A stretch of DNA of 64,000 nt from positions 1 through 64,000 of IMG/VR virus record IMGVR_UViG_3300046167_000585; one strand, 5' to 3'. The notes below the pieces were generated by a model that saw nothing but the letters and a program-made list of their open reading frames with translations, made no database searches and had not been told where the DNA came from. The translations under genes were made by a program, and so were the position numbers. Of this stretch, positions 1 to 64,000 are shown piece after piece; positions within the stretch are counted from its first letter, which is position 1, and every line of letters begins with the position of its first letter. Source of the stretch: a virus.

Positions 1-82
1 TGTAGAAGCATCAGATAAAAAAGCAACAAGTATTAAACCACCTGCAGCATTATTTAATGATGAACTTTCTGAAGAAACTTAA
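1..82 (+). CDS. C-terminal end of an unidentified gene (cut by window edge)
   Basis: An open frame enters from the left edge (codons in phase with base 2) and stops at TAA 80-82, giving 26 residues ending ALFNDELSEET. It is too short to identify. The acidic tail resembles C-termini of many phage replication proteins, including single-stranded DNA-binding proteins, but that is only a guess. It overlaps the next gene by 26 bases, the tight packing seen throughout the rightward arm. If the genome is circularly assembled, this is the far end of the rightward arm that leaves the right edge of the window. Confidence 0.55.
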   Translation, partial: VEASDKKATSIKPPAALFNDELSEET

Positions 83-239
83 AATAGCAAGTGCTACTAT
101 AGGATTTTCTATTCTTGTAGTAGCACTACTAGGTGTAAGTATTATTGCAATACCTGTTTTATCTGTTATTTTTGTAGTTTTTGTAACTTACTTAGTTGTA
201 CGTGTTCTTAGTGAAGATGTAGATATAGATGATAAATAA
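57..239 (+). CDS. small membrane protein, two hydrophobic segments
   Basis: This is a 60-residue protein with a short basic N-terminus (MMNFLKKLK), then hydrophobic residues from about 12 to 50 that could form one long or two short membrane helices, and an acidic tail (EDVDIDDK). The start could be 57 or the adjacent ATG at 60. No strong Shine-Dalgarno sequence is visible, so translation is probably coupled to the overlapping upstream gene. It converges on the leftward vRNAP gene with only one base between the two stop codons. Function is unknown; small phage membrane peptides often act in host takeover or lysis, but nothing here decides that. Confidence 0.6.
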   Translation: MMNFLKKLKIASATIGFSILVVALLGVSIIAIPVLSVIFVVFVTYLVVRVLSEDVDIDDK

Positions 240-240
240 A

Positions 241-3200
241 TTACCATCCTTCTCCTTGTAATATTTCTAATCCTGGAGGTACAACTACTTCTTCAAATAT
301 TTCATCAAAACCACCTAAAGTTGGTAAAAAATTACCAGTAATTATGCTTGAATCTAGGATAGTTTCAATATCTAAACCAAGTAATCCTGTTCCTGTAAAT
401 AACAATCCTGCATTTAATGGTTTTTCTTTTATTAAATTAAATCCAGCACGTTGAATACGAACAAAGTATTTAACAAATAATATTGCTCCTATATCATTTG
501 CATAAGCTACATATCTATTTAAAGGTTGATCGTAGTTAACAAATGTTTCTATCATTGTTTTATATGCTTTATCTTCTGAAATACCTTTTTCTTGTGTTTG
601 ATAGTTGTATAAAGCATATCTAGCTACAAAATCACTTATTTGTAAAAAGTGTTGAGAAGCTTTAAATGCAGCAGTATTTTCTCCAAGATATGCATGATTA
701 GCTACATCAAAAGCTTTTCCTGTTACTAATGATCCAGCTTTTGATTCTTTTAATCTTTTAAATATTTTATTTCTATAAGTAAACTCATCTTGGTTAATAT
801 CTTCTGTAATAGATGTAAATAGACCTTGGTCAATAAATGGTGCTACTTTACTATTATTCATTTTAGCTACTAAAATATCTCTTTTATTTTGAACTTTAGC
901 ATCATTTTGTAATGCAGGAGATGCAGATATACGTATATCTAATAAACGCAATTCTTGAGCTCTTGTTTGATAGTCTACTAGTTCTGTATAAGCTTCTTTC
1001 CAAGATTTTAAAATGTAATCTATAGGTACACCATATAAGAAAGAAGTTACAAAGTTACTTGTAACGTTTACTGCAGGTACAATAGGAATTTTAAGCACAA
1101 TGTTTACTTTAGCCATTGCAACCATTTCTTTTATAAACTTTTCTAAAACTTTTGCATATCTTTGATATTTTGCAGAATTTTTAAAATATGGAATATTAGC
1201 AATTGATGGATTTACATAACCAAATACCGTATCTAACAATTTTCTTTCTATCCAAAATTCTTCTTTTCCAGTTTCTTTATTAACTGATGCGTGATACATT
1301 ACATCATCTTTAGCTTGTTTTGGTAAAGCTGAAAAGTATTCGTCTTGATATCTTCCATTATCTAAAATATTTACAAAGCCAGGCGTATTATCTTTATGGT
1401 TTTTCTTACCATATGAATACAACATTTCAATGGCTTCTCTATTAATCTTTTCTGATTTAATCTTATCCTGTAAATGACTATACATAGTCGGTAATACTTC
1501 ATCAAACATCAAATCTTGCTTTAAATGCTTTTCTGTTAAGCTATGACTTAAAGTAACACGATAATCTACAATATTTAAATCTTCGTCTACAACAGGAATC
1601 ATTACAGGTTTTTGACTTAAAATTCCTTTTCGGCTTTTTTTGTTTTGGCTTCTTTGAAAACCTTCAAACTTAGTCATAATGAAATCAGCATTATCTGGGT
1701 TTCTACTTAACATCTGTTTTTTACTAGTTCCTTTAAATTGCTTTGATGTTAAAGATATAATTCCTTTAGTCCTTGTTAAAACAGGATTGTTGTAAATAAC
1801 GTACAATCCATGTGGTTCTTTAGTATCAGATTCAACATTACCAATGAAAATGTGACCTTCTCTAATTAGTTTAGCTTTAGTATCTGGATCACTTGGCTCT
1901 ACTATTATTTGTGCATCAGGGTCAGTAACTACTGCTATATAACCTTTAGTCATTAATGCAGGGCTTGGTTTACCAGTTCTGTCTAAAAAACCTTCATTTA
2001 AAGAATCATTTTTAAATGCAGTATGTATGTTTAATAAACCTAAAAATGCATTTTCACTAGCAGTAGATTCTTCTGCTGCTAATTCTCTTTCCATCAATTC
2101 ACTTACACTTATTTTTGCATCTTTAAGATTTTCATTACGCAAAGCTAATAATGAAATATAAATATCTAATTCTTGTATTTCTTTTTCACTATTATCACGC
2201 CCATATGCTCTTTTTGATTTCATACCAGTTTTATAAATGTTGTGAGCATTTAGATACTGATTGTAATTAGTCGTTTTACCAGTTAGCATATAGTTTGCTA
2301 GTTGCGATGTTTGTAAACGATAATGCGAGTTTTTGTTAATATTTAAACGTTTGCGATATTTTGTTACTGCTGCATCAAGCTTAGTTTGGTCAGATATTAA
2401 TTCTAATATTTCATCTGTTGTAAAAGCTCCAGTACTAAATAAAACAGATAAATCTGTTTTCATAATAACTCTTGTTATATTTTCTTTTTGTTGTCTATCT
2501 AAATCATCGTATGTAATAAACATTCTTCGTAAAGCAATTTTTGTATCATCTTTATATTGTCTACGATTAGCATCTACTTGGTCATGTGATTTATATAGCA
2601 TCTTAATAAAATTATTTTCTATTCCACCAAATAAATCTGTTTTAATACCAACAAGATTATCTAACCCCATTGGTTTAAAGTTTTTATGTATTACATTTAA
2701 CTTTTCTTGTACTTTAGGATGGTTTTTAACAAACTCTCTATAAGATGATCCAAAATATGCTATTAATTTTGTGTCGTATAGTACATTAGCTAAAAAGTTA
2801 TTAATTTTTCCTTCTCTTGTAAGTCTATCAACCATCTTAATCCAAGCATCACTACCTACTCTAATTCCTCTACTTACTGCTTTTTCTAATAACTTAGCCC
2901 CTTCTTCATTACCTTTATCTAATAATGTACCTAATTTATCTGCTTTTAATGCTCTAGCAATAGAATCTCTTTTAGATTGATTAACAGCAACTATATCTCT
3001 AGTCATTTCAAATATTTGCTGTTCTACATTACTAGGTCGTTTTTTACCAGTTACTGTTCTTACAAGTCTTTCCATTAATTCAGAAACGAGTTGAATCAAT
3101 TTACCAACAAGTTGTTGATTAGGGTCTTTACTCCAAAGCGGAATAACTTGTGAATCCATGCTTTGTAATTTTCTAACTAAAAATTTATTAGTTAATGCAT

Positions 3201-6200
3201 AGGCTAAAAACTCATCTAATTCAGCTTCTGCTGGAGTTTTATCTCCAAATACGTAATCATATTGTGCTTTAGCTGCATCAATTTCTGCTTGTTTATCTGT
3301 TAAGAAAATGATATTACCATTACTATCTTTATTCAAAAAAATCTCATAAGGACGTTTTTCTGATTTTAGTATTTGTTTTTTTACCTGGTTGCGTATGCTT
3401 TCTAACTTTTGTTTATAAGTTGCATCATTACGTAAAGCAAACGCAGTAAGAATATGTATTAGTTCATGTGCGTAAACTTCTTGTGCAGTTTGTTCTGAAT
3501 AAGATTCAGGTCGATATTTGTTATATTTAATTTTTACAGAAGTATCATCAATGTATGCTTCGCCATGTGCTTTAACATTAGCTTTTAATAACGTTAATTC
3601 TGTTTTATCTAATTGAATACCTGCTTTACTAATAATCTCATCAATAACAAGTTGTAAATGACTTTGTTGTATATTTTTATCTTCATTATTTAGATAAGCA
3701 TCTTGACTAATTAGTCCAAGTTTTTCAAAAATAGCTTGTAAATTTTGACGTAAAGAGTTTGTTCTATATACTTCTTCTAATTCTGTTGCAACTATATTAT
3801 CTATAGACCTTAAAATATTGCCATCTGCATCAAAATCAGGTTCTCCTTCATCATAAAGGTCTTTAATTTTGCCAATGTTTTTAAGAGCCATTTGATTTGC
3901 ATGATTTTCTCTAGCAGGACCTTTAGGTCTTTTTTGATTCTCTATACTAAAATGTGCTCTTTCATGTTCAATTACAAAATTAATATACTCTTGTACATTT
4001 TTAAACGTGTCTTCTGGTAATGCGTCAACACCTTCTACTTTAGGTTTAGTCCAAGCTTTTTGAGCATAACCTTCTGTTATTGTAGCAATATCTATATAAA
4101 TTGCACCCAGACCATTCATATCTGTATAACCTGTTTTAGCACCTATAACTCTACCACTACCATTGCTTGCTAATAAAGACCCTTTAGCTTCTTCAACAAT
4201 TACAATTGTTTTAAGTTTATCTTCAGTAAATCCTTTAAAGTCAGGTGCTTCAATGTCATTACTACTAAAAGTAGGTTCTTCAACTTCATTAGCTTTTTCT
4301 TCTTGAGCATTTTTTGCATCTTCTTTAAGAAGATCAAATTGTTTATCTAAAGCTTTAAGAAGGGCATCTAGATTTGTTATTTCTTCTCTCTCTTTTCTTG
4401 TTAAACTAGCGAAATCTTTTTTACGTAAATTAAGTAATCTATTTTTTTCAAACATAAGAGCATCATAAATATCTTGCTCTTCTGATGTTTCAATAACAAT
4501 TTTTTCTCTTGTATCTTCTTCAGTAGTTTCTTCAGTAGTTTCTTCTGCTTTCTCTGTAGTGTCTACACCTTCTTGCTCTTGTGTTGTTGTTTCTTCAGGT
4601 GTAAGAGTTTCATCAACGATAGACTCAGGCATATACATTTGCGAAATTGTCCAATTAGCAATGTTTTGTTGCGTACTTAAGTTAGGGTCTCCATAAGCCT
4701 TAATTAAAGCATTAAGGTTACGTTTTCTAGTTTTAATAGCATTTTTAAGATCTTTAATAATCTTTTCTAAACTCATTTCATTAAGTTCTTTATACAATGC
4801 GTCTTTTTGTTTGTTAACTCTATCTCTAGCTTCTATAGTCTTAGGTTTTATTCTTTCTAATCTTTTTAGTTGTCGTTGTATTTCATCACCTCTAAATGAT
4901 TTTTTTTGAAGTGTTTCAATAAGAGCATCTTCATCAAAATTACCATTTCTATAGTTTTCTAATATTTGCTCATATTGTTCTAAAGACTTTTCTAAAAATA
5001 CGTGATTTAAATTATTGTTTAAAAAAGCTTGATTATAAATTTGAGCATTCTCAATTGCTTGATTAACTGGTGAAATGACTGCATCAAATATTGGTAGCAC
5101 TTCTGGTTTTTGTTCTAATAAATCTGCTAACACAGTAGCATCCATATTTTGAACCATATTAATTACTGCAGATACACCAGGTTCTTTAAAAGTACTAGCC
5201 GTAGTATTTGCACCAATTCTATAAATTTCTTCTAATTCATAAAGCTTACCATTAGCTTGACGCCTTGGTACCCAATCCCCTAATACTTTTCTGTATAACC
5301 GTTCAACAAGAGGTTTAGTTTTTACTTCAACTCTATTTCCATTAGTATCAACAAATCTAATTAATTGAATTAATTTACCTTGATTAGAGCTATCACCCCA
5401 AGGCGCATTTAGTCTAGGCATAAAAGAATCAGCCAAGTCTGCTGCTATTCTCATCTTAACGTCTATGTCAGTTACACCTGTACCTAAATCTCCAATTGCT
5501 TGTTCATAAGCTTGCATAAACATAAAGAATTCAGCTTCGACTGATCTTACAATGCTATCTCTACTTTCTACTATTGGTGCTAGTAATTCTTCTAAAGCAC
5601 TTTCAAATATTTTTTTAGGGTGTGCTTTTCCTTCATGATAATAAATATTATAAAAGTAAGCTTGAAATTCTTGTAGTTCTAATGGTTTCTTTTCAGTTCC
5701 TACTGTAAAACTAAAACCATAAAGATTATTACTGATTTCTACATCAGTATCTTTATCTTTTGTAGTACCTGTTTTATCTAATCTTTCAACCAGTTTTATA
5801 GGTTTTTTAAGTACATCATTGATAGCATTTTCAATTATTTGTACCTCTTCTTTAATTTTTAATTTTTCTTCTGCATTAGCATTATCATATGCTGTTTGAT
5901 GTTTACCTAAAGTATCATACAAATCAGGTGCTATAGATTCTACAACATTTCTAATAACTTTAAGTATTCCTGCTCCATAGTTACTAATCATAACTGGAGT
6001 TTTTGCTAAATCTCTAGCAAACTTAGTTAATGCGTTTTCATTATCTAATAACTCACCATGTAAAACTTTTACAGCATTCTGTTGTGTAGCACTAAAACCG
6101 TTAGGGCTATTAACGGTCACTTTTTTCATTATTTTATTAACTATGTTTCTACTAAAAGCTTGATATACATCATCTTTATTACTGTTAATAAATTTTTCAT

Positions 6201-6474
6201 AAGTAGCTTTCGCTTCTTTTTTACTAACAAATACTCCTACTCTTTCTAATGCTTCTTTTAATTTAGTAGGATTTTTAGTTTTCTTGTCTAAGTTTCCACC
6301 TAAGAATTGTAATAAACCGATTGCATAACCGTTGGTTATGCCATCGGTCTCAATACCAATACTAGTAGTAAATCCTCCATCAGGTTTATAAACAGATAAA
6401 GCAACTAAAGCCTCTAATACATGCGCACTTGCACCACCATTAGTTAATACATCTTCTTGCATTAACTTTTTCAT
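241..6474 (-). CDS. vRNAP fragment 3: catalytic core and C-terminal ejection region
   Basis: This is the longest intact piece (2077 residues from an internal Met). The true frame continues upstream without a stop to about 6960. It starts just before motif A and contains motifs A, B and C in its first 470 residues. Motif C has Phe where most relatives have His before the catalytic Asp. Downstream is a long charged, helical region with Glu/Thr-rich low complexity (around 4490-4600). Two HExxH motifs follow: HERAH at 3952-3966 and HELIH at 3454-3468. The last 600 residues are globular-looking and of unknown function. In N4 the C-terminal third is required for packaging the polymerase into the virion. 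The internal Met is not a real start: there is no ribosome site, and the conserved polymerase sequence runs through it. Confidence 0.85.
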   Translation of the reverse strand: MKKLMQEDVLTNGGASAHVLEALVALSVYKPDGGFTTSIGIETDGITNGYAIGLLQFLGGNLDKKTKNPTKLKEALERVGVFVSKKEAKATYEKFINSNKDDVYQAFSRNIVNKIMKKVTVNSPNGFSATQQNAVKVLHGELLDNENALTKFARDLAKTPVMISNYGAGILKVIRNVVESIAPDLYDTLGKHQTAYDNANAEEKLKIKEEVQIIENAINDVLKKPIKLVERLDKTGTTKDKDTDVEISNNLYGFSFTVGTEKKPLELQEFQAYFYNIYYHEGKAHPKKIFESALEELLAPIVESRDSIVRSVEAEFFMFMQAYEQAIGDLGTGVTDIDVKMRIAADLADSFMPRLNAPWGDSSNQGKLIQLIRFVDTNGNRVEVKTKPLVERLYRKVLGDWVPRRQANGKLYELEEIYRIGANTTASTFKEPGVSAVINMVQNMDATVLADLLEQKPEVLPIFDAVISPVNQAIENAQIYNQAFLNNNLNHVFLEKSLEQYEQILENYRNGNFDEDALIETLQKKSFRGDEIQRQLKRLERIKPKTIEARDRVNKQKDALYKELNEMSLEKIIKDLKNAIKTRKRNLNALIKAYGDPNLSTQQNIANWTISQMYMPESIVDETLTPEETTTQEQEGVDTTEKAEETTEETTEEDTREKIVIETSEEQDIYDALMFEKNRLLNLRKKDFASLTRKEREEITNLDALLKALDKQFDLLKEDAKNAQEEKANEVEEPTFSSNDIEAPDFKGFTEDKLKTIVIVEEAKGSLLASNGSGRVIGAKTGYTDMNGLGAIYIDIATITEGYAQKAWTKPKVEGVDALPEDTFKNVQEYINFVIEHERAHFSIENQKRPKGPARENHANQMALKNIGKIKDLYDEGEPDFDADGNILRSIDNIVATELEEVYRTNSLRQNLQAIFEKLGLISQDAYLNNEDKNIQQSHLQLVIDEIISKAGIQLDKTELTLLKANVKAHGEAYIDDTSVKIKYNKYRPESYSEQTAQEVYAHELIHILTAFALRNDATYKQKLESIRNQVKKQILKSEKRPYEIFLNKDSNGNIIFLTDKQAEIDAAKAQYDYVFGDKTPAEAELDEFLAYALTNKFLVRKLQSMDSQVIPLWSKDPNQQLVGKLIQLVSELMERLVRTVTGKKRPSNVEQQIFEMTRDIVAVNQSKRDSIARALKADKLGTLLDKGNEEGAKLLEKAVSRGIRVGSDAWIKMVDRLTREGKINNFLANVLYDTKLIAYFGSSYREFVKNHPKVQEKLNVIHKNFKPMGLDNLVGIKTDLFGGIENNFIKMLYKSHDQVDANRRQYKDDTKIALRRMFITYDDLDRQQKENITRVIMKTDLSVLFSTGAFTTDEILELISDQTKLDAAVTKYRKRLNINKNSHYRLQTSQLANYMLTGKTTNYNQYLNAHNIYKTGMKSKRAYGRDNSEKEIQELDIYISLLALRNENLKDAKISVSELMERELAAEESTASENAFLGLLNIHTAFKNDSLNEGFLDRTGKPSPALMTKGYIAVVTDPDAQIIVEPSDPDTKAKLIREGHIFIGNVESDTKEPHGLYVIYNNPVLTRTKGIISLTSKQFKGTSKKQMLSRNPDNADFIMTKFEGFQRSQNKKSRKGILSQKPVMIPVVDEDLNIVDYRVTLSHSLTEKHLKQDLMFDEVLPTMYSHLQDKIKSEKINREAIEMLYSYGKKNHKDNTPGFVNILDNGRYQDEYFSALPKQAKDDVMYHASVNKETGKEEFWIERKLLDTVFGYVNPSIANIPYFKNSAKYQRYAKVLEKFIKEMVAMAKVNIVLKIPIVPAVNVTSNFVTSFLYGVPIDYILKSWKEAYTELVDYQTRAQELRLLDIRISASPALQNDAKVQNKRDILVAKMNNSKVAPFIDQGLFTSITEDINQDEFTYRNKIFKRLKESKAGSLVTGKAFDVANHAYLGENTAAFKASQHFLQISDFVARYALYNYQTQEKGISEDKAYKTMIETFVNYDQPLNRYVAYANDIGAILFVKYFVRIQRAGFNLIKEKPLNAGLLFTGTGLLGLDIETILDSSIITGNFLPTLGGFDEIFEEVVVPPGLEILQGEGW

Positions 6475-9400
6475 AGATTTATTTAATGCTTTCTTATTGT
6501 TTAAGTTACTAATAACTTCTTTAACTATTTCGTTGTTATTAATTAACTCAAAAGTTTCTCTACCTTCTTTTAGAGTTTTAATGTTATAACCAAATGCTTG
6601 TACTACTGCTAACTTAAATACTTCTAAATCAGATTTAGATTCTATTTTAGATTCTGTACCTGCAGGATTAAACAGAGCTCTATGAATTTTGCTACGTTGC
6701 CCATTAATAGTATTACTTACAATACGTAATCTATGTTGTACTTGTGCTTTATATTTAAAATAGAATCCTGTATTACCATTACCTCGTGCTAGATAGTCTC
6801 TAACATGTTGAAGGTCTTGTAGTTTTTCTCTATTAGCAGCTTTAACAGCGTCTTTACTTAAATCATGTTGTGCTTCTTCATCTTTTACGCCTACTAAATC
6901 TTCTAATACATCATCATTTAGTAAACTAAATATTTTTAATTCGTCTTGTTTACCTATCCACTTTTACTTTTTGTAGCTTTGCCATTAAAGCTTGTGTACG
7001 TGTATTTATAGTAAAGAAGCTATCATCTGTTGTTTCTTGTACTTCTTCTACAGGTTTATCATAAGTATCTCTTAAAATAGTTTCTGCACCTTTAATAACC
7101 TTAAGGTTTTCACTATTTTCTTTAAAAACTTCTAAAACAGGATTATCTTGTATGTAAACAGTATTCCAATCTAAACTTTCCTTAGCTCGTTTACCTTCTT
7201 CTGCTTCAAAATTAAAATTAGGATTTTCGCTTAGTAAGGTTAGATCATATTCACCTCTTGCTAATTCAATTAAGCCATTTTCAACATCAACATCACCGTC
7301 TGTTTTAGCTTCAATAAATCTAGCAGTTTGAATTGATAGTAATCCTAAAGCAGTAGCTAGCCTAGGTTGTAAATTAGTTCTTTTAACTAAAGGACGTTTA
7401 AATACTTTGTTTTTAATATTTTGTAATCCAAGTATAAAATCACTTTCAGTAGGACGTTGCACAGAAATATTTAATAAATCTAATATTTCAACACCAATTT
7501 CTTTAGCTGCATCTTTTACAAAAATACCTGAATTGCCAAAAGTTGCATAATGTTCTTTACGCAAACGTCTAGTTTGTTTAGCATCTCCAAATACTAGTTC
7601 TGCTATAGCAAAAGCAGGTCTAAACTCGCTTTTCTTTTGATTAATGCCACTCCAATGCATCATAGATATCAACATTGCAAATATTACATCATCAGGCATA
7701 TTGCCATCTTGATCTAATAATAATTTAACTTCTCTAACAGCTAAAACACCTTCAGCTTTTTCTTGTCTAGTTAAACCAAGATTAATATTTTCTTGAAATA
7801 TTTTTTTAAATTCATCAAATCTACTTGCTAGTGCTTCAATATACGCAGTATCTTTAACACCTAATTTAATTAGCTTAATTCTAATTTTATCGCCAGTTAA
7901 TGTTTTATCTTCATTTTCAGAAAAGAAAGATTTACGAGTTACATCTCTAATCTTAAATAAATCATTAACTTTTAAAGATGAATCTTTTAACGAATTAAAT
8001 GTGCCTTCAAATTTATTTAATATATTGTTAGCTATTCTTTTATTTCTAGTTTCTTTTTTAACTTTTCTAGCTTCTTTTAAATTTACTTTAGCTTCTTCTA
8101 ACTTTAATTGTAAATTTTCTATTTCAACTCTTCGAGCAAGATTTCCTCTTTGTTTTTCTAAACCTTTTTAATCGGTTTATTTCTGCTTTAATATCTTTTA
8201 TCGATGTTTTTAATTCTGTTTCAGCTTCAGTAAACTGTTCACGTTCACGTGTACGTCTTTGTTTTGTTTCTTCTTTTGTTTCTTGAGGCTTTTGAGTTTC
8301 TTCTTTAACATCTACAACTTCTTCTTCAACTACTTCTTCTTTAGGTTTTTTAGGTGCTTGCTGAGTACCAGCTTTAACATCATCTAAGTTACCTGTAGTC
8401 TCTTGAGCTCTTTTAGCAATTTCTGCTTTTCTTGCTTTATTTCTAGCTTGTACTTCCTCTGCAAGACGTTTACTAGCAGTTTCATCAATATTTTTAATAA
8501 TGTTATCAATTAGCTCATTTATGTTTTCGACATAAATTGCTTCAGTTTTTACTAATCTAACAAGTTTAGGGCTTCTACCATCAATAAAAAAGTAATCTTT
8601 TTTCTTATGTCCTTTAGGTAATTCACTTTCATTTTTAAATATTTTGTAAGTTTTTTTATCAATAAAAACAGTTACTTTTGTTTTTTGATGAATTTCATAT
8701 GCTTTATCAAATTTTTTACTTTTTTCTAATAGTATTTTAACGAAATTAGCTAATTGCTTTTTTTGCTTACCTTTTAATATATTATTTTCAGCATCTTTTA
8801 GATATGTTTCAATACCTCTAAATCTAGTTCCTTCTCCAGTAAGAATTTCGTTATGTACAATTTTTAAAGTTTTCTTAACAGCAGCATCTGTTGCTGAATT
8901 AATAATTGTTTGTGTATTTTTGTAAGCTTTTGCAATTTTTTCTCTAAGCTTAACATTTTGCTTTTCAGTTTCATTTAAACCTTTTTTATCGATATTACTA
9001 CCTTTATTAAGACTATTAAGATTTAAAGAATTTAAAACTCTACCTGTTGGCTTAATAGGTTTAGTAGCAGCACCTGCAGATTGTTCTGTGCTATCTTTTT
9101 TAGGTTTAGCTTTAGGTTTAGGCTTAGCTGCAGTTTCTTCTTCTACAATCTCATCTGCAAACTCTTTTTCTAAAACTTTTCTAAGTACAATAAATTTTCT
9201 ACGTTGTTCAATAAGATTAGCTTTAACAACTTTATCTGTTGTTGCATTAATATCATTATTTAAAGTTCTTGTAGCTTCCCACAACTCATCATAAGCATCT
9301 AATACTTCTTCTTCTGCTTTATTAAGTTCATTTATGTCAGGGTCTTTTTTATTTTTTATTTTTTCATATTCTTCATATTTTTTAGTAGTTAGAACAATTA

Positions 9401-11873
9401 AAGTATCAACTTCTTTTTTAGTTTTTGACTTTACAACTTTGTTTTTAAATTCAAAACTATTTAAAGTTTTTTCAATTTGTGTAACAACGCCTTTAGGTAA
9501 TAAAGGTAAACGATTACCTGTATTATCTTTAGATATGTTATCAATTTGAATACCTAATTGATTACGCTCATTTTCTAAACGTTTTCTTTTTCTTGCTGAA
9601 ACATTACCTTTTAAAATTTTGTTTATAGCGTTAATACGTTTAGTAGAATCTCCAATAACTTCTCTAATTACGCTTTGACCTTTTCTTTGACCTTCTCTAA
9701 CTTTGCTGCCAATAGTTCTATCAATACGTCCAGCTGCATTCTTGTTTGCTTTAGCTATACGTTCATCAAGACGTTTTTTAATAGCTTTAATTTGTTTATT
9801 CTTTTCTTTTTGCGCAACAGTTTTTTTATCTTTAACTTTTTGAATATCAATTTCAGCTTGCTTATTTAGATTAGCAATTTTTTGATCTCTTTTAGTGTTT
9901 ACTAAATCACTAATAGTATTTTCACTAGTAGTAGCAGAACCTGTATTTAAATTAGTTAATACTTCTTCTATTGCTTTATTTGCTTCAACTACATTATTAA
10001 AAGAACTATCACGGTCTTTAACAGGTAAATTTCTTTGGTCAACTTCAATTTGATTTAATTGTCCTGCTAAATCTAAAGCTTTATCTAAATTTCCACCTTT
10101 TTGATAAGTTTCATCTAAATTAAGTCCTAAAGCTTCTGCTTCGCTTTCAAGAGTCAATACTGCTGATTCTAGAGCTTCTTCTGTTGTATTGTAGCCACTA
10201 CCAGTAACGTACTCATTTTTAAGCTCAGAAGCCTTTTCTCTAATCTCTTGAATGCTTTCTCTTACAGCTCCTCTATCACCTCTAATTCTATTAGCTAATT
10301 CTGAACCTGTTTGAACTGTACTGCTTAATGCACCACCAGGTACTAATCCTGCTACAAATGAATTTAAAATTCCTGATATAAATTCTTCTGCTAAATACTC
10401 AGGTAAATGTCCTTCTTTAATCCAATCTTGTGTAGTTTCTTCAATAATGAACTGTAAAGCTTCAGTCGTGCCTTCAGTAAGACCTCCTATTGACATCTCT
10501 TTACCAACATTTTTAATGTTTTGACCAAGATTACGTTTTCTAGTAGACTTTTTAAGTGTTTCCTTAGCAGCTTTTGTATTTAAACCAAATTTATTAAGTA
10601 ATCTAGCTGGGTAAATTAATTCTAAGCCAGCTGCTGCAGTACCACCTAATAATGCAAAACCTTGTGCTCTAGCATCTCTTTCTCCTGCATTACCAACATC
10701 ACCGTAGATACCACCAACTTCCATTACTTCAGCACCTGCAAAAGCTCCAAGAATTCTACTTCTGTTAACACGTTTACCTAATAACTGTCTAGTGTTATTA
10801 CTTACGCCATCTTTAAAAGTTTCTTTTATGCCTTTCTTTATTGCAGATTTAGCAATTAAGCCTGTTATGCCTCCAGTACCCATCATTAATGCTATTGATG
10901 GCATTGCTTCACCAATTAAAGCGCCTAATTTAGATAAAGTTTGTCCTGGGTTAGTAAACCAATCTATTTCTTCAACTTTAGGTAATGTTTCTCCTCTAAG
11001 TTGTGCTGAATTTATTTCACGTAAATATTGTTTTAAAAACCAACTACCTAATTCTTCATCTCCTGATGCATCTACTATTAAAGCAGCAAATCCATAGCCT
11101 GTAGCTTGTACATTATCAATTCCTTTTTGTAACCCTATTTGTGCTTCTTTCCAAAAACCTTTACCTTGTTTTTTAAATTCACCTTTTTCCCAAGCTTGAA
11201 GCTCATTAACTGCTTCTCTCCAAGCTTTATTATTATAGTTACTTAAGTAAGCAGCATTATTTTCAGGAGTATTAATAACTTCATTAATAATTTCACTTGT
11301 TTCAGGATTACGTATAGTAATTAAATCTCTACCAAAATATCCTACACCATCTTTACGAATGTCTAATTTAACAGTATCACTTTCAAGGTCTTGACCTTTA
11401 TAAAGCAATTGTTTAAAATTTTCAGCTTGTTTAGCTGCTTCTTCGTTTAACATTCCTTGAGTTACGTAACTTCTATCAGGTAACCCCATTCGTTTAGCTA
11501 AAGAAGTACGATGTAAATCCCACTTTTTACTTCTTTTACTTCCATCTATTGGTTCTTCCTTGCCAAGATATGGCAATAAAGCTTTAGTTACAGGATCATA
11601 CTTTGCTGTTTCGTAAGCATCAAATGTGAAACCAGGTTCTGTATTTAATCTACCAAAACCATATAAAGTATCAGCATCAAAATCTTGACCTAAATTAACA
11701 TCAAAAGTTTGAAATTCATTAGTTAAGTTATAAAGATTTTCTGTTTTTTGTTGTGATAGTATTCCTAGCTCAGCTTGCTTTTTTGCTACTAAGTTTGTAA
11801 AACTATTTTCGTTATTCTCGTCTTGAGCTCTTGCTAGAATTTCTGCAAAATTACTCTGAGGTAAAGTTGCCAT
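241..11873 (-). CDS. giant N4-type virion RNA polymerase, interrupted by two frame errors
   Basis: Read as one gene this encodes about 3876 residues (N4 gp50 is about 3500). In N4 this protein is packaged in the virion, ejected with the DNA and transcribes early genes. Catalytic motifs of the T7-family fold lie in the middle: motif A with Asp at about residue 1843 (ETDGITNG), motif B with Lys 1957 and Tyr 1965 (RDLAKTPVMISNYG), and motif C with Asp 2263 (LPIFDAVIS). A-to-B spacing is 114 and A-to-C is 420, against 111 and 392 in N4. The frame breaks at a five-base run 8165-8169 and a four-base run 6962-6965. Removing one base at each restores one uninterrupted frame. The gene ends the late operon, as expected for a late-made ejected protein. 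Confidence 0.9.
6950..7699 (-). CDS. vRNAP fragment 2: N-terminal part of polymerase domain
   Basis: This is the middle piece. Its open frame actually begins at the frame break near 8165 and ends at a TAA (6950) created by the second break. The sequence is not like T7 polymerase at residue level but occupies the position of the N-terminal domain that reads the promoter hairpin in N4 vRNAP. Between this stop and the next fragment's Met the corrected frame stays open. It contains QVQHRLR near 6730-6750, about where the T/DxxGR motif should be, with the Arg retained and the Gly replaced. It is not an independent gene. Confidence 0.75.
   Translation of the reverse strand: MPDDVIFAMLISMMHWSGINQKKSEFRPAFAIAELVFGDAKQTRRLRKEHYATFGNSGIFVKDAAKEIGVEILDLLNISVQRPTESDFILGLQNIKNKVFKRPLVKRTNLQPRLATALGLLSIQTARFIEAKTDGDVDVENGLIELARGEYDLTLLSENPNFNFEAEEGKRAKESLDWNTVYIQDNPVLEVFKENSENLKVIKGAETILRDTYDKPVEEVQETTDDSFFTINTRTQALMAKLQKVKVDR
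8124..11873 (-). CDS. vRNAP fragment 1: N-terminal ejection region
   Basis: This 1249-residue piece starts at the only credible start of the whole gene (MATLPQSNF). That ATG sits one base from the stop of the upstream 426-aa gene. The first 300 residues are globular. A hydrophobic, glycine- and alanine-rich stretch follows at about residues 310-420 (EAMPSIALMMG, FALLGGTAAAG), probably membrane-active. Residues 500-1249 are highly charged coiled-coil with Lys- and Glu-rich runs. This layout fits a protein that is threaded through a portal and helps cross the cell envelope. The last 20 residues are read in the wrong frame after the break at 8165-8169. Confidence 0.85.
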   Translation of the reverse strand: MATLPQSNFAEILARAQDENNENSFTNLVAKKQAELGILSQQKTENLYNLTNEFQTFDVNLGQDFDADTLYGFGRLNTEPGFTFDAYETAKYDPVTKALLPYLGKEEPIDGSKRSKKWDLHRTSLAKRMGLPDRSYVTQGMLNEEAAKQAENFKQLLYKGQDLESDTVKLDIRKDGVGYFGRDLITIRNPETSEIINEVINTPENNAAYLSNYNNKAWREAVNELQAWEKGEFKKQGKGFWKEAQIGLQKGIDNVQATGYGFAALIVDASGDEELGSWFLKQYLREINSAQLRGETLPKVEEIDWFTNPGQTLSKLGALIGEAMPSIALMMGTGGITGLIAKSAIKKGIKETFKDGVSNNTRQLLGKRVNRSRILGAFAGAEVMEVGGIYGDVGNAGERDARAQGFALLGGTAAAGLELIYPARLLNKFGLNTKAAKETLKKSTRKRNLGQNIKNVGKEMSIGGLTEGTTEALQFIIEETTQDWIKEGHLPEYLAEEFISGILNSFVAGLVPGGALSSTVQTGSELANRIRGDRGAVRESIQEIREKASELKNEYVTGSGYNTTEEALESAVLTLESEAEALGLNLDETYQKGGNLDKALDLAGQLNQIEVDQRNLPVKDRDSSFNNVVEANKAIEEVLTNLNTGSATTSENTISDLVNTKRDQKIANLNKQAEIDIQKVKDKKTVAQKEKNKQIKAIKKRLDERIAKANKNAAGRIDRTIGSKVREGQRKGQSVIREVIGDSTKRINAINKILKGNVSARKRKRLENERNQLGIQIDNISKDNTGNRLPLLPKGVVTQIEKTLNSFEFKNKVVKSKTKKEVDTLIVLTTKKYEEYEKIKNKKDPDINELNKAEEEVLDAYDELWEATRTLNNDINATTDKVVKANLIEQRRKFIVLRKVLEKEFADEIVEEETAAKPKPKAKPKKDSTEQSAGAATKPIKPTGRVLNSLNLNSLNKGSNIDKKGLNETEKQNVKLREKIAKAYKNTQTIINSATDAAVKKTLKIVHNEILTGEGTRFRGIETYLKDAENNILKGKQKKQLANFVKILLEKSKKFDKAYEIHQKTKVTVFIDKKTYKIFKNESELPKGHKKKDYFFIDGRSPKLVRLVKTEAIYVENINELIDNIIKNIDETASKRLAEEVQARNKARKAEIAKRAQETTGNLDDVKAGTQQAPKKPKEEVVEEEVVDVKEETQKPQETKEETKQRRTREREQFTEAETELKTSIKDIKAEINRLKRFRKTKRKSCSKS

Positions 11874-13154
11874 TTACTTTCTTGTTGCAATTTCTAATTG
11901 TCTAAATAATTCTTTTTGTGTTTCAGTTCGATCTTCTACAGGTATCAATATGAGTTCACCTAGTTTTGCTATTTTATCTATTTCATTTGGCATACTTTGT
12001 AATATTGATTGCACTTCACTTTGTACAGCTTTACTTACTGTAACTACATCGTTATCGTCATCGTCATCATTATTTTTAATATAAGTTTCTAATAACTCTT
12101 TAGTTAAAGCAGAACTTGTTCGTTGATTTGGTTCAAGACTTTTAAAGAAATCTATAAATTCATTTGTATCTTTAGTGCTTGGTAAATCAATCTGGTCAAG
12201 TAAATCAGGAAATTTTTCTCTAGCTGCATCATACATTTCACCAAATGCAGTGCCTTCAGCAGCATCATCTACAGTAAACTTACCTGCAGCAGCTTCCATT
12301 GCTGCATATAATCTGTCAGCTTTTTCATCAGTAAATGTACCTAATGCAACATTTTCATTTGTTATTGGATCAGTAAAGTACCATTGATCTACTACTTCAT
12401 CACTAAAAGTAATACCACCACGTACAACAAAGTCATTAAAGTCTTTAATATCATGACCTTTACTTAATTTATTAGCACCAAATTGTCTTGCCCATGAACT
12501 TAAATTGTCTAAATCGTTTTGCCCCATTGCGGCACCACTTGGATTAAGTTTACTAAACAACCCAGTTTCAGCAAAACCATACTTATCTTTAAGAAAATCA
12601 GTAGGGTCATCACCATAGTTTTTATATAAATTTTTTCGGTCTTTTTCTGCTTCTAATCTTTGTTCTTCGTCAAATTCTGCTTTTTTAGCAGCAGCTAATA
12701 ATTCAGCTCTTTTTGAATAAATCTCATCTTCCATTTTTTGATTAAATATAAGATCTGTAGCTTTTTGTTCATTGTATGCAGTTTTTTCAGCTGCTTGAGT
12801 TTTTTTAAGTTGGTCTTCCCAAAGTTCTGCAGCTCTTTTTTCTTCATCTAATGTAATTGCTAAATCTCTTTCAGGTTGTCCTAATTCATAATTCGTAGCA
12901 TTAACAGTAGACATGTCTAACCAAGAAGGATTTGCAAGTGATATTAAGTTATCACGTTGAGCTTGATTGTCTGCTTGCATTAAACTGTTAACAAAATCTG
13001 CAGTTTCAGCTTCTGTTTTATTTTCACTAAAATCAGTTATAGCTTTTTGAATACCTTCACCTGCATTACCAATATTTGCTGAAGCTCTAGTTAATGCACT
13101 GTAAAGCGGTGCATTGTTCATAGGTTTCATATCTGTCCATCTTACTGCGCCCAT
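11874..13154 (-). CDS. probable internal virion (ejection) protein
   Basis: This 426-residue protein (MGAVRWTDM) has a good ribosome site (AGGAG, 8 bases before ATG). It is mostly charged and helical, with a strong coiled-coil region at about residues 90-160 and an acidic run of aspartates near 365-372. No catalytic motif was recognised. It lies directly upstream of the vRNAP with no intergenic space and downstream of a 220-aa gene. N4 has small virion genes in the same place between the capsid genes and gp50, so a role in packaging or ejection with the vRNAP is likely but inferred from position only. Confidence 0.7.
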   Translation of the reverse strand: MGAVRWTDMKPMNNAPLYSALTRASANIGNAGEGIQKAITDFSENKTEAETADFVNSLMQADNQAQRDNLISLANPSWLDMSTVNATNYELGQPERDLAITLDEEKRAAELWEDQLKKTQAAEKTAYNEQKATDLIFNQKMEDEIYSKRAELLAAAKKAEFDEEQRLEAEKDRKNLYKNYGDDPTDFLKDKYGFAETGLFSKLNPSGAAMGQNDLDNLSSWARQFGANKLSKGHDIKDFNDFVVRGGITFSDEVVDQWYFTDPITNENVALGTFTDEKADRLYAAMEAAAGKFTVDDAAEGTAFGEMYDAAREKFPDLLDQIDLPSTKDTNEFIDFFKSLEPNQRTSSALTKELLETYIKNNDDDDDNDVVTVSKAVQSEVQSILQSMPNEIDKIAKLGELILIPVEDRTETQKELFRQLEIATRK

Positions 13155-13163
13155 AACAATCTC

Positions 13164-13826
13164 CTAAACAACGTAATTAGCTAATGTCATATTATTAGCA
13201 TTTCTCCAAGCATTTCTATCTGTAATTAAATTATTAGCTAGAGTTTTCTTTGTATCGCGTTCTTGTTGATAACGCATTCTATTATCAGCAAGCTCTTGTT
13301 CTATTAGTCCAATATTTTTTAAAGCAGCCCAACCTTCCATAGCACTACCAACACCTCCTGCTAAAGCAGCTAATGTATTTGCAGTTTCTCTATTAAAGTA
13401 TTTATCCATAAAGCCACCATCTTTATTGTTAAGACCGTCTCTATATAAATTAGCAAATCGTTCATTTTCGTCAAGCATTCCTTGAGCAGGGTTTCCTCTG
13501 TTTTTACCACCTGCAAGTGTATAACCTCTTGCATCATAGACAGTATTCATAGGACCTTGAGGTAACGTTGTAGTACCAGTAGGAGATCTCATTATGTCAT
13601 ACATATTACGACTACCTAAACTGTTATCATTCATACGTGAATATGAAGTAACTTTAGGAACTGTTAATCCACCTAAGTTTTGAAAAGAACTCATTGCACT
13701 AGCTTTAGTTCCTGTAGAGTCTCTATCTTGACCTATTAAATTATTACCATAACTATTAAGAGGTAATAAAGTTTCATCATCATAGTATTCAGTTACACCG
13801 TTTACTACTCTAGCTTTGATTGCCAT
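13164..13826 (-). CDS. probable minor virion protein
   Basis: This 220-residue protein (MAIKARVVNG) follows the ribosome site GGAG. The N-terminal half is rich in Gly, Asn, Ser and Tyr with little regular structure. Residues 150-175 are alanine- and glycine-rich (TANTLAALAGGVGSAMEG), and the C-terminus is a short charged coiled coil (QQERDTKKTLANN). This resembles small phage proteins found next to ejection proteins. No family was recognised with confidence. It sits between the 1024-aa glycine-rich protein (75-base gap) and the 426-aa protein. Confidence 0.65.
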   Translation of the reverse strand: MAIKARVVNGVTEYYDDETLLPLNSYGNNLIGQDRDSTGTKASAMSSFQNLGGLTVPKVTSYSRMNDNSLGSRNMYDIMRSPTGTTTLPQGPMNTVYDARGYTLAGGKNRGNPAQGMLDENERFANLYRDGLNNKDGGFMDKYFNRETANTLAALAGGVGSAMEGWAALKNIGLIEQELADNRMRYQQERDTKKTLANNLITDRNAWRNANNMTLANYVV

Positions 13827-13901
13827 GAATTATCTCCGTTTGACTGTTACAAATATCGTTACTAACATCATACATCATAATTATCTTATTGTATAGTTAT
13901 T

Positions 13902-16900
13902 TTAAGTAAACATAACTTGTGTTTCATAAATAGAATCCCATTTATTATCATACTCAAATTCTTCAAATGCTAAAACATTAAAATTATCATAATAAGCTAA
14001 ATATTCTGTAGGCATCATAGGATTGATTGATGAGCGTAAATCATTATTTATTAAACTAGCATAATCTAATCTATTATTACCTAAACCCCCTTCTCTTTCA
14101 ATTATTTCATCTAGTTCTTTTATTGTTTTTCTTTGTTCTTTTTGTTCTAATGCATAATCTGCTAATAAAGATTCTTGTTGTTCTTCTGCAGTTGTTAAGA
14201 ACACATCGCCAATTAAATCTCCTGTATTGCCTATTAATGTAGCTACGTCTTTAAAAGATGAAAAATCAATTCCTTTTCCACCACTTAATTGATACCCAAG
14301 AAATACTGCAACTACAATTGCTAATTCAGGGCTAACTTCTTTAGCTATAGTAATTACAATTTTTTCTATAACTAAATTAATTATTATTTGTTTAATCATA
14401 GCTGCAATAGCTTGAGCTGCAGCAAATTGTCCTGATATTATTGCCATTAAAAATAATACAACTTGTACTATTTTTAACAAACCAGCCCATGCTGGTTGTT
14501 CAATTACTTGTACATCAGCTACATATAAAGATATATGTGCACTTGCAACAAATAAACTAGATACATGGTCACTTGGTAATGATTTAATGACTTCATACGA
14601 AAAAGGAATCATTAAACCTGTAGGATTAGTTAAATCAAAATTAACCATTTTAAATTTACTAGTTTGAGCATCAATTACTCGTAACATAGTTTTAGGTGAA
14701 TGTACGGTATATGTATTCATACCACTAACTACATTTTGATAATACGTAAATGATGTTCCTACAGTAGTAGGTTCATTAGCTTTATTAATCTTTTTTACTC
14801 CAGATGAAATTGACAAAGGTGTTAATACACAATTTCCTGGACTACCGCTACCACCATTATGATAACCTGAGCCTGTACCTGCTCCACCAATAGTAATTAC
14901 GACATAATCTGTAGGATTAGCAACTGTATGATTTACAGTGTAGTAAGCACCTCTATCTCCATTTTTTCCATATCGATCAACATCAAAATCCCAGAACGAA
15001 GAGTTATCTCCTCCTCCTCCACCACCAGCTGATTTTCCTGAAGCACTACTTCCACCACCATCATTTCCACCAGCACCTCCACTACCTTGAAATGAAGAAT
15101 GAGCTCCTGAAGGTACGCCATTACTACCAGGACCACCAAATGATTCTCCTGTTTCTCCTATTGATGTTCCTCCATTGTCTGCAGAACCTCCTGCACCTCC
15201 ACTAGCAGAATAAGTGTTTAGTAATGTGCCACTAGCATTATAAACTCTAGCATAAGTTGTTCCGCCACTACTGCCTGCGTCACCATTACCAGAACCAGCT
15301 CTTGCTCCACCTCCACCTCCACCTCCTCCAGATATTTCAATTTTTAATGTTGGAGAAGTGGCGACTATGTAATAAGTCGTATTACTTGTTATTACTTGCG
15401 TAGTAGCAGTTATACGTTCATATATTTCAGATGTTCTTAATCCTCCAGCATTACTAATTGTATTATCTGAATTTACTATTACTCCTGGAAAAGTAATTGG
15501 TTGCGTAGGTTGCATCCAATTAGCAGCTTCAGAAGAATAGCTAGATTGTTGTGTAAGTGTTCCAGCTATATAAGCTGTTACATCTGCAAGAGTAGTACAA
15601 AAATAACCTACGTTATACGTATTTACACCTGATGAAACATAATAAGTATTTATTAAATTATTACTGCTATCAAATTTACTTGAATCTGAATAATATTTTT
15701 CATAGATATCAGAACCAGCACCTGCACTATTAATTTGTTGAAGAGTATAGGTAGCATATGTAATGTAAGCCCAGGTAAATGCTAATTTATAATCACCTGC
15801 AGTTACTAAAATAGTATTGTAAGGTTTTTCATCTGAACTTGGTGTACTATCGTAAATAGCTTTAGTTACACCTTGTCCTGGCTGTAATGTACTTAAAAAT
15901 CTAAAACCATAATTCATAGCTGTTTGAGACGTATCCCAAATTCTAACTCCAAAATTTAAATAAACGTGATCTACTTTATTTTGATAATTTGCTATGTTAG
16001 CAGCAGCAACATCTGCCATAACTTGTGTTATTATATTTTCAGCATCTAAACCAACAGTATTTGCTAAACCTATTATCTTATCTCGTTTAGTTGTACTTTG
16101 TCCTGAAGCATTAAAATTAACATTATTTAAACGTAAAGGTATTGCTGGCAATACACTTAACGTATCACTACCTGTAGTAGTAATTTGTGTATTTGGATCA
16201 TCTAATCCACTGTAAGTACCTGCACCTACTTTATAAACAAACAATTTATTTACACTAGGAGCACTATCTAAATAGTAATTTACTATGTAATGTAATCCTG
16301 TAGGTTTACTAGGTATATTAAATCCAGTAAAGTTTGCTAAAGGACTACCTGTTCTCAAAGTGTAATCATTACTACTACTGTTATATACAGAATTAGCAAC
16401 GTTAACTACTGTAGCAGTACCACTATGAGTAAATGTAGATGTTTCATGTACATAAGCTTTGTTTTCTTGTAACCAATATTTTTGCCAAGGGTTTACAAAT
16501 AATGTACCTAATTTAGCATTAGATATTGTACAAGGAGCACTATTAAGAGTAGTTAATATAGAATCGACTTCATCATAGTCGATAGTCATTACATTTCCTT
16601 TTAACGTAGGAAAATCTTCAAAATAGTTATTATTATCAATATAATCTACAAACTTTTTAACATTTTGTTTACCATTTCTAAAAAGTGAGGCAAACCGTAA
16701 AGATTCAGATATATCTTTATTATTAATAACTGCATCAACAACAACTTCTGCAGAAGCTTTTTTATCAGGTTCTGCAAATAAAGCTTGATTGTGTACTTCA
16801 AAAAGTTCTACATCACCATTTGCAGTTTCACCATCTTCATAACCTAATAAATTAGCAACAGGTGCTAATACTGCATCTACAACTCCTACTATAACATCAA

Positions 16901-16976
16901 CAATAGTATCTACAACGTCAACGATTGCATCGACAACGTCTTCAATAATATCTTCAATTACATCACATAAACCCAT
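13902..16976 (-). CDS. large virion protein with glycine-rich adhesin-like domain and hydrophobic C-terminal part
   Basis: This 1024-residue protein has four visible parts. (1) The N-terminus is a repeated amphipathic Val/Asp pattern (IVDVVDTIVDVIVGVVDAV, residues 14-40). (2) A beta-rich Ser/Thr/Asn/Tyr region runs to about 540. (3) A glycine-rich domain spans about 545-710, with a run of eight glycines and many GGxGG elements, like the polyglycine domains of phage tail-tip adhesins. (4) Strongly hydrophobic segments lie at about 830-895 (VVLFLMAIISGQF), followed by a charged tail. Adhesin-like and membrane-inserting parts in one protein suggest a tail-tip or ejection component. Its placement between exported proteins and ejection proteins agrees. 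The start abuts the 155-aa gene (two bases between). Confidence 0.75.
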   Translation of the reverse strand: MGLCDVIEDIIEDVVDAIVDVVDTIVDVIVGVVDAVLAPVANLLGYEDGETANGDVELFEVHNQALFAEPDKKASAEVVVDAVINNKDISESLRFASLFRNGKQNVKKFVDYIDNNNYFEDFPTLKGNVMTIDYDEVDSILTTLNSAPCTISNAKLGTLFVNPWQKYWLQENKAYVHETSTFTHSGTATVVNVANSVYNSSSNDYTLRTGSPLANFTGFNIPSKPTGLHYIVNYYLDSAPSVNKLFVYKVGAGTYSGLDDPNTQITTTGSDTLSVLPAIPLRLNNVNFNASGQSTTKRDKIIGLANTVGLDAENIITQVMADVAAANIANYQNKVDHVYLNFGVRIWDTSQTAMNYGFRFLSTLQPGQGVTKAIYDSTPSSDEKPYNTILVTAGDYKLAFTWAYITYATYTLQQINSAGAGSDIYEKYYSDSSKFDSSNNLINTYYVSSGVNTYNVGYFCTTLADVTAYIAGTLTQQSSYSSEAANWMQPTQPITFPGVIVNSDNTISNAGGLRTSEIYERITATTQVITSNTTYYIVATSPTLKIEISGGGGGGGGARAGSGNGDAGSSGGTTYARVYNASGTLLNTYSASGGAGGSADNGGTSIGETGESFGGPGSNGVPSGAHSSFQGSGGAGGNDGGGSSASGKSAGGGGGGDNSSFWDFDVDRYGKNGDRGAYYTVNHTVANPTDYVVITIGGAGTGSGYHNGGSGSPGNCVLTPLSISSGVKKINKANEPTTVGTSFTYYQNVVSGMNTYTVHSPKTMLRVIDAQTSKFKMVNFDLTNPTGLMIPFSYEVIKSLPSDHVSSLFVASAHISLYVADVQVIEQPAWAGLLKIVQVVLFLMAIISGQFAAAQAIAAMIKQIIINLVIEKIVITIAKEVSPELAIVVAVFLGYQLSGGKGIDFSSFKDVATLIGNTGDLIGDVFLTTAEEQQESLLADYALEQKEQRKTIKELDEIIEREGGLGNNRLDYASLINNDLRSSINPMMPTEYLAYYDNFNVLAFEEFEYDNKWDSIYETQVMFT

Positions 16977-16978
16977 GT

Positions 16979-17446
16979 TTAATTAGCTAAAGGATTATCA
17001 AGGCTTTGTTGTATTCTAGTCATTAAGTCTTCTTTAGTCTTATCAACTTTAATTTCAAACCTATCTAGTTTAGTATCATAATTAGTTAACTTAGTATCTA
17101 CTGATTGTAACTTAGTGTCTACTTTTGACTCAAGATTCCATTGACTGTTACGAAGATCAGTCATATCTTTTTTAAGTTCTATTTTAATTGCGTTAGCATG
17201 TTCTTCTATACGTAGCACTTCAGAAGAAGTCTTTGCCATAGAAGCACTAATGTCTCCTAAGTCTAAATTTGCTAATGCTTCAACTTTTTGATACAAAAGA
17301 AAGCCACCATACAGTGAACCTAATATTGTTGAAATTAAAGCAAACAATGCCATAATACTAGCCCAACTAAACTTAAAACCTTTTACTTTGATTTGTTTGT
17401 TAGGTAAGTCTTCAACTTCTTTAATCTTTTTTTCTAAATCATCCAT
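16979..17446 (-). CDS. membrane-anchored coiled-coil protein
   Basis: This 155-residue protein has a charged N-terminus, one membrane helix at about residues 28-52 (IMALFALISTILGSLYGGFLL) and a C-terminal coiled coil (repeats of KVDTKL, SVDTKL, NYDTKL at 108-130). This topology (short inside, long coiled coil outside) is common for small phage proteins next to lysis or tail genes. Its start shares a base with the stop of the upstream exported protein (TAATG), so it is translated with the exported cassette. A spanin-like or superinfection role is possible but not shown. Confidence 0.65.
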   Translation of the reverse strand: MDDLEKKIKEVEDLPNKQIKVKGFKFSWASIMALFALISTILGSLYGGFLLYQKVEALANLDLGDISASMAKTSSEVLRIEEHANAIKIELKKDMTDLRNSQWNLESKVDTKLQSVDTKLTNYDTKLDRFEIKVDKTKEDLMTRIQQSLDNPLAN

Positions 17447-17874
17447 TAGTTATCAAACTCCGTATTCGTTTGTAGAGCTTTTAATAATTCTATCTCTTGT
17501 CGTAACTTTTGTACTTCTAGTCTTCTACGTTGTAATTCTAACTGATACAGTGTGTTACAATTAATTCTTTCTTTTGGCGCATCTAACGGTATTATTATTC
17601 TAGCATAAATACCTAAGTCTTTTGTTTGTGGGTTGTTAGGGTCTTCTGTACCAAGGATAGGAGCAACTGCGTTATTTACAATACCCGTCAAGCCAAATTC
17701 AAAATTCGTTGAACCGCCAATAGAATTAGTACAGTCCAGGTCTCCTGCTTTAATTCTATCCGTACCGTGACTACTACCACCACTAGGGAGTTGTAAGTTT
17801 AGAGAAGTACTATTAGCTATTACTTGTGAACAACTCAACATCAATAATAAAAAACTTATTTGAATTTTGAGCAT
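17446..17874 (-). CDS. exported protein with C-terminal coiled coil
   Basis: This 142-residue protein begins with a clear Sec signal peptide (MLKIQISFLLLMLSCSQVIANS). The Cys at position 15 could instead act as a lipidation site. A Ser/Gly/Asn-rich beta-type middle with two cysteines follows, then a helical tail with heptad spacing (LELQRRRLEVQKLRQEIELL, residues 109-128). It overlaps the upstream gene by 19 bases and the downstream gene by one base. Being exported rather than ejected, it should reach the host periplasm or outer membrane during infection. Family unknown. Confidence 0.65.
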   Translation of the reverse strand: MLKIQISFLLLMLSCSQVIANSTSLNLQLPSGGSSHGTDRIKAGDLDCTNSIGGSTNFEFGLTGIVNNAVAPILGTEDPNNPQTKDLGIYARIIIPLDAPKERINCNTLYQLELQRRRLEVQKLRQEIELLKALQTNTEFDN

Positions 17875-18230
17875 ATTCTTGTAGCTAGCAATGTTTGACT
17901 TTCACTGCTACTCCTTAGTTTAGACAAAGAACATATATACCTTGCTCTTTTTATATTGTTTTCTGTAATGTAAACATCAAACTTAACCTCTTTTAAATAA
18001 TCAAGAGGAATAATTCGGTATGCTGTAACAAACGGAATTGGTTTCCAATCGTCAGAGAATACCCCTATTTCATAGTACCGTACATCTTCTCTTGAGTTCC
18101 AAAGCCTCATAGTTGTTTTCTTTACATCATCTACACCTGATATTTCCCACTTTGGATAGGTAGGTGTCATTTCATGACTTAGCACTGCTCCGCTCAGCAG
18201 CAATAAACATAATCCTATTGAGCCACGCAT
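17856..18230 (-). CDS. exported protein, chaperone-like beta fold possible
   Basis: This 124-residue protein has a signal peptide (MRGSIGLCLLLLSGAVLSHEM). The mature part is beta-rich (KWEISGVDDVKKTTMRLW; EVKFDVYITENN) and has a pair of cysteines (YICSLSK and RICSKFK). The pattern of an exported beta-sandwich next to a pilin-like protein recalls periplasmic usher-type chaperones, but the domain is half the usual length, so this is only a suggestion. It overlaps the upstream pilin-like gene by 16 bases and the downstream gene by 19. Confidence 0.6.
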   Translation of the reverse strand: MRGSIGLCLLLLSGAVLSHEMTPTYPKWEISGVDDVKKTTMRLWNSREDVRYYEIGVFSDDWKPIPFVTAYRIIPLDYLKEVKFDVYITENNIKRARYICSLSKLRSSSESQTLLATRICSKFK

Positions 18231-18706
18231 TCAGCTAATACTACAGCTTTATATGCACCACCTGGGAAAGCTCTGTTACCACCATACACGGCTACAGACG
18301 TACTTTGAAACCAAGCACTTCCTGCAACGCTCAGTGGATAAGAACGCATTGCACCAGTTGTAGTTGATGCTGCTTGATAACCAGACATTCCACTTTCACC
18401 ATGTGCTTTAAGAGTTACAGCACCAGTCCAAGTTACATTATCTGATAACGATGGACTTGAGCTAAAGCTAGTCGGGTAAGTTATTTGTGCATAGTAAGCG
18501 TTAGCTAACGTAGTATCAAATCTTATAACTGGTACTTGACCTGCACTAGCAGGGTCTGTTGTTAAAGTATAAGCGTTAGGGTTACCATATATTCCTGGTA
18601 CAGTAGTTGCTACAGTACATCTGCTTTCAACAGTTCCATCGATATCTGCTGCTAATATTGGAGTTGCTGCCATTATTAGACCAAATGTTATTAGTAATTT
18701 TTTCAT
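18215..18706 (-). CDS. exported pilin-like protein
   Basis: This 163-residue protein starts with a textbook signal peptide (MKKLLITFGLIMAATPILAADI). The mature protein opens with a Cys segment (DGTVESRCTVATTVPG) and ends with a second Cys (KAVVLAECVAQ). Between them it is Ser/Thr/Gly/Ala-rich with alternating beta pattern. Two cysteines, this composition and about 145 mature residues resemble fimbrial major subunits. The family assignment is by pattern only. It overlaps the upstream gene by four bases (ATGA-type coupling) and lies in a run of exported proteins, so a secreted or surface-assembled role in the infected cell is plausible. Confidence 0.65.
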   Translation of the reverse strand: MKKLLITFGLIMAATPILAADIDGTVESRCTVATTVPGIYGNPNAYTLTTDPASAGQVPVIRFDTTLANAYYAQITYPTSFSSSPSLSDNVTWTGAVTLKAHGESGMSGYQAASTTTGAMRSYPLSVAGSAWFQSTSVAVYGGNRAFPGGAYKAVVLAECVAQ

Positions 18707-19593
18707 TGGTATTGCTCCTCTATCATAGTATTCATAAGTTTATCTTGTCCTAGACTCCTTAAAGCTTTTCTATTATCCACTATATCTTTATCTTTTAAAA
18801 CAATAGATTCTCGGTATATCTTACCTGGGATAGTTGCAACATAATATGTATTAATATTTGTTGCTTGATTTATAACCTGTAATAATGCAGCTTGTGATAC
18901 TTCATTTGCAATAGTAAGTGCATTTTCTGTAGCAGCTAAAAGAGATTCCATGTTTTCTTTATCTTCTGCTTCGTCTTCGTCTTCTTTAGCTTCTTCTTCT
19001 TCTTCTAATAACTCTTTATCAGTTTCTGCTTGTGCAAGTTGAACTGATTCATCTTGTAACGCATCATAATCTGGTATATCAGGTATTGGGGGCGGTTTAG
19101 GTTTTACATACCCAGGACAGTTAGGGTCACTCTGTGGATCAAAACAAGGATCAAATCTATATATGTATCTAACATCTGCATTTTCTATACTGCCTGTGCC
19201 TTCTTGCTTAAGTCTGCCATCACCAAATACTGCGATAGGTGTATAAGGCAATGCAATTGTTCTTCTTATTTCTATACCACCTTCGCGTTGTGACCAGTCT
19301 TGTACGTCTTGAAACACATAACCACCACCTACTTTATCGTTTTCTAAAGTAACAATATAATTATCTTCTTTGTTTTTAATTGGTGTGTATTTGTAAGTAA
19401 CACCTGATATATCCATACCGCCAATACCATCAGCGCCTAAATAAATAGGTGTCATTGACCACTGTAAACCATTGATAGCTGCGTTAGGTGTGTAGCCGAA
19501 TGTGTAGCTAAAAGAAGATAAAGGCAGCAGCAGCAGTACCCATAATGCTGAGAACCTTATCACGTTTTTCTTGTGCAGTAATTTCATCTTCAT
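18703..19593 (-). CDS. exported protein with Pro/Lys- and Glu-rich middle
   Basis: This 296-residue protein has a signal peptide of the type VIRFSALWVLLLLPLSSFS, cleaved before YTFGYTPNA. The mature N-terminal 120 residues are beta-rich. A cysteine pair and proline stretch follow (PCFDPQSDPNCPGY, then KPKPPPIPDIP). Next is a very acidic segment (EEEEEAKEDEDEAEDKE, around 195-215) and a helical C-terminus. Similar exported proteins with this Cys/Pro signature occur in marine phages, to my recollection. Starts at 19593 and 19587 are both possible. Its first 86 bases lie inside the upstream gene in another frame. Confidence 0.65.
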   Translation of the reverse strand: MKMKLLHKKNVIRFSALWVLLLLPLSSFSYTFGYTPNAAINGLQWSMTPIYLGADGIGGMDISGVTYKYTPIKNKEDNYIVTLENDKVGGGYVFQDVQDWSQREGGIEIRRTIALPYTPIAVFGDGRLKQEGTGSIENADVRYIYRFDPCFDPQSDPNCPGYVKPKPPPIPDIPDYDALQDESVQLAQAETDKELLEEEEEAKEDEDEAEDKENMESLLAATENALTIANEVSQAALLQVINQATNINTYYVATIPGKIYRESIVLKDKDIVDNRKALRSLGQDKLMNTMIEEQYQ

Positions 19594-20080
19594 CCTCTGG
19601 CATAGGTATTAGGTCAGTTCTAACCTCCCATGCAGCTTTGGCTTCATTGCCTATTAAGCCATCTATTGGACAAGGAGTTCCTGCATCCATCATAGCTTGC
19701 CATACGTCTTTATCTTGGCACATTATTGATACTGCGGCTACTTTCATACCCATATCATATAATCTACCTGCTTTTTTTAATCTAAGACAATTCTCTTCAG
19801 TATAAGTAGCACCTAAACTTAAAGATAATATTTGTGTGCCTAAAGCACCACTAGAAGATATAGTACATAAATCAGAATTATTACCACCTACATTAGGTGA
19901 TATAGCTGAAGGAGGAGGAGACTTAACTGTAGTCTCATTTGTACCTGTAGTTGTTACAGTAGATGTAGTGTTCTGTGTTATTGAGCTTTCATCTACTGCC
20001 ATTACAGGTAATACAAAAATAATCCAAAAACATGCAACAATACTTAAAGCTATAACATTGTTGCGCAATCTGTTAGACAT
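19508..20080 (-). CDS. exported or membrane protein with conserved cysteine core
   Basis: This 190-residue protein has an N-terminal hydrophobic segment, probably a signal peptide (LSIVACFWIIFVLPVMAVDES), then a Thr/Ser-rich linker. A compact core with spaced cysteines follows (EENCLRLKKAGRLYDMGMKVAAVSIMCQD; GTPCPIDG). The C-terminus is short and hydrophobic (MGTAAAAFIFF). The core pattern recurs in exported proteins of other marine phages, to my recollection. It opens the exported cassette; its start shares one base with the stop of the 175-aa virion gene. Its last 86 bases also encode the signal peptide of the next gene in a different frame. Confidence 0.65.
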   Translation of the reverse strand: MSNRLRNNVIALSIVACFWIIFVLPVMAVDESSITQNTTSTVTTTGTNETTVKSPPPSAISPNVGGNNSDLCTISSSGALGTQILSLSLGATYTEENCLRLKKAGRLYDMGMKVAAVSIMCQDKDVWQAMMDAGTPCPIDGLIGNEAKAAWEVRTDLIPMPEDEDEITAQEKRDKVLSIMGTAAAAFIFF

Positions 20081-20607
20081 TAGCCTGTAGGTTTAGCGTT
20101 AGTAAACTGAGTATTTAAGTTATCTGTACCTGTACTATTAAGTACATTAACTGTACTTACAGGAGAACCTGCAACATTTGTATTAATAGTCCAGGCATCA
20201 ATTATAGTTTTAAGATATTTTTGATCAGCATTCCATTTAAAACCTTTAGCTTGTTCACCTTTTAATGTAATATCTTTGCCCATTACACTGTTAGCATTAG
20301 GAGTTTGATTTCCTGTAACGAGTGTTTGAGCAAATTCAGTTGTTTGTTTTTGAGTTAATAAAGCAACTTCTGCATTTGTTTTTTCTTGACCAATTGCATA
20401 ACTAACTGAAGCTTGTAAAGCACTTTGCATTGCTCCTAAATATACAGTAGCAAAATCTGTCCCTGTTATTCTACCTAGTTGATACTGTGCTTCTAAGTGC
20501 GCAGTAACAGATTCCATTAAATCATCAAATACACCAGTACCTGTAATTACATTATTAGTATTTGTTACTGAACTACCTTGTGTTAGTGATGCATTTGTTA
20601 GTGCCAT
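20080..20607 (-). CDS. probable virion-associated protein
   Basis: This 175-residue, mostly helical protein is rich in Thr, Ala, Gln and Asn. It has a central helical stretch (DDLMESVTAHLEAQYQLGR; GAMQSALQASVSYAIGQE) and a disordered Thr/Asn C-terminus. It lies two genes after the major capsid gene, where N4-like phages carry small virion genes. No motif defines a function. Ribosome site and short spacing (4 bases) to the upstream 205-aa gene indicate co-translation. Confidence 0.6.
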   Translation of the reverse strand: MALTNASLTQGSSVTNTNNVITGTGVFDDLMESVTAHLEAQYQLGRITGTDFATVYLGAMQSALQASVSYAIGQEKTNAEVALLTQKQTTEFAQTLVTGNQTPNANSVMGKDITLKGEQAKGFKWNADQKYLKTIIDAWTINTNVAGSPVSTVNVLNSTGTDNLNTQFTNAKPTG

Positions 20608-20611
20608 AATA

Positions 20612-21229
20612 TTATCCTACTGATCCTGTTGCTTTTTGTTTAACACGTAATTTATCAATTTCTTCTGGTGTTAGTGGAGGCAATACTTCAACATTATATG
20701 CTTTAATATTTTTAGGCTCCATAATTTCTTGACCATTACGAGTTGTTCTTGCAAAAATTTGACACTCAGCATTTTTAAGATGTTCATAAATAATTTTAGG
20801 TACATGCCAACCTTCATCATTATTATAAGGAACATACTTTTTAACTGCTTGACCATCGTTAATTACATTACTACCTACTGTAAAAATATCACCAACAGAT
20901 TCTACTTTTAATGGATCATTTGGTCTCACTACAACTCTAACTAAGCTTAATCCTTCTGCAGCTTGTAAACCTTCTAATTCAACACCGTTGTATGTGTAGT
21001 TATCTATCATGTCATCACTGAGAATAGTAACTCCCATTTCAGCAGCTATTTCTTCGTCTGTTTTAGCAGTTGATTGTTCTGTATTCATAGTAATACTCAC
21101 TTCATCGTTGTTATTAATATTTTCTAATGCTTGCACTAACTTTTCTCTTTTATTGTTAAAGTGCATATTTACACCGTGATTACGTAACTCATCACTAATT
21201 TGTTTGGATGTCATTTCTTGTATGTTCAT
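20612..21229 (-). CDS. capsid-linked protein with N-terminal SAP-like helix pair
   Basis: I start this gene at the ATG at 21229 (MNIQEMTS) because it has an AGGAG site 8 bases upstream; an upstream in-frame start lacks one. The 205-residue product opens with a SAP/Rho-N-like motif (SKQISDELRNHGVNMHFNNK, then REKLVQALEN), a fold that often binds nucleic acid. Residues 60-205 are beta-rich with conserved-looking aromatic pairs (YNNDEGWHVPKIIYEHLKNA). It follows the major capsid gene across a strong hairpin. A capsid decoration or head-completion role is plausible. A similar SAP-like segment occurs at 44425-44649. Confidence 0.65.
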   Translation of the reverse strand: MNIQEMTSKQISDELRNHGVNMHFNNKREKLVQALENINNNDEVSITMNTEQSTAKTDEEIAAEMGVTILSDDMIDNYTYNGVELEGLQAAEGLSLVRVVVRPNDPLKVESVGDIFTVGSNVINDGQAVKKYVPYNNDEGWHVPKIIYEHLKNAECQIFARTTRNGQEIMEPKNIKAYNVEVLPPLTPEEIDKLRVKQKATGSVG

Positions 21230-21246
21230 AATATCTCCTATATTAA

Positions 21247-21279
21247 GTCTTCCCCACATACGTAGTATGTGAGGAAGAC
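21247..21279 (-). terminator. strong hairpin downstream of the major capsid gene
   Basis: Two seven-base arms on each side pair with a single mismatch between them: GTCTTCC at 21247-21253 with GGAAGAC at 21273-21279, and CACATAC at 21255-21261 with GTATGTG at 21265-21271, around a three-base loop. Only a weak T-rich stretch follows in the leftward direction. It may be a partial terminator or an RNA-stabilising or processing structure that lets capsid mRNA exceed that of downstream genes. A perfect 16-base palindrome (21280-21295) overlaps the capsid stop codon next to it. Confidence 0.65.
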
Positions 21280-21287
21280 AAGCTTAA

Positions 21288-22574
21288 TTAAGCTTTTTTA
21301 CACCAAATGATTCCTAGACGCTCAGGACGTAAAGCCATGAACCCATAGTACCACTTGATTGAGTAAAAACCCTTTTCACCGTAAGGGTCATTCACGTCAG
21401 CAGTCTCTTTACCTGGCTTCTTGTGAGTAGTAGTGAACTTAAGGCTCTTACCATCAGTTTGGAAACCAATAGTAGTAAATGAACCGTCACCTACACAAAG
21501 CATAGGGAAAATGTCTGCAGCAGATGCACCTGCACCTGAATCATATTGCATTTCAGGAACTACAACAAAACGGAACTGGTCTACTGAACCAATCTCACCG
21601 TTAAGAATTGTAGAAGCGTCAGCGTATTTTTCTACACCAACAAATCCTGAACCAACACCTGAACCAGATATATCAGTCATCTTACGTACCATTGGAATCA
21701 AATCTGGACCAATGTACATAACACGTCCACCATTAACAGTTTTAGTATCTGTCATACGAGAACCTGAAATAATCTTAGTTTGCTTAGGTGTCTTGTTGTT
21801 ATCTAGCGCAATAGACAATGTCATCAAGTCATTGTAAGTTGCTACAGCATTAACGTTAGCCTTTGCTGCTCCACCAATGAAATAAGCAGTACCGCTAGAA
21901 GTAGCAGTATTGATTAGATCTTTTTGCAACTGTGCTTCAGTCATTTCTGTAGCACCAACCATCATTTCTTCAGTGATGTGTGACATCAACTCTGAGTCTG
22001 AATCAAAGTCTAGAGACTCTTGAGTGTACTCAGTAAAGAAACCTTGCTTGATAAGTGAACCAGTAATTTGTGTACGCTTAAAACCTACACGGTTAACTCT
22101 TCCACCATTCTCAGTCAATGCAGGAAGACGATCAGCAATTACACCAACGTCTTTTGATGAACCATAAAGGTTACCATACATTTGCTTAGTACTACCACCA
22201 GAACCAGCTGCAGTAGTTGCATTAGCCTGAGTTGCATAAAAACCAGCATGAGTTGCAGTTGCTGCTGTCCAACCAGTACCACCTGATTGTAATACACCTG
22301 CAGCATTCCAAGCCATAAACTTAGCACTGTTTTGAATCAGACCGTCAGCATCAATACCTTGGTCTGTTGTATTCAAATCATCTAGTAATGGTTGATATAC
22401 ATCTTGCTTAATTGTCTTACCGTGATGCTTAGGCATAGCCCTAACATCTGCCAATGGCATAAAGTACTGAATGTCACGTACTTTAATGAGCGCTTTCTTA
22501 AAATAAAAGTCAGTGCGCGCTTGTGCACCTACATTACTGGCGCCATTTGCGCCTGTGCCGTATTCTAAAGCCAT
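21288..22574 (-). CDS. major capsid protein, N4-gp56 family
   Basis: This 428-residue protein matches the N4-gp56 major capsid family by length and N-terminal pattern: [19 protein letters not shown], then [19 protein letters not shown] around residues 50-68. It has the HK97-type alternation of helical and beta segments. N4 gp56 is about 401 residues. The codon usage is visibly richer in G and C than its neighbours, as expected for the most expressed gene. It follows the scaffold-type gene and has a GGAG ribosome site. A strong hairpin lies downstream. Confidence 0.92.
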
Positions 22575-22608
22575 ATTATTCTCCTATAGCTGTATTAAAA
22601 GAGAAAGA

Positions 22609-23823
22609 CTATACATCGGCTAATTTCATGAATTCTTCATCAGTCATACCTAAGTAATTAGCTGATGCAGCTTCAGTCTTACCCGCAGTCTTTCTTGTTC
22701 CTGCTGCAGCTTTACGCTTTTGTTTTACAACAGCAGGGTCCTGTGCTTTAGTCTTTGGTACAGATGCTTTTGGAGGTATTGCATTAACCTGTTCTTTAGA
22801 GATAATAGCTCCTTGTTTTTGTAAATTTTCTGCTACTTCTTTATAAGCAACAACATCTGGAACATTTAATCTTCCTAATGCTCTTTCAGTATCTATAACA
22901 GATTGAACTTTATCATATACTCCATTAAAAACATGATCGTTAATGATTGAAATAATTTCAGGATTTTCAGATATTAAATTCTTACTTTCATCATCCCACT
23001 CTTTGGCTAAGATATTAATTGTCTTATCAAAAGAAGGTGTGCCTTTAATATCAGCAATTACTTGATTTATCCTAAATTCTTTGTCGCTAACTTGATAATC
23101 ATTTGGTTTGTATGCTACATCTTCATTAGTATCTATATCTAAAGGATCTATACCACTTTCTTTTATAAGTTGAGCAATTGCTTTAGGGTCTTTTTTAGAA
23201 AGGTCGATTAAATTGTTAAGTTTGTTTTGATCTAACAATCCTTCTTTTTCTAAAGTACTTACTATCTTAAGATTAGGACTTAATGTCTTCATCTTATTAT
23301 GATAGTCAGCGCCTTTTTGCATTAAAGATATTGCATCGTCAATATTATCAACTTGCATCATCCGCTTGCTAGCTTTAAAAGGTGACATTATCCGTTTATA
23401 TGCCGCTTCATAATCAATTTCAGCTTGAGAAGTATCCTTCTCTTTTTTAGCTTCATTGGTATCTTCAGTTGCATCTGTATCTTCAGACTCTAACTCTACA
23501 GTATCTTCTAATGTTTCATCTTCTAGTTGAGTATCCTCGTCTAGGTCAGCTACTTCATCTTCTAATATCTCTTCATCAGATTCTTCCGTATTACTTTCAG
23601 ACTCATCCGTTTCCTCATAAGGGTCTATCTCACTGGGAATATCTTCAGACTCTTCACTTGCTACTTCTTCAGAAGTTTGCTCTTCTTCGGAAGTATCAAT
23701 TTCTTCAGTGTTTTCTTGAGCTTCAGCTTCTTCTGCTGCAATTAACTCAGCTTCAAGTTCACTTAAATCTTGTTTTAGGAATTCTTCATCATCCATTCCT
23801 AGAGGACTATTTACTTCAGCCAT
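22609..23823 (-). CDS. scaffold-type capsid assembly protein
   Basis: This 404-residue protein has an extremely acidic N-terminal third (Glu/Asp/Ser/Thr runs, residues 10-130), a helical middle and a basic C-terminus (VVKQKRKAAAGTRKTAGK). It ends in a short motif (YLGMTDEEFMKLADV) that echoes its own start (LGMDDEEFLKQDLSE). Acidic, helical, basic-tailed proteins just upstream of the capsid gene are typical phage scaffolds, and N4 has an equivalent gene at this position. The repeated DEEF element at both ends is notable. Confidence 0.75.
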   Translation of the reverse strand: MAEVNSPLGMDDEEFLKQDLSELEAELIAAEEAEAQENTEEIDTSEEEQTSEEVASEESEDIPSEIDPYEETDESESNTEESDEEILEDEVADLDEDTQLEDETLEDTVELESEDTDATEDTNEAKKEKDTSQAEIDYEAAYKRIMSPFKASKRMMQVDNIDDAISLMQKGADYHNKMKTLSPNLKIVSTLEKEGLLDQNKLNNLIDLSKKDPKAIAQLIKESGIDPLDIDTNEDVAYKPNDYQVSDKEFRINQVIADIKGTPSFDKTINILAKEWDDESKNLISENPEIISIINDHVFNGVYDKVQSVIDTERALGRLNVPDVVAYKEVAENLQKQGAIISKEQVNAIPPKASVPKTKAQDPAVVKQKRKAAAGTRKTAGKTEAASANYLGMTDEEFMKLADV

Positions 23824-24160
23824 TGCTTAAGTCCTCCTGTAATATTTGAGTTCTAGCATCTTCATCTTCTCTGTATGCTTGTTCTGCTTGTGTACCTCTT
23901 GTTAATACACTATCAAAGAAATTACTTAACGCTCCTATTCCATAAATCATATTATCAATGATTTCTTGTTGTTCTTTATTTAAAGAACTAGCTTTTGCCA
24001 TAACTAATCTAGCTGCTTCTTCTTTAAAATAATAATCTAATATAACTTTTTTAAATTCTCTATTTTTAAAAAGTTTTAAACAACTATTTTTAACTTCAAT
24101 AAAATGCTTAGCTTGCTGCATATTATCATCTAACTCTTGTAATTGTTCTTCTGTGCTCAT
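23816..24160 (-). CDS. small helical protein between portal and scaffold
   Basis: This 114-residue, all-helical, charged protein (MSTEEQLQEL) has a conserved-looking central segment (LVMAKASSLNKEQQEIIDNM). It overlaps the scaffold gene by eight bases. N4-like phages carry a small gene at this exact place between the portal and the scaffold. A role in head assembly is inferred from location. It is preceded by a good GAGG ribosome site and a candidate promoter at 24215-24223. Confidence 0.6.
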   Translation of the reverse strand: MSTEEQLQELDDNMQQAKHFIEVKNSCLKLFKNREFKKVILDYYFKEEAARLVMAKASSLNKEQQEIIDNMIYGIGALSNFFDSVLTRGTQAEQAYREDEDARTQILQEDLSNG

Positions 24161-24214
24161 CGTGTGTCCTCTTATTGAGATAAAAACAAAGTAGTAAAAT
24201 TCTCCTTTTTCGCG

Positions 24215-24223
24215 ATTATATCA
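24215..24223 (-). promoter_or_regulatory. candidate extended -10 promoter for the capsid genes
   Basis: Reading leftward, the 70-base gap between portal and the 114-aa gene contains TGATATAAT, a consensus extended -10 element, 55 bases before the start codon. There is no proper -35 box, which extended -10 promoters do not need. It would allow host RNA polymerase to boost scaffold and capsid transcription. In an AT-rich sequence such a match can occur by chance. Confidence 0.3.
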
Positions 24224-24230
24224 CTATTTT

Positions 24231-24737
24231 TCAAAGTTTACTTCTATTTAACAATGGATCATTAATAATAGCATCGTTGTATTTACTATCCATTGCATTA
24301 GAATGATCTACTTTTTTCATGTTTTCTTCATGTTGTCTGTTAACTCCAGATTCTTGTTCAACAAAAGTTAGATCATCTAAATCAGCTTTACTATTAATAC
24401 TTCTAGACTTAGATAGTTCAGTTTGAGTTTTAGCTTTCTTAAATTCTACATCTACTGCGTTTTCTTGCGCTTTAGCTGTTTCGTTAGCTATTTGAGCTTG
24501 TAATAGTTGCATTTCAAGTTGTGCTTTTTGTTCAGCCATTGGATTAGGTTGTGGCTGATATTCTTTAATTTGTTTAGCTAAGTCAGGCATTTTACGTAAT
24601 CTAGCTATATCTGCTAATATTAATTGAGACATTGCTGGGTCCATATTATTACCCATTGTTTGTAACATAAATGATAGCTCTTGTGCTTTTTCGTTGTCAG
24701 CTTCAGCTGTAGATATATTTAATTTAATATCATACAT
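24231..24737 (-). CDS. portal fragment 5 (C-terminus)
   Basis: The corrected frame reads [17 protein letters not shown] before this Met. The piece is a long Gln/Ala/Lys-rich helical tail ([19 protein letters not shown]) ending [10 protein letters not shown], as in N4-like portals whose C-termini form an extended barrel. Confidence 0.65.
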   Translation of the reverse strand: MYDIKLNISTAEADNEKAQELSFMLQTMGNNMDPAMSQLILADIARLRKMPDLAKQIKEYQPQPNPMAEQKAQLEMQLLQAQIANETAKAQENAVDVEFKKAKTQTELSKSRSINSKADLDDLTFVEQESGVNRQHEENMKKVDHSNAMDSKYNDAIINDPLLNRSKL

Positions 24738-26370
24738 ACCACCTAAATCTTCACGATTAATAGCAACAAACTCTTCGTTAGTTACTCTTATTATCTCTTC
24801 AGTCAGATAAAAACTCAGAATTCATAGATATTATTTTGCGTCCTATTTGATTAATACCATCTGCTAATCTTCTAAGTATTCCTAACTCACGTTTAGATGC
24901 TGCATCTAATGCACTTCTAATACCTGTAGCTGTATTACCTAACGCTGAGCCACTAATACCACTATTAAATGCTTTAACACCTGTTAATGATTCAGCTTCG
25001 TTGTTTTGAAGATTTAACATGTTTAATGCACTATTAGGTATTTCAGGATACGTATCCATGTGAAATGCTTGTCTAGGGGTCTACATTAGAATTAAACTTA
25101 TAATCTGCACCTTGTTCAAACTTACGAGCATTTGTAACATCTAAAGCATCTTTACGAATACCCATTTGTCCATTAGCAGACCTACCAATAATATCAATCA
25201 TGCCTCGTGTTACAGCACCAATAATCTTTTGGTTATCTTCTAATAATGCACCATCTGGTTCACCGTAAATGTGTTTACGTACAGGTAAGTACTGAACTGA
25301 TACAAATGGTAGTTTTTTATCAGGAAATGGGTTAGACTCCATTCTAATTAATACATCACCTACCCAAGTAGCAATAAATGGTTCTACTTCACCAGTATCG
25401 TTAATATCCCAGTAGCCCCAATATTCATAAACAATTATCTTTTTTACGTGGGTCGTCTTTAAACTTAAAGTTTGTTTCATCTTCTAAGTTATGGTCTGGT
25501 TGTGCTAATGGTGCAGCATTCTCTAATATAACATGTTCTAAATTTGAGTATCTACCGTCTTTTTTAAGTTCAGCCATAGATGTTTCAAAACTGTAAATAA
25601 TAAAGTTAGCTTTATCTAAATTACCTAAACAAGTTGGATCAATAATTACATTGTTATAATCACATACTTCTAATTCTGGTTGATTTTTAATAACATTAAT
25701 TTGTTCTTCTATACGAGTACCATTAGGTACAGGCATCATTGGCACACCGTTTGCCATTGTTAATTCATGTGCTTCTTGTATTTCAGGAGGAGTTTCTTTT
25801 TTATAAGCATCAGGATTTTGTTCCATCATTTGATGTAATTGTTCATGCATTTGAGCTGATTCAACAGATTCTACAAAATTCAAATACAGGAACTTCTACT
25901 TCTACAATTTCATCTTCATATTCCCATCCAACTTTAACTATTACTGTTCCTTCATCTACAGCAGTACGGACGTATTCATCAATAAATGCAGTTTTGTCTA
26001 TCTTACAATTGATTTGATAATTAAGTAACAATCCATTTTGTATAGCAGACTCTTTATCTTCAAATGTCATTGGGGCTGTATTAAATAAATCATCTGTAGA
26101 TAAAAATGGTTCACTTAACGCAGCATAACGCCATTCAGCTTGTTTTCTAATAAGTTTAGGAACAATTTTTGATCTGCCTTTCTTATTGTTAATTGTTTGT
26201 TCACCATTTAAAGCATCTATCCAACCATCAACATCTAATACATGTGACGTGTGAGAAGATTGAGCTTCATCGTAATCAGCTTTAAGTTCTAATAAATCAG
26301 GTGGATTTTTCCAATCTACAAGCTTTTTTGGTTCACTTAAATCTACATCTAAATCATGCTGTTTTGCCAT
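24231..26370 (-). CDS. N4-type portal protein, interrupted by four frame errors
   Basis: Five overlapping or adjoining frames read as one protein of about 711 residues (N4 portal gp59 is 763). The breaks are at homopolymers 25875-25878, 25440-25445, 25076-25079 and 24809-24813, and removing one base from each gives a continuous frame. The order of regions fits a portal: N-terminal wing ([21 protein letters not shown]), stem-region helices, a crown with [12 protein letters not shown], and a long helical C-terminus rich in Gln, Ala and Lys. It lies upstream of the scaffold and capsid, as in N4. The separate pieces should not be read as different genes. Confidence 0.85.
24799..25059 (-). CDS. 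portal fragment 4
   Basis: Helical crown region following VDPRQAFHM in the corrected frame, with [20 protein letters not shown] and a conserved [12 protein letters not shown] end. A break at 24809-24813 separates it from the C-terminal piece. Confidence 0.65.
25073..25480 (-). CDS. portal fragment 3
   Basis: This continues [18 protein letters not shown] in the corrected frame. It includes [20 protein letters not shown] and [20 protein letters not shown], the most conserved-looking part of the portal. It stops in a tag created at 25076-25079. Confidence 0.65.
25425..25883 (-). CDS. portal fragment 2
   Basis: This continues [13 protein letters not shown] in the corrected frame. It carries a mixed helical and beta region ([20 protein letters not shown]) and ends in wrong-frame DNCL after the break at 25440-25445. 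The internal Met is not a real start. Confidence 0.65.
25861..26370 (-). CDS. portal fragment 1 (N-terminus)
   Basis: Residues 1-169 of the portal from the true start ([10 protein letters not shown]). It contains the segment [20 protein letters not shown], typical of N4-type portals, and ends in a wrong-frame FCRIC after the break at 25875-25878. Confidence 0.7.
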   Translation of the reverse strand: MAKQHDLDVDLSEPKKLVDWKNPPDLLELKADYDEAQSSHTSHVLDVDGWIDALNGEQTINNKKGRSKIVPKLIRKQAEWRYAALSEPFLSTDDLFNTAPMTFEDKESAIQNGLLLNYQINCKIDKTAFIDEYVRTAVDEGTVIVKVGWEYEDEIVEVEVPVFEFCRIC

Positions 26371-26687
26371 TATGCTTCTTCCTCAAATTGTCCGTTATTA
26401 TATCGCTTAACTTTGTAGATAACATGGTTCTCAAATTCTATTGGTTTTGTGTCAATATATTTAAAATAACCTTTATCATTGTCTGCAAAACTTACATAAA
26501 GATCGTCATTAATAATAATTTCATTAAAAAAATATTTTAATAATTTTGCAAAATTTTTCTTATCTTTAAAATCATCTCCAATTGCTATTGTTAATGCTAA
26601 ATAGCCATTAATGCGTTTATCATGCCTATAGTATAGATAAGCATTGCCATTTTGTAAAACTGTACATCTATGAAACTTAATATCCAT
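26370..26687 (-). CDS. small unidentified protein upstream of portal
   Basis: This 105-residue soluble alpha/beta protein (MDIKFHRCTV) is rich in Tyr, Asp and Lys and has no known motif. Its stop shares a base with the portal start, so the two are co-translated. Its start follows the 496-aa gene with two bases between. It could be a portal-associated or head factor; nothing in the sequence identifies it. Confidence 0.6.
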   Translation of the reverse strand: MDIKFHRCTVLQNGNAYLYYRHDKRINGYLALTIAIGDDFKDKKNFAKLLKYFFNEIIINDDLYVSFADNDKGYFKYIDTKPIEFENHVIYKVKRYNNGQFEEEA

Positions 26688-26689
26688 TT

Positions 26690-28180
26690 TTAATTCAATT
26701 TAAAAAAATTTTTAATTGCATTAATATTTAATTCTTTTTGTTTTGGTTTTTTAACATAAGCAGGTAATGGATTATCGTCTCTACCCCATAATTGTTTAGC
26801 TTGTTCATACCCTGCATCAGTTTGCCAATAAGAGGATTTTTCATCTACATCATAATATCCTTGTTTATTTCCTTTAGCATCTAATGCTCTTTTAAAACCT
26901 GGTATTTCTCCATAATCTACAGTTAAACTTTTTAATTTTCTATTATCTTTTATTTTTTCATCAGGACTCATATGAGGTTTATATTTAAAAAGTCCTTTAT
27001 TACTTTCTATTGAATATTGTTCTGCTTTTTCTTCGTTTCTTTTAATTTTTTTATCTGACCCTGATGTTTCACTTGATGTATATTTTCTTTGATAAGGTTT
27101 AATTTTCTTTGAATCTTTATTAAAATATTTTTCAGCTAACTCCATGCCTTTTAATGCAGAAGTTCCTGAACCTTTAATAGGCGTTCCAAATTCAGCGTAT
27201 TTAGTATTTTTATCATCAAATAAATCTTCTGCTTTTTTAAATCCTCTAGAAGTGTTATTACCAGAACCTACAGGCAAATTTTTTGAACTAGGTAATCTTC
27301 CTTTTTCTGATTGATAACCAGTAGCATCACGAATAGATTGAGCATTAGGGTCTAAAGATAGTTTAAACTTTTTATCTAATCTATCTCGATCAAAAATATT
27401 TGCCCAGTAACCTTTACCTTCAGGGTGTCTTGAACCCATATTAACATTTTTAGTCATTGCAGCTAAATCTTTAAGTCTAATATTATCTGCAGCAATTTTT
27501 TCCATAGAAGCCTGATCTGTATTGAGTATTCGATCAGTTAATGCAGCATCTATTCTAAATAATCCTTCAGGATTTTCATTTATATTTGGAAAAGTATTAG
27601 CAAAACTATCCATGTTTTGATTAATAAATGAATCTCTAATAACATCAACATCTTCAGTATTAGAAGTGTTTGTCATAACAGATTCATATTTTTCTGGGTT
27701 TTTAGCTTTATCTTTTAGTATTTCTATTGTTAAAGCAGATTTTTCAGCAACTGACAAATCATCTAACTTACTAACTGAAGCAGCTATATTTGCATTCATT
27801 GCTTCTATTCCTGTAGAAACAACTAATTCATTATTAGGTTTTAAAGTTTCTCCAGTATTAGATTGTAATGTAGTACTACGATAAGCAGCTATTTCACTTG
27901 CTTCTTGTTCGCTCATATGTGTACTTGTAGGTGTTAATTTACCTGCTTTAAGCAAAGCTACTACACCTTTAGAAGTATATACTCTACCATTTAATAAACT
28001 TGGTACATTAACCCATTTGCCACTATTTTCAGGATATTCTAAAGTCATAGATAACTCAGAATGCTCTTCTCCTGTTAAAGTATTTACATAAATAGGTTTA
28101 CCTTCTGTGGTTACTTTGTCAGTTTTTTTAAGTTTATAATCTTTATTTAAATTTTTTAAATGTAATTTATCTGCTGCCAT
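26690..28180 (-). CDS. large soluble protein, possible virion protein
   Basis: This 496-residue protein is rich in Lys, Asn, Ser and Asp. The N-terminal 110 residues form a compact domain (KPIYVNTLTGEEHSELSMTL; WVNVPSLLNGRVYTSKGVVA). Similar short segments occur in multidomain phage virion proteins, to my recollection. The rest is charged with low complexity (KSLTVDYGEIPGFKRALDAK near the C-terminus). It overlaps the upstream DUF1353-type gene by 14 bases. N4 has its muramidase near this position, but no muramidase motif can be seen here. Confidence 0.6.
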   Translation of the reverse strand: MAADKLHLKNLNKDYKLKKTDKVTTEGKPIYVNTLTGEEHSELSMTLEYPENSGKWVNVPSLLNGRVYTSKGVVALLKAGKLTPTSTHMSEQEASEIAAYRSTTLQSNTGETLKPNNELVVSTGIEAMNANIAASVSKLDDLSVAEKSALTIEILKDKAKNPEKYESVMTNTSNTEDVDVIRDSFINQNMDSFANTFPNINENPEGLFRIDAALTDRILNTDQASMEKIAADNIRLKDLAAMTKNVNMGSRHPEGKGYWANIFDRDRLDKKFKLSLDPNAQSIRDATGYQSEKGRLPSSKNLPVGSGNNTSRGFKKAEDLFDDKNTKYAEFGTPIKGSGTSALKGMELAEKYFNKDSKKIKPYQRKYTSSETSGSDKKIKRNEEKAEQYSIESNKGLFKYKPHMSPDEKIKDNRKLKSLTVDYGEIPGFKRALDAKGNKQGYYDVDEKSSYWQTDAGYEQAKQLWGRDDNPLPAYVKKPKQKELNINAIKNFFKLN

Positions 28181-28763
28181 GCGTATTCCACTTTGCGTTT
28201 ACTTTACGATGTTTATTCCAAGCTGCAAATCCACCTAACTTTAAACCATAATAAGCTAAGTAATTAATTAACCTGAAGCCATTTTGTATTATGTTTACAT
28301 CTCTAAATATAATGTCTAATTGCTTTTGAGTTTTCATGCCAATAGTCTTCTTTTTACCTTTACATAATAAGGTTTGGTATTTATAACCGTAGTCATGTAT
28401 TAAACCTCCAACTAATAATACACCCATTGGTGATAACCAAGTATGTAAGAATTTAGGTACTGATGCTCCATCAAATACAAATCCTTTAGGTATTACTAAT
28501 TCTTGACCATCAATAACATAGTGATAATCTTTAACAATTTCCCACTTACGAGATACAAATAACCAAACTTTAAGTCCTCCCCAAAAGCCTTTACCTTTAG
28601 TAGGTATAGGAATAGGTTTCATATGTGGCATACTAATTGCTTTAAACTTTAGATTAGGTTCTACATCTCTATCTAAGAACTTCCATAGACCTCCAATAAT
28701 TATTAATATAATTACTAAACTAAACTGCCAAAATTGTAATGCGTAAGTCGTTAATGTTTCCAT
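28167..28763 (-). CDS. DUF1353-type membrane-anchored protein, possibly lysis-related
   Basis: This 198-residue protein has an N-terminal membrane helix (FWQFSLVIILIIIGGLWKF). The domain that follows matches the DUF1353 pattern: IPKGFVFDGASVPKFLHTWL, then LVGGLIHDYGYKYQ with a His-Asp pair, and a later FRDV. DUF1353 proteins are common in phages next to holins and have been suggested to act on the envelope, but no activity is proven. Directly upstream lies a multi-helix membrane protein. In the absence of a recognised endolysin this is the best lysis candidate. Confidence 0.75.
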   Translation of the reverse strand: METLTTYALQFWQFSLVIILIIIGGLWKFLDRDVEPNLKFKAISMPHMKPIPIPTKGKGFWGGLKVWLFVSRKWEIVKDYHYVIDGQELVIPKGFVFDGASVPKFLHTWLSPMGVLLVGGLIHDYGYKYQTLLCKGKKKTIGMKTQKQLDIIFRDVNIIQNGFRLINYLAYYGLKLGGFAAWNKHRKVNAKWNTHGSR

Positions 28764-28764
28764 A

Positions 28765-29196
28765 TCACTTCCCCTTTGCTAATTGTGCGCCAAAATAAAA
28801 TTCTATAATCATACTTGCCCAGGCAAATATCTCGTCATACTTAATTAACCCGTTTATTACTTCATACTCTATTACATCTTGTGTTAAGTTAATTCCTAGT
28901 ATGCTAAATCCTTTATGTACTATCGGTACTGCTGTAGGTATATTAAACCATACGGGTGCTATCTGCGTAAATATTATTAGTCCTAGTATAGTTAATATAA
29001 TAATTCGTCTATTCCAAGCAGCCATAGGGCTTTCTTTATCTGCCCAAGTTCTAGCTTGATTAATAGAGTCATTGCGTGCTTGCATGTTCTCTATCATCAG
29101 CTTTTGTTGATCTGAAGCTGCTTGACTCTTCAGAGCTATAAGCTTAGCAATAAAACCTAATGCTATTGGAGCTATATTTGTTATAAAAGCTATCAT
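28765..29196 (-). CDS. holin-like multi-helix membrane protein
   Basis: This 143-residue protein has hydrophobic helices at about residues 1-20, 65-90 and 120-138. Between the first two is a charged helical hairpin (AASDQQKLMIENMQARND; WADKESPMAAWNRRI). The arrangement fits the three-helix phage holin families. It is followed after one base by the DUF1353-type gene and preceded by a 37-residue basic peptide, forming a small membrane and lysis block. Assignment by topology and neighbours. Confidence 0.6.
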   Translation of the reverse strand: MIAFITNIAPIALGFIAKLIALKSQAASDQQKLMIENMQARNDSINQARTWADKESPMAAWNRRIIILTILGLIIFTQIAPVWFNIPTAVPIVHKGFSILGINLTQDVIEYEVINGLIKYDEIFAWASMIIEFYFGAQLAKGK

Positions 29197-29197
29197 T

Positions 29198-29311
29198 TTA
29201 GCTTGGCTTTACCCATCGCTCTACTTTCCAAATAACTACATTAAAAACGTATTTAACTTTATTCATAAATGTTTGTTTTACAAATTGTCCTTTCTTGTTC
29301 TTTGGTTGCAT
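29198..29311 (-). CDS. 37-residue basic, amphipathic peptide
   Basis: A small gene with a strong AAGGAG site 6 bases before the ATG. The product (MQPKNKKGQFVKQTF) is basic, with an amphipathic, partly hydrophobic segment KYVFNVVIWKVERW. It could associate with the membrane. It sits between the 62-residue membrane protein and the holin-like gene. Function unknown. Confidence 0.5.
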   Translation of the reverse strand: MQPKNKKGQFVKQTFMNKVKYVFNVVIWKVERWVKPS

Positions 29312-29322
29312 TATATTCTCCT

Positions 29323-29511
29323 TTATAATAATTTAAGTAACAGCTCTCCTACACCAAAATCTGTTGCAATCATAACACCAAAACCTATTAACAATCCTTT
29401 ACCCATCGACATAAACTTTAGATTCATGTTTTTAATCTCTCTTACATCTTTATAGAGATCTATAATCTGTTTTTCATGTTTATCTAATTGTGCTTGTTGC
29501 TTAGCCGTCAT
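29323..29511 (-). CDS. small coiled-coil membrane protein
   Basis: This 62-residue protein has a charged helical N-terminal half (MTAKQQAQLDKHEKQIIDL) and a C-terminal membrane helix (LLIGFGVMIATDFGVGELLL). Small phage proteins with this shape often belong to holin or haemolysin-like families. A GGAG site precedes the start. Its leader contains a fossil fibre-gene start (29528-29560). Confidence 0.55.
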   Translation of the reverse strand: MTAKQQAQLDKHEKQIIDLYKDVREIKNMNLKFMSMGKGLLIGFGVMIATDFGVGELLLKLL

Positions 29512-29527
29512 TCCGCTATCTCCATTG

Positions 29528-29560
29528 TTAATCTCCGTTACTTGATTTTATTGTACTCAT
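29528..29560 (-). pseudogene. fossil start of a tail-fibre gene
   Basis: A ten-codon frame (MSTIKSSNGD) begins with the same codons as the fibre gene that starts at 33119 (MSTIKSSDEH). The two loci are identical over 23 bases (29540-29562 and 33099-33121 on the plus strand) and then diverge into the ribosome site of the neighbouring 62-aa gene. I read it as the residue of a deletion or recombination at the downstream end of the fibre array. Confidence 0.55.
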
Positions 29561-29569
29561 CTATAACTC

Positions 29570-29911
29570 TTATGGTTTTGGGTACTTGTCTTTGGTTGCT
29601 TTAATAGTAGCTTTCCAACCATCTATACCATTGTGGTATATATCATCTAGCTGGTCTACAATTGAAGGATATTCTAAATCTCTATCTCTTTGATATTTTG
29701 TTGCATTTATAGATGCTATTTGTTCTGATGTTAATTCAGGTATATCCGTTATTAATGGTAAATTGTTACTGTCAAATGTTAATTTTTTTCCTTCAGGCAG
29801 CGCTTCAAAAAATGCTGATACTCTAGCATCTGTTGAAGGTATTGTGTTTGTGCCTTCTTCGTGTGCTTCAGTTTTAGTAACTGTGTCATAATATCTAATC
29901 ACGCTTTCCAT
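29570..29911 (-). CDS. tail-fibre companion protein (YPS..QLD family), copy 1
   Basis: This 113-residue protein has a beta-type N-terminus (VIRYYDTVTKTEAHEEG) and a C-terminal helical motif EYPSIVDQLDDIYHNG followed by ATKDKYPKP. The YPxxxDQLD..KxKYPK signature is widespread in small genes next to tail fibres (XkdW- and fibre-assembly-like). A paralogue lies at 33123-33473 and a diverged one at 30355-30672. It overlaps the upstream fibre gene by 13 bases. Confidence 0.65.
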   Translation of the reverse strand: MESVIRYYDTVTKTEAHEEGTNTIPSTDARVSAFFEALPEGKKLTFDSNNLPLITDIPELTSEQIASINATKYQRDRDLEYPSIVDQLDDIYHNGIDGWKATIKATKDKYPKP

Positions 29912-30345
29912 CTCCCAAAAAATACCATATGAACCATTGTTGTGTAATTTGAACCACTACTACCACTTCTTAATATCCAATCAAATGTAGTAGTAGTTAA
30001 ACTGTTACCAATTGTGTTGTCATCTAAACTTGCTGTGTAATGTCTACTTGCAGTAAAAACTGGATAAATATTAGATGTACTATGAAAAGCAATTGGAAAA
30101 GTATTTGTGTAAATAGGGTTTGTTCTAAACCATCCACCTCCAATATCAGCAAAACTTAAACTACTTTTTGTTTCTGTTATAAATTGAATAAGAGTGCCAT
30201 CCGCAAATTTAATGTATCTGCCATTAGAATTTGTAGCAGTAGTAAGAATCCCTAAATCAGGATTACTTGTATTGACATCAGCAGTAACTACTGTTCCGTC
30301 TTGTATCTTGTTGACTCCAGTTGAGCCACTAATCTCTGTTGGCAT
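29899..30345 (-). CDS. short tail-fibre protein 1
   Basis: This 148-residue protein begins MPTEISGSTGVNKIQDGTVV, the low-complexity start shared by several genes of the array. It ends in a receptor-tip-type domain (GRYIKFADGTLIQFITETK; FPIAFHSTSNIYPVF; VHMVFFGRWKA). The phrase NGRYIKFADGT recurs at 33476-34066 as NGNYFKFADGT, showing the two are paralogues. Short trimeric fibres of this kind mediate host binding. Confidence 0.7.
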   Translation of the reverse strand: MPTEISGSTGVNKIQDGTVVTADVNTSNPDLGILTTATNSNGRYIKFADGTLIQFITETKSSLSFADIGGGWFRTNPIYTNTFPIAFHSTSNIYPVFTASRHYTASLDDNTIGNSLTTTTFDWILRSGSSGSNYTTMVHMVFFGRWKA

Positions 30346-30354
30346 TACTTACTC

Positions 30355-30672
30355 CTATGGTTTAGGGTTTGCGTCTTTTACAGCTTTAATAGCTTTGTGC
30401 CACTCACCTGTTGCGTCTAACTTACCAGCAGTCATATCGTGGTACAGTTGATCTAACTGCTCCTTGACTTCTGCATAAGCTGTTGCCCTTGTTCTTTGGT
30501 ATGCGTTACCATCATAGACACCTTGAAGTCTTGTAACCTCTGCGTCTATTTGTGATTGAGTAGGTTCAGTTTGTTTACTGTCCAGCCACTCTAATTCGTC
30601 ACCTCTCAATACCCATTCAGCTCCTGGCTTTAAAGATTGAAGGGCATCGACTGTTGTCATCTCATTTGCCAT
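30355..30672 (-). CDS. tail-fibre companion protein, copy 2 (diverged)
   Basis: This 105-residue protein combines a short N-terminal domain (LKPGAEWVLRGDELEWLDSK) with the helical EVKEQLDQLYHD and AIKAVKDANPKP C-terminus of the companion family. The tyrosine-proline of the YPS motif is replaced. The N-terminal part differs from copies 1 and 3, so this one is a domain shuffle. It lies between fibres 1 and 2. Confidence 0.6.
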   Translation of the reverse strand: MANEMTTVDALQSLKPGAEWVLRGDELEWLDSKQTEPTQSQIDAEVTRLQGVYDGNAYQRTRATAYAEVKEQLDQLYHDMTAGKLDATGEWHKAIKAVKDANPKP

Positions 30673-30702
30673 TTCTTGCTCCTGTTAAAATTAAATTAAA
30701 AA

Positions 30703-31266
30703 TCATCGTACTTCTAGTAATGTAACGTGGTGATGATTTGCTTGTCCAAATAAAAGACTTCTACTTGATGGACTGCTCTGTATTTTTGCATAACACCTAA
30801 ATTCTATTTCTGATGTAGAACCTGATGTAAAGAAAAAACCAATAGCAACATTTCTATGTCTAGTATGCCCTCCAGCATCAAGTGCGCCACCTTCTTCGTG
30901 AACTGTTGTAGTTGTGCCACCCTGTATTTTGTCAATTTTTATAGCAGCTACTACAAAGTTTTGTGAATCATTGTCAACATCACCACAGACATTTAATTCA
31001 AAATCTGCAATTATTGTTGAACTAGATAGTGATGGTGTAATTGTTGGTCTAAAACTATTATCTATTTCAACATAAGAAGTTGAAGTTGTATTTGCTGCTG
31101 CTTTATATTTGACTTTTTTAGCTTGAATAACACTACCCGTAGGCATTTGTGCAGAGCCTAATGCTGGCAAACTAGCTGTTGTCATTCCCGATAGCTGATT
31201 CTGTAAGGCTATAGTGCCTGAACCATCTGCGGTTTCTAATTGGTCTACTTTAATTTTTGATGCCAT
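30703..31266 (-). CDS. short tail-fibre protein 2
   Basis: This 187-residue protein begins MASKIKVDQLETADGSGTIA, a common start of phage virion fibres. A beta-sandwich C-terminal domain follows (RPTITPSLSSSTIIADFELN). A related domain, seen as ITPSSTSSKIL, occurs in fibres 3 and 10. Its stop touches the companion region, and its start codon overlaps the stop of fibre 3. Confidence 0.7.
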   Translation of the reverse strand: MASKIKVDQLETADGSGTIALQNQLSGMTTASLPALGSAQMPTGSVIQAKKVKYKAAANTTSTSYVEIDNSFRPTITPSLSSSTIIADFELNVCGDVDNDSQNFVVAAIKIDKIQGGTTTTVHEEGGALDAGGHTRHRNVAIGFFFTSGSTSEIEFRCYAKIQSSPSSRSLLFGQANHHHVTLLEVR

Positions 31267-31748
31267 TAGCCTTGTACCTCCATTGCTATAAAACTAATCA
31301 TTCCTCTATCATTAGCTTGGTACTGAAAAGTACCCCCATTTGTTTTCATATAGGCTTGATAGGTTATTGCAGATGTAGTTGATGGGGAGTCTAAAAGACC
31401 CATTGCGTGTGGAGCAACAGTAAACCCTGTTGACCCAACTGTATAATGACTTTCTAAACCAAAACTACTATTACCTATATTTGTACTACCCCTATAAATA
31501 GTTACTTGTGCCATAGTATTTGCTTCAGGTAAATAACTTCCTCCTCCTTGAATTTGTAAAAGAATTTTTGAGGATGTTGATGAAGGCGTAATGGTTACAC
31601 TATGTCCAGTTGCAACAAATGAATTACTAGTTGTGGTAACAGTTGATGCATCCATTCGGCTTTCAACAACTTGTAATATATGACCAGCTGGCATAGCAAG
31701 TTTATAACCAGTTGGTGCTTGTATCGCTTTAACTTCTAATGTACTCAT
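31266..31748 (-). CDS. short tail-fibre protein 3
   Basis: This 160-residue protein begins MSTLEVKAIQAPTGYKLAMP, the conserved stem start. The tip domain includes ATGHSVTITPSSTSSKILL and ends YQANDRGMISFIAMEVQG, the same domain type as fibre 10. It overlaps fibre 4 by four bases (ATGA coupling). Confidence 0.7.
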   Translation of the reverse strand: MSTLEVKAIQAPTGYKLAMPAGHILQVVESRMDASTVTTTSNSFVATGHSVTITPSSTSSKILLQIQGGGSYLPEANTMAQVTIYRGSTNIGNSSFGLESHYTVGSTGFTVAPHAMGLLDSPSTTSAITYQAYMKTNGGTFQYQANDRGMISFIAMEVQG

Positions 31749-32326
31749 ACCACACTCCAGTTTCCGTTGACTGTGACTGTGTAGCCATCAGCGATTGTTA
31801 TAGGTCCAGCACTCATACCATTAGTAGTCGATCCGATTGTAATGTTTTCACTAATAGTCTGTGCATTAGTTCGTATTATACTGTCAGTACCTAATGATGG
31901 TCCACCACCTGTCATTTCAGCCCAGGTCATACCACCAGTGTTACCAGACTGTGCTGTTAATACATAACCATTAGTAGGGGCATTACTTATTTTAAGATTA
32001 GCTTCGTCTACTATGTTATCAGCAATAACAGTAGCACCATCAGCAGAAGATGTAACTTCACCACTATGATTAGGATGCACATAGTTATTTGCACTAGCTG
32101 CAACACCGTTAAGTTTAGTATGGTCAGCATCTGTGAATACATTGCTATCACTAGCTGCTTCTACAGCAGCTCTTATCTCAGCATTAGTTTGGTCAGCTGT
32201 AGCTGATGCTTCAATAGCATTTAACTTACTATGATCGGCATCAGTGAACTTATTAGAGTCACTAGCTCCTTCTACTGCTGCAGCTATATCTGATATACCA
32301 CCGCTTGTTACTTTAGTTAATGCCAT
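31745..32326 (-). CDS. short tail-fibre protein 4
   Basis: This 193-residue protein is built from a duplicated stem unit: VEGASDSNKFTDADHSKLN and VEAASDSNVFTDADHTKLN, about 40 residues apart. The tip segment MSAGPITIADGYTVTVNGNW is the same as in fibres 8 and 12. This internal repeat suggests growth of the stem by unit duplication. Confidence 0.75.
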   Translation of the reverse strand: MALTKVTSGGISDIAAAVEGASDSNKFTDADHSKLNAIEASATADQTNAEIRAAVEAASDSNVFTDADHTKLNGVAASANNYVHPNHSGEVTSSADGATVIADNIVDEANLKISNAPTNGYVLTAQSGNTGGMTWAEMTGGGPSLGTDSIIRTNAQTISENITIGSTTNGMSAGPITIADGYTVTVNGNWSVV

Positions 32327-32357
32327 TTATATCTCCTGTTAAACTGTTTTAGAGTAA

Positions 32358-33119
32358 TTAAGTAAAATATGTGCCACCTATTACTATTTGTCCATAAGCT
32401 GTAAATTCTGAAGCTTGTAATACACTAACTCCTCCAGTCACATCAAAACTATCTAGTCGAACAGATGTACCATTTTTACCTACAAATGCGTGTATTGAAG
32501 TATCAGCAGTTATTGACATATTTTCTGCATTTGACGTTGAAGCAGAAGAATGATTACCAATAGTATTAGCATTAGAAAAAGGTAAGCCTGATATGTAAAC
32601 ATTGCCTGAAACAGAACCTAAACCATTTGCTCTTACATACGCTGAAAAATGAACCACTCTGCCAATTTTTGTATAAAGACCAGCATTAAGAGAGTGCATA
32701 GTTGCATTATTAGTTAAATCAGTAAGCATAGGAGTCCAAGTTCCCTCCTCATAGTCATCCAGAGCATTGGCTGATGCTGTGTCACCGTTGAATGTTAAGC
32801 CATCTGTTGTAACACGTAATTTTTCAGTACCGTTATGTTTTAATACAATTCTATTCTGACCGTCTAAAACTAAGTTAGATGAACTACCACCGCTTGCTGT
32901 TATATAGTTATCTGAGTTTCTTGCAAATGAAATGTTATTACCGCTTGCTGCTAATGTTAAATCTGCATTAGTTCCATTAACAACTAAAGATTTAGAAGTA
33001 AACGCACCAGCACTACTTAAACTCGCTTTCTCTACTCCATTGGCTTGGAACTTTATGTCCTTAGAAGAACCATCAGCGTTTAGTGTTAGATGCTCGTCAC
33101 TTGATTTTATTGTACTCAT
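32358..33119 (-). CDS. short tail-fibre protein 5
   Basis: This 253-residue protein begins MSTIKSSDEHLTLNADGSSK, related to fibre 9 (MSTIGTNSEDLILNADGSGS) and to the fossil at 29528. The C-terminal half contains DYEEGTWTPMLTDLTNN, a motif shared with fibre 7 (SYEEGTWTPVYSGN) and typical of phage fibre tips that precede a receptor-binding beta domain. Confidence 0.75.
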   Translation of the reverse strand: MSTIKSSDEHLTLNADGSSKDIKFQANGVEKASLSSAGAFTSKSLVVNGTNADLTLAASGNNISFARNSDNYITASGGSSSNLVLDGQNRIVLKHNGTEKLRVTTDGLTFNGDTASANALDDYEEGTWTPMLTDLTNNATMHSLNAGLYTKIGRVVHFSAYVRANGLGSVSGNVYISGLPFSNANTIGNHSSASTSNAENMSITADTSIHAFVGKNGTSVRLDSFDVTGGVSVLQASEFTAYGQIVIGGTYFT

Positions 33120-33122
33120 CTT

Positions 33123-33473
33123 TTACTCCTTCGGATATTTGTCTTTAACTGCTTTAAGTGTTGCTGTCATTGTTGAGCTAAAAGCACCAGCTTTATATAA
33201 ATCATCTAACTGGTCGCCTATCGGTGGATACTCTATTATTCTATTGTTAAGAATTGCTTGAGTATCTAATGCAGCTTGTTCTTCTGTTGTTGGTGCTGGT
33301 ATTTCTGAAATAATAGGTAGGTTATCTGAATCAAATGTAAGTTGATGATTAGCTGGTAACTCTTGAAAGAAAGCTGATACTCTAGCATCAGTCATTGGTA
33401 TAGCTGTTGCTGGAACTTTGTCAGAATCTTGTTCGTGTATTTCGTTTTTTATTGCTGTGTCGTAATATCTCAT
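33123..33473 (-). CDS. tail-fibre companion protein, copy 3
   Basis: This 116-residue protein is a close paralogue of copy 1: MRYYDTAIKNEIHEQDSD, DARVSAFFQELPANHQLTF and EYPPIGDQLDDLYKAG, ending KAVKDKYPKE. I start it at the ATG at 33473 because GGAG lies 6 bases upstream; a longer in-frame TTG start (33485) has no site. It lies between fibres 5 and 6. Confidence 0.7.
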   Translation of the reverse strand: MRYYDTAIKNEIHEQDSDKVPATAIPMTDARVSAFFQELPANHQLTFDSDNLPIISEIPAPTTEEQAALDTQAILNNRIIEYPPIGDQLDDLYKAGAFSSTMTATLKAVKDKYPKE

Positions 33474-33475
33474 AA

Positions 33476-34066
33476 TTAACTCCAAACTCCTATCGCAAAT
33501 AAAACCACCCCTTGAGCATTACCTGTACTATTTACACTTAATGTCATAAATGTACAAGAACTAGTTCCAACACTTGGTGTCTTTACACTTATAGCGTTGT
33601 AATGTCCTCCTTGAGTCATACCAACAACTTTAACACTTCCAGTAAAAGCTACTGGATATGTCCAAGTGTTTGAATTACTATAATAAAATGCACCAGCAGT
33701 TGCTCCATTATTTTGTTGACTTGTTGATAAATCAACAGTACATATCATTGTTCCATCTGCAAACTTAAAATAATTTCCATTAGAATTACTTCCGCGTGCA
33801 GCAATCTCGACACCACCTGGAAGTCCAGTTAAGTTAGCACCACTAATAGCTGGTAATGTGCCTGTTATATTAGCTGCTGGAATAGCTGTTAAGTTAGCTG
33901 CTGATATGGCTGGTAAAGCACCAGTTAATTTACTAGCTGCTAAGTCATTTACATCAGCATCTACAATAGTGCCTGTTGCTATAGTGCCACTATCGACTGT
34001 ACCATCAGGCAATCCACCAACAGATAGCCCTGTGACTGTACCTGATCCGTTAATTACTATTGCCAT
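33476..34066 (-). CDS. short tail-fibre protein 6
   Basis: This 196-residue protein begins MAIVINGSGTVTGLSVGGLP, a start shared with fibre 10 (GTISGLSVGGLPDG). A pentapeptide-like stem of repeated Ala/Ile/Asn units follows (ISAANLTAIPAANITGTLPA). The tip has NGNYFKFADGTMICTVDLS and ends VVLFAIGVWS. Confidence 0.75.
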   Translation of the reverse strand: MAIVINGSGTVTGLSVGGLPDGTVDSGTIATGTIVDADVNDLAASKLTGALPAISAANLTAIPAANITGTLPAISGANLTGLPGGVEIAARGSNSNGNYFKFADGTMICTVDLSTSQQNNGATAGAFYYSNSNTWTYPVAFTGSVKVVGMTQGGHYNAISVKTPSVGTSSCTFMTLSVNSTGNAQGVVLFAIGVWS

Positions 34067-34075
34067 TCGTTACTC

Positions 34076-34351
34076 CTATAATTCGTTTGCGTCTACCATT
34101 TCTTGATAGGCTGTCTTTACTGAGTCAGTCCAAGTCGCATTAGCTACTGCCTGTACTCTAGCATCTTCACCGCTAATGTCTGTGTCTGCCCAAGAGCCAC
34201 TAGCTTTAGTGCTAGGTGCTACAACATGTCTGTGGAATGATGATGACAATACTGTGCCATCTTCCTTGACCCTTGTTGCTGTGCGTACTTGCACTTGCCC
34301 CATTTCCATTACTTCAATTTTGTCTACTACTATTTCTTTTGTTAATGCCAT
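34076..34351 (-). CDS. small fibre-array companion protein
   Basis: This 91-residue protein (MALTKEIVVDKIEVMEMGQV) combines a beta-type N-terminus with a helical C-terminus (NATWTDSVKTAYQEMVDANE). Similar small proteins accompany fibre genes in marine phages, to my recollection. It may be a chaperone or attachment factor for fibre 6 or 7. Function unproven. Confidence 0.55.
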   Translation of the reverse strand: MALTKEIVVDKIEVMEMGQVQVRTATRVKEDGTVLSSSFHRHVVAPSTKASGSWADTDISGEDARVQAVANATWTDSVKTAYQEMVDANEL

Positions 34352-34400
34352 TGCATTCTCCTGTTATTAAATGTCCGTTCTAAGAATCCACTTAGAATAA

Positions 34401-35255
34401 TTATTGGTTTGTCATATATACACAGTCAAAAGATATTTGAGCCATACTGTTCATATTTGCATCATCTCTATCTCTAATATTCATAATTGCTTCACCGTTA
34501 TTCATATACATCATATAATCTTGGTCTTGACCGTGTGACCATAACGGTGCTAAGTTATAAGCAGCATTACTGGTATAAGGTAATCCACTAACAGACCAAG
34601 AACTTCCAAAAGTACCACTTGCACCATTACAATAACCAGTAATTTTTACAATGCTTCCTATCTTTACATAGCTAAAGTTCATTTGAGTTGAAAATGCTAT
34701 ATTGCCACTATAAACTGGAGTCCAAGTGCCTTCTTCATAACTGTGTAATACTTCAGAATCTGTTGATGAGTTAGTTGCACTTGAGTCAGGATTAGCACTA
34801 AAATCAATTCCTTTACCGCTTGTGCCTAAAACTAAGTTTCCACCTGTTATAGTTACATTGCCTACATGGTCAATAATTACTTGTTTACTAGTATCATTGC
34901 GAGGCATAAAATAAAGTTTATCGGTTGAATTATTTTCACCATACAATATTGATGCTTCGCCATTTCCACCTTTAAATCTAATACCAGCAGCACCTGAAGC
35001 ATGTGTATTTTCAATTAAAAGATTAGTTGCATTGCTTCTTATTTGATTAGCGTTTCTCGCAACATTAAGCGTATGTGATAACAACCCAGTCATTGCACCA
35101 CCAGCTAAAGGTAGTTTATTAGTTACATCACTATTGACAGCAAGTGTATCTGTAGAATCAGGTAGTGTAATCGTTCTGTCTGTATTGCTACTAGGAGTAG
35201 TAACTGTAAAAGTACCAGTTCCTGTACCGTGACCTTCAATTTTTACTTTTGACAT
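34401..35255 (-). CDS. short tail-fibre protein 7
   Basis: This 284-residue protein begins MSKVKIEGHGTGTGTFTVTT, a typical phage fibre start. The middle resembles a repeated-strand stem (RNANQIRSNATNLLIENTHA). The motif SYEEGTWTPVYSGNIAFST introduces the receptor-tip domain, which ends in ISFDCVYMTNQ. This is the longest fibre of the array. Confidence 0.75.
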   Translation of the reverse strand: MSKVKIEGHGTGTGTFTVTTPSSNTDRTITLPDSTDTLAVNSDVTNKLPLAGGAMTGLLSHTLNVARNANQIRSNATNLLIENTHASGAAGIRFKGGNGEASILYGENNSTDKLYFMPRNDTSKQVIIDHVGNVTITGGNLVLGTSGKGIDFSANPDSSATNSSTDSEVLHSYEEGTWTPVYSGNIAFSTQMNFSYVKIGSIVKITGYCNGASGTFGSSWSVSGLPYTSNAAYNLAPLWSHGQDQDYMMYMNNGEAIMNIRDRDDANMNSMAQISFDCVYMTNQ

Positions 35256-35264
35256 TTATATCTC

Positions 35265-36107
35265 CTAAGCTATAACCCAGGTACTACCTGAGGGTATTGT
35301 AACACTAATCGAGCTGTTAATCGTTATAGGTCCTGCTGATAATGCGTTATTGTTATTACTAATTGTATAATCTGCTGAAATAGTATTAGCCATTTCGTAT
35401 AATCCTTTAGTTGTTGTATTAGCATCTGTATCTAATACTCCCCAGGATGCTGCAGATCCATTAGTTGTTAAATACTTGCCGTTATTACCACTTTGTGACG
35501 GTAAAGCGTCTACTGCTGCCCATGTTAGTCCTCCTGTATTTCCAGACTGAGCAGATAAAAACTGTCCATTAGTAGGTGTGTTAGATACTTTTAAATTAGC
35601 TTCATCAACTACATTATCTGCAATAGTTAGTGCAGTTGCTCCCGTTACTTCACCTGTATGTGTAGCATTTGCTGTTTTAGCTGTATTTGCAGCAATCTCT
35701 GCATTGATAGAATTAGCTAGTTTATCTGCAGTCACTGCATCGTCAACTATTTTAGCTGTTGTTACTGCATTGTCTGTAAGGTGAGTACTATTAACTGTAT
35801 CTGTAGAAGGTACTCCTATATCTACGCTTTGACCTTGATAAACTGCCCAAAATGTGTCACCACTTGCTGGTGGAGAACTAAATACTACATTAGACCCAGA
35901 TACTTTAAAACCATTTGCACCAGTATCATCTGGTTCTTGCATTACTCCATTTACACCAACTAGTAATTGTCCTGACTTAGCAGGAGTTATTGTGATCCCT
36001 CCTGATGCTAATGCAAAAGAAGTTAATGAACCATTAAAGCTACTAGATATGTCGTCTACTATCTGGTAGTTACCTACATTAGCAGGACTGTTACCTATGT
36101 ATGCCAT
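35265..36107 (-). CDS. short tail-fibre protein 8
   Basis: This 280-residue protein begins MAYIGNSPANVGNYQIVDDI, a well-known phage fibre and virion start. The stem includes TAKIVDDAVTADKLANSINA, repeated almost unchanged in fibre 12. The tip LSAGPITINSSISVTIPSG and WVIA ending match fibres 4 and 12. Confidence 0.75.
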   Translation of the reverse strand: MAYIGNSPANVGNYQIVDDISSSFNGSLTSFALASGGITITPAKSGQLLVGVNGVMQEPDDTGANGFKVSGSNVVFSSPPASGDTFWAVYQGQSVDIGVPSTDTVNSTHLTDNAVTTAKIVDDAVTADKLANSINAEIAANTAKTANATHTGEVTGATALTIADNVVDEANLKVSNTPTNGQFLSAQSGNTGGLTWAAVDALPSQSGNNGKYLTTNGSAASWGVLDTDANTTTKGLYEMANTISADYTISNNNNALSAGPITINSSISVTIPSGSTWVIA

Positions 36108-36110
36108 ATT

Positions 36111-36341
36111 TTACTCCGTTACTTTAGCTGCCTTTAATTCGTCAGTCGTAGTCATACTATCTACTTGATTTGTAATATCTCTGAGTCTTTGCTTTTCTGT
36201 GACAATAGCAGAAGTTGATGTACCAGCTTCTTGTGCTTTCATAAACAGAATGTCTTGTTCTTCTAATAAAGGTTTTCTGTCTACTCTAAGTCTATCTTTA
36301 GTTATAGCTTTAGCTTTAGTTATATCTACAGTAATAGGCAT
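36111..36341 (-). CDS. small helical companion of the fibre array
   Basis: This 76-residue, charged, helical protein (MPITVDITKAKAITKDRLRV) resembles the helical C-terminal half of fibre-assembly proteins, without the YPS signature. Its start shares a base with the stop of the 92-aa gene. Function unknown; probably acts with neighbouring fibres. Confidence 0.55.
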   Translation of the reverse strand: MPITVDITKAKAITKDRLRVDRKPLLEEQDILFMKAQEAGTSTSAIVTEKQRLRDITNQVDSMTTTDELKAAKVTE

Positions 36342-36619
36342 TATTTATTCTCCTTCATATTGTATTTAGCTAAGTCATCTGCACTTAAATCTGCTGAAGT
36401 CTTTTCATCAGAACCAGCAGTATATGTCCAAGCGTTTCTAAAAGACCTGTCAGACAAGTCAACATCGTCACCTATAATTTCGTACTTCGTTCCAGTAGGT
36501 AAATCTTTATTAGCTATGTGAATCATTTTTTCTTCATCTGTACCTGTAAGCGTTTCTAAAAATTTAGATGCTGGTACTAATACTGATGCTATTCCATCAT
36601 TGTTATATATTAATCTCAT
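36341..36619 (-). CDS. small companion of the fibre array
   Basis: This 92-residue alpha/beta protein begins MRLIYNNDGIASVLVPASKF and contains GTKYEIIGDDVDLSDRSFRN. Pairs of this gene with the 76-aa helical gene look like a split fibre-assembly protein, with the recognition domain here and the helical domain next door. The idea rests on order and size only. Confidence 0.55.
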   Translation of the reverse strand: MRLIYNNDGIASVLVPASKFLETLTGTDEEKMIHIANKDLPTGTKYEIIGDDVDLSDRSFRNAWTYTAGSDEKTSADLSADDLAKYNMKENK

Positions 36620-36631
36620 AAGTCGTATCCT

Positions 36632-37372
36632 TTAATTATCAAAAACAACAACCATAACTCTATCGTTGTCTACTTGAGTACCATTACCAGCTCGTCTAAT
36701 GTCTACTCGAATTGAATCATTATTTCCTTGCTCTTCACAAAATGCGTGTTCGTCATTGTACGAACCCGGCAACCCTAAAGTTACAAAAGAACAAGCTATT
36801 GTTGAAAGATTATTAGCGTACCTAACAAAATAATATCCAGTTCCTTGGTCTGTAATACTAGAAACATTATGACTATCATTAATAGCTACTGTGCCTGTTC
36901 CGTTCAAAACGCACCAACACTTTGCAGTAAACGCTGACAAGCCTCTGCCATCTGCTAAAACTTTAAATTTTTCACTTGATGCTTGGTTTCTTGCAGATAA
37001 TATTGCTTCACCTGAATCAGCACCAGCTTTAATCATAAGTCCTTGACCGTTATCAACATCTTCATTGTGAATTAAAGCAGCAAAGTCACCATCTACAGAA
37101 GTTTTAACGTGAAATCTATAACTTGGATTTACTCCTATTCCTACATTTTCATTTGAATCAATTGTTATAGCTGTAGCATCAGCACTAGACGAGATACCAG
37201 CTACTCCAACTCCTGTTAGATTAGCACCACTACCAGCAAAGCTAGTTGCAGTCATAACACCACCGTCACTTATACTAGCTACTTCTGTGCCATTGCTTTT
37301 AAATTTAATATCACTACCACTACCGTCAGCGTTTAGTATGAGGTCTTCTGAATTTGTTCCTATTGTACTCAT
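36632..37372 (-). CDS. short tail-fibre protein 9
   Basis: This 246-residue protein begins MSTIGTNSEDLILNADGSGS. The tip domain is a paralogue of fibre 11: GLSAFTAKCWCVLNGTGTVA and NDSHNVSSITDQGTGYYF here, against AFTAKAWVNFNGANTVS-type sequence there. The FTAKxWxxxNG signature is frequent in receptor-binding tips of phages. Confidence 0.75.
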   Translation of the reverse strand: MSTIGTNSEDLILNADGSGSDIKFKSNGTEVASISDGGVMTATSFAGSGANLTGVGVAGISSSADATAITIDSNENVGIGVNPSYRFHVKTSVDGDFAALIHNEDVDNGQGLMIKAGADSGEAILSARNQASSEKFKVLADGRGLSAFTAKCWCVLNGTGTVAINDSHNVSSITDQGTGYYFVRYANNLSTIACSFVTLGLPGSYNDEHAFCEEQGNNDSIRVDIRRAGNGTQVDNDRVMVVVFDN

Positions 37373-37998
37373 CCCGCTATCTCCATTAGTGTAATAATTG
37401 TTTCGTTCTGGCTGTCTTGAAATTTTATTGTTCCTCCACCATATTTAATTGCCCATAAAGCATATGTAGTAGCAGAAGTTGTACTTGGAGAATCTATTTT
37501 AGTTAAATTAACCCATCCTCTTTTTTCGTGCCTTTCTGAGCCACCACCTGGATAAACATAATCAGCTATAGCTACAGGTGTTTCAAAAAAAACTGTAGTT
37601 CCTCTTTTAAACATAAAACCAAGTCCAGAGTCTGTACCACCCATTTGGTCGTGTATTCTATGAATTTGTGCTGACATTAAAATTTTACTGCTTGTGCTTG
37701 AAGGTGTAATTGTTGCAGTTGCTCCGTGTGCTACCCAAGCTGAAGAAGAAGTAAAAGTGGTTTGTGTGTTATATGAAGTTTGGACAACTTGCAAAACTTT
37801 ACCAAAACTACCACTAATTTTAGAACCAGCTATTGCTGCACTTGAATTAATATCAGCATTAACTATTGTACCATCTACTATTTTACCTGCTGTAATTGCA
37901 TTGGCTGCAAGCATATCTCCGTCTACTATACCATCTGGTAAGCCACCGACTGACAAGCCTGAGATCGTGCCTGCGTCTGAATCAAATACTATTGCCAT
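37369..37998 (-). CDS. short tail-fibre protein 10
   Basis: This 209-residue protein is a mosaic. The start (GTISGLSVGGLPDGIVDG) is that of fibre 6. The tip (VAHGATATITPSSTSSKILM; DSQNETIITLMEIAG) is that of fibre 3. It overlaps fibre 9 by four bases. This is direct evidence of stem and tip exchange inside the array. Confidence 0.75.
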   Translation of the reverse strand: MAIVFDSDAGTISGLSVGGLPDGIVDGDMLAANAITAGKIVDGTIVNADINSSAAIAGSKISGSFGKVLQVVQTSYNTQTTFTSSSAWVAHGATATITPSSTSSKILMSAQIHRIHDQMGGTDSGLGFMFKRGTTVFFETPVAIADYVYPGGGSERHEKRGWVNLTKIDSPSTTSATTYALWAIKYGGGTIKFQDSQNETIITLMEIAG

Positions 37999-38001
37999 AT
38001 C

Positions 38002-38694
38002 TTAATCTCCAAATATATTTCCACAAAATTTCTGAGCATCAGTATATTGACCACCTTCCCTATGCTCTATTACAACTGAACCTACAGCAAAAGTACCAAA
38101 AGAATCTGAATAATTACCATATTGAGAATATGCTTTTGACATAGAAGTAAGAGAGTAATTAGTGTTCGCCATATTATTACTAAAATTAATTGAGTAATTT
38201 CCAGTTCCATTATCTGTAATACTACTTACATTGTGACTATCATTAATAGATACAGTATTAGCACCATTAAAGTTTACCCAAGCTTTTGCAGTAAACTGTG
38301 ACAAGCCTCTCACACCATCATCCGTAAGAGAAAGTGCTGTTGTAGTTCCCATATTAAATGAAAGTACACCACCCGCATTTCGTATAGTCCACGGGTTAGT
38401 GTGACGAGTATCATCAATAACTAAAGATACACTTGAATTATCTGATATTTCTAAACATTTATCTGAACCCATAGGTGTTACAGGTGTAGCTGTACCAATA
38501 CCTACACTTTCAGCAGAAGTAATAGTTATAGCAGTAGCATCAGCACTAGATGTAATACCAGAAGGTATATCAGAAGTCTTAGCTAATGTTCCAGAACTTG
38601 CTGGCAGAGTAAATGTTTGGTTAGTTGATCCTGAATCAGGAGCCTTAATAATGCTTGAGCCAGAAGTAGTTCCGTTTAATTTAATTGTACTCAT
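38002..38694 (-). CDS. short tail-fibre protein 11
   Basis: I start at the ATG at 38694 (MSTIKLNGTTSGSSIIKAPD), which overlaps the stop of fibre 12 in an ATGA. A longer frame upstream has no ribosome site. The 230-residue product has a TFTLPASSGTLAKTSDI segment typical of phage fibres and the FTAKAWVNFNG tip shared with fibre 9. Confidence 0.75.
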   Translation of the reverse strand: MSTIKLNGTTSGSSIIKAPDSGSTNQTFTLPASSGTLAKTSDIPSGITSSADATAITITSAESVGIGTATPVTPMGSDKCLEISDNSSVSLVIDDTRHTNPWTIRNAGGVLSFNMGTTTALSLTDDGVRGLSQFTAKAWVNFNGANTVSINDSHNVSSITDNGTGNYSINFSNNMANTNYSLTSMSKAYSQYGNYSDSFGTFAVGSVVIEHREGGQYTDAQKFCGNIFGD

Positions 38695-39278
38695 AATATA
38701 ACCCACCTTGAACCAGCCGATAGTGTAATATCTACCCCTGCGTTCATTGTTATTGGACCAGTACAAGAAGCACTTTTACCACTAGGTATAGTGTAGTCTG
38801 TTGTAATAGTCTGTGAATTTTGTACAAACACTTGGTCTGTTCCTCCACCAGTAGCACCTGAAGATACTGCAGCCCATGAGTTATCTCCTCGTAAATATGT
38901 AGTAGAACTTGCTGTACCTGTAGCACTCATCATAGCAATATCAACTGCTCCTGCTGCAATAGTAAGCGTTGTTGAACCAGTTACATCACCAGTATGAGTT
39001 GCATTACTTACTTTAGCAGTATTAGCTGTAATAGCATTTGCTTGGCTAGTAGTAATACCTACTTTAGCCGTGTTAGCTGCAATTTCTGCGTTAATTGAGT
39101 TAGCTAATTTGTCTGCTGTAACAGCATCATTTACAAGTTCTGAAGTGCCAACAGCATTTGCACCTATATCTTCTACAGTAATAACACCGTCTACAATTTT
39201 AGCCGTTGTAATGCTATTATCAGGTATATCAGAAGCAGTTACGGGAACTCTTGCTGGCTGTTTTCCTATATATGGCAT
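38691..39278 (-). CDS. short tail-fibre protein 12 (first of the array)
   Basis: I start at 39278 (MPYIGKQPARVPVTASDIPD), with AGGAA nearby and an overlap-free position after the basic-protein genes. The 195-residue product has the stem NDAVTADKLANSINAEIAAN of fibre 8 and the tip SCTGPITMNAGVDITLSAG. PYIGKQP starts are common in marine phage fibres, to my recollection. Confidence 0.75.
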   Translation of the reverse strand: MPYIGKQPARVPVTASDIPDNSITTAKIVDGVITVEDIGANAVGTSELVNDAVTADKLANSINAEIAANTAKVGITTSQANAITANTAKVSNATHTGDVTGSTTLTIAAGAVDIAMMSATGTASSTTYLRGDNSWAAVSSGATGGGTDQVFVQNSQTITTDYTIPSGKSASCTGPITMNAGVDITLSAGSRWVIL

Positions 39279-39279
39279 G

Positions 39280-39453
39280 TTATTTCCTCTTTTTTGCAGT
39301 TTTAGCTGCACGTTTAAACTGTTTAGCAGTAGGAGCGCCTTTAGCTCCTTTCTTCCTCATTCTTTCCTTAGAACCTGCTTTAATTCTCTTGCGTTTAGCA
39401 TGAATATTTGCATATAAACCACGTTTTGGCTTTCTAGTTTTTTTAGCTGCCAC
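39280..39453 (-). CDS. 57-residue very basic protein
   Basis: The start is GTG at 39453, overlapping the TAG stop of the upstream gene by one base. The product (AAKKTRKPKRGLYANIHAKR, ending AKTAKKRK) is about 40% Lys and Arg. It could bind DNA or RNA. It is one of four tiny-to-small basic proteins in a row (39280-39963), a cluster seen between fibre and tail genes. Function unknown. Confidence 0.55.
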   Translation of the reverse strand: MAAKKTRKPKRGLYANIHAKRKRIKAGSKERMRKKGAKGAPTAKQFKRAAKTAKKRK

Positions 39454-39602
39454 TATTTACCTACCTTTTTCATTGCTAATTTATGTGCCGCAGTAAAAGT
39501 TTTACCTTGGTTCATTAATTTAGTCATTTCTCGCATATGTTTAGCGGTATGGTGCACTTTATGTTTTGCCATAGCTGCTTTTTGTCGCTTAGTTAGTGCC
39601 AT
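39453..39602 (-). CDS. 49-residue basic protein
   Basis: The product MALTKRQKAAMAKHKVHHTA, ending AHKLAMKKVGK, is rich in Lys, His and Met. Near-identical small proteins occur in other phages close to structural genes, to my recollection. It overlaps both neighbours by one or three bases, so the whole basic cluster is translated together. Confidence 0.6.
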   Translation of the reverse strand: MALTKRQKAAMAKHKVHHTAKHMREMTKLMNQGKTFTAAHKLAMKKVGK

Positions 39603-39892
39603 TACTTTTTCTTTTTATGTCTAGCAGCAAATGCTCTAGCTGCTTCTTTACTTCCAAAACCCCAGGCTCTTAATGCTAGCTTTAATCTAGTCGGTCTTCC
39701 TTTAGAATCTTTTAATGGTCCAGCCATTCCTCCAAATCTAGCAGCAAAAGATACTCGTCTAGGACTTGTACCTGTTTTTAAAGGTCTTTTTAGGTTAGAT
39801 CCTTGTGCTTTTGCACTAGCTCTACCTTTTGCGTTAAGCCCACCTTTAGGATTTTTACCTTCTTTTCTTGTCCATGCTGGTGTTTTAGCCAT
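39602..39892 (-). CDS. DUF6321-type basic phage protein
   Basis: This 96-residue protein (MAKTPAWTRKEGKNPKGGLN) shows the DUF6321 pattern: KGGLNAKGRASAKAQG, then FAARFGGMAGPLKDSKGRPT and a Lys-rich tail. The family is widespread in phages with unknown function. High Lys, Arg and Gly content suggests nucleic-acid contact, perhaps in packaging. Confidence 0.75.
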   Translation of the reverse strand: MAKTPAWTRKEGKNPKGGLNAKGRASAKAQGSNLKRPLKTGTSPRRVSFAARFGGMAGPLKDSKGRPTRLKLALRAWGFGSKEAARAFAARHKKKK

Positions 39893-39963
39893 TATTTATT
39901 TCTGCCTGTTTTTCTCTTTTGTTTTTCTTCTTTAACTGGTCGTTTTCGGGTTGGGTAAGTCAT
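39892..39963 (-). CDS. 23-residue basic peptide
   Basis: A minimal gene with a strong AAGGAG site 7 bases before the ATG. The product is MTYPTRKRPVKEEKQK and a basic tail. It overlaps the next start by one base (TAATG), which supports real translation. Function unknown. Confidence 0.45.
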   Translation of the reverse strand: MTYPTRKRPVKEEKQKRKTGRNK

Positions 39964-39972
39964 AATATCTCC

Positions 39973-40314
39973 TTATGTTATTTCCATTACACTTAACAAA
40001 GCATCTACTCCATCTGTTACTGATGCTTTAACCTTAATTATATCTCCTGTTTCCATAACTATTTTATTACCTGCCATAATCTCTACTGAAGAACCTGCAG
40101 GTAGTGGAATATCTTTAGCAATATAAACATCATCTGCATTTTCTCCTGAAGATGACGCTGTAACAAGTTGAGCATCAGCTGTTACTGAAGCTCCTTTAAT
40201 ATTAGATATTGTTAATCCAATAATTACAGTGGTTGTTGCACTGGGTACTGTATACACAGTAACTAAAGAAGTATCTATTCCTGCTTTAGTTTTTAATTTA
40301 AACGTGTTAGCCAT
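39973..40314 (-). CDS. small tail or head-tail structural protein
   Basis: This 113-residue beta-rich protein (MANTFKLKTKAGIDTSLVTV) has a jelly-roll-like strand pattern and VYIAKDIPLPAGSSVEIMAG. Similar small virion proteins recur in marine phages upstream of tail fibres, to my recollection. Likely a virion subunit; exact place unknown. Confidence 0.6.
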   Translation of the reverse strand: MANTFKLKTKAGIDTSLVTVYTVPSATTTVIIGLTISNIKGASVTADAQLVTASSSGENADDVYIAKDIPLPAGSSVEIMAGNKIVMETGDIIKVKASVTDGVDALLSVMEIT

Positions 40315-40323
40315 TATTTACTC

Positions 40324-40674
40324 CTATCCTAATGCAATAGCCATTGGAACTCCATCAGGCTCAGCTTCAGCTAACTTAGCCTCTAATGCTCCAGCTGTTA
40401 ACCTTAACTCACAAATATCTCCATCACTAAATGCTTGTCCTGATGTGTTATCTTGTCCTCGCACTGCAGTTAATACTTTAGTACTTGTGTTTATTGCTGT
40501 TACTTTAATTACTTCAATTTTTGTTGCTGCCGCATTAGCTAAAGTTAGAAGTACATAGTCATTAGCTCCTAATACAGGAAACTCAGTCACATCATCAAGT
40601 GTAATCGATGTTGCTGAATTTGTAATATTTCCGTCTAAAAGAGCAGAAGCATTATTGCTAAATTTGATTCCCAT
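40324..40674 (-). CDS. small tail structural protein
   Basis: This 116-residue protein (MGIKFSNNASALLDGNITNS) opens with the SATSITLDDVTEFPVL motif of phage tail proteins that cap a fibre or tube. The motif VRGQDNTSGQAFSDGD follows, as in many fibre-attachment proteins. Probably links fibres to the tail. Confidence 0.65.
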   Translation of the reverse strand: MGIKFSNNASALLDGNITNSATSITLDDVTEFPVLGANDYVLLTLANAAATKIEVIKVTAINTSTKVLTAVRGQDNTSGQAFSDGDICELRLTAGALEAKLAEAEPDGVPMAIALG

Positions 40675-40675
40675 A

Positions 40676-41101
40676 TTAACTTACCGTTACAGTCCAAGTA
40701 ATAGTCATGCTATCTGCTGCAGCTTTATTAACTACAGAAAATACTGTTCTACAAAGCATGTCACCACCTGATGATGCATTAAAAATACCAGCTTCTGTTA
40801 GTGCAGCAGTTGCATCACCTGCAGCCCAAGTACATACATATGCTATTGCATTGGCAGTTACTGTTGTTGAAGTTAAAGCATTTCTATCAGCTTCAGTCAC
40901 TAGAGCAGTTTGTGATGCTGCAGCTGCTGTAGTTCCTGTTCCTACTGCCATGTGAGTCATTGCAGCTTTTGTTGTATCTTTCATTCGTGAAGCTACAAAG
41001 TTTTTTCCTGCTGTAACAACAAGGTTATCTACTTCATGTACAACCTTATCGTTTAGTGCAATAGTTAATGCACCTGTTAATTTTAAGTTTTCATTAACCA
41101 T
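40676..41101 (-). CDS. probable tail structural protein
   Basis: This 141-residue Ala/Thr-rich protein (MVNENLKLTGALTIALNDKV) contains MTHMAVGTGTTAAAASQTAL, EADRNALTSTTVTANAIAYV and a closing beta segment SMTITWTVTV. The VGTGTT.A..SQTAL pattern is widespread in phage tail-associated proteins. It lies between two other small virion genes. Confidence 0.65.
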   Translation of the reverse strand: MVNENLKLTGALTIALNDKVVHEVDNLVVTAGKNFVASRMKDTTKAAMTHMAVGTGTTAAAASQTALVTEADRNALTSTTVTANAIAYVCTWAAGDATAALTEAGIFNASSGGDMLCRTVFSVVNKAAADSMTITWTVTVS

Positions 41102-41111
41102 TACTAATCTC

Positions 41112-41693
41112 CTAGTTTAAGGTTATATTGTTAAAAAAAGTACCATTCATTAACTTACCTGATCGGTTATTAATAACAGGTACATCCCCTGTGTTTAATG
41201 TTTCATTTGGAGTTCTAGCATATATCATAGCAATAGCTACTACATCACCAACTGTATATGAATCAGTAAACTCCCGACCCATTTGGATGTCTAGTATATC
41301 TAATATTTGAAATACATTTCCTTTATTACCATAATAATCTTTATCAATAGTAGCGGCATCATCTAATGTAAATGCATCATTAAAGTCTCGTTGCCAAGAA
41401 ACTACTTTAGCAAAACTTTCTGCTATACTTAAAGATTCAGTAGGCGTTTTTTGTAAATTCCAACCATAAACTTCAGATATTGATACGTTTTCTGTAAATG
41501 GTTTTGTGTAAACACTAAGATAAACTTCACTAAGAGGAACGCTGTCTTCAAGCCATTTATTTAATGAACCGTCAGCAAGAGTAGCAATACTCTCCATTCT
41601 AACTGAAGATATAGAGCCTGCTTTTAATGAAGTGTGAGATACTGTAGCTTCGGGCTTAACTAATGTGACAACAGCTCTAGCATCTATGTCCAT
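41112..41693 (-). CDS. virion protein with repeated SxSxxESF-type segments
   Basis: This 193-residue protein (MDIDARAVVTLVKPEATVSH) contains serial short segments of the type SLSIAESFAKVVSWQRDF, NDAFTLDDAATIDKDYYG and REFTDSYTVGDVVAIAM. These resemble repeated strands of marine phage tail or fibre shaft proteins. No enzymatic motif was found. Confidence 0.6.
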   Translation of the reverse strand: MDIDARAVVTLVKPEATVSHTSLKAGSISSVRMESIATLADGSLNKWLEDSVPLSEVYLSVYTKPFTENVSISEVYGWNLQKTPTESLSIAESFAKVVSWQRDFNDAFTLDDAATIDKDYYGNKGNVFQILDILDIQMGREFTDSYTVGDVVAIAMIYARTPNETLNTGDVPVINNRSGKLMNGTFFNNITLN

Positions 41694-41694
41694 T

Positions 41695-42123
41695 TTAAAA
41701 ACCTGCCCTCACATCAAATTTTAATAAGTCTCTAACTGTAGTTATATTACCGTTGCTGTATGTAACTGTAATTTCACCTTCGTATACGCCACTTGCTCCG
41801 TTTAAAGTTGTAGAACCCCAAGTCATAATCACATTACCGTTAGTAGGAGGACTTACTATAGAGCACGTAATTGTTTCTAATATAGTTGTTGTTTCAGCTT
41901 TTCTAAACTTCATTACTACAGAGCTAGCATTTGTTAGATTGATAATTGCCCATGTTGCATGGTTAGCAGGATCTAAAGTCTGTCCTGATAATGCTGTATT
42001 GCTGTCTTTTAATATAATATTTAATTCTGGTTGATTATCTCCAGATACTAATTCAATCGTATCGTAATAATCAATTTGATTTGCTTCTACTGTGTTTGGT
42101 GAAAACGAATGATAATTTGCCAT
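41695..42123 (-). CDS. immunoglobulin-like, BppU-type virion protein
   Basis: This 142-residue beta-sandwich protein has SGDNQPELNIILKDSNTALS and ASGVYEGEITVTYSNGN, the pattern of the N-terminal domain of baseplate upper proteins (BppU-like). It probably attaches tail appendages. It overlaps the adaptor gene by one base. Confidence 0.65.
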   Translation of the reverse strand: MANYHSFSPNTVEANQIDYYDTIELVSGDNQPELNIILKDSNTALSGQTLDPANHATWAIINLTNASSVVMKFRKAETTTILETITCSIVSPPTNGNVIMTWGSTTLNGASGVYEGEITVTYSNGNITTVRDLLKFDVRAGF

Positions 42124-42779
42124 TATACAAATCCTCTATCTGTTAATTTAACATTACTGTCTAAGTTATCTGAATTAACCATACCAAGTAATCTAATGTT
42201 TCTTAAGCTTTCTTGATAGCGTAAATAATAAGTATTGTTCTCTTCTTTCATATCACCTTTAACAGAAACATGTGCTTTATATGCCATATAATTATAAATT
42301 GCTTCATTATATACTTGAGGCAAATCAATAAAATCTGTTGTTTTAGATACAGTTGCAGGGACTGCAACATAAACTATACTAATATCATCTCTCTTTAAAG
42401 ATACGTCTGTGCCTTTAACTAAAATTTTAAAAGGTGCTGGAAATAGTATTGAAACATTCTCATCTACCTTATCTACGTAATTAGCTCGTTCGTTGTTGAT
42501 TGAAACTTCAGTTCCATCATCATATTGAGCACTAACAGCATATAAAAAATCTAAAGGAACGTTGTGCAAAGAATTATTAGTAACGTCAGTCAGTACTAAT
42601 TCTTTTTGTAATAAACCAAAATGTTTGTGTAATTCTAGATTAGCTTCGTTTAGATAGCTTATAAGCGTAGCAATATTTGCTTGTTGTACAGTATTAGGAC
42701 TTGTAGTCCCAATATCGCTTACATATAGTTGTTTGACTTCACCTTTTACAATATGGGACAAATAGTCGGAAACGTACAT
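42123..42779 (-). CDS. head-tail adaptor (tail tubular A / N4 gp67 type)
   Basis: This 218-residue protein begins MYVSDYLSHIVKGEVKQLYV. The helical core includes NIATLISYLNEANLELHKHF and a later DLPQVYNEAIYNYMAYKAH, a pattern of T7 gp11- and N4 gp67-like adaptors that dock under the portal. It lies first after the large terminase, as in N4-like genomes. Confidence 0.7.
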   Translation of the reverse strand: MYVSDYLSHIVKGEVKQLYVSDIGTTSPNTVQQANIATLISYLNEANLELHKHFGLLQKELVLTDVTNNSLHNVPLDFLYAVSAQYDDGTEVSINNERANYVDKVDENVSILFPAPFKILVKGTDVSLKRDDISIVYVAVPATVSKTTDFIDLPQVYNEAIYNYMAYKAHVSVKGDMKEENNTYYLRYQESLRNIRLLGMVNSDNLDSNVKLTDRGFV

Positions 42780-42798
42780 GTTAGGTCCTAAAGTGGTT

Positions 42799-42830
42799 TT
42801 GTCCCATCATACCACTATAGAATATTTATG
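42799..42830 (-). promoter_or_regulatory. candidate phage promoter between terminase and tail genes
   Basis: In the 59-base gap, reading leftward, the sequence CATAAATATTCTATAGTGG resembles the 3' half of T7-type promoters (CTATAG at 42815-42820). The same CTATAG core occurs twice in the divergent region (46613-46652). CTATAG also occurs by chance in coding DNA here, so this is tentative. Confidence 0.3.
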
Positions 42831-42838
42831 TAAACCCT

Positions 42839-44428
42839 TTAAACAAAATAAGAACTACTGCCGTAAGACTCTGGTTCTTCCTCGTCATCCCATAACATAG
42901 AGCCATCTCCAGATTCACCTGAAGACACTTCACTAGGCTTCCAAGCATTGAATTCCCCAAGCATAGATATGTTATCTAATTGATCGTCATGCTTAGACTT
43001 AAATCCTTTGTAAGTAGCTAGTGTAATTTCCATTAACATTTCAGCTAATTCATCTGATTCTTTTAATTCTTCAGGAAACCAGATTTTTCCTGATTTAAAT
43101 AACGGTAATGCTATTTGTTGGAATCGACTCATCTTATCCTTGTTAGGTCTAATTCCTGGTGAGTTCTTACCTTTACCTGTAGCTAGAGTAAAGTAAATAT
43201 TTCTATTCATTTGCTCATTCTGTATCCAAGATATAAAACCCCCCTGCTGTCCTGTTACCTCTATACCTACTTCTTGTGGGCGATACTTCTGAGCTAAATG
43301 AAATAACTTATCCATTGACTCGTCCATTAATGCACGTTTACAAAATCCATCTACCCACAACCAATCACCGTTGTTATTGTAAGCCCACACATTGATAGTG
43401 CTAAAATCAGCACTTTCTCTCGAGCTCGTAGCAAAGTCTGTTGTAATATAAAAGTTAAACGCTCCCATGTTTTGTTTTACATTAGCATGCTTGTACCAGG
43501 TAAGATCGCTATCTTGTATTAAACGTTCTTCTTCAGACATAATACGTAGCATTAGTTCCTGGTTAAAGCTGTCTAACTTACCTGCACCTTTAGATTTAGT
43601 ATACTGGTCCAGAACATAGTCATAGCCAAACCTATCTTCCCACGCACCTTTAAAATGTTCACGTTCTACAGGAAATTCTTCACAAACTGGATATACAGAC
43701 ACATGCCATACGCCAGATTCGACTGCTTTATACAAAGGGTCTTTAGCATTAAACGGAGTACCTGACCAGATTACCTTACGTCTTTTAGGATGTAACGCGT
43801 AATCAATAGCAGAGTACACAGTATTCTCTACACTCTCAATAATCGTGGGCGAACGAGCATCATCATCAGAAAGTAAGTCATCTAACATAGCTAATTGCGG
43901 TCTCGTGTTTAGCTCTACAGTTCCACGAACACCAGTTTTAGCACCATGACCTGTAACAACGAGCTCTTTTCCCTGTTTATTCTTAAAATACCAACGAATA
44001 TCTGTAAATCGAAACGAATGTAGATAAGTTTTTAAGAATTCACTGTGTTGACAGCGTCTTTCTAACCTGTAACGCATCTTCTTTACACCGTTTTCTATAG
44101 AATCTGAGATGTACAATCCATAATCTACGTTAGCAAAGCCCGGTATAGATCCGTAAACTGCTAAATATAATATTAGATATTCAGACAGAATGGTAGTCTT
44201 TGCTAATCCACGTGAACACATATTAACAATGTTCTGTGTTTTGCCCGTTATATTGTCTAACATCTTGTAATGGATAACAGGAGTAGCATTTTCTTCTCCT
44301 CGCTCTCCATTCACAAGCTTTATGAAACTAACAAACTCAAGAGCGAATTCACTAGGTACATAATTTGGATCAACACTATAGTCAGTGCTATTTAGCCATT
44401 CTTCTACAGTTTTCTTTACTAATTTCAC
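42839..44428 (-). CDS. terL: large terminase subunit (N4 gp68 type)
   Basis: This 529-residue DNA-packaging motor has an ATPase domain with Walker A at residues 72-79 (SRGLAKTT) and Walker B at 180-184 (AMLDD, with an acidic DLLSDDDARS after it). The RNase-H-type nuclease domain has Asp 331 (ITTDFATS), Glu 390 (GIEVTGQQGG) and a C-terminal KHDDQLDN. It translocates DNA into the capsid through the portal and cuts concatemers. The start overlaps the stop of the upstream SAP-like gene by four bases. The stop is 59 bases from the adaptor gene. Confidence 0.93.
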   Translation of the reverse strand: MKLVKKTVEEWLNSTDYSVDPNYVPSEFALEFVSFIKLVNGERGEENATPVIHYKMLDNITGKTQNIVNMCSRGLAKTTILSEYLILYLAVYGSIPGFANVDYGLYISDSIENGVKKMRYRLERRCQHSEFLKTYLHSFRFTDIRWYFKNKQGKELVVTGHGAKTGVRGTVELNTRPQLAMLDDLLSDDDARSPTIIESVENTVYSAIDYALHPKRRKVIWSGTPFNAKDPLYKAVESGVWHVSVYPVCEEFPVEREHFKGAWEDRFGYDYVLDQYTKSKGAGKLDSFNQELMLRIMSEEERLIQDSDLTWYKHANVKQNMGAFNFYITTDFATSSRESADFSTINVWAYNNNGDWLWVDGFCKRALMDESMDKLFHLAQKYRPQEVGIEVTGQQGGFISWIQNEQMNRNIYFTLATGKGKNSPGIRPNKDKMSRFQQIALPLFKSGKIWFPEELKESDELAEMLMEITLATYKGFKSKHDDQLDNISMLGEFNAWKPSEVSSGESGDGSMLWDDEEEPESYGSSSYFV

Positions 44429-44649
44429 ATTACCTCGTATAACTCATTGATTAATGTAGACTTTTTCTTACGTCTGTCTAAATTAATTCCTCTAGCCTTG
44501 CCCATTGCTTCTAAAGCTACAGGTGATAACTCTGCAAGTTCTGCTCTTGCTAGCTCTTCGCAGTCAGTTTCCCACATACATTTGAAGAAGTGTACACATT
44601 TTTTTGCAGGTGTTGGTTTAGCTTTTGTTTTAAATATATGTTTTTTCAT
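44425..44649 (-). CDS. small basic protein with SAP-like C-terminus
   Basis: This 74-residue protein has a Lys-rich N-terminus (MKKHIFKTKAKPTPAKKCVH) and a SAP/Rho-N-like C-terminus (LSPVALEAMGKARGINLDRR, then KKKSTLINELYEVM), a helix-turn-helix pair that can bind DNA. It is translated immediately before the terminase and could help DNA recognition or packaging. Overlaps both neighbours by four bases. Confidence 0.6.
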   Translation of the reverse strand: MKKHIFKTKAKPTPAKKCVHFFKCMWETDCEELARAELAELSPVALEAMGKARGINLDRRKKKSTLINELYEVM

Positions 44650-44861
44650 ATTTCTATCTCCTCTATTTGAATAGGTCGGTCTTTTAGGTATCCTTCACAG
44701 TCAGTCAGTAATTCATCTCTACAAATCAACAGACTTTCATTAGGTTCACATAAAACATTTGGAGGAATGATTAACGGATCTACAGGTTCACGAACAAACG
44801 GATTGCTTTGACTACAAGATGTAGCCAATAGCGCTAGTAATACTATATTAAGAATTCTCAT
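44646..44861 (-). CDS. small lipoprotein, spanin-like candidate
   Basis: I start at 44861 (MRILNIVLLALLATSCSQSN) because GAGGAG lies 7 bases upstream; a longer frame has no site. The lipobox LATSC is clear, so the 71-residue product should be a lipoprotein with a short Pro/Cys-rich mature part (three further cysteines). Size and proline content are like Rz1-type outer-membrane spanins, but its partner is not identified. Overlaps the upstream gene by 14 bases. Confidence 0.6.
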   Translation of the reverse strand: MRILNIVLLALLATSCSQSNPFVREPVDPLIIPPNVLCEPNESLLICRDELLTDCEGYLKDRPIQIEEIEI

Positions 44862-45588
44862 TAGAAATCTCCTCATATTCAGTTTCGACAGTATCCTGTT
44901 TCCTAGCAATAATGTCACTCTGCGCAACGTGCTCTGCTGTTACTGCACCGCTTTGTATCATCTTCAATTGTTGCTGCGCTAACGCCCGAGTTGTCTCACG
45001 GAGCTCATCGATAGACGAATTGCTATAACTAACGTCAACTTCTATCTTCGCTGCTTCAGGCGCTTTCAGTTGTGTGATTAAACATTCAGCAGCCTTTTGA
45101 CGCACGGTCTCACTTTTAGCACTACGCATGAGCTCTGCTTGAGTATTAATCGCTTCTTGATGTACATCCATATTAAGAATATGAACAGGCACCAAAGTCC
45201 TTTCTAAAATCTTATGTACAAGGTCTCCCTTGTTATAAGCCGTAGAAAACGATGCAATCGTTTTCATAGGCGTATTCTTATCTACTAATCTCTGATAACG
45301 GTCAGGAAACGTTTTAGCGTAAGCTATCGTATTAGAGTCCCCGATTAACTTATAACTAACAAACTTAACAGCGTTAACATAATCTAACATCTTATAACGC
45401 CCGCTTTCAATCACATCAGCAAACCCAACCAGGTTTTCTTTGTAGACGTCTCTAAACTCATCGCCCTCTGTACTATTAATAAACTCTATCATCTCATCAG
45501 TCACATTGTGACGAAACTTCTTAGGCATGCTAGCCTGCAGTTGTTCTTTTGTTAGTACGACACCACTATCTTTTTTAACTAAATCCAT
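44848..45588 (-). CDS. candidate small terminase or packaging factor
   Basis: This 246-residue, mostly helical, charged protein begins MDLVKKDSGVVLTKEQLQAS. The N-terminal half is alpha-helical with MLDYVNAVKFVSYKLIGDSN, and the C-terminal coiled coil includes RETTRALAQQQLKMIQSG. Position (two genes before the large terminase, co-directional) and helical composition fit a small terminase. No HTH is certain. The start shares a base with the stop of the upstream gene. Confidence 0.55.
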   Translation of the reverse strand: MDLVKKDSGVVLTKEQLQASMPKKFRHNVTDEMIEFINSTEGDEFRDVYKENLVGFADVIESGRYKMLDYVNAVKFVSYKLIGDSNTIAYAKTFPDRYQRLVDKNTPMKTIASFSTAYNKGDLVHKILERTLVPVHILNMDVHQEAINTQAELMRSAKSETVRQKAAECLITQLKAPEAAKIEVDVSYSNSSIDELRETTRALAQQQLKMIQSGAVTAEHVAQSDIIARKQDTVETEYEEISNENS

Positions 45589-45911
45589 TATCGCTTAATC
45601 CCATAATATAGCTTAGCTGCTTTAATTTGCGCAGCGTATCGCTTTTCATCTAAAAAATAATCATCATCTACGCAATATAGTAACAAAGGGTTTGCAATAT
45701 AGCAATCATCTCTTCGTTTTATAAATTGTTGATCTATCAGTTCTTTAATGTCTTTCTTAGACATTCTATCTTCAATTGCATCATCAACAGTGTTATCTGG
45801 ATGAAGACAGTCACATACTATATCTACGGTCTCATGCAAGTTACCTTCCGACAGCCCCGCCCCCAGCTCGTAACCTACAATAATAAAGTGCTGCTTATCA
45901 GCTGTCTGCAT
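45588..45911 (-). CDS. small unidentified protein
   Basis: I start at 45911 (MQTADKQHFIIVGYELGAGL), with AAGGAGG 6 bases upstream. The 107-residue product is acidic, alpha/beta and ends with KAAKLYYGIKR. It has two cysteines in IVCDCLH. Translationally coupled with both neighbours (14-base and one-base overlaps). Function unknown; it may work with the upstream winged-helix protein. Confidence 0.55.
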   Translation of the reverse strand: MQTADKQHFIIVGYELGAGLSEGNLHETVDIVCDCLHPDNTVDDAIEDRMSKKDIKELIDQQFIKRRDDCYIANPLLLYCVDDDYFLDEKRYAAQIKAAKLYYGIKR

Positions 45912-46263
45912 GTTCGTCCTCCTTGACCAACTTCTCAAACTTGTTCATTAAACTAAAATAGTCATCGTTACTATTACGGATTGTATACTGAGGATTCAGC
46001 ATATAGTGTTTACTTGAATGTTTAGCTATTACCTTTAAATCGATTAGCCTTTTAACAGAACGTGACGCATAACTCTTTTTAATGTCCAACGTCTCGCATA
46101 TCTCTGCCTGTGTTATATTGCATATATTATCCCCGTTCAACGGTAACTTCCTAAACATGCAACAGTACACACTAAAGATAGAAGACGAGCCAATCAGCTC
46201 ATTTACTACTAACAAGTTATCTAAAGGTATCTTTGCCCAGCCTGCAGTATACGGTGTCTGCAT
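45898..46263 (-). CDS. winged-helix DNA-binding protein, possible regulator
   Basis: I start at 46263 (MQTPYTAGWAKIPLDNLLVV), with GGGAG 5 bases upstream. The 121-residue product contains a helix-turn-helix with wing: ICNITQAEICETLDIKKSYA, then SRSVKRLIDLKVIAKHSSKH and YMLNPQY, as in plasmid replication initiators of the RepL type and MarR-like regulators. It is the first leftward gene and faces a set of repeated operator-like sites at 46335-46379, so a control role for the divergent region is likely. Confidence 0.7.
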   Translation of the reverse strand: MQTPYTAGWAKIPLDNLLVVNELIGSSSIFSVYCCMFRKLPLNGDNICNITQAEICETLDIKKSYASRSVKRLIDLKVIAKHSSKHYMLNPQYTIRNSNDDYFSLMNKFEKLVKEDEHADS

Positions 46264-46334
46264 TGTTCTCCCTGAAAAGTACACTCAACAGGGGAAGTAT
46301 AACATAACATCCCCTAGCAAGTAAACTAATTAAC

Positions 46335-46379
46335 AAAAGTTAACTCCACAGATAACTTTTCAACTACAAAAGTTAACTC
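46335..46379. promoter_or_regulatory. operator-like cluster, three copies of AAAAGTTA
   Basis: AAAAGTTAACTC occurs at 46335-46346 and again at 46368-46379, exactly 33 bases apart. Between them is the inverted copy TAACTTTT (46353-46360). The 33-base period is about three helical turns. This is the pattern of binding sites for a dimeric regulator, and the neighbouring winged-helix protein is the obvious candidate. Confidence 0.5.
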
Positions 46380-46463
46380 TCAGGTCAACCTCGGTGTTGT
46401 CGGAATAGGGTCTGTAGCGCTTCCCTTCTTAAGAGATATCTTTTTATATAGCTCCAAGCCTCC

Positions 46464-46478
46464 GTTGACTACGTCAAC
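46464..46478. promoter_or_regulatory. small hairpin with three-base loop in the divergent region
   Basis: GTTGAC (46464-46469) and GTCAAC (46473-46478) form a perfect six-base stem around a three-base loop (TAC). N4 vRNAP promoters are five-to-seven-base stems with three-base loops. For leftward transcription the loop's centre would be A on the template, the purine preferred in N4. Direction and activity are unproven. Confidence 0.3.
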
Positions 46479-46612
46479 TACAGCTTGTCGCATAGAATAG
46501 CAAGAGAGATCCCAGGGACTAAGTGTGCTATTTTCGCTTATAGAAAAATTACATAATTTACTACGGGTGTAGAAACTTAGTGTGTGTACTTACCACGACA
46601 GGTACGCCCCCC

Positions 46613-46652
46613 CTATAGCAACAGATTAACTATCTTTATTTATTTGCTATAG
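46613..46652. promoter_or_regulatory. inverted repeat with two CTATAG cores, possible divergent promoters
   Basis: CTATAGCAA (46613-46621) and TTGCTATAG (46644-46652) are perfect inverted copies. Reading leftward, the first gives TTAATCTGTTGCTATAGGG, similar to the 3' part of T7-type promoters. Reading rightward, the second gives TATTTATTTGCTATAGTTG. A pair of opposed promoters for the phage's own T7-family polymerase would explain the symmetry. It may instead be an operator. Confidence 0.35.
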
Positions 46653-46695
46653 TTGTGTCGTACTGTCTTAGGTAAGTGTTGACTGCCGTCATTTA

Positions 46696-46734
46696 GGAGA
46701 ATTATCTCCGACAATTATCTTAACTCACAGGAGA
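46696..46734 (+). promoter_or_regulatory. possible ribosome-site switch before the first early gene
   Basis: GGAGA (46696-46700) pairs with TCTCC (46705-46709) over a four-base loop. The real ribosome site of the next gene is a second GGAGA at 46730-46734, which could pair with the same TCTCC. The two pairings exclude each other, so the leader could hide or expose the ribosome site. Confidence 0.3.
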
Positions 46735-46740
46735 ATATGT

Positions 46741-47022
46741 ATGATAAATTACAATGTACAACAAGCTAACCAAGTGCCACAGAATGAGAAGACTCTATCG
46801 TTTGCAATAACTGACGGAGAAAATACTTTGATGTGGAGTAATTTGCTAAGAGGTCAAGATCGTATGAGCCAAGAGGACTTTACTTTCTTTGAATCTGAAG
46901 TAGCCTCAGTTGAAGGCAAATTACTAGCCACAACAAAGTCTGGGGTGAAACTATACCTCAAGGTTTATACTGAAGGAAATAAGGGTGAGCCTGGAAACTT
47001 ACGAGCTAAATACGCTAAGTAG
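46741..47022 (+). CDS. first rightward (early) gene, unidentified
   Basis: This 93-residue soluble protein (MINYNVQQANQVPQNEKTLS) has an AGGAGA site 6 bases before the start. It is alpha/beta with TLSFAITDGENTLMWSNLLR and ends in a basic tail. No known family. As the first gene after the divergent region and followed by a very strong hairpin it is probably transcribed alone and early, perhaps to alter the host. Confidence 0.6.
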   Translation: MINYNVQQANQVPQNEKTLSFAITDGENTLMWSNLLRGQDRMSQEDFTFFESEVASVEGKLLATTKSGVKLYLKVYTEGNKGEPGNLRAKYAK

Positions 47023-47031
47023 TTTCACCCC

Positions 47032-47095
47032 AATGATAAGGTTATCATCAACCAAACAACGGTTGATCGATAATCTTATCATATTATCTTTTTGA
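47032..47095 (+). terminator. strong hairpin terminator after the first early gene
   Basis: An arm of about 21 bases beginning ATGATAAGGTTATC (47032 onward) pairs with GATAATCTTATCAT (ending about 47081), with one wobble and one bulge around a seven-base loop. ATATTATCTTTTT follows. It should be an efficient intrinsic terminator, isolating the first early gene from those downstream. Confidence 0.7.
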
Positions 47096-47189
47096 CACTT
47101 TACACACAGAGACACGGAGAATAGGATAGTCTGCTGCCGCAGTTTAGGCTCATTCGAGTCATCTTATAAATTCATTCATGGAGAATAAT

Positions 47190-47453
47190 ATGCAAATATT
47201 TAAAGTAATTGGTAATACCATAGCAGCTGTAGGTCAAACAGTTCAAGATACAGCAGAATTAGTTAGTTTAACTGTAAGTGATGATGGTCTTAAAACTACA
47301 ACAAGAGCATCATTCGGAATAATTAATACTGCCTTAACAACTTCAGAAAAGATTGCTATAGCAGAATCTAAGTATGAGTTAGAACAGTTCGAATTAGACC
47401 ATGCTAAGAAACTAGGTCGACCGAAAGGCTCAAAGAATAAGAGTACATCATGA
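47190..47453 (+). CDS. small early protein with AT-hook-like tail
   Basis: I start at 47190 (MQIFKVIGNTIAAVGQTVQD) because GGAG lies 6 bases before it; an ATG at 47178 overlaps that site. The 87-residue product is amphipathic and helical. It ends in KLGRPKGSKNKSTS: the GRPKGSKNK segment is an AT-hook-type minor-groove binder. A DNA-associated early function is plausible in an AT-rich host or phage genome. Confidence 0.6.
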   Translation: MQIFKVIGNTIAAVGQTVQDTAELVSLTVSDDGLKTTTRASFGIINTALTTSEKIAIAESKYELEQFELDHAKKLGRPKGSKNKSTS

Positions 47454-47557
47454 CTAGGTTACAACGCGACATAATGATTGTCTCAGTTCTTGAGGGTATA
47501 GTGTTCCTAATGCTATGCACTCTATTCGTTATGGCTTTAATTTGGTTTACAGTTTGA
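47450..47557 (+). CDS. 35-residue membrane peptide
   Basis: The ATG overlaps the upstream stop in an ATGA, a standard translational-coupling signal. The product (MTRLQRDIMIVSVLEGIVFL, ending MALIWFTV) is a single membrane helix with a basic N-terminus. It could target a host membrane function; unproven. Confidence 0.5.
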   Translation: MTRLQRDIMIVSVLEGIVFLMLCTLFVMALIWFTV

Positions 47558-47814
47558 TGAGTGACATGTTGAGGTGCATGTAAACAGCCTCTATTCACTA
47601 CCGTACAAACCTAAGTAGGCAATAAGCTCACAACAAGTGAAGATAAGGTAGTTAGTTAGGTATGACTCATGTAACAGTGAGTTATGCCAACTAAATATCA
47701 TTAATTCTGATAGTCGGTGAGAAAACTCTTATTACAAATTCCAAATATTAATCATGTAACTAGCGCGTGATTGATATCCTTTCTAGCTAGTATTTCTTAT
47801 ATAGGAGAATATAT
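47558..47814 (+). promoter_or_regulatory. early leader region with strong hairpin (257 bases, no gene)
   Basis: No gene is visible. The main structure is a hairpin at 47653-47693: TAGTTAGG plus ATGACTCA pair with TGAGTTAT plus CCAACTA around an eight-base loop, about 16 pairs with wobble and one bulge, without a T-run. Near the end, ACTAGC and GCTAGT form a further inverted repeat (around 47759-47793). These look like leader RNA structure or promoter elements for the next gene. Confidence 0.4.
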
Positions 47815-48210
47815 ATGAGTATCGTTCAATCCAATAATCGTAGAACATCGTCAACTAAAACTACGACTAAATTTAGTATTCGTTTAAACCCTGACGAGTC
47901 TATTGAATTTAGACCAACAAGTACATTTGCACATATCAATGCTGAACAAGTATTGAAAATAGTTACTAAAGCAGATGTTGATGTAACAGCCGAAAATAAC
48001 AACAACAAAGTTAACTTCAAGTTGACAGGTAAAGATAAGTTATTCGGCTTTATTAACTACTTTGAGAATGACCTAGATGATGAATCTAGTAAGACTGAAA
48101 TTAAATCAGTACTCAAAGATGTAAAGACAGCTTTATCTAGTGTAGCCATAGAAGATATAACTCTACCTATGACTGCTGGACAAGCTGACGATTTGATTAA
48201 TGACTTGTAA
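47815..48210 (+). CDS. small acidic protein before the RNA polymerase leader
   Basis: This 131-residue protein begins MSIVQSNNRRTSSTKTTTKF with an AGGAGA site 8 bases upstream. The N-terminus is Ser/Thr-rich and disordered. The core is alpha/beta (NKVNFKLTGKDKLFGFINYF) and the C-terminus acidic. In N4 a single-stranded DNA-binding helper recruits the second RNA polymerase; whether this protein does so cannot be told from sequence. Confidence 0.55.
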   Translation: MSIVQSNNRRTSSTKTTTKFSIRLNPDESIEFRPTSTFAHINAEQVLKIVTKADVDVTAENNNNKVNFKLTGKDKLFGFINYFENDLDDESSKTEIKSVLKDVKTALSSVAIEDITLPMTAGQADDLINDL

Positions 48211-48667
48211 AGTTATATAATCAGCCTGGGTAGTGTATTTTTGAGTTAGTGCACTACCCACTTATTATTAGTGAATGATCTAATAAATTGAATAACTTAA
48301 TATCAGTGAGATAGTACATTCAGATAGTACCTGGTAGTACTCTCAATTGATACTACAAGATATAGTCACGCATCTAAATCCAGCTACACATAAAACGATT
48401 GGTTCGTTGAAGACGCTATATACTTACTAGAGATGCTAGTCGTAATTCCTGAATAAGGTAGGCTAGGTCTCTGACAAACAAAGCTAAATCTCAAATAGAA
48501 TACCATTGCGAAGCACTTACTGCTAGTTCCGTAAACATATATTGCGGTATTCAAAACTAAACCGAAGGGTTAGGTAACCAATCCTAACAAAACTAATACA
48601 TAGGCATGCCAATACTAGTTGGAGTTATGTCTATGTATTTTTCTTTTCACTTATTAACGGAGACACT
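48211..48667 (+). promoter_or_regulatory. structured leader upstream of the phage RNA polymerase gene (457 bases, no gene)
   Basis: Several hairpins lie in series. TGGGTAGTG/CACTACCCA (48227-48260) directly follows the 131-aa gene. GTAGTA/TACTAC lies at 48334-48356. CTAAACC-GAA-GGGTTAG (48557-48573) can be replaced by GTTAGG/CCTAAC just downstream. Finally AATACATAG/CTATGTATT (48595-48639), with extra inner pairs and TTTTCTTTT after it, is a terminator 28 bases before the polymerase start. The order suggests attenuation of polymerase expression. Confidence 0.5.
48595..48645 (+). terminator. terminator in the leader of the RNA polymerase gene
   Basis: AATACATAG (48595-48603) pairs perfectly with CTATGTATT (48631-48639). 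Beyond a G-T wobble, CAT/ATG and CCAA/TTGG extend the stem. A T-rich run (TTTTTCTTTT) follows. Full termination here would block the polymerase gene, so partial read-through or a switch is implied. Confidence 0.55.
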
Positions 48668-50449
48668 ATGAATATTCAATTACACAACGAGTTAGAATAC
48701 TCAAAGAGAATGCGTAACAATCTAATACTCAACGATGTATTAGACGAAATACCTACAAAAATTACAGAAGCACTGACTATAGCTATTAATAGTTATAGAT
48801 CAGGTAGTTATTATCAATCTAAACAAGATAGAATAAATAACCTTCCTAATACTGTAGAGATAGTAACTAATATACTTGCTATTATTCTATCTTCTAATCG
48901 TCCAAAACCTATCCAAGGCGTAGCTACTGAACTAGGTTTTACTTTAGGCTATCGGAATCAAATTAGTGCTGTCAAAACAGGTGCTGAAATATTATCAATA
49001 TGTCACGGTAAATTGTATGATATACAATTGAATAATGATAGTACTGAAATAGTACCTAAATACAAGTTAACAACTGATACAGTTGATAAAATAAATGTAT
49101 TACAATATTTACCACCAATGCTACAGAAACCTAATGATTGGATATCCAATACAGACGGTGGATGGCTATGGGAGCGTAAATCTATCATTCTAGGCAAAGG
49201 CACTCATCACAATAAGCCTCAAGCTTATGATGCACTCAACTTATTACAATCAGTTGCTTGGACAATAGATATACCAACCTATACTAACTTTGTTAATACT
49301 AATGAAGCTATGGACAATGACCAATTTGAGCGTGTAGTACGCGATTACTTTGGTAAACCATTCTATTTCGTATGGCGTTATGACAAACGAGGTAGATCAT
49401 ACTCATCAGGTTACGACTTAAATGTCCAATCTAACGAGTATGGTAAAGCATTACTATCATTATTTAACAAACAGGTAGTAACTAACCTGGATAACCTAAA
49501 GATTGCTATTGCTGGTCATGCTGGTCATGATAAATTAACATGGTCAGAGCGTATCAATTGGTTTAATCAACAATTAAACTTTAATATTGATACATTTGAC
49601 GAACCAATACTAGGTTCTAAAGCAATACAAGCATATCTAGACAGTAAGAAAGGTATTGCTACAGGTTATACAATGAGTATTGACGCTACTGCATCAGGTT
49701 TACAGGTAATGTCAGCATTATCAGGTTGTAAAGTAACTGCTAAAGCATGTAATATGGTCAATACAGGTAACAGAGAAGATATTTATCAGTTTGTTACAGA
49801 CAAAATGAATAAACTATTGAAACCTGCAGATCAAGTTACACGCAGTGATGTCAAGAAACCTGTTATGACTACATTCTATAACTCAGAAGCTAATCCTAAA
49901 GAAACATTCACAGAGCCTCAATTAGAAGCATTCTACGCATCGTTAGACGATACATTACCAGGTGCGTTAGATGTTATGGATGCTATTAATGAGTTCTGGG
50001 ATTTTGACTCTGATGTACACATGTGGACATTACCAGATGGTCATGTAGCTAAAGTACCAGTTACTGAAATGACTAATATCCGTATTGAAGTTGATGAGCT
50101 TAATCATCGTACATTCACATACAGATATAACAAACAACAACCTTCTGAGAACTACAGAAGTTTAGTTGCTAATATAGTACATAGTGTTGATGGCTATGTA
50201 GCTAGAGAAATGGTTAGACGATGCCATGCTATGAAAATCGAACTTGTCCATATCCATGATTGTTTTGTATTTAGTCCTAATTACCTTCAAATAGTGTGTC
50301 AAACATACAGAGAAATATTAGCTGAAATTGCTAATAGTGACTTGTTATCTGACATTCTTAGTGAAATTAGTGGTAAATATGTACCTGTTACTAAACATTC
50401 TACTGATTTAGCTAAAGAAATTCTAAACAGCCAATATATGCTGTCATAA
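48668..50449 (+). CDS. single-chain T7-family RNA polymerase (N4 RNAPII-like)
   Basis: This 593-residue polymerase has all four signature motifs: DxxGR at about residue 240 (DKRGRSYS), motif A at 338 (SIDATASGLQVMSAL), motif B at about 392-405 (RSDVKKPVMTTFYNSEA) and motif C at 529 (HIHDCFVFS). It is far shorter than T7 polymerase (883), missing most of the N-terminal domain. N4 RNAPII, by contrast, is two subunits of 269 and 404 residues. It likely transcribes the replication genes. Its start has GGAG 6 bases upstream and lies 28 bases after a terminator. Confidence 0.92.
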   Translation: MNIQLHNELEYSKRMRNNLILNDVLDEIPTKITEALTIAINSYRSGSYYQSKQDRINNLPNTVEIVTNILAIILSSNRPKPIQGVATELGFTLGYRNQISAVKTGAEILSICHGKLYDIQLNNDSTEIVPKYKLTTDTVDKINVLQYLPPMLQKPNDWISNTDGGWLWERKSIILGKGTHHNKPQAYDALNLLQSVAWTIDIPTYTNFVNTNEAMDNDQFERVVRDYFGKPFYFVWRYDKRGRSYSSGYDLNVQSNEYGKALLSLFNKQVVTNLDNLKIAIAGHAGHDKLTWSERINWFNQQLNFNIDTFDEPILGSKAIQAYLDSKKGIATGYTMSIDATASGLQVMSALSGCKVTAKACNMVNTGNREDIYQFVTDKMNKLLKPADQVTRSDVKKPVMTTFYNSEANPKETFTEPQLEAFYASLDDTLPGALDVMDAINEFWDFDSDVHMWTLPDGHVAKVPVTEMTNIRIEVDELNHRTFTYRYNKQQPSENYRSLVANIVHSVDGYVAREMVRRCHAMKIELVHIHDCFVFSPNYLQIVCQTYREILAEIANSDLLSDILSEISGKYVPVTKHSTDLAKEILNSQYMLS

Positions 50450-50468
50450 TGAATCACATTTTATAATT

Positions 50469-50511
50469 AACTGACTTATCTCATTTACGAGGTGAGTCAG
50501 TTATTTTTTTC
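50469..50511 (+). terminator. intrinsic terminator after the RNA polymerase gene
   Basis: AACTGACTTATCTC pairs with GAGGTGAGTCAGTT over 14 positions (two are G-T) around a six-base loop, followed by ATTTTTTTCTTTC. A classic terminator, 20 bases after the polymerase stop codon. The replication operon downstream therefore needs its own promoter. Confidence 0.85.
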
Positions 50512-50524
50512 TTTCAGTTTGTAC

Positions 50525-50539
50525 CCGTTCTCCGAACGG
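50525..50539 (+). promoter_or_regulatory. candidate N4-type hairpin promoter for the replication operon
   Basis: CCGTTC (50525-50530), TCC loop, GAACGG (50534-50539): a perfect six-base stem with a three-base loop, followed by TTCTTTAAA. N4 vRNAP promoters P2 and P3, read on the non-template strand, are five-base stems with TCC loops followed by TTTT. The match in loop, stem size and downstream T-run is close; the GG at the N4 start site is missing. It could instead be a second terminator. Confidence 0.45.
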
Positions 50540-50621
50540 TTCTTTAAATATATCAAACTTAACTCTGTACTATTGATTTGATATACTTTTTACTAAAATT
50601 ATCTTAACCCTAGGGGGGACT

Positions 50622-50816
50622 ATGCAAGTTTTTAAAATTAATCCTTGTGAACTTAGAGGTTGCCTTAATAATCATAAAGGTACCTGTTCATTGGATAAGA
50701 TGGCTATACAAGTATTTGCAGAGCCTCTAGCGTATTTTCAAGATGCTAGTATTTGTGAAGTAAGACAACAAATTAATGTCTATCGTACAGAAAATTTAAT
50801 CGAGAACAAACAATGA
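50622..50816 (+). CDS. small cysteine-rich protein
   Basis: This 64-residue protein (MQVFKINPCELRGCLNNHKG) has four cysteines (C9, C14, C22, C43 by count) that could bind a metal. A six-G ribosome site precedes the start. Its stop overlaps the helicase start (ATGA). It opens the replication operon; function unknown. Confidence 0.6.
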   Translation: MQVFKINPCELRGCLNNHKGTCSLDKMAIQVFAEPLAYFQDASICEVRQQINVYRTENLIENKQ

Positions 50817-52189
50817 AAAAATTCACTCTTTCAGGCAATCAACAACACAATTTGACTGCTCAACAGCAAGCTGTTGTAGATAGTAACGAGCCTACAGTCA
50901 TAGTTAATGCTGTAGCTGGTAGTGGTAAGACTGCTACGCTTATGCATCTAGCTACAAGATACCGAAAAGGCATCTATCTAGCTTTTAACAAGGCTATTGT
51001 TAAAGATGTAGTGCCTAAACTGCCTTTAGGCTGGCAATGCAAAACATTTAATGCTTTTGGCTTAGCTATGACTAAAAAACATTATCCATATGCAACTGTT
51101 AACTTTAACAAGTACAACAATCTTGGTGTACATCCTAGTGCTAAAGCATTAGTTGGTAAGCATATGAACATGAATGGCAATATATCTAAAGACTCTTGGA
51201 AAGAGACTTGTGACAGATTCAAAGTGCCATATAACTTTGCAGCAGAAGCTAAAGATATTATGCAAGAAGGTCAAGAAAACACTAATGTTATTAGTGGTGA
51301 AGATATGCTTCAATATCCTATTGACAATGGTTGGAAGTCAGAAGAATATGAAATTGTTCTTATTGACGAGTGCCAGGATCTAAATCCACAACAAATAGCT
51401 TTCTTAACTTGTATTCCTACTAAACGCATTGTGTTTGTAGGTGATACTAATCAAGCTATTTATGGTTTCAGAGGTAGTGATCCATATGCTATGGACAGAA
51501 TTAGAGAACACTACTCACCTGTAGAATATGAACTTACAGAAAGCTTCAGATGTCCTACAGAAGTTATTTCTACTGTTAAACACATAGTACCTGCTATCAC
51601 TAGTAATAAAACAGGAGGACAAATCGACACTGTCAATGGTAATGCAGAAATAGATTTTCCAGATGAATGTTTTATTATCAGTAGAACAAATAATAATTTA
51701 GTTAAGCTTGCTTACAAATTCATCCAAGAAAACAAACATTTTTCTATTGGTGGCACATTCATTACTCAACTTAAAAAAGACTTAAATAGAGTATTTAATG
51801 GAGCTAGTAGCCTTACTGCTATGCGAGATAATGTTATTAACCAATATGAAAAAGAAATTACAAGAGCTAAAGGTCACAAATGGAGCATTACTGGCATAGA
51901 AAATAAATATGACAGCTTGCTTGCTATTATTAATGTAGCTGCAAGTCCTAGTGACATTGCAACATTTGTTAAAAACTTAGCTATGCATTCAGACAGTGCT
52001 AGCTGTAGAAAGCTAATGACTATTCATGCAGCTAAAGGTCTTGAATCGCCCACAGTTTATTTTATCAAAGCTGATACCTGTGACTATTTCAAAGAAAAAA
52101 CAGATATACAGTGGGAAAAACAACAAGAAGATAACTTATATTATGTTGCTTGTACAAGAGCACTTGATAAACTTGTATTTGTAAAGTAA
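50813..52189 (+). CDS. UvrD/Rep-type SF1 DNA helicase
   Basis: This 458-residue helicase has a Walker A at 34-40 (AVAGSGKT), DExQ-type motif II at about 184 (LIDECQDLNPQQ), motif III (FVGDTNQAIYGFRGSD), motif V (TIHAAKGLESPTVYF) and motif VI (YVACTRALDKLVFV). It is shorter than UvrD (about 720) and lacks large inserts, as in many phage versions. It unwinds DNA in replication or recombination. Coupled to both neighbours by overlapping start and stop codons. Confidence 0.9.
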   Translation: MKKFTLSGNQQHNLTAQQQAVVDSNEPTVIVNAVAGSGKTATLMHLATRYRKGIYLAFNKAIVKDVVPKLPLGWQCKTFNAFGLAMTKKHYPYATVNFNKYNNLGVHPSAKALVGKHMNMNGNISKDSWKETCDRFKVPYNFAAEAKDIMQEGQENTNVISGEDMLQYPIDNGWKSEEYEIVLIDECQDLNPQQIAFLTCIPTKRIVFVGDTNQAIYGFRGSDPYAMDRIREHYSPVEYELTESFRCPTEVISTVKHIVPAITSNKTGGQIDTVNGNAEIDFPDECFIISRTNNNLVKLAYKFIQENKHFSIGGTFITQLKKDLNRVFNGASSLTAMRDNVINQYEKEITRAKGHKWSITGIENKYDSLLAIINVAASPSDIATFVKNLAMHSDSASCRKLMTIHAAKGLESPTVYFIKADTCDYFKEKTDIQWEKQQEDNLYYVACTRALDKLVFVK

Positions 52190-52488
52190 TGGAAATATTA
52201 GAATTTAATCAAATAGAGCCTGGTATGAAGGTTCTATACAAGATAAAAGAAGATAGTAACGAATTCTTTACTACTTCCGTTATATCAACATCAAAAGGAC
52301 ATCCTGGAATCAATGTCGTAAGACTAATGGGAGGCTTTGAAATTGTTTATGTAACTGAAAACTTTCTTGTATCTGACAAGATTGCAATTAAACAATTGCC
52401 AGCATTGTTATACAAAGATAATCCTCAAAATCGTACACAGTTACTATTAGAGGACATAGAAATATTCCCTAACTTAGGAGAAGACTAA
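52189..52488 (+). CDS. small unidentified protein of the replication operon
   Basis: This 99-residue protein (MEILEFNQIEPGMKVLYKIK) is beta-rich with EFFTTSVISTSKGHPGINVV. Its start and stop overlap neighbours by one base each (TAATG). No family was recognised. Confidence 0.6.
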   Translation: MEILEFNQIEPGMKVLYKIKEDSNEFFTTSVISTSKGHPGINVVRLMGGFEIVYVTENFLVSDKIAIKQLPALLYKDNPQNRTQLLLEDIEIFPNLGED

Positions 52489-52937
52489 TGGGTAGACACT
52501 ACGATGGCGACATAAGTGGCAAATTCTGGTTTGCTGTACAGTCTAGTGACGATGGTGAGTATTTTGGTGCAATAGATATTACAGAAAGAAATACAGATAA
52601 TGACGATGATGAGGACTTTGATGATGACTATTATTCAGATTTTGTTGATTATGTTATTTATTTTTCTGATATTGACAAGGTAAAGGCTGGTATAGATCTT
52701 TGCAAACGTCAATTAAGAGGTAATTACATAATCTTAAATGAATTTTTTTCAAGTGGCAGTGGTTATAACGATGAAATGATTATTGAGCATTATGAAAAAA
52801 CTAGAGGCATTCATATTAATGAAGATTTTTTAAGAGAACAGCTGACAATATTTGCAAGATTAAATTTTGGAACACAAATATTATTATATTTCAATGAAAA
52901 TCCTGGTGAAGATTGTCACTTTACAGCGGAGATGTAA
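52488..52937 (+). CDS. small acidic protein of the replication operon
   Basis: This 149-residue protein has an acidic loop (NDDDEDFDDDYYSDF) between an N-terminal beta region (GKFWFAVQSSDDGEYFGAID) and a helical C-terminal half. The YFGAIDITER and DYVIYFSDIDKVKAG phrases may be conserved. It is coupled by one-base overlaps. Function unknown. Confidence 0.6.
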   Translation: MGRHYDGDISGKFWFAVQSSDDGEYFGAIDITERNTDNDDDEDFDDDYYSDFVDYVIYFSDIDKVKAGIDLCKRQLRGNYIILNEFFSSGSGYNDEMIIEHYEKTRGIHINEDFLREQLTIFARLNFGTQILLYFNENPGEDCHFTAEM

Positions 52938-53143
52938 TGAATAAATATATTTTTTTAAGAAGTAAAGATATGTACATTGACGATTTAGGAAATGTATATG
53001 AAGCTACTAAAAATGGTAATGTTGATACTGAAAAGTTTAAAACATTACTTCATTTTAACGGTGTCTGGTGGAATACGCTTTCACCTCGTGACTATGAAAT
53101 AGTTAATACGATATGGCGCAAATTTTTAAAACTAAACGATTAG
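52937..53143 (+). CDS. small unidentified protein
   Basis: I start at 52937 (MNKYIFLRSKDMYIDDLGNV) because it overlaps the upstream stop in TAATG and GGAG is near; a longer frame lies inside the previous gene. The 68-residue product is alpha/beta with WWNTLSPRDYEIVNTIWR. Function unknown. Confidence 0.55.
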   Translation: MNKYIFLRSKDMYIDDLGNVYEATKNGNVDTEKFKTLLHFNGVWWNTLSPRDYEIVNTIWRKFLKLND

Positions 53144-53152
53144 GAGAATATC

Positions 53153-53350
53153 GTGGGACAAATGAAAGCATACGCTGAGTGGGCAAAAGACAAAGGCTAC
53201 TTAAATGACAACTATGAACCTACTAATCCAAACGCTAATAGCATGGATTATGTAGATGAGTTTGTAAAAATACGTGATAAACAACGTAGTTCAAATATGG
53301 CTTCCAGCCATTTAACTAACTTTATTAATAAACCCAAGGAGACAACATGA
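53153..53350 (+). CDS. small protein with GTG start
   Basis: The start is GTG at 53153 with AGGAG 6 bases upstream. The 65-residue product (GQMKAYAEWAKDKGYLNDNY) is acidic and partly disordered. Its stop overlaps the next start (ATGA). Unknown function. Confidence 0.55.
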   Translation: MGQMKAYAEWAKDKGYLNDNYEPTNPNANSMDYVDEFVKIRDKQRSSNMASSHLTNFINKPKETT

Positions 53351-53994
53351 GAATGTCATATCAAAAACAAAATGACCTTAAAGACGCTGTTCTTAAAGAT
53401 TTATATGATGCACCTATGCAAAAAATTAGTGATAAGAAAGGTGCATTAGTTTTACGTAATCACTCTGAATGGATTAAACCTTTAATGCCTCTTATCAATC
53501 AGTTACCTCATGGTATGGTGTCAACTAGTGACACTATTAGACTTGAAGTTCCTGAATTAACACTTGAAGCAAGAGAGCTAGCTCAAATAACAACATCTGA
53601 AGAAAGTTGGGATAACACTTGTGCAAAAACTACTTGGACACAGTATTCAGATGCTAAGTTACCTATTATGACTAAAGGTACTGGTTGGAATTCTCAAGAA
53701 ATTGATATTCCATTGCAAGATGGTATGCGTGAAGAAGTTATTGCTTTGAGACTTGAAGAATATCAAATCGATCAAGAGAAAAGACAAATGCGTAAGTATT
53801 TACAAACTACTATGGAAATTCATAATACAACAACTAAGTTGCGTAAAGTATTTCCTAGCACTTTACAAAAATACATTCCCGCTGAACCACCTAGAAAACC
53901 AAAACAAACTAGATTACCAGTAGACCTTCCAGATGAAGTGTCTGTACCTGGCAATCTTAAACAGCGTTTAACTGAAAACTTATTAGATAATTAA
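53347..53994 (+). CDS. unidentified protein before the MoxR/VWA pair
   Basis: This 215-residue soluble protein begins MRMSYQKQNDLKDAVLKDLY. A helical N-terminal part is followed by a beta-rich middle (LPIMTKGTGWNSQEIDIPLQ), a coiled coil (EEYQIDQEKRQMRKYLQTTM) and a Pro-rich basic linker (EPPRKPKQTRLP). Location immediately before the ATPase suggests it works with the MoxR/VWA pair. No family was recognised. Confidence 0.6.
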   Translation: MRMSYQKQNDLKDAVLKDLYDAPMQKISDKKGALVLRNHSEWIKPLMPLINQLPHGMVSTSDTIRLEVPELTLEARELAQITTSEESWDNTCAKTTWTQYSDAKLPIMTKGTGWNSQEIDIPLQDGMREEVIALRLEEYQIDQEKRQMRKYLQTTMEIHNTTTKLRKVFPSTLQKYIPAEPPRKPKQTRLPVDLPDEVSVPGNLKQRLTENLLDN

Positions 53995-54003
53995 GGAGCA
54001 CTA

Positions 54004-55032
54004 ATGATTGAAATCTCATCTTCTGCTATGGTAGATGCACTAGACAGTGTATTACTATCTAAGCTAACACCTATGCTAGTAGGCTCACCAGGTATTGGTA
54101 AGTCTGACATTGTTAAGCTAGTTGCTAAAAAACATAATCTTAAATTGATTGACGTACGTCTAGCACAATCAGATCCAACAGATTTGAATGGCTTTCCTAC
54201 ACTACAAAGTGATGGACAGCGTATGGATTATGCACCACCAACTACGTTTCCACTAGAAAAACTAGACCAGATTCCAGAAGGACATGATGGCTGGTTATTA
54301 TTTCTAGATGAAATCAATGCAGCACCACCATCTATCCAAGCAGCAGCTTACAAGCTAGTCTTAGATAGACAAATAGGTGCACATAACTTACACAAGCGTG
54401 TAGCTATTGTGTGTGCAGGCAACAAAGCAACAGATAAAGCTATTGTAAATAGACTATCTACTGCTATGCAATCCAGAATGATTCATTTGAATCTTATGGT
54501 AGATCCAGAAGCTTGGTTAGATTGGGCAAATGCATCAGATATTGACCACAGAGTCATATCGTTCATTAAATTTAGACCTGAGTTACTACATAAATTTAAT
54601 CCTAGTCATGCAGATGACACATTTGCTTCACCACGTACATGGGAATTCTTATCTAAAATTATTAAAGATAAGATTAAGTTCACTAGAACAGACCATGCAG
54701 TGCTTACAGGTACTGTAGGCGAAGGTCCAGCTACTGAGTTTAGAGCATTCTGTGAGGTTTACAAAGACTTACCGACTATTGAAGATATGATTGAAAATCC
54801 AACAGCAATTAGTATTCCTAATGAGCCAGGACATCAATATGCAATGACTACTTTGATAAGTCATCATTCTAATGATGATACAATTGAGCCATTGATGATA
54901 GTTATTAAGAAATTACCAATTGAATTTCAAGTAGTTGTATTGAAAGATATTTATTCTATAGCACCTGAGTTAAAACAAAATCCAATTATTCAAGACTGGA
55001 TTAATAAAAACGCAGATAAACTATTCGGTTAA
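54004..55032 (+). CDS. MoxR-type AAA+ ATPase (N4 gp24-like)
   Basis: This 342-residue ATPase has Walker A at 27-34 (GSPGIGKS), Walker B at about 100 (LLFLDEINAAPPSIQAAAYK), a sensor-1 asparagine (VCAGNKATDKAIVNR) and an arginine-finger-type end (TAMQSRMIHL). MoxR ATPases act as chaperones for VWA-domain partners, and the partner gene follows after four bases. N4 carries the same pair as gp24 and gp25. Start has AAGGAG 6 bases upstream. Confidence 0.88.
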   Translation: MIEISSSAMVDALDSVLLSKLTPMLVGSPGIGKSDIVKLVAKKHNLKLIDVRLAQSDPTDLNGFPTLQSDGQRMDYAPPTTFPLEKLDQIPEGHDGWLLFLDEINAAPPSIQAAAYKLVLDRQIGAHNLHKRVAIVCAGNKATDKAIVNRLSTAMQSRMIHLNLMVDPEAWLDWANASDIDHRVISFIKFRPELLHKFNPSHADDTFASPRTWEFLSKIIKDKIKFTRTDHAVLTGTVGEGPATEFRAFCEVYKDLPTIEDMIENPTAISIPNEPGHQYAMTTLISHHSNDDTIEPLMIVIKKLPIEFQVVVLKDIYSIAPELKQNPIIQDWINKNADKLFG

Positions 55033-55036
55033 TCTA

Positions 55037-56161
55037 ATGGAATACGAACAAGCAGATACTCAACTTAGACATGCTAAGATAGATTTGATGACTAAATCAG
55101 TCTTCTTATCTACTATTTGTCTAAGTCTAAAGCATGAGTTTACTGACAAGTTGCCTACTGCTGGTACTAATGGAATATCTATTTTGTACAATCCAGAGTT
55201 TCTTGAAAAGCTTTCACCACAAGAACGTACTGGGCTACTGGCACACGAAGTGTGGCATGTAGCCTTTAATCACTTAACCAGACTTGGTGACAAAGATAAA
55301 ATATTGTGGAACAAAGCAGGTGACTATGTCATTAACTACATGTTAGAACAAAGCGGTATGACTATCCCAAGAGGAGGTTTACTAGACCCTAGGTTTGCAA
55401 ACATGAGTACTGAAGAAGTCTACAACATTATTAAAGAAGAAGAACCTGAAGGAGGTCCAGGCGGAGACTTTGAAAGCGATTTATTAGAACCACCACCAGG
55501 TCTAGATGAGGGAGGTGTGTCTGACAAAATCACTGATATGATTGTTAAAGCTCAGCTACAATCTAAAATTGCTAATAAAGATAAAGGTGAGATACCAGGA
55601 GAGATAGCAAGAGCTATAGATGATCTCATAAATCCTAAACTACCTTGGTATGAGATACTACAAAGATTTATGTCTGACTTAGCAAAAGATGACTATTCTT
55701 GGGCTAGACCTAACAAACGCTTTTATCCTAATCATTACTTACCTAGTCAACAATCGTTTACTTTAGGTAAGGTTGTAGTGGCTATAGATACCAGTGGCAG
55801 TGTAAGCCAACAAGAAATTACTGAAATGCTTAGTGAAATTGAAAATATTCGTGAAACTTTCAAACCTGAAAAACTTACAATCATAGATTGTGATGCTGAA
55901 ATACATAATATTTATGATGTAGAAAAATATGATAACATCTTAGAATTAGAATTTCATGGATACGGAGGCACAGATTTTCAGCCTGTAATTGAACACTGTA
56001 ATCAAGTTAATCCTGATGTACTAATCTATTTCACTGACTTATATGCAGAAGATGTTCGTGATGTAGGGGATTATCCAATTATATGGATATGTACAGATAA
56101 TAATCCTGATGTACAGCCCGTAGGCGAGACAATCTATTTAAAACCTGATGGAAATAGATAA
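55037..56161 (+). CDS. VWA / zinc-metallopeptidase-like partner of MoxR (DUF2201, N4 gp25-like)
   Basis: This 374-residue protein has an N-terminal peptidase-like domain with HEVWH at residues 70-74 (HExxH), followed by GDYVINYML. After an acidic, Gly/Pro-rich linker (about 135-165) comes a C-terminal VWA-like domain with a MIDAS-type DTSGSVS near residue 251 and GGTDFQP later. Together with MoxR it forms a known ATPase-VWA pair of unproven function in N4-like phages. Confidence 0.88.
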   Translation: MEYEQADTQLRHAKIDLMTKSVFLSTICLSLKHEFTDKLPTAGTNGISILYNPEFLEKLSPQERTGLLAHEVWHVAFNHLTRLGDKDKILWNKAGDYVINYMLEQSGMTIPRGGLLDPRFANMSTEEVYNIIKEEEPEGGPGGDFESDLLEPPPGLDEGGVSDKITDMIVKAQLQSKIANKDKGEIPGEIARAIDDLINPKLPWYEILQRFMSDLAKDDYSWARPNKRFYPNHYLPSQQSFTLGKVVVAIDTSGSVSQQEITEMLSEIENIRETFKPEKLTIIDCDAEIHNIYDVEKYDNILELEFHGYGGTDFQPVIEHCNQVNPDVLIYFTDLYAEDVRDVGDYPIIWICTDNNPDVQPVGETIYLKPDGNR

Positions 56162-56381
56162 AATACCTTTAGAGTATTTAGTAGAAACGCTTGCTAAAGC
56201 ACTATGTTTTGAAAAATACGTAGCAATTAACAATATTGAAGACTTTGAAAGTGTTGATACAGATGATGCTTTAGTTTTTTATGAAGAACGAGCAGAACTC
56301 TATCTACATAAATCCTATGAATTACTTAGCCTATTTCATGGCTTTGAAGATTCAGATAGTATTACTGATACTTTACATTAA
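56148..56381 (+). CDS. small acidic protein
   Basis: This 77-residue helical, acidic protein (MEIDKIPLEYLVETLAKALC) overlaps the upstream gene by 14 bases. No motif. It sits between the VWA gene and the DNA polymerase. Confidence 0.55.
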   Translation: MEIDKIPLEYLVETLAKALCFEKYVAINNIEDFESVDTDDALVFYEERAELYLHKSYELLSLFHGFEDSDSITDTLH

Positions 56382-56393
56382 CTAAGGACTAAT

Positions 56394-56687
56394 ATGCGAA
56401 ATATCCATTTTGGTAGTGGAGAAATCACTACGCTCATCTTAATTAAAGAAGATGCTATAGTTGAAAGCGATATTAGAAAACATTATCTTACTCCTTTAGA
56501 AACACGAGGTATAAATCAAGATAATGTCGCAGTCTATGGTCTGTTATATGAAGATAGCAAGATAAAAGCAGATCTAGGTAAGAACTATCTTAGAATGCTA
56601 TTATCTAAAATTAATAAAATAGGAACTGTTCAAAATCTTATTGTTGCTGATACTAGTTATTTCAAATGGCTTATCAAAAAAGCCTAA
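56394..56687 (+). CDS. DNA polymerase fragment 1 (N-terminus)
   Basis: This 97-residue piece starts at the real start (MRNIHFGSGEITTLILIKED). In the corrected frame it continues WLIKK-PKITDCYGETF into the next piece. The TAA stop is a product of the frame error at 56676-56681. Confidence 0.7.
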   Translation: MRNIHFGSGEITTLILIKEDAIVESDIRKHYLTPLETRGINQDNVAVYGLLYEDSKIKADLGKNYLRMLLSKINKIGTVQNLIVADTSYFKWLIKKA

Positions 56688-58881
56688 GATAACAGATTGC
56701 TATGGTGAGACATTTAAACCTAAGTTTGATGGCTATGAAAACTTTAAAGCTGTTGTAGTACCTAATTACAAATCATTGTTTTACAATCCTAGCAATGAAG
56801 ACCTTATTAAAGAAGGGCTTACAGCTATCACAGGATTTAAAAAACCAAACATTATTCACAGTTCTAAATATGTAATGACATCAGCTGAAGCTGAAGATTT
56901 CGTAGTAGAGCTTATGGCAAAGCCTGCACTTACTATAGATATAGAAACTACAGGATTACATCTAGGTAGTGAGATTCTTAGTATTGCTTTTGCCTGGGAT
57001 AAACATAATGGTGGAGTAATCTACATGAAAGATGTAGATAAGACAATATTAAGACAGTTTTTCATATTGTATGCAGGAACAATGATATTTCATAATGCAT
57101 TATTTGATTGCAAACATATTATTCATGAATTTTTTCCAGATAAGCCTGGTTCTCGTATCGAGATGCATAAAGGCTTATATGCGTTTAAAAATGTTGAAGA
57201 CAGCATGTTGTATACCTACATTGCTAAAAACAGCAGAACAGAGGTTAAATTAGATCTAAAGTCTAATTCTCTAGAGTTTGCTGGTAACTATGGTGTAGAT
57301 GTTAAAGACGCTACTAAATTACCTGTTGATGTCTTGCTAGAATACAATCTAAAAGACTGCTTGGCTACATGGTATGTCTATGACAAGTATCGAGATATTG
57401 TTATTGAAGAAGATTTACTTGAGCCTTACACAACTATCTTTCAACCATCTATTGAAGTATTACTCAAAATGATGCTTGTAGGTTTACCTATTGATGATAG
57501 TAAAGTTTTAGAAGTTGAGAAAGAACTACAAGATAAGCATGATAGTCACGTGTCAGCTATTGCTAAATATCCAGAAATAATTAAATTTAATTGGGCATTT
57601 AGACATAAAACAATGACAGAAGTTAACAATAAGCTTAAGCGTAAATGCAGACCTTACAGTGACTTTATAGATTTACAGTTCAATCCTAAGTCTAATAATA
57701 ACATTAGAGAATTGTTTTATACACAATTAGAATATGAACCCATTGATTTTACAGATACTAAACAACCAGCAACTGGATCTAAAACTCTTAAGAAACTGGT
57801 ACATGTAGCTAAAGAAGAATCTCACAAAGAAATATTACAACATTTGATAGGTGTTAATCAAACTAGTAAGATACTAAGTACATTTATTAAAGCATTTAAA
57901 TCTTATACTAGAAATGGTTACTTGCACGGTAGTCTAAAGCTAGGAGGTACACAATCAGGACGACTAAGTTCTAGTGACCCTAACTTACAAAATCTACCAA
58001 GTAATAGTATTTATGGTAAAGCTATTAAGTCTTGCTTTAAAGCACCTGAAGGTTACTTATGGGCTGGTGCAGACTTTAGCAGTCTAGAAGACAGAGTTAA
58101 TGCTTTACTAACTAAAGACCCAAACAAAATCAAAGTGTACACTGATGGTTATGATGGTCACAGTTTAAGAGCTTATACTTATTTTAAAGACCAGATGCCT
58201 GATATTGAAGATACTGTAAAGAGTATTAACTCTATCGAAGATAAGTATCCAGAGCTTAGGCAAAAATCAAAAGGTCCCACTTTTGCACTAACTTACAGTG
58301 GTACTTGGCATACTCTTGTATCTAATATTGGTATTGAGAAAAAAGAAGCTCAGCTTATTGAACGACAATATCACGATTTGTACTCTGTATCTGACATCTT
58401 TACACAGCAAAACATTGATTTTGCAGGTAAGCATGGCTATATGGAATGTGCATTTGGACTACGAATAAAGTGTCCATTATTAGCTACAACTGTGCATAAC
58501 ACTACACTGACACCATATGCTGCTGTAGCAGAGGCTAGAAGCGCAAACAACGCTGTAACACAGTCCTGGGGCATGCTCATAAATAGAGCTCTTATTGCTA
58601 CAAATAATATAATAGAGCACTCTGATATGGTGTATGATATATATCCAATCAACACAATTCATGATGCAGCCTACTTTTTAGTCAAGGATGATCCGATGTC
58701 TGTGAAGTTTCTTAATGATACTTTGATTAAAGAGATGCAATGGAATGCTCATCCGAGCATTTTTTCAAATGAAGTGAAGATGGAGGCTAACCTGGAGATA
58801 GGTAAGTCTTGGGATAAACAATTTACTTTACCCAACAACGCAAGTATTGAAAAAATAAAGGAGATTATCAATGGCATTTAA
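56394..58881 (+). CDS. family A DNA polymerase with 3'-5' exonuclease, interrupted by one frame error
   Basis: Removing one base from the A-run at 56676-56681 joins two frames into about 828 residues. The 3'-5' exonuclease domain has TIDIETTG at about residue 180. Then come the TQSGRLSSSDPNLQNLPS motif, motif A at about 560 (DFSSLEDRV), motif B (RQKSKGPTFALTY, Phe at the position of E. coli Phe762) and motif C at about 755 (NTIHDAAYF, so HDA instead of HDE). It replicates the phage genome. The N-terminal 180 residues are an extra domain as in N4-like polymerases. Confidence 0.9.
56641..58881 (+). CDS. DNA polymerase fragment 2 (exonuclease and polymerase domains)
   Basis: This 746-residue frame carries all catalytic motifs. 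Its first Met (MLLILVISNGL) is in the wrong frame before the break and has no ribosome site, so it is not a true start. It overlaps the nuclease gene by 11 bases at its end. Confidence 0.85.
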   Translation: MLLILVISNGLSKKPKITDCYGETFKPKFDGYENFKAVVVPNYKSLFYNPSNEDLIKEGLTAITGFKKPNIIHSSKYVMTSAEAEDFVVELMAKPALTIDIETTGLHLGSEILSIAFAWDKHNGGVIYMKDVDKTILRQFFILYAGTMIFHNALFDCKHIIHEFFPDKPGSRIEMHKGLYAFKNVEDSMLYTYIAKNSRTEVKLDLKSNSLEFAGNYGVDVKDATKLPVDVLLEYNLKDCLATWYVYDKYRDIVIEEDLLEPYTTIFQPSIEVLLKMMLVGLPIDDSKVLEVEKELQDKHDSHVSAIAKYPEIIKFNWAFRHKTMTEVNNKLKRKCRPYSDFIDLQFNPKSNNNIRELFYTQLEYEPIDFTDTKQPATGSKTLKKLVHVAKEESHKEILQHLIGVNQTSKILSTFIKAFKSYTRNGYLHGSLKLGGTQSGRLSSSDPNLQNLPSNSIYGKAIKSCFKAPEGYLWAGADFSSLEDRVNALLTKDPNKIKVYTDGYDGHSLRAYTYFKDQMPDIEDTVKSINSIEDKYPELRQKSKGPTFALTYSGTWHTLVSNIGIEKKEAQLIERQYHDLYSVSDIFTQQNIDFAGKHGYMECAFGLRIKCPLLATTVHNTTLTPYAAVAEARSANNAVTQSWGMLINRALIATNNIIEHSDMVYDIYPINTIHDAAYFLVKDDPMSVKFLNDTLIKEMQWNAHPSIFSNEVKMEANLEIGKSWDKQFTLPNNASIEKIKEIINGI

Positions 58882-59851
58882 ATATACCAATAAGAATAAT
58901 GTCTCTATGCCTTTAGCTGTATGGTTAATGCATGATGACTATGATTATGATGAACGAACAAATGTAATTAGTGCTACATCTTTACTTAAACCATTGAGAG
59001 CGTTAATACTCTCACATCAAAATAAAGGTTTAGATAAGACTGTAGACATTATGGACTTAGTAAGTTCTAGAATGGGCTCTGCTATACATGCTATTGCAGA
59101 AAAAGCTTGGAGTAATAGAGGTAATATTACTAAAGCATTACAAGCATTACAAGTATCTAACTTAGATGACAAACTTGTAATAAACCCTGACAAAGTAGAA
59201 GAAGGACAGATACCTGTCTATATTGAGCAACGCCATGAAAAAGAAATAAAAGACTATATTATTTCTGGAAAGTATGACCTTGTTGTAGACGGTACTGTTT
59301 CAGATTACAAAAGTACATCTGTATGGTCGTATATCTTTGATTCTAACGCACTTAAATACACACAACAAGCTAGCATATACAAATGGTTAGCACCTGATAG
59401 AATTACAGATAATGCTGTACACATACAGTATATCTTTACGGATTGGTCAGCAGCACAAGCTGCAAGAGATCCAAGTTATCCTCAGACTAGAGTAATAACT
59501 AAAGAATATCCAATCTGGTCTGTAGAACAAACAGAACATTTTATTACTGAAAAGCTAGATTTATTAACAAATTACTTAGATACACCACAAGAAGGCTTGC
59601 CTGAGTGTAACAAAGAAGAACTCTGGGAGTCTGACACTGTATATAAGTATTACAAGAACCCTGCCAAAATGTCTAGAGCAACTAAGAACTATGACAGTTT
59701 AGATGAAGCTAATTTAAGACTAGCCAATGATGGTGGAGTAGGTACAGTTGCTACTGTACGAGGCGAAGTAAAGGCTTGCAGATACTGTGAAGTATCAGAA
59801 ATATGTACGCAAGCTCAAAATTTAATACAACAAGGGAGACTAGTTTTATGA
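58871..59851 (+). CDS. PD-(D/E)XK exonuclease with cysteine cluster (Cas4/RecB-like)
   Basis: This 326-residue nuclease has GSAIHAIAEKAW near the N-terminus, the catalytic core LVVDGTVSDYKSTS (about 138-150, Asp plus DxK), a following QASIYKWL helix and a C-terminal CRYCEVSEIC cluster that may hold an iron-sulfur centre. This fits the Cas4/AddB-type PD-(D/E)XK group used by phages for end processing or recombination. Overlaps the polymerase by 11 bases. Confidence 0.8.
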   Translation: MAFKYTNKNNVSMPLAVWLMHDDYDYDERTNVISATSLLKPLRALILSHQNKGLDKTVDIMDLVSSRMGSAIHAIAEKAWSNRGNITKALQALQVSNLDDKLVINPDKVEEGQIPVYIEQRHEKEIKDYIISGKYDLVVDGTVSDYKSTSVWSYIFDSNALKYTQQASIYKWLAPDRITDNAVHIQYIFTDWSAAQAARDPSYPQTRVITKEYPIWSVEQTEHFITEKLDLLTNYLDTPQEGLPECNKEELWESDTVYKYYKNPAKMSRATKNYDSLDEANLRLANDGGVGTVATVRGEVKACRYCEVSEICTQAQNLIQQGRLVL

Positions 59852-60123
59852 ACACCTGGTACTACATAAAAAATTGGTTTACAAAACCTAAACAATCCGA
59901 AGAAGTCCTAATACCACGCATTAAAACTCGTAAAAAACGAGACAATGCTACACTCACAGATAATCAAATTGACCAAATTCAAAAACTCTATACGCTTAGA
60001 AATGAATATGGCGTTAAAACTTATGCTGAGTTTACAAAATTTTGTAATGAGAAGTTAGACCTTAACAAAAGCAGAAGTGTCTATCATCGCATTATAAGTA
60101 AGCAAGGTAGTTACGAGAAATAA
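59848..60123 (+). CDS. small basic protein, HTH-like
   Basis: I start at 59848 (MNTWYYIKNWFTKPKQSEEV), which overlaps the nuclease stop in ATGA; AGGGAG is upstream. The 91-residue product is basic with a helical part (DNQIDQIQKLYTLRNEYGVK) that may form a helix-turn-helix ending in VYHRIISKQGSY. Function unknown. Confidence 0.55.
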   Translation: MNTWYYIKNWFTKPKQSEEVLIPRIKTRKKRDNATLTDNQIDQIQKLYTLRNEYGVKTYAEFTKFCNEKLDLNKSRSVYHRIISKQGSYEK

Positions 60124-60124
60124 T

Positions 60125-61504
60125 ATGTCAAAACCTACTTACTTTAAATTCTCTGAAGAGATTGTAGACATACTTGTCGCTAAAACACAATCACAGAATC
60201 GTCACTTCTTCAGATTACTCGTAGCTTATTACTTATCTAAAGTAACTTCTATGATGCGATGTAATATTGAAACACGTGATAGGGGGGTTATACCTGTTAA
60301 CTCGTATGTTTTAAACTTAATGCCATCAGGCACAGGCAAGGGCTTCTCAACTAATATTATGGAAGAAGACATCATTGATGGCTTCAGAACAAGATTTTTA
60401 AGAGATGTATTGCCTGGTGAAAGTAACGCAGAGCTATTACAGATTGCTGCTAGACGTCAAATGATTAATCCTAATCTATCTTCTGATGAGGCTATGGCTG
60501 AAGTTCAGAAAGAATATGATGCTCTAGGTACACTAGCATTTAGTTTTGACAGTGGTACTGCACCAGCAGTCAAACAGATGAGACTCAAATTGCTAATGTC
60601 TAACGCAGGTTCTATGAATCTAGAGTTAGATGAGGTAGGCTCAAACTTAACTAGCAATGTAGAAATGCTCAATACTTTCTTAGAGTTGTATGATGTAGGC
60701 AAAGTCAAGCAAAAGCTAACTAAGAATACATCAGACAACAAGCGTGGTGAAGAACTCATAGGCAAGACGCCTACAAACCTTATGTTATTCGGCACACCAA
60801 CTAAGTTATTAGATGGTAGCAAAACAGAAGAAGAGTTTAAACAAATGCTTGAGACGGGCTATGCTCGTAGAATGCTATTTGGTTATACAAATACACTCAA
60901 TGACTTTAAGAAACAAACAGCAGAAGAATTGTATGATGCTTTGACATCTACTAATGTTGTTAAAGATACACAGCGTATTAGCCAAGTTATTACTAACTTA
61001 GCAGACAGAAATAAATTTAATACTGTGCTAACTCTAACTAAACAAGATACGATTCACTTACTTCAATACAAGATTAACTGTGAAGCTAGAGCTTCTAAGT
61101 TAAAAATACATGAAGACATTAAAAAAGCTGAGCTATCACATCGCTATTACAAAGCATTGAAACTAGCAGGTGCTTATGCATTTGTTGAAGGTGGTAAGTC
61201 TATTACACAATATCATCTAGATAGTGCTATTCAACTTGTAGAAGACTCAGGTAAACAATTCCATCGAATCATTAACAAAGAAGGCTCATATGCTCGTCTT
61301 GCAAGATATATTGCAGATGTAGGTAAAGAGCTTACTCAAGTAGATTTGATTGAAGAGTTACCATTCTATCGAGGACCAGAAGCACAGAAAAAAGATATGT
61401 TGTCACTGGCTATTGCCTGGGGTTACAAAAACAATATTATTATTCGTAAGAGTTATATTGATGATATTGAATTTTTATCTGGTGAAGCACTGAAAAGAAA
61501 CTGA
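60125..61504 (+). CDS. helicase/primase fragment 1
   Basis: This 459-residue piece holds the P-loop ATPase domain. It ends EALKRN at a TGA created by the frame error. In the corrected frame it continues EALKETDLDKIQVAYSTD. Confidence 0.75.
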   Translation: MSKPTYFKFSEEIVDILVAKTQSQNRHFFRLLVAYYLSKVTSMMRCNIETRDRGVIPVNSYVLNLMPSGTGKGFSTNIMEEDIIDGFRTRFLRDVLPGESNAELLQIAARRQMINPNLSSDEAMAEVQKEYDALGTLAFSFDSGTAPAVKQMRLKLLMSNAGSMNLELDEVGSNLTSNVEMLNTFLELYDVGKVKQKLTKNTSDNKRGEELIGKTPTNLMLFGTPTKLLDGSKTEEEFKQMLETGYARRMLFGYTNTLNDFKKQTAEELYDALTSTNVVKDTQRISQVITNLADRNKFNTVLTLTKQDTIHLLQYKINCEARASKLKIHEDIKKAELSHRYYKALKLAGAYAFVEGGKSITQYHLDSAIQLVEDSGKQFHRIINKEGSYARLARYIADVGKELTQVDLIEELPFYRGPEAQKKDMLSLAIAWGYKNNIIIRKSYIDDIEFLSGEALKRN

Positions 61505-62270
61505 TCTAGATAAAATACAAGTAGCTTACAGTACTGACATAACAAAAGACTTTGAAGGTGCAGTAACTAAGTTTAATCGTTTACACGAATTAGTTAGCAC
61601 TGCAGGTTACCACTATACTGCACACAATTTCTTAGACGGTTACCGTTCTAGTGATAAAGCTATACCAGGCTTTAATTTACTAATACTAGACATTGACGGT
61701 GAATGTAGCTTGAATTCTGCTAAAGAACTTCTAAGCGAATACAAAGTACTGTTTGCTACAACTAAACGACATACTGAGAAACAAAACAGATTTAGAATTA
61801 TATTTCCTATGTCTCACTACCTAAAGTTGAAACCTAGAGATTATTCTAAATTTATGGAGAATGTCTTCAATTGGCTACCATTTGATTGTGATACTGCAAC
61901 TAAAGATATTGCACGCAAATGGATGTCACATGACGGACATCATTACTATAACGATGGAGAACTACTAGATGCTACTTTATTTATACCTCAAACTAAAAAA
62001 GCTATCGAGCAAGAACAAAAGATTCTCGATGCTCAAGGTATGAGTAATATGGAGCGATGGTTCTCTGACCGCATAGAAGTCGGTAACAGAGCATCTATGA
62101 TTATTAGATACGGCTTTATGCTAATGGACAATGGCTATCCAAGAGATGCGATTGCAAACAAACTTGTAACTTTCAATGAACATATTACTGACCCTATCAG
62201 TCAAGAAGAAATTCATTCTAAGATTATGAGATCAATTGATAAAAAAATACTTCAGAAGGAGAGTAAATAA
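60125..62270 (+). CDS. helicase/primase (N4 gp43-like), interrupted by one frame error
   Basis: Removing one base from the A-run at 61493-61496 gives one protein of 714 residues, the size I recall for N4 gp43. The N-terminal half is a DUF3987-like P-loop ATPase (Walker A PSGTGKGFS at 67-75, acidic Walker B MNLELDEVG at about 163). The C-terminal half has a primase-type core: LLILDIDGE at about 519 and RFRIIFPMSH at about 554. It likely primes and unwinds DNA for the polymerase two genes upstream. Confidence 0.8.
61505..62270 (+). CDS. helicase/primase fragment 2
   Basis: The open frame begins directly after the break near 61500; the first alternative start inside it is a TTG at 61710. It contains the DxD-type LDIDGE and the RIIFPMSH segment and a helical C-terminus (GFMLMDNGYPRDAIANKLV). 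Its stop overlaps the ATPase start by one base. Confidence 0.7.
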
Positions 62271-62989
62271 TGAATAACAACTTAGTTTTGTTATGTGGCA
62301 AATCCGCTACAGGTAAGTCTGCAAGCTTACAAATGTTAAAAGACCCAGAGGGCGTAATGTATTTGAACTGTGAGAACAACAAGAAGTTACCGTTCAGATC
62401 TAAATTTAAAGAATTTACTATTACAGACCCTACCGATGTACCTGATGCTATTGACTCAGTGCAAGACAATGACAAAGTACATACAATTGTTATCGACAGT
62501 CTTACATATCTTATGGATATGTTTGAGAGTACTAAAGTGCTTACATCTACAAATACGATGAAAGCATGGGGTCAGTATGCACAGTTTATGAAAAACATGA
62601 TGGCACAGAATGTAGCTAACTCTAACAAGAACATTATTTTTATTGCACACACATCAGATATCTTTAATGAATCTGAGATGGTTAATGAGACTATGGTTAA
62701 AGTCAAAGGTTCTCTTATGAACACTGGTGTAGAGAGTTATTTCAGTACTGTTATTGGTTGCAAGAAAGTACCTCTTAAAAATTTAGAAGCTTACAAATCT
62801 GATTTATTGTCTTATAATGATGAAGAAAAATTGTTGGAATACAAATATGTATACCAAACTAAGTTGACTAAAGATACGGTTAATGAACGTATCAGGAGTC
62901 CTATGAGAATGTGGGACACACAAGAAACATTTATTGATAACAATCTGCAGCATATATTGGACAGATTGCATGAATACTATGACGACTAA
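62270..62989 (+). CDS. RecA-like P-loop ATPase (N4 gp42 / Sak4-like)
   Basis: This 239-residue ATPase has Walker A at 10-17 (GKSATGKS) and Walker B at about 74 (TIVIDSLTYLMDMF), the AAA_24/Sak4 pattern. Phages use such proteins with single-stranded DNA-binding protein for annealing recombination; N4 has one beside the primase. It starts in TAATG overlap with the primase. Confidence 0.8.
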   Translation: MNNNLVLLCGKSATGKSASLQMLKDPEGVMYLNCENNKKLPFRSKFKEFTITDPTDVPDAIDSVQDNDKVHTIVIDSLTYLMDMFESTKVLTSTNTMKAWGQYAQFMKNMMAQNVANSNKNIIFIAHTSDIFNESEMVNETMVKVKGSLMNTGVESYFSTVIGCKKVPLKNLEAYKSDLLSYNDEEKLLEYKYVYQTKLTKDTVNERIRSPMRMWDTQETFIDNNLQHILDRLHEYYDD

Positions 62990-63179
62990 AAAATTTTCAG
63001 ACATAGACTTAATGAAATTCGTTGACGGTGAATTAGATAATAAGGAGCTGTCAATGGATATCATGGGTGAAGTTATTGCTGGTAACGAAGACGTTAAAGA
63101 GCGTTTAAAAGTATATGCAGATACACGCAACATACTTACTAAGAAAGGCAATACTTTACTATTAAGTTTATTAAATTAG
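62970..63179 (+). CDS. small anti-sigma-like protein
   Basis: The start is either 62970 or 62979, both inside the end of the ATPase gene. The product of about 67-70 residues contains SDIDLMKFVDGELDNKELSM, then GNEDVKERLKVYADTR, the helical signature of anti-sigma factor N-termini. The zinc-binding His and Cys are absent. It might act on host RNA polymerase, but the match is short. Confidence 0.5.
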   Translation: MNTMTTKKFSDIDLMKFVDGELDNKELSMDIMGEVIAGNEDVKERLKVYADTRNILTKKGNTLLLSLLN

Positions 63180-63188
63180 GAGACAGCT

Positions 63189-63305
63189 ATGTCAGCTTTA
63201 AAGTTACTATTTGATACGCTAACATTTTTTATGCTTAGCGTAACTACAATTAGTGTTGTTTATATAGCACTATGGTTTGCACAATACGAACGTTACATAA
63301 TTTAG
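63189..63305 (+). CDS. 38-residue membrane peptide
   Basis: The start has AGGAG 7 bases upstream. The product is a single membrane helix (LTFFMLSVTTISVVYIALWF) flanked by short polar ends. Another small early membrane peptide is at 47450-47557. Function unknown. Confidence 0.5.
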   Translation: MSALKLLFDTLTFFMLSVTTISVVYIALWFAQYERYII

Positions 63306-63313
63306 GAGATATT

Positions 63314-63502
63314 ATGAGATTAAAAGTTTTAAAACTTAGAGATTTAATTGAAAATCCTGCTGGAGTTCCTGATCCAAATAATATGCCTGATACAAATCAA
63401 ATATTTAAACTTCATAGAGTTATTGATTCTGCAGGAAGAACAATTGGTTATCCTGAAGAAGTCGAAATTGTAGTTGAAGTACAGGAGATTGTGAATGGAT
63501 AA
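63314..63502 (+). CDS. small unidentified protein
   Basis: I start at 63314 (MRLKVLKLRDLIENPAGVPD), with AGGAG 7 bases upstream; a longer frame lacks a site. The 62-residue product has a conserved-looking NNMPDTNQIFKLHRVID. It overlaps the next start by eight bases. Confidence 0.55.
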   Translation: MRLKVLKLRDLIENPAGVPDPNNMPDTNQIFKLHRVIDSAGRTIGYPEEVEIVVEVQEIVNG

Positions 63503-63740
63503 AATTTATAATTTAAATAGAACAGCTTTTTTTAACTATTATTTTAAAAGTAGAACAAAAGAACAAATTGCAGCTTTTGTATCACCAATGTTTTTAAATA
63601 TAGTAAATAAAGATATTACTTTTGGTTTACAAGATTTATTAGAAGAAATTGGTACAGTACCTTCTTATTTATTAAATAATTATCCTACTGATAAAAAACC
63701 TAACCAAGAAATAGATGTTAAATTTGTTAAATTAGTTTAG
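63495..63740 (+). CDS. small unidentified protein
   Basis: This 81-residue helical protein (MDKIYNLNRTAFFNYYFKSR) has a GGAG site before its ATG. The phrase FGLQDLLEEIGTVPSYLL could be a protein interface. Function unknown. Confidence 0.55.
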   Translation: MDKIYNLNRTAFFNYYFKSRTKEQIAAFVSPMFLNIVNKDITFGLQDLLEEIGTVPSYLLNNYPTDKKPNQEIDVKFVKLV

Positions 63741-63750
63741 GAGAAACTAT

Positions 63751-64000
63751 ATGAAATCCATGAAAAGTTTTGAATCTATGTGGCGTAAAAAAGAATTAGC
63801 ACAAAGAAAGATTAATGACGCTTTACAGGGTTATAATCTATCTAATACAGCTAAAGATGTTTATGTTTTTACTGCTGCAGCACATAGTACTTGTATTACT
63901 AATATAGTAAATCACAGTCATTTTGCTGATAAGTCTTTATCAACTATTAAAAGAGCTGTACTAGATTTAAAAAATAAAAAATTACTTGTTGAAAGTAGTT
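63751..64000 (+). CDS. winged-helix-type protein, cut by window edge
   Basis: The start (MKSMKSFESMWRKKELAQRK) has AGGAG 6 bases upstream and the frame stays open to the edge. The visible 83 residues include a helix-turn-helix-like pattern (FADKSLSTIKRAVLDLKNKK, then LLVES), as in MarR- or initiator-type winged helices. It may be a regulator. Confidence 0.55.
   Translation, partial: MKSMKSFESMWRKKELAQRKINDALQGYNLSNTAKDVYVFTAAAHSTCITNIVNHSHFADKSLSTIKRAVLDLKNKKLLVESS

What the first reader, a model, noticed from the sequence alone, without database searches (positions are those of the whole stretch)
241..11873. Giant N4-type virion RNA polymerase split only by two homopolymer errors
Three apparently separate frames restore to one gene of about 3876 residues whose motif A, B and C residues (D1843, K1957/Y1965, D2263) fall at N4 spacing. 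Motif C is FDA rather than HD, and the T/DxxGR position reads QVQHR. This makes the phage an N4 relative with an unusually diverged promoter-recognition part.
Basis: partly seen in the sequence, partly recalled or inferred. Interest (0 to 1): 0.75.

Follow-up and report, generated by a model that had tools for sequence, protein, structure and literature searches.

The report
N4-type virion RNA polymerase, frame-broken record
The window carries the giant RNA polymerase that N4-like phages pack in the virion and inject with their DNA; the gene looks broken only because this sequence record has frame errors, and its supposedly odd motifs are normal for its family.

Summary
Confirmed: three minus-strand frames (8127-11873, 6953-8167, 244-6963) are pieces of one N4-type virion RNA polymerase (vRNAP) gene. 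They lie end to end on an intact 3986-aa relative. A profile of the catalytic part hits the solved N4 mini-vRNAP (E 5.5e-33), and the named residues match N4 D559, K670, Y678 and D951. Portal, primase and DNA polymerase genes of this record are broken too, while the nearest relative has them whole. All eight break zones hold a homopolymer run, so sequencing error is by far the best reading.

Not supported: "FDA rather than HD" is ordinary (N4 itself has FDG). QxQHR is a clade trait at a variable position. N4's promoter-contacting residues vary across all N4-like phages, so nothing marks this one as unusually diverged.

Beyond the finding: all 56 vRNAP frames that reach the region carry an HExxH metallopeptidase motif at one of two alternative positions. 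A variable slot beside it holds a second HExxH module here, an SF1 helicase in one relative, AlkB plus SF1 helicase in another. Most unusual, this clade has the two N4 RNAPII subunits fused in one chain, against the published rule for vRNAP phages.

The parts
8127..11873 (-). vRNAP piece f1: N-terminal part, 1249 aa
   Evidence: Collinear with residues 22-1233 of the intact L019 vRNAP at 38% identity; no Pfam hit
6953..8167 (-). vRNAP piece f2: 405 aa stop to stop, matching the N-terminal half of N4 mini-vRNAP
   Evidence: phrog_2206 E 2.1e-13; profile-profile with known vRNAPs E 2.6e-27; L019 1237-1622
244..6963 (-). vRNAP piece f3: palm/fingers with motifs A, B, C, variable slot, HExxH domain and C-terminal domain, 2240 aa
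   Evidence: phrog_2206 E 1.6e-273; PDB N4 vRNAP E 2.9e-36; catalytic-part profile A5 to 2po4 E 5.5e-33
8120..8175 (-). first frame break (f1/f2)
   Evidence: Frames overlap here; two runs of five identical bases; L019 reads through
6945..6970 (-). second frame break (f2/f3)
   Evidence: Frames overlap by 11 bases; one run of four; L019 reads through
6730..6744 (-). DxxGR/TxxGR-equivalent motif, QVQHR (f3 R78 = N4 R424)
6343..6345 (-). motif A catalytic Asp (f3 D207 = N4 D559), in ETDGITNG
   Evidence: invariant in 30 aligned vRNAPs
5977..6003 (-). motif B, K...Y (f3 K321/Y329 = N4 K670/Y678)
5083..5085 (-). motif C catalytic Asp (f3 D627 = N4 D951), in IFDAV
3862..4314 (-). module in the variable slot with a second HExxH (HERAH, bases 3952-3966)
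   Evidence: Homologous to segments that lie N-terminal of the polymerase in L025, L029 and L037; predicted model poor (pLDDT 64)
3064..3846 (-). metallopeptidase-like domain with the invariant HExxH (HELIH, bases 3454-3468)
   Evidence: Invariant in 14 relatives; model pLDDT 86, Z 9.4 to N4 vRNAP 2374-2580 and Z 6-7 to lethal-factor-type metallopeptidases
244..3063 (-). large C-terminal domain (N4 C2-like)
   Evidence: 60% identity with L019, about 23% with N4, JA-1 and PT15-A5
48668..50449 (+). fused RNAPII: N4 gp15- and gp16-like subunits in one 593-aa chain (context, not part of the vRNAP gene)
   Evidence: phrog_2166 on 3-215 and phrog_2051 on 270-521; same fusion in four relatives
50525..50539 (+). 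candidate vRNAP promoter hairpin CCGTTC-TCC-GAACGG
   Evidence: Conserved in G001 and G004
53297..53311 (+). candidate vRNAP promoter hairpin ATGGCT-TCC-AGCCAT
   Evidence: Conserved in G001 and G004

Best explanation
The locus is the virion RNA polymerase gene of an uncultured N4-like (Schitoviridae-type) phage, about 3.9 thousand codons in one reading frame in nature, shown here in three frames because the sequence record contains small indel errors. As in N4, the protein should be packed in the capsid and ejected with the DNA through the N-terminal part; the central T7-like polymerase then transcribes early genes from DNA-hairpin promoters; the C-terminal region serves packaging and regulation. 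Shown here: homology and collinearity along the whole protein, all catalytic residues, the HExxH domain, intact relatives, and a full N4-type gene set in the same record. Inferred from N4: packaging, ejection, hairpin-promoter use, regulation. Inferred only weakly: that the HExxH domain is an active peptidase.
For: PHROG vRNAP E 1.6e-273 and 2.1e-13; PDB N4 vRNAP E 2.9e-36; profile A5 to mini-vRNAP 2po4 E 5.5e-33; 468 phage records match, the best-scoring being annotated N4-like vRNAPs; catalytic residues one-to-one with N4 R424, D559, K670, Y678, D951; intact single frames of 3986, 4016, 3803 and 4064 aa and at least 4459 aa in relatives, f1-f2-f3 abutting on L019; portal in five frames, primase and DNA polymerase in two each in this record but single-frame in the nearest relative G001; a homopolymer run of at least 4 in all eight break zones; MCP, tape measure, TerL, RNAPII, DNA polymerase, primase, exonuclease and ATPase of N4 type in the same record.
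Against: No reads could be seen, so sequencing error is inferred from relatives. Runs of 4 or more are common in this AT-rich sequence (16.6 per kb), so their presence at breaks is supportive but not proof. L020 and L027, from other records, also show a broken or split vRNAP, so real splits cannot be wholly excluded in the clade.
Confidence: 0.94

Rival explanations
1. The breaks are real: the gene is expressed as three proteins or joined by programmed frameshifting.
For: L027 has its vRNAP in two abutting frames of 1080 and 2417 aa, so a natural split may exist elsewhere in the family.
Against: The two break points fall inside conserved, collinear sequence, with no domain boundary and no start codon near the second piece's beginning; intact relatives read through; six unrelated breaks in portal, primase and polymerase genes show the record itself is faulty.
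Confidence: 0.04
2. A decaying (pseudogenised) phage genome carrying real frame mutations.
For: Eight breaks spread over essential genes.
Against: The pieces remain fully open between breaks and conserved at 38-60% (vRNAP) with all catalytic residues; the RNAPII protein is 93% identical to the relative's and intact; the late region near 45.5-46.6 kb is 92.6% identical in DNA; no integrase-family match in the record.
Confidence: 0.03
3. A different kind of T7-like RNA polymerase, only convergent with N4 vRNAP.
For: Only about 20-25% identity to cultured vRNAPs.
Against: Homology extends through the N-terminal half of the polymerase domain and the 1100-aa C-terminal domain, with the same neighbours as N4.
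Confidence: 0.01

Closest known systems
Escherichia phage N4 virion RNA polymerase (gp50; PDB 2po4, 9pnr)
   Same: Order of parts (N-terminal part, T7-like RNAP, HExxH-type domain, large C-terminal domain), all catalytic residues, genome position, single gene
   Different: About 20-25% identity; longer; the intact HExxH is at the second of two positions instead of the first; extra HERAH module in the slot
IMG/VR relatives L019 (G001), L020, L021, L022 (G004), L023, L025 (G007), L030
   Same: Same clade, 31-61% identity in the C-terminal domain, QxQHR or QxQGR, second-position HExxH
   Different: Gene intact in most; slot content differs (SF1 helicase in L021; AlkB plus SF1 helicase in L022; another HExxH module in L019)
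Cultured marine Schitoviridae vRNAPs (Alteromonas phage PT15-A5, Vibrio phage JA-1, Pseudoalteromonas phage pYD6-A)
   Same: HExxH at the second position, about 1060 residues from the C-terminus; 23-25% identity
   Different: Shorter, no second HExxH motif
Polyvalent proteins (Iyer et al. 2017, PMC5512222)
   Same: Injected multi-domain protein in which N4-like RNAP is almost always fused to zincin-like metallopeptidase domains
   Different: The fusions listed there in the passages I read are ART, lysozyme and PBECR; SF1 helicase, AlkB and NADAR next to vRNAP were found here in relatives

Membership tests
N4-type virion RNA polymerase | Catalytic residues R424, D559, K670, Y678, D951 at N4 spacing | tested here: met
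N4-type virion RNA polymerase | Fold relation of the catalytic domain to N4 mini-vRNAP, by sequence profile | tested here: met
   A5 to 2po4 E 5.5e-33; f2 E 2.6e-27
N4-type virion RNA polymerase | Large N- and C-terminal parts around the polymerase in one gene | tested here: met
   Collinear with intact L019; C-terminal homology to N4
N4-type virion RNA polymerase | HExxH domain between RNAP and C-terminal domain | tested here: met
   HELIH at f3 1166; invariant in the clade; model matches N4 2374-2580
N4-type virion RNA polymerase | Present in the virion and ejected into the host | not testable with these tools
   needs virion proteomics
N4-type virion RNA polymerase | Transcription from ssDNA hairpin promoters | tested here: inconclusive
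   Conserved TCC-triloop hairpins like N4 P2/P3, but none found upstream of RNAPII in this record
Schitoviridae (N4-like phages) | Core gene set: vRNAP, RNAPII, MCP, portal, TerL, DNA polymerase, primase, gp44-like ATPase | tested here: met
Schitoviridae (N4-like phages) | RNAPII as two separate subunits (gp15, gp16) | tested here: not met
   One 593-aa chain here and in four relatives; this is a common trait of known members, not a formal criterion

The most novel reading that the evidence does not exclude
This uncultured branch of N4-like phages departs from the N4 paradigm in two ways. Its middle polymerase RNAPII is a single fused chain although a vRNAP is present. Its vRNAP is an injected multi-enzyme carrier whose slot between polymerase and C-terminal domain is re-loaded with different enzymes (second HExxH module, SF1 helicase, AlkB plus helicase). 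A duplicated peptidase-like domain always keeps at least one intact HExxH copy at one of two positions, which would mean that the peptidase activity, perhaps self-processing after ejection, is essential.
Probability: 0.35. Interest if true: 0.6.

Novelty: new member of a known kind. Interest (0 to 1): 0.4.

Why it matters
For the finding as given, it adds a distant member of the N4 vRNAP family and shows that its apparent oddities are a broken record plus ordinary family variation. The wider comparison matters more. It makes it testable whether the HExxH domain of vRNAPs is needed, because every member keeps one copy at one of two positions. It also gives a vRNAP-bearing clade with a single-chain RNAPII, whereas a published survey (PMC4496689) found vRNAP and heterodimeric RNAPII always together.

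Tried and rejected
The search for related loci with the single 2240-aa protein found nothing; an alignment with three cultured vRNAPs found 79 loci. PF00589 (integrase) and PF03237 searches of the record were empty, although TerL is present by PHROGs and BLAST. The HERAH module gave no Pfam hit, no match in phage records and only a poor model without PDB matches, so its peptidase nature rests on the motif alone. Foldseek alone gave no significant match for the HELIH domain; the second aligner did (Z 9.4, moderate). Transfer of N4 promoter-contacting residues K114, R119 and W129 failed because they are not conserved across cultured members. Programmed frameshifting was considered and rejected.

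Full report
What the window is. The window is bases 1-64000 of a 67,309-base virus record, AT-rich, with the gene set and order of an N4-like phage. On the minus strand it has vRNAP, gp53-like, MCP, tape measure, portal, tail and terminase genes. On the plus strand it has RNAPII, helicase, ATPase, HNH-type, DNA polymerase, exonuclease, primase and gp44-like ATPase genes. TerL is 52-57% identical to N4, JA-1 and PT15-A5.

The observation. Three minus-strand frames of 1249, 405 (stop to stop) and 2240 aa overlap slightly at 8127-8167 and 6953-6963. f2 and f3 hit the PHROG vRNAP family (E 2.1e-13 and 1.6e-273) and f3 hits the N4 vRNAP chains in the PDB. A profile of the catalytic part of this clade hits the solved N4 mini-vRNAP 2po4 at 5.5e-33.

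One gene. In relatives from IMG/VR the gene is a single frame: 3986 aa in L019, 4016 in L030, 3803 in L025, 4064 in L026, and at least 4459 in L021, L023 and L024. On L019 the three pieces abut without gap.

Why the record is broken. N4, JA-1 and PT15-A5 portal proteins match this record in five successive frames, and PT15-A5 primase and DNA polymerase in two each. In the nearest relative G001 the portal, primase and polymerase are each in one frame. All eight break zones contain a run of at least four identical bases, though such runs are common here. I therefore read the breaks as errors of the record. I corrected nothing and searched the pieces apart.

Motifs. The alignment of 30 vRNAPs places f3 R78, D207, K321 and D627 on N4 R424, D559, K670 and D951; the tyrosine Y329 falls on Y678. 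Motif C is FDG in N4, Ea9-2, C121, SP-076 and the roseophages, FDA in this record, L021, L023, L033 and V1169, YDA or HDA in others. FDA is therefore ordinary. The glycine of TxxGR is replaced by H, Q, N, F, T or L in many members; only the arginine is kept (lysine in D265). The H is a clade trait. N4's loop-contacting residues K114, R119 and W129 (PMC4496689) are not conserved among the cultured members aligned here, although alignment in that region is weak. The claim of an unusually diverged promoter-recognition part is not supported.

Promoter hairpins. A scan for perfect stems of at least six pairs with three-base loops found N4 promoters P2 and P3 (TCC loop on the coding strand) as a positive control. 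In this record the same form occurs at 50525, 53297 and, beyond the window, at record position 66338. All three are conserved in sequence and place in G001 and G004; at 66338 the N4 core GCTCCGC is kept while G004's stem changes on both sides. In the window, TCC or GGA loops occur three times, against a mean of 0.07 and a maximum of 2 in 60 dinucleotide shuffles. I take them as candidate vRNAP promoters. None of this form was found upstream of the RNAPII gene, which is unexplained. In G004 two short ACGC-TCC-GCGT hairpins lie in that region.

HExxH domain. Every vRNAP reading frame that reaches the region, 56 in all with some near-duplicates, has an HExxH motif either 1019-1124 or 1216-1308 residues from the C-terminus. 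In the window it is at the nearer position (HELIH, 3454-3468). The model of that domain (pLDDT 86) aligns best, at Z 9.4, with N4 residues 2374-2580, a stretch where N4 has no HExxH; N4's own HExxH is at 2228. This suggests a duplicated domain in which different lineages keep one or the other copy; it is an inference. The zincin-like domain itself is already known (PMC5512222, PMC8472413, PMC12633501). Activity as a peptidase is not shown anywhere in what I read.

Variable slot. Between the polymerase and the HExxH/C-terminal domains the sequence is not shared. The window has a module with a second HExxH (HERAH) whose homologues lie N-terminal of the polymerase in L025, L029 and L037. L021 has an SF1 helicase. 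L022 has an AlkB-type oxygenase plus a RecD2-like SF1 helicase. One of twelve more distant relatives has helicase domains and one a NADAR domain (the scan does not say whether it is the same protein). The fusions named for N4-like RNAP in the passages of PMC5512222 that I read are ART, lysozyme and PBECR.

Fused RNAPII. The ORF at 48668-50449 carries RNAP1- and RNAP2-like halves with DKRGR, motif A, motif B and HD motif C in one chain. Four relatives that also have a vRNAP share the fusion (93, 85, 68 and 47% identity); in two further relatives, and in the cultured phages fetched, the halves are separate. The five fused proteins form one group (97/94 support); whether fusion is derived or ancestral is not resolved. 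PMC4496689 states that vRNAP-bearing species have heterodimeric RNAPII, with two exceptions in which gp16 itself was split.

Verdict. The breaks are very probably record errors, and the claimed peculiarities are normal family variation. The most interesting material lies around the finding: single-chain RNAPII and the cargo slot of the vRNAP.

Noticed in passing
48668-50449 (+): N4 RNAPII subunits gp15 and gp16 fused in one intact 593-aa chain, shared by four relatives with vRNAP (G001, G004, G007, G010), one supported clade; separate in G013, G014 and the cultured phages fetched.
   Followed up: yes
24309-26343 (-): Portal protein gene in five successive frames (four breaks) in this record; intact in G001.
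   Followed up: yes
61480-61520 and 56650-56690 (+): Frame breaks in the DNA primase and DNA polymerase genes.
   Followed up: yes
L022:3-2282 and L021:2-13381: vRNAP reading frames that carry an SF1 (RecD2-like) helicase, in L022 also an AlkB-type 2OG-Fe(II) oxygenase, between polymerase and C-terminal domain.
   Followed up: partly
alignment A6 (L039-L096 vRNAPs): Among twelve further vRNAPs, one matches SF1 helicase domains and one a NADAR domain.
   Followed up: no
50525-50539, 53297-53311; record position 66338-66352 (L001 6339-6353): TCC-triloop hairpins like N4 promoters P2/P3, conserved in two relatives, the last with compensatory stem changes; none found before the RNAPII gene.
   Followed up: partly
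45245-45265: Nine-base perfect hairpin GAAAACGAT/ATCGTTTTC inside the small-terminase-like gene, stem conserved in G001 and G004 with a different loop in G004.
   Followed up: no
L027:2883-6125 and 6125-13378: vRNAP in two abutting frames (1080 and 2417 aa), the first related to f1: a natural split of the N-terminal part or another frame error.
   Followed up: no
vRNAP versus RNAPII, window and G001: RNAPII is 93% identical to G001's but vRNAP only 38-60%, with unrelated slot content: vRNAP evolves much faster than the middle polymerase.
   Followed up: partly

Follow-up and report, generated by a model that had tools for sequence, protein, structure and literature searches.

Two candidate zinc-peptidase sites in the C-terminal part of an N4-like virion RNA polymerase: a second zincin copy and a non-homologous HExxH module

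The virion RNA polymerase (vRNAP) encoded in the window, the whole 64,000-nucleotide stretch of viral DNA analyzed here, carries two candidate zinc-protease-like active sites in the C-terminal part of the ejected protein, and their motifs, judged from sequence, are real and not a product of chance. The most probable reading (about 0.62) is that one motif, HELIH, belongs to an intact second copy of a zincin domain, that the module around the other, HERAH, replaces the first copy, and that the peptidase would act after ejection, its target being a host protein or the vRNAP itself. The motifs, their conservation, the homology of the HELIH domain and the replacement of the first copy are direct observations.

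The mere presence of a protease domain in an N4-like vRNAP is not new. The preliminary description of this DNA knew of no such report for N4 gp50, which was mistaken: a HEXXH zincin domain was described in N4 gp50 at residues 2130-2448, and one or more in all N4-like RNAPs, by Iyer et al. 2017 (PMC5512222), so that a protease domain in the polymerase has been a known idea since that year. The zincin-domain statement is repeated for Cbunavirus (PMC8472413). The N4 structure paper of 2025 notes the motif in C1 (domain 2124-2375), reports no significant structural relative of the C2 domain and describes what the vRNAP C-terminal domain does as unknown (PMC12633501); no report of bound zinc was found in that paper, and no protease activity of the vRNAP zincin is on record in the literature. 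Apparently new are the tandem paralogous copies, the alternation of the intact site between them and the replacement of one copy by an unrelated module, for which a literature search that covered mostly non-subscription papers, and is therefore weak evidence of absence, found no report.

The polymerase gene and its two HExxH motifs

The window genome is of the Schitoviridae type and encodes an N4-like RNAPII, a primase, a DNA polymerase and a terminase. N4 RNAPII consists of two proteins. The ORF at 48668-50449 (+) encodes 593 aa, matches phrog_2166 at residues 3-215 and phrog_2051 at 270-521, contains RNAP-like motifs and looks like a single-chain N4-like RNAPII. A separate gene pair of a known kind, an ATPase and a DUF2201 putative metallopeptidase/VWA protein with a HExxH of its own (LLAHEVWHVAF), is located at 54004-56161 (+).

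The C-terminal 1200 aa of the window vRNAP match the virion RNA polymerase family phrog_2206 with an E-value of 1.8e-248 in a profile search, and the middle piece of the protein matches it with 7.2e-8. The single-subunit RNAP motifs A (ETDGITNGY) and B (ARDLAKTPVMISNYG) align with the same motifs in N4, PG11 and L025, the nearest relative of the window gene in IMG/VR. Profile and motifs both place the gene among the N4-like virion RNA polymerases. In the window it is spread over three frames (8124-11873, 6950-8167 and 241-6963), which are regarded as one gene because the vRNAP of L025, a single frame of 3990 aa, aligns collinearly to all three pieces. The two frame breaks may be sequencing faults; with its reading frame broken twice, the window copy may not yield a complete protein. 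The vRNAP frame of another relative, L024, is broken at RNAP motif B by a near-duplicate of ~28 bases (1969-2030) that is probably an assembly fault. Among deposited genomes, vRNAP genes are annotated as "ribonuclease E" in two Vibrio phages (KY065148, 28409-28933; OP313112, 51588-52112) and as "metallopeptidase" in Pantoea phage G19 (GenBank PV483189, 18373-28800).

The preliminary description had reported two HExxH motifs, 166 residues apart and in the contexts VIEHERAHFS and YAHELIHILTAF, and all of this holds; both lie on the minus strand (Table 1). Its residue numbers, 2636 and 2802, are nominal, because that numbering presumes that 241-11873 is a single open frame where there are three; counted within P0001 (open frame 241-6474), HERAH begins at residue 837 and HELIH at 1003. 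The acidic helix that had been proposed to follow HELIH and to supply the third zinc ligand is found at 3193-3219 (LDEFLAYAL), and a Glu is present there in all 14 intact sites of the family. For HERAH the preliminary description had named no third ligand; the candidate is Glu856 (RENHANQMA).

HExxH is a short motif, and it also occurs in the window ORF 25428-25895 with no sign of meaning, as would be expected if the motifs had arisen by chance and lacked function. However, the 2077-aa ORF contains two where its composition predicts 0.03, 31 vRNAPs together contain 40 where about 1.1 are expected, and the motifs are placed collinearly and accompanied by a conserved third ligand. Chance is accordingly an extremely improbable explanation of the pair, and for HELIH it is refuted by the family alignment.

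Table 1. Features of the vRNAP gene, in positions of the window
Feature	Positions	Strand	Remarks
N4-like virion RNA polymerase (vRNAP) gene	241..11873	(-)	phrog_2206 match; collinear with the L025 frame
Frame break 1	8124..8167	(-)	adjoins short A runs
Frame break 2	6950..6963	(-)	one extra nucleotide relative to L025, at about 6964
Single-subunit RNAP motifs A and B	5974..6342	(-)	read in translation
HERAH module	3862..4221	(-)	P0001 about 752-871; occupies the C1 zincin slot of N4
HERAH, HExxH motif 1	3952..3966	(-)	P0001 837-841; H, E, H invariant in window, L024 and L026
Glu856 (RENHANQMA), candidate third ligand of motif 1	3907..3909	(-)	15 residues past the motif; next helix in the model
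Second-site zincin domain	3130..3702	(-)	P0001 about 925-1115; profile match to N4 vRNAP, fold list
HELIH, HExxH motif 2	3454..3468	(-)	P0001 1003-1007; HExxH at the aligned site in 14/31 vRNAPs
Glu1088 (LDEFLAYAL), candidate third ligand of motif 2	3211..3213	(-)	Glu in 14/14 HExxH-bearing vRNAPs, 0/17 others

Tandem zincin copies across the family

The family survey comprised 31 vRNAPs with two alignable sites, site 1 being that of N4 and site 2 that of HELIH. N4 gp50 contains a single HExxH (HELVH at 2228), with NEFMA downstream of it at 2309. Site 1 is intact in 20 of the 31 proteins, every one of which has an E[F/L] third-ligand helix. Site 2 is intact, with HExxH and third Glu, in 14, and both elements are gone in 17, N4 among them, all of which keep site 1; because the sequences are related, the counts of 14 and 17 overstate the number of independent events. 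Both sites are kept in PG11, phi1 and L025, and no protein of the 31 has neither site intact. The canonical first copy is missing in the window and one relative, in which a non-homologous HExxH module (HERAH...E..AN..A) stands in its place. A quick tree, with long branches and used for grouping only, implies five changes among the three site classes.

By profile comparison, sites 1 and 2 are paralogous zincin copies in tandem. They align in hhalign with a probability of 98.1 and with both helices, that of HExxH and that of Glu, in register; for site 2 against its degenerate form the value is 99.3. A profile built from the window, L024, L025, L026 and phi1 (A4) matches the N4 vRNAP twice, at 2223-2330, where the site is intact, and at 2445-2552, where it is degenerate. 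The second match suggests that the start of the N4 C2 domain (2445-2552, L002) is a decayed zincin.

Homology of the HELIH domain to the zincin domain of N4 gp50 is well supported by these alignments. The metallopeptidase reading of HELIH is based on this profile homology, on the conserved Glu ligand and on a fold list dominated by zincins. The AF2 model of region 740-1116 has a mean pLDDT of 44.5. Its elements follow the order helix, three strands, HExxH helix and Glu helix, with pLDDT of about 45-69 there, and the placement of HExxH on the first C-terminal helix and of Glu on the second is that of the zincin-like MPTases of Iyer 2017. The fold list obtained with this low-confidence model consists mostly of zinc peptidases and their fold relatives. 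Its matches include N4 9PNR residues 2395-2571 (Z 6.3, rmsd 3.6, 126 residues aligned) and the M34-type PPEP-1 (Z 4.7, rmsd 4.9, 131 aligned), the list maximum being Z 6.4; these values come from a low-confidence model, and a Z of 4-6 falls inside the range of chance matches and alone is no proof. The fold assignment of HELIH, a sequence-based one, is carried by the profile homology rather than by the Z scores. Membership in the SprT-like family (PF10263) was rejected, at 16.2 and 20 bits against a Pfam gathering cut-off of 25.6.

A structural role has to be weighed at this point, in which the zincin folds would be scaffolds, possibly metal-stabilised, and devoid of peptidase activity, as the second copy of N4 already seems to be. 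The retention of the region in the 17 vRNAPs whose second copy is ligand-less is consistent with such a role, as is the requirement of the zincin-holding region for encapsidation (PMC5512222). Against it, every vRNAP examined retains at one site the general-base Glu of HExxH, a residue superfluous for zinc binding alone, and loss of HExxH goes along with loss of the third Glu; a purely structural function is therefore considered very unlikely. A working HExxH is present throughout although its location varies, so selection probably acts on an enzyme activity carried by the ejected protein and not on one fixed contact, and the pattern of kept, decaying and replaced active sites argues for selection of this kind.

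The roseophages EE36phi1 (L013) and RPP1 (L017) contain, besides site 1, an extra HExxH in the N-terminal half of the vRNAP (VHETGHLVD at ~1323 and IHEMAHIID at ~1291, respectively). Searches with the zincin region alone in IMG/VR and with VBP32 as the query revealed no further relatives, and the vRNAP as the query found no relatives in genome contigs. Alignment A2 was too diverged to serve as a search profile, and the candidate H55 (Ab09) was discarded as a chance match to another gene. Because the IMG/VR scans gave few loci, few homologues were usable for modelling.

A non-homologous module in the slot of the first copy

HERAH and HELIH are not copies of one domain, as hhalign detects no similarity between them. 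Nor is the HERAH module the canonical first copy. Compared by profile, it shows no similarity to site 1 or site 2 (0.5 and 1.8%), the 166 residues that separate it from site 2 differ from the spacing of about 235 in PG11 and phi1, and in L025 the canonical copy occurs with no HERAH module. Because L025 is the sister of the window in the quick tree and carries canonical site 1 instead, the content of the C1 slot has been swapped among close relatives.

The residues H, E, H, E, N and A of the module are invariant in the window, L024 and L026 (27-31% identity to the window). L024, which is 52% identical, reads HEQGH and then EKEANEYAFKAIG. The AF2 model of the core, computed from the three sequences, has pLDDT values of 82-91 in six of seven ten-residue blocks and 67 in the remaining one, and in it the HExxH helix is directly followed by the Glu helix, the pair that characterises the zincin-like MPTases of Iyer 2017. 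The upstream part, the would-be sheet, has pLDDT under 50. Fold lists of the model against the PDB contain no solved zincin and no IrrE, and searches of the module against Pfam (E 10), PHROG and the PDB gave no match. In BFVD, large phage proteins match the module, for instance A0A6J5N5Q0 (1325 aa; E 1.9e-4, 36% over 78 columns); a row named IrrE-like has a non-significant E of 1.8. Searches of phages, genome contigs and plasmids added no confident relative of the module.

These results bear on the possibility that the module is no zincin but a helical insert with an incidental HExxH, which would leave HELIH as the only catalytic site. The empty searches of Pfam, PHROG and PDB and the missing profile similarity to either canonical copy are what such an insert would give. 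It is nevertheless judged unlikely, as the six residues do not vary among three diverged copies located at two positions in the protein, the predicted helix pair bears both HExxH and Glu, and the module occupies the slot of the missing canonical zincin. We regard the HERAH module as a moderately supported candidate for a zinc-metallopeptidase site.

The proposal that the ejected vRNAP contains a metallopeptidase is, in sum, well supported for HELIH, with ligands conserved across 14 vRNAPs and a zincin-dominated fold list from a low-confidence model, and moderately for HERAH, with ligands conserved in three sequences and no match to a solved zincin.

Proposed action after delivery and comparison with known systems

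In the proposed mechanism, zinc would be held at each site by a His-His-Glu triad, and the Glu of HExxH would act as the general base. The protein would be packaged whole and then ejected together with the polymerase, and the peptidase would become active following delivery, with a host protein or the vRNAP itself as its target. Action after delivery is the most likely timing because the N4 vRNAP is packaged whole and unprocessed (PMC5512222); self-processing and host cleavage upon entry are among the proposals made in 2017 (PMC5512222).

A narrower form of this explanation is that, once in the cell, the zincin severs the polymerase from the C-terminal part at the acidic linker joining them and thereby frees the polymerase from inhibition. 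The C-terminal domain of N4 inhibits transcription in vitro (PMC12633501), a long low-complexity linker lies upstream of the HERAH module in the window, and P1 DdrB, which has a C-terminal zincin, undergoes processing (PMC5512222). However, the N4 protein is whole in the virion, and recombinant N4 vRNAP shows no degradation (PMC12633501), which makes self-processing a doubtful, if serious, possibility; a target other than the vRNAP itself is slightly favoured. A wider proposal, that each N4-like vRNAP needs one working C-terminal zincin, be it either paralogue or an unrelated HExxH module, which would cut an autoinhibitory C-terminal part and so time early transcription, is quite unlikely in our estimate. 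For the preferred reading of a peptidase active after ejection, the conserved ligand residues are targets that can be tested in a laboratory N4 mutant.

ImmA/IrrE-type peptidases (PF06114) have a HExxH that is followed by an E..AN..A helix. The HERAH module resembles them by eye; it has no Pfam match, and its fold list contains no solved IrrE. The vRNAP of L026 (IMG/VR 3300031227_000095) shares with the window both the second-site zincin and a HERAH-like module (WTKP, ALPED.F, HExxH, E...N..A). In L026, by contrast, the module lies in the N-terminal third of the protein (residue 1177), far from the C1 slot that it occupies in the window. The vRNAPs of Vibrio, Pseudoalteromonas and Alteromonas Schitoviridae (phi1, PG11, pVco-7, VBP32, pYD6-A, phi50-12 and PT15-A5) carry at the HELIH-aligned site a HExxH and an xEF third-ligand helix; unlike the window, none of the seven has a HERAH module. 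N4 gp50 also combines a HExxH and a Glu helix C-terminal to the polymerase of an ejected vRNAP, in a zincin that is profile-homologous to the HELIH domain. The two proteins differ in the copy that has stayed intact, which is the first in N4, where the second (2445-2552) has degenerated, and the second in the window, where a non-homologous module takes the place of the canonical first.

Follow-up and report, generated by a model that had tools for sequence, protein, structure and literature searches.

A cassette of exported proteins in marine phages and its putative lysis role in place of a spanin

A set of exported proteins, three to six in number, is encoded together in many unrelated marine phages and appears to change places with the genes by which phages normally breach the bacterial outer membrane; this suggests an unrecognised route by which the host is burst. 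In the window (the whole 64,000-nucleotide stretch analysed here, from IMG/VR record IMGVR_UViG_3300046167_000585), the set is represented by a cassette of six ORFs on the minus strand, at positions 16979-20080. We consider it probable, at roughly 60%, that this cassette serves lysis at the outer envelope and stands in for the phage spanin, a function read here from sequence. What appears decisive for the lysis reading is a comparison of genomic slots anchored on a holin-like gene, c6. If the reading is true, lysis-gene annotation in marine viromes changes, and a two-protein membrane-fusion machine would be replaceable by an unrelated exported complex. The cassette is common in marine phages, and its carriers include phages of SAR11, which is among the most abundant marine bacteria.

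Organisation of the cassette and its core genes

Gene A (190 aa; 19508-20080), the first of the six, overlaps a structural gene (20080-20607) by 1 nt and is followed on the minus strand by gene B (296 aa; 18703-19593), by three optional middle genes, for proteins of 163 aa (18215-18706), 124 aa (17856-18230) and 142 aa (17446-17874), and by gene C (155 aa; 16979-17446); A, B and C are the core genes. Neighbouring genes overlap by 1-86 nt. Structural genes flank the cassette in the window, and strand and overlap point to its co-transcription with the capsid genes. The six ORFs can be taken as genuine genes because their differences from relatives pile up at codon position 3 (substitutions of 0.38-0.53, against 0.13-0.17 at position 2).

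Signal peptides were called by a heuristic N-terminus pattern, not by SignalP, and counted in non-redundant relatives. Signal peptide-like N-termini are present in 108/112 A, 97/106 B, 94/95 163-aa, 85/91 124-aa and 80/90 142-aa proteins, compared with 130/753 for control genes of the same loci, 87 of those 130 belonging to one multi-TM family. The preliminary description of this DNA, which had proposed six overlapping genes with exported products, is borne out in the form of five Sec signal peptides and one membrane-anchored coiled coil. The N-terminus encoded from 20080 (gene A), which it had called only a probable signal peptide, equals the others, and the membrane anchor that it had assigned to the sixth protein corresponds to the single TM segment of C.

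Searches of Pfam, NCBIfam and PDB sequence profiles yielded no usable family for any of the six proteins. The A protein contains a Thr/Asn/Ser-rich stretch with a PPPSA motif and four invariant cysteines in the alignment, and matches phrog_20531 (E 1.7e-13), which is annotated as of unknown function. In the alignment of B, a conserved N-terminal half is joined by an acidic linker to a conserved C-terminus; no PHROG, Pfam or NCBIfam family was matched by it, and a candidate lipoprotein embedded within gene B was dropped, being confined to a few related loci. C has an N-terminal TM segment, preceded by basic residues that suggest an N-in orientation, and then a predicted periplasmic coiled coil, a topology that resembles that of an i-spanin. 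It ends in NPLAN in the window, and NPL lies at the C-terminal end in 94 of the 101 ORFs of the family but in about 0.1% of other ORFs. Profile matches of the coiled coil to unrelated proteins were set aside. Among 38 C proteins none matched an Rz-like spanin PHROG at E 0.001, an observation that counts against the lysis module.

Distribution and transfer with holin-like genes

A search of other phages for the same gene order, one of the checks proposed in the preliminary description, found exactly the six genes in order in 79 of 120 non-redundant loci (221 before those sharing 150 nt exactly inside the cassette were merged), far beyond chance. The cassette adjoins three unrelated major-capsid families in different phages, and the flanking genes vary with phage type while the block is constant. 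C is present in 80 of the 81 loci having gene A and enough sequence. In 15 of these 81 loci the A-B-C core is found but the 163-, 124- and 142-aa genes are missing, so the 163-/124-aa pair is not an essential part. Viral contigs contain at least 590 confirmed relatives of gene A. Of 50,697 named phage records only 11 have the A-B-C core, and the 124-, 163- and 296-aa proteins drew no tblastn match in named phages. A scan of bacterial genomes matched three MAG contigs, which are probably phage and do not fix the host. The suggestion that this is a distinct system, with nothing like it in N4, agrees with its absence from two Schitoviridae regions, those of Erwinia phage S6 and Rhizobium phage RHEph16. 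No description of it was found in titles or abstract openings, in a literature coverage that largely leaves out subscription journals.

The usual neighbour of the cassette is a holin-like gene pair. It consists of c6 (143 aa; 28765-29196, minus strand), which lies 9 kb from the cassette in the window but adjoins it in other phages, and its partner c7 (29323-29511, minus strand), encoding a 62-aa protein with a coiled coil and a C-terminal TM segment; the third gene of the c7-c6-c11 group, c11 (28167-28763, minus strand), encodes a DUF1353 protein (PF07087, phrog_1158). We regard c6 as holin-like from its topology and from a pairwise profile match (E 1.3e-5) to a PF11351-positive protein of phage Mosig. 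In 55 of 67 loci, no more than 2.5 kb separates it from C. At the DNA level, locus L128 matches the window only over the cassette (17448-20096, 81%) and, 9 kb off, over c6 and c7, and L125 matches it only over the cassette and c6. These comparisons show that the cassette moves between unrelated phages with the pair as its usual neighbour.

Among named phages, a holin-like gene is adjacent in Mosig and uvMED S28-C10, and HTVC023P, ctXG6705 and HTVC033P have an endolysin gene no further than 3 kb from A. In HTVC115P, HTVC202P, Baldr and uvMED S28-C10, however, 10-27 kb lie between A and the recognised endolysin, and in CRP-810 the recognised holin is 25 kb away. Because endolysin linkage is only partial in the 41 records searched (40 of 119 non-redundant ones plus that of the window), the lysis claim is not built on it. 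In Erwinia phage S6 (Schitoviridae), an Rz-like spanin gene stands beside holin and endolysin genes, before the portal gene; at this position the window has c7-c6-c11 instead, and no Rz-like gene was recognised there.

Exchange with a spanin-type pair

Leaving aside c6 loci with less than 1.2 kb of upstream sequence or an identical c6, 35 newly fetched distinct loci were obtained, of which 20 have cassette genes and 15 have none. A lipoprotein of 48-54 aa is encoded upstream of c6 in 6 of the 15 cassette-less loci against 0 of 100 cassette-bearing ones, although these 115 distinct c6 loci are not independent and the zero is partly built in, because the 2.6 kb scanned is the space filled by the cassette itself. 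In a further cassette-less locus a seventh lipoprotein is truncated at the contig end, two more retain the coiled-coil partner, and five (L266, L271, L293, L300 and L331) have neither cassette nor spanin-type pair. The 84-aa coiled-coil partner in L322 matches a PHROG annotated as Rz-like spanin (E 2.8e-5); a 125-aa partner does so at E 6.1e-5, ranked below two families of unknown function, and the q125 coiled-coil family is found in cassette-bearing phages too.

The junction itself is preserved in L322, where 42 nt of the lipoprotein gene, beginning at codon 3, show 95% identity (E 8e-12) with gene A of L156. The stretch comprises the same signal-peptide codons as in gene A, in register with the start codon, and other cassette loci are matched likewise; the motif that it encodes is shared by 37 of 200 A proteins but by no other ORF among 13,166. 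It therefore appears that cassette and spanin-type pair have been exchanged for one another at a single start codon, and of the roles that the preliminary description had offered for an exported late system, it is virion release to which this exchange points. Canonical Rz/Rz1-type pairs adjoin the cassette in L117, L177 and L179, and an Rz1-type lipoprotein gene does so in L123, so the cassette is not always a spanin substitute.

Proposed role and alternative readings

Spanins are known as two-component systems, such as Rz/Rz1 of lambda and gp60/gp60a of N4, and as unimolecular proteins of the T1 gp11 type. With the former the cassette shares the late-operon slot beside holin-like genes and, in C, an inner-membrane N-in protein with a periplasmic coiled coil and a conserved C-terminus, an outer partner being presumed. 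It differs in having no lipoprotein, in comprising three to six proteins rather than two, and in that C is unmatched to spanin PHROGs whereas the swapped-in proteins match them. A unimolecular spanin would serve the same step, but no cassette protein joins a lipobox to a C-terminal TM segment. The lipobox pattern is matched by none of the six genes in the window and, across the 120 non-redundant loci, was passed by 13 163-aa, two 142-aa, one A and one B protein. No credible lipoprotein was found by lipobox scan in HTVC115P, HTVC202P, HTVC023P, ctXG6705, Baldr or uvMED S28-C10, so that these six A-B-C phages hold no o- or u-spanin candidate. More tentatively, at somewhat less than even odds, the cassette could represent a third class of outer-membrane disruption system, one that has no lipoprotein: a Sec-exported complex that has taken over from spanins in many marine phages and passes as a unit from one phage family to another. 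With a like degree of reserve, the complex might be A-B-C, to which a larger form adds an Ig-like subunit, a chaperone of PapD-like fold and one more exported protein. In the lysis module considered probable here, A and B, joined by the 163-, 124- and 142-aa proteins in phages that have them, would accumulate late in infection, either in the periplasm or at the outer membrane; the coiled coil of C would span the periplasm, its C-terminal NPL tag docking on an outer-membrane partner containing A and B. After holin and endolysin had breached inner membrane and cell wall, the complex would collapse or rearrange and the outer membrane would be broken.

It could also be, though we think it rather unlikely, that the exported late proteins remodel or protect the envelope otherwise, by superinfection exclusion, receptor masking or strengthening until lysis, and merely share the spanin slot. 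By sequence all five proteins are exported, the three middle genes can be absent, A-B-C stands apart from the recognised endolysin in several named phages and the cassette coexists with Rz/Rz1-type genes in four loci; yet such a role would leave aside the exchange with a spanin-type pair at a shared start codon, the holin-like pair that is repeatedly linked to and transferred with the cassette, and the i-spanin-like topology of C. That topology could instead make C half of an ordinary but separated two-component spanin, with A, B and the middle genes as accessories. The outer partner would be c23 (44646-44927, minus strand), a small lipoprotein with a PP motif found by lipobox scan far from the cassette, its family occurring in 12 non-redundant loci including the window; its existence in the window phage itself also speaks against the lysis module. 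A lipoprotein gene overlaps or just precedes A in CRP-810 and ct7L0027. We nevertheless give the pairing a low probability, as c23 lies on the strand opposite to the cassette, beside an SSB-like gene, in the loci other than the window, six A-B-C phages lack any credible lipoprotein and the constant partner of C is A. Spanin pairs are, moreover, normally neighbours, the largest separation reported being about 1 kb (PMC6139136). That the products are virion or tail components with hydrophobic N-termini other than signal peptides, as the position of the block between structural genes in the window might suggest, is highly improbable, given that more than 88% of each of the five exported families has the signal-peptide form with a small-residue cleavage site and that the block stays while its neighbours differ by phage type.

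The exported surface structure favoured by the preliminary description would be a pilus-like late assembly built from 163-aa subunits, for which the 124-aa protein would serve as chaperone, and it now seems distinctly unlikely. Likeness to chaperone-usher pili (PapD/FimC, FimG, CsuA/B) is clearest in the 124-aa protein, for which a PapD-like, chaperone-type fold is supported by the predicted model (pLDDT 87): it matches the pilus chaperone DraB (E 7.3e-5, TM 0.63) and aligns to residues 1-114 of FimC (Z 10.6), and its invariant C100 and C120 lie on neighbouring strands. However, an enzyme Ig domain gives the same Z as FimC and MSP domains nearly so, and the protein is one Ig domain, unlike the two-domain PapD-type chaperones. 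Its Ig-like 163-aa neighbour, encoded next to it at every locus showing both, does have the two cysteines noted earlier, C30 and C160, both invariant, but its pilin likeness is weak: pilins are the best Foldseek matches of the model (pLDDT 88; CfaB, E 0.013), while in VIA its Z is at most 7.3 and pilins lie outside the top 50, an absence that does not prove differing folds. In the 41 records no usher (PF00577) scored above the cut-off, an E. coli control being positive, and CsgG (PF03783) was found in none, with controls positive in 4 of 14. Pelagiphages carry curli/T8SS secretion genes, according to PMC9599517 and PMC7029224, and these are likewise multi-gene export modules common to unrelated marine phages, but the six cassette proteins contain no curli family in the Pfam scan. 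In the lysis module that we prefer, no usher would be involved, and the 124-aa protein would most likely hold or fold its 163-aa neighbour within the periplasm. The 142-aa protein matches phrog_37374 (E 6e-6), annotated as of unknown function, and in the alignment has invariant C48 and C106 and a C-terminal helix-like tail.

Organization and spread of the cassette

The phage in the window is of a marine N4-like (Schitoviridae) type, and its source record of 67,309 bases encodes in this stretch a virion RNA polymerase, an N4-type major capsid protein (phrog_1357, matching 472 named records), an N4-like RNA polymerase, a terminase and a primase. The six cassette genes overlap head to tail on the minus strand from 20080 down to 16979, in the transcriptional order A (190 aa), B (296 aa), 163-aa, 124-aa and 142-aa genes and C (155 aa), with a gene for a virion structural protein (20080-20607, phrog_2050) on one side and one for a 1024-aa protein (phrog_2220) on the other. 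For none of the six did PHROGs, Pfam or NCBIfam give a match with a described function. Since substitutions among their relatives fall mostly at third codon positions, the genes are real and constrained.

Erwinia phage S6 has, in this order, genes for a holin, an endolysin, gp090 and an Rz-like spanin ahead of the portal gene, and further on those for capsid, gp084, structural gp083 and gp082. In the window the portal gene is preceded by c7 (a 62-aa coiled coil with a TM segment), c6 (a holin-like 143-aa protein, 28765-29196) and c11 (a DUF1353 protein), and the cassette lies between gp083- and gp082-like genes, the correspondence being one of position. No endolysin was recognized by Pfam in the window's record. 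The portal gene itself (24231-26370) is broken into five ORFs that all group with portal proteins, PHROG confirming three of them, a pattern suggestive of frameshift errors in the sequencing of this record.

IMG/VR relatives numbered 146 for the 124-aa protein, 62 for the 163-aa protein and at least 590 for A. After merging of near-identical loci, the exact six-gene order was found in 79 of 120 loci and was broken in none, the remainder being mostly cut by contig ends or devoid of the middle genes. Where A was followed by at least 4.5 kb (81 loci), C was present in 80, the single miss being frameshifted; all three middle genes occurred in 65 of these loci, none in 15, and a partial set in one, on a poor contig. 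A is carried by only 11 of 50,697 named phage records, the identical 11 being returned by four queries. They comprise six phages of Pelagibacter and two of Roseobacter, two Manatee Spring genomes and a fosmid phage from the Mediterranean (uvMED S28-C10), and every one of them falls within the 15 loci without middle genes. The capsid families found beside the middle genes vary (phrog_1357 in 8 loci, phrog_1328 in 16 and phrog_267 in 6). The 124-aa protein also has relatives on two contigs (L144, L145) of the Rhodobacteraceae MAG Water_Bin34, probably binned phage contigs and a weak hint at the host.

At the DNA level, the window matches L128, from the phrog_1328 capsid group, only over 17448-20096 (81%) and in parts of c6 and c7 within 29054-29490, and L125 only over 18445-19999 (89%) and in c6. 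The cassette and the holin-like pair are thus the segments held in common with those phages and, judging from such matches, the cassette moves as a unit between phages. The cassette and the pair c6/c7 lie 9 kb apart in the window and are neighbours in most other loci, c6 being within 2.5 kb of C in 55 of the 67 distinct loci whose sequence extends 2.5 kb or more past C. Elsewhere in the window, tail-fibre-like stretches (37135-39131) share 84-98% DNA identity with the otherwise unrelated contigs L064 and L058, which we read as a sign of recent tail-fibre exchange.

Export signals, protein C and the middle pair

A simple signal-peptide rule, made for this analysis and applied to N-termini in non-redundant loci, was passed by 108/112 A, 97/106 B, 94/95 163-aa, 85/91 124-aa and 80/90 142-aa proteins, and by 130 of 753 control genes, 87 of the 130 coming from one multi-TM family. 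C begins with basic residues, followed by a TM segment and a coiled coil. Only three columns are invariant across 38 diverse C proteins, an N-P-L close to the C-terminus, and 94 of 101 C-family ORFs have NPL among their last eight residues. The seven exceptions are two pieces of one frameshifted gene (L054), three profile-caught proteins that are Rz-like or accompany Rz1-type lipoproteins (L117, L177, L179), one additional coiled-coil protein (L127) and one ending in NPM (L142). A terminal NPL was found in 15 of 8310 other ORFs, six of which are named-phage C genes missed by the profile.

The preliminary description had proposed an exported surface structure, with a pilin-like protein of 163 aa and a 124-aa protein as its possible chaperone. 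The 124-aa model (pLDDT 87) is a single PapD-like Ig domain matching DraB (E 7.3e-5) and FimC (Z 10.6, with 98 residues aligned at 3.0 A), the FimC score being tied with that of an enzyme Ig domain and MSP domains lying within 1. Its two invariant cysteines, on adjacent strands, presumably resemble the F1-G1 disulfide of Caf1M-type chaperones. For the 163-aa model (pLDDT 88; 63-81 in the other four models) the best Foldseek hits are pilins, none under E 0.001, and Z is at most 7.3, to non-pilin Ig folds. The two are plausible as chaperone and client, and the pilus is unsupported, usher and CsgG being absent from the 41 records searched.

Lysis genes and a probable exchange with a spanin-type pair

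The holin-like c6 has three hydrophobic segments by eye, and its profile aligns with a Mosig protein passing PF11351 'holin of 3TMs' (E 1.3e-5 pairwise) and with the protein encoded just before A in uvMED S28-C10 (pairwise E 4e-11). The order A-B-C is kept in all named phages read in detail. A holin-like gene adjoins A in Mosig and uvMED S28-C10. The endolysins found within 3 kb of A are an M15 peptidase in HTVC023P, a lysozyme in ctXG6705 and an amidase in HTVC033P. The recognized endolysin is 10-27 kb from A in HTVC115P, HTVC202P, Baldr and uvMED S28-C10, and in CRP-810 the recognized 3TM holin is 25 kb distant. In HTVC115P a protein annotated as a toxin-activating lysine-acyltransferase is encoded a few genes past C (L001 13285-13734).

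The slot was also surveyed from c6 instead of the cassette, keeping new distinct loci with 1.2 kb or more of upstream sequence. Cassette genes were present in 20 of these 35 loci and absent from 15. In several of the 15, the position of the cassette, with c7-c6 on one side and tail or 2OG-oxygenase-like genes on the other, is taken by a 48-54-aa lipoprotein and after it one small N-in membrane protein with a coiled coil, or two such proteins. An 84-aa coiled coil of this set has 'Rz-like spanin' as its best PHROG match (E 2.8e-5), and a 125-aa one has it as its third (E 6.1e-5). Over all 115 distinct c6 loci, an upstream lipoprotein was found in 6 of 15 cassette-less versus 0 of 100 cassette-bearing loci, the zero being partly built in, as the cassette itself fills the 2.6 kb scanned upstream; the loci also share ancestry. 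Among the other cassette-less loci, a seventh lipoprotein case (L324) is cut by a contig end, coiled-coil genes are retained at the edge of the contig in L320 and L276, L263 has an N4-like layout in which the cassette would sit elsewhere, and L266, L271, L293, L300 and L331 have neither gene type upstream. A scan of whole cassette loci gave 29 other lipobox ORFs, by eye none of the swapped-in family. A conserved 96-aa membrane protein precedes c7-c6 in the cassette-less loci opened (L322 8930-9220, L283, L313) and perhaps belongs with the alternative lysis genes.

From its third codon onward, the L322 lipoprotein gene is 95% identical over 42 nt to the corresponding codons of A in L156, with the start codons of the two genes in register, and similar matches link it to other cassette loci. 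The motif encoded there, R-L/A-R-N-N within the first 30 residues, is shared by 37 of 200 A proteins and absent from all other ORFs among 13,166. The simplest account is that the spanin pair was exchanged for the cassette, or the reverse, by recombination within signal-peptide codons.

In a lipobox scan of all frames of the 11 named A-bearing genomes, a scan that also picks up the known-type Rz1 lipoproteins in Erwinia S6, L117, L177, L179 and L123, no credible lipoprotein was found in HTVC115P, HTVC202P, HTVC023P, ctXG6705, Baldr or uvMED S28-C10, every hit being antisense to a long ORF. HTVC033P and CRP-207 each have one doubtful hit not so placed, and Mosig has three lipoproteins. A lipoprotein gene lacking annotation in CRP-810 overlaps A at its start, and in ct7L0027 a similar gene lies just before A (L136 7615-7875; L142 886-1101); in that clade such a protein may be an additional partner at the outer membrane. 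In L117, L177 and L179 the cassette adjoins genes for an Rz1-type lipoprotein and for a membrane protein with a coiled coil, with PHROG spanin matches in L117 of E 2.9e-15 and 1.7e-13, and L123 has an Rz1-type lipoprotein together with the cassette. The window itself encodes, between terminase genes, a small lipoprotein of a conserved family (c23, 44646-44927) with a lipobox, an 'LLIPP' motif and a Cys pair; in other cassette phages this family lies on the opposite strand beside an SSB-like gene. C matches no spanin PHROG. Because of the spanin genes beside the cassette, the window lipoprotein and the lack of a spanin match for C, we give a probability near 0.6 to the reading that the cassette replaces spanins at lysis. 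Overall, we regard it as a mobile envelope module that marine phages export, with this lysis role as the most likely one. The searchable literature yielded no account of either the cassette or the slot swap.

Some cassette-bearing phages encode further envelope-type proteins near the cassette: a Hydrolase_2 cell-wall hydrolase by PHROG/Pfam (L114 7718-8230), a lipoprotein form of cell-wall hydrolase (L183 near 7162) and, by eye, a lipase-like protein and a signal-peptide-bearing protein resembling a nuclease (L126 13205-13912; L124 3880-4311).
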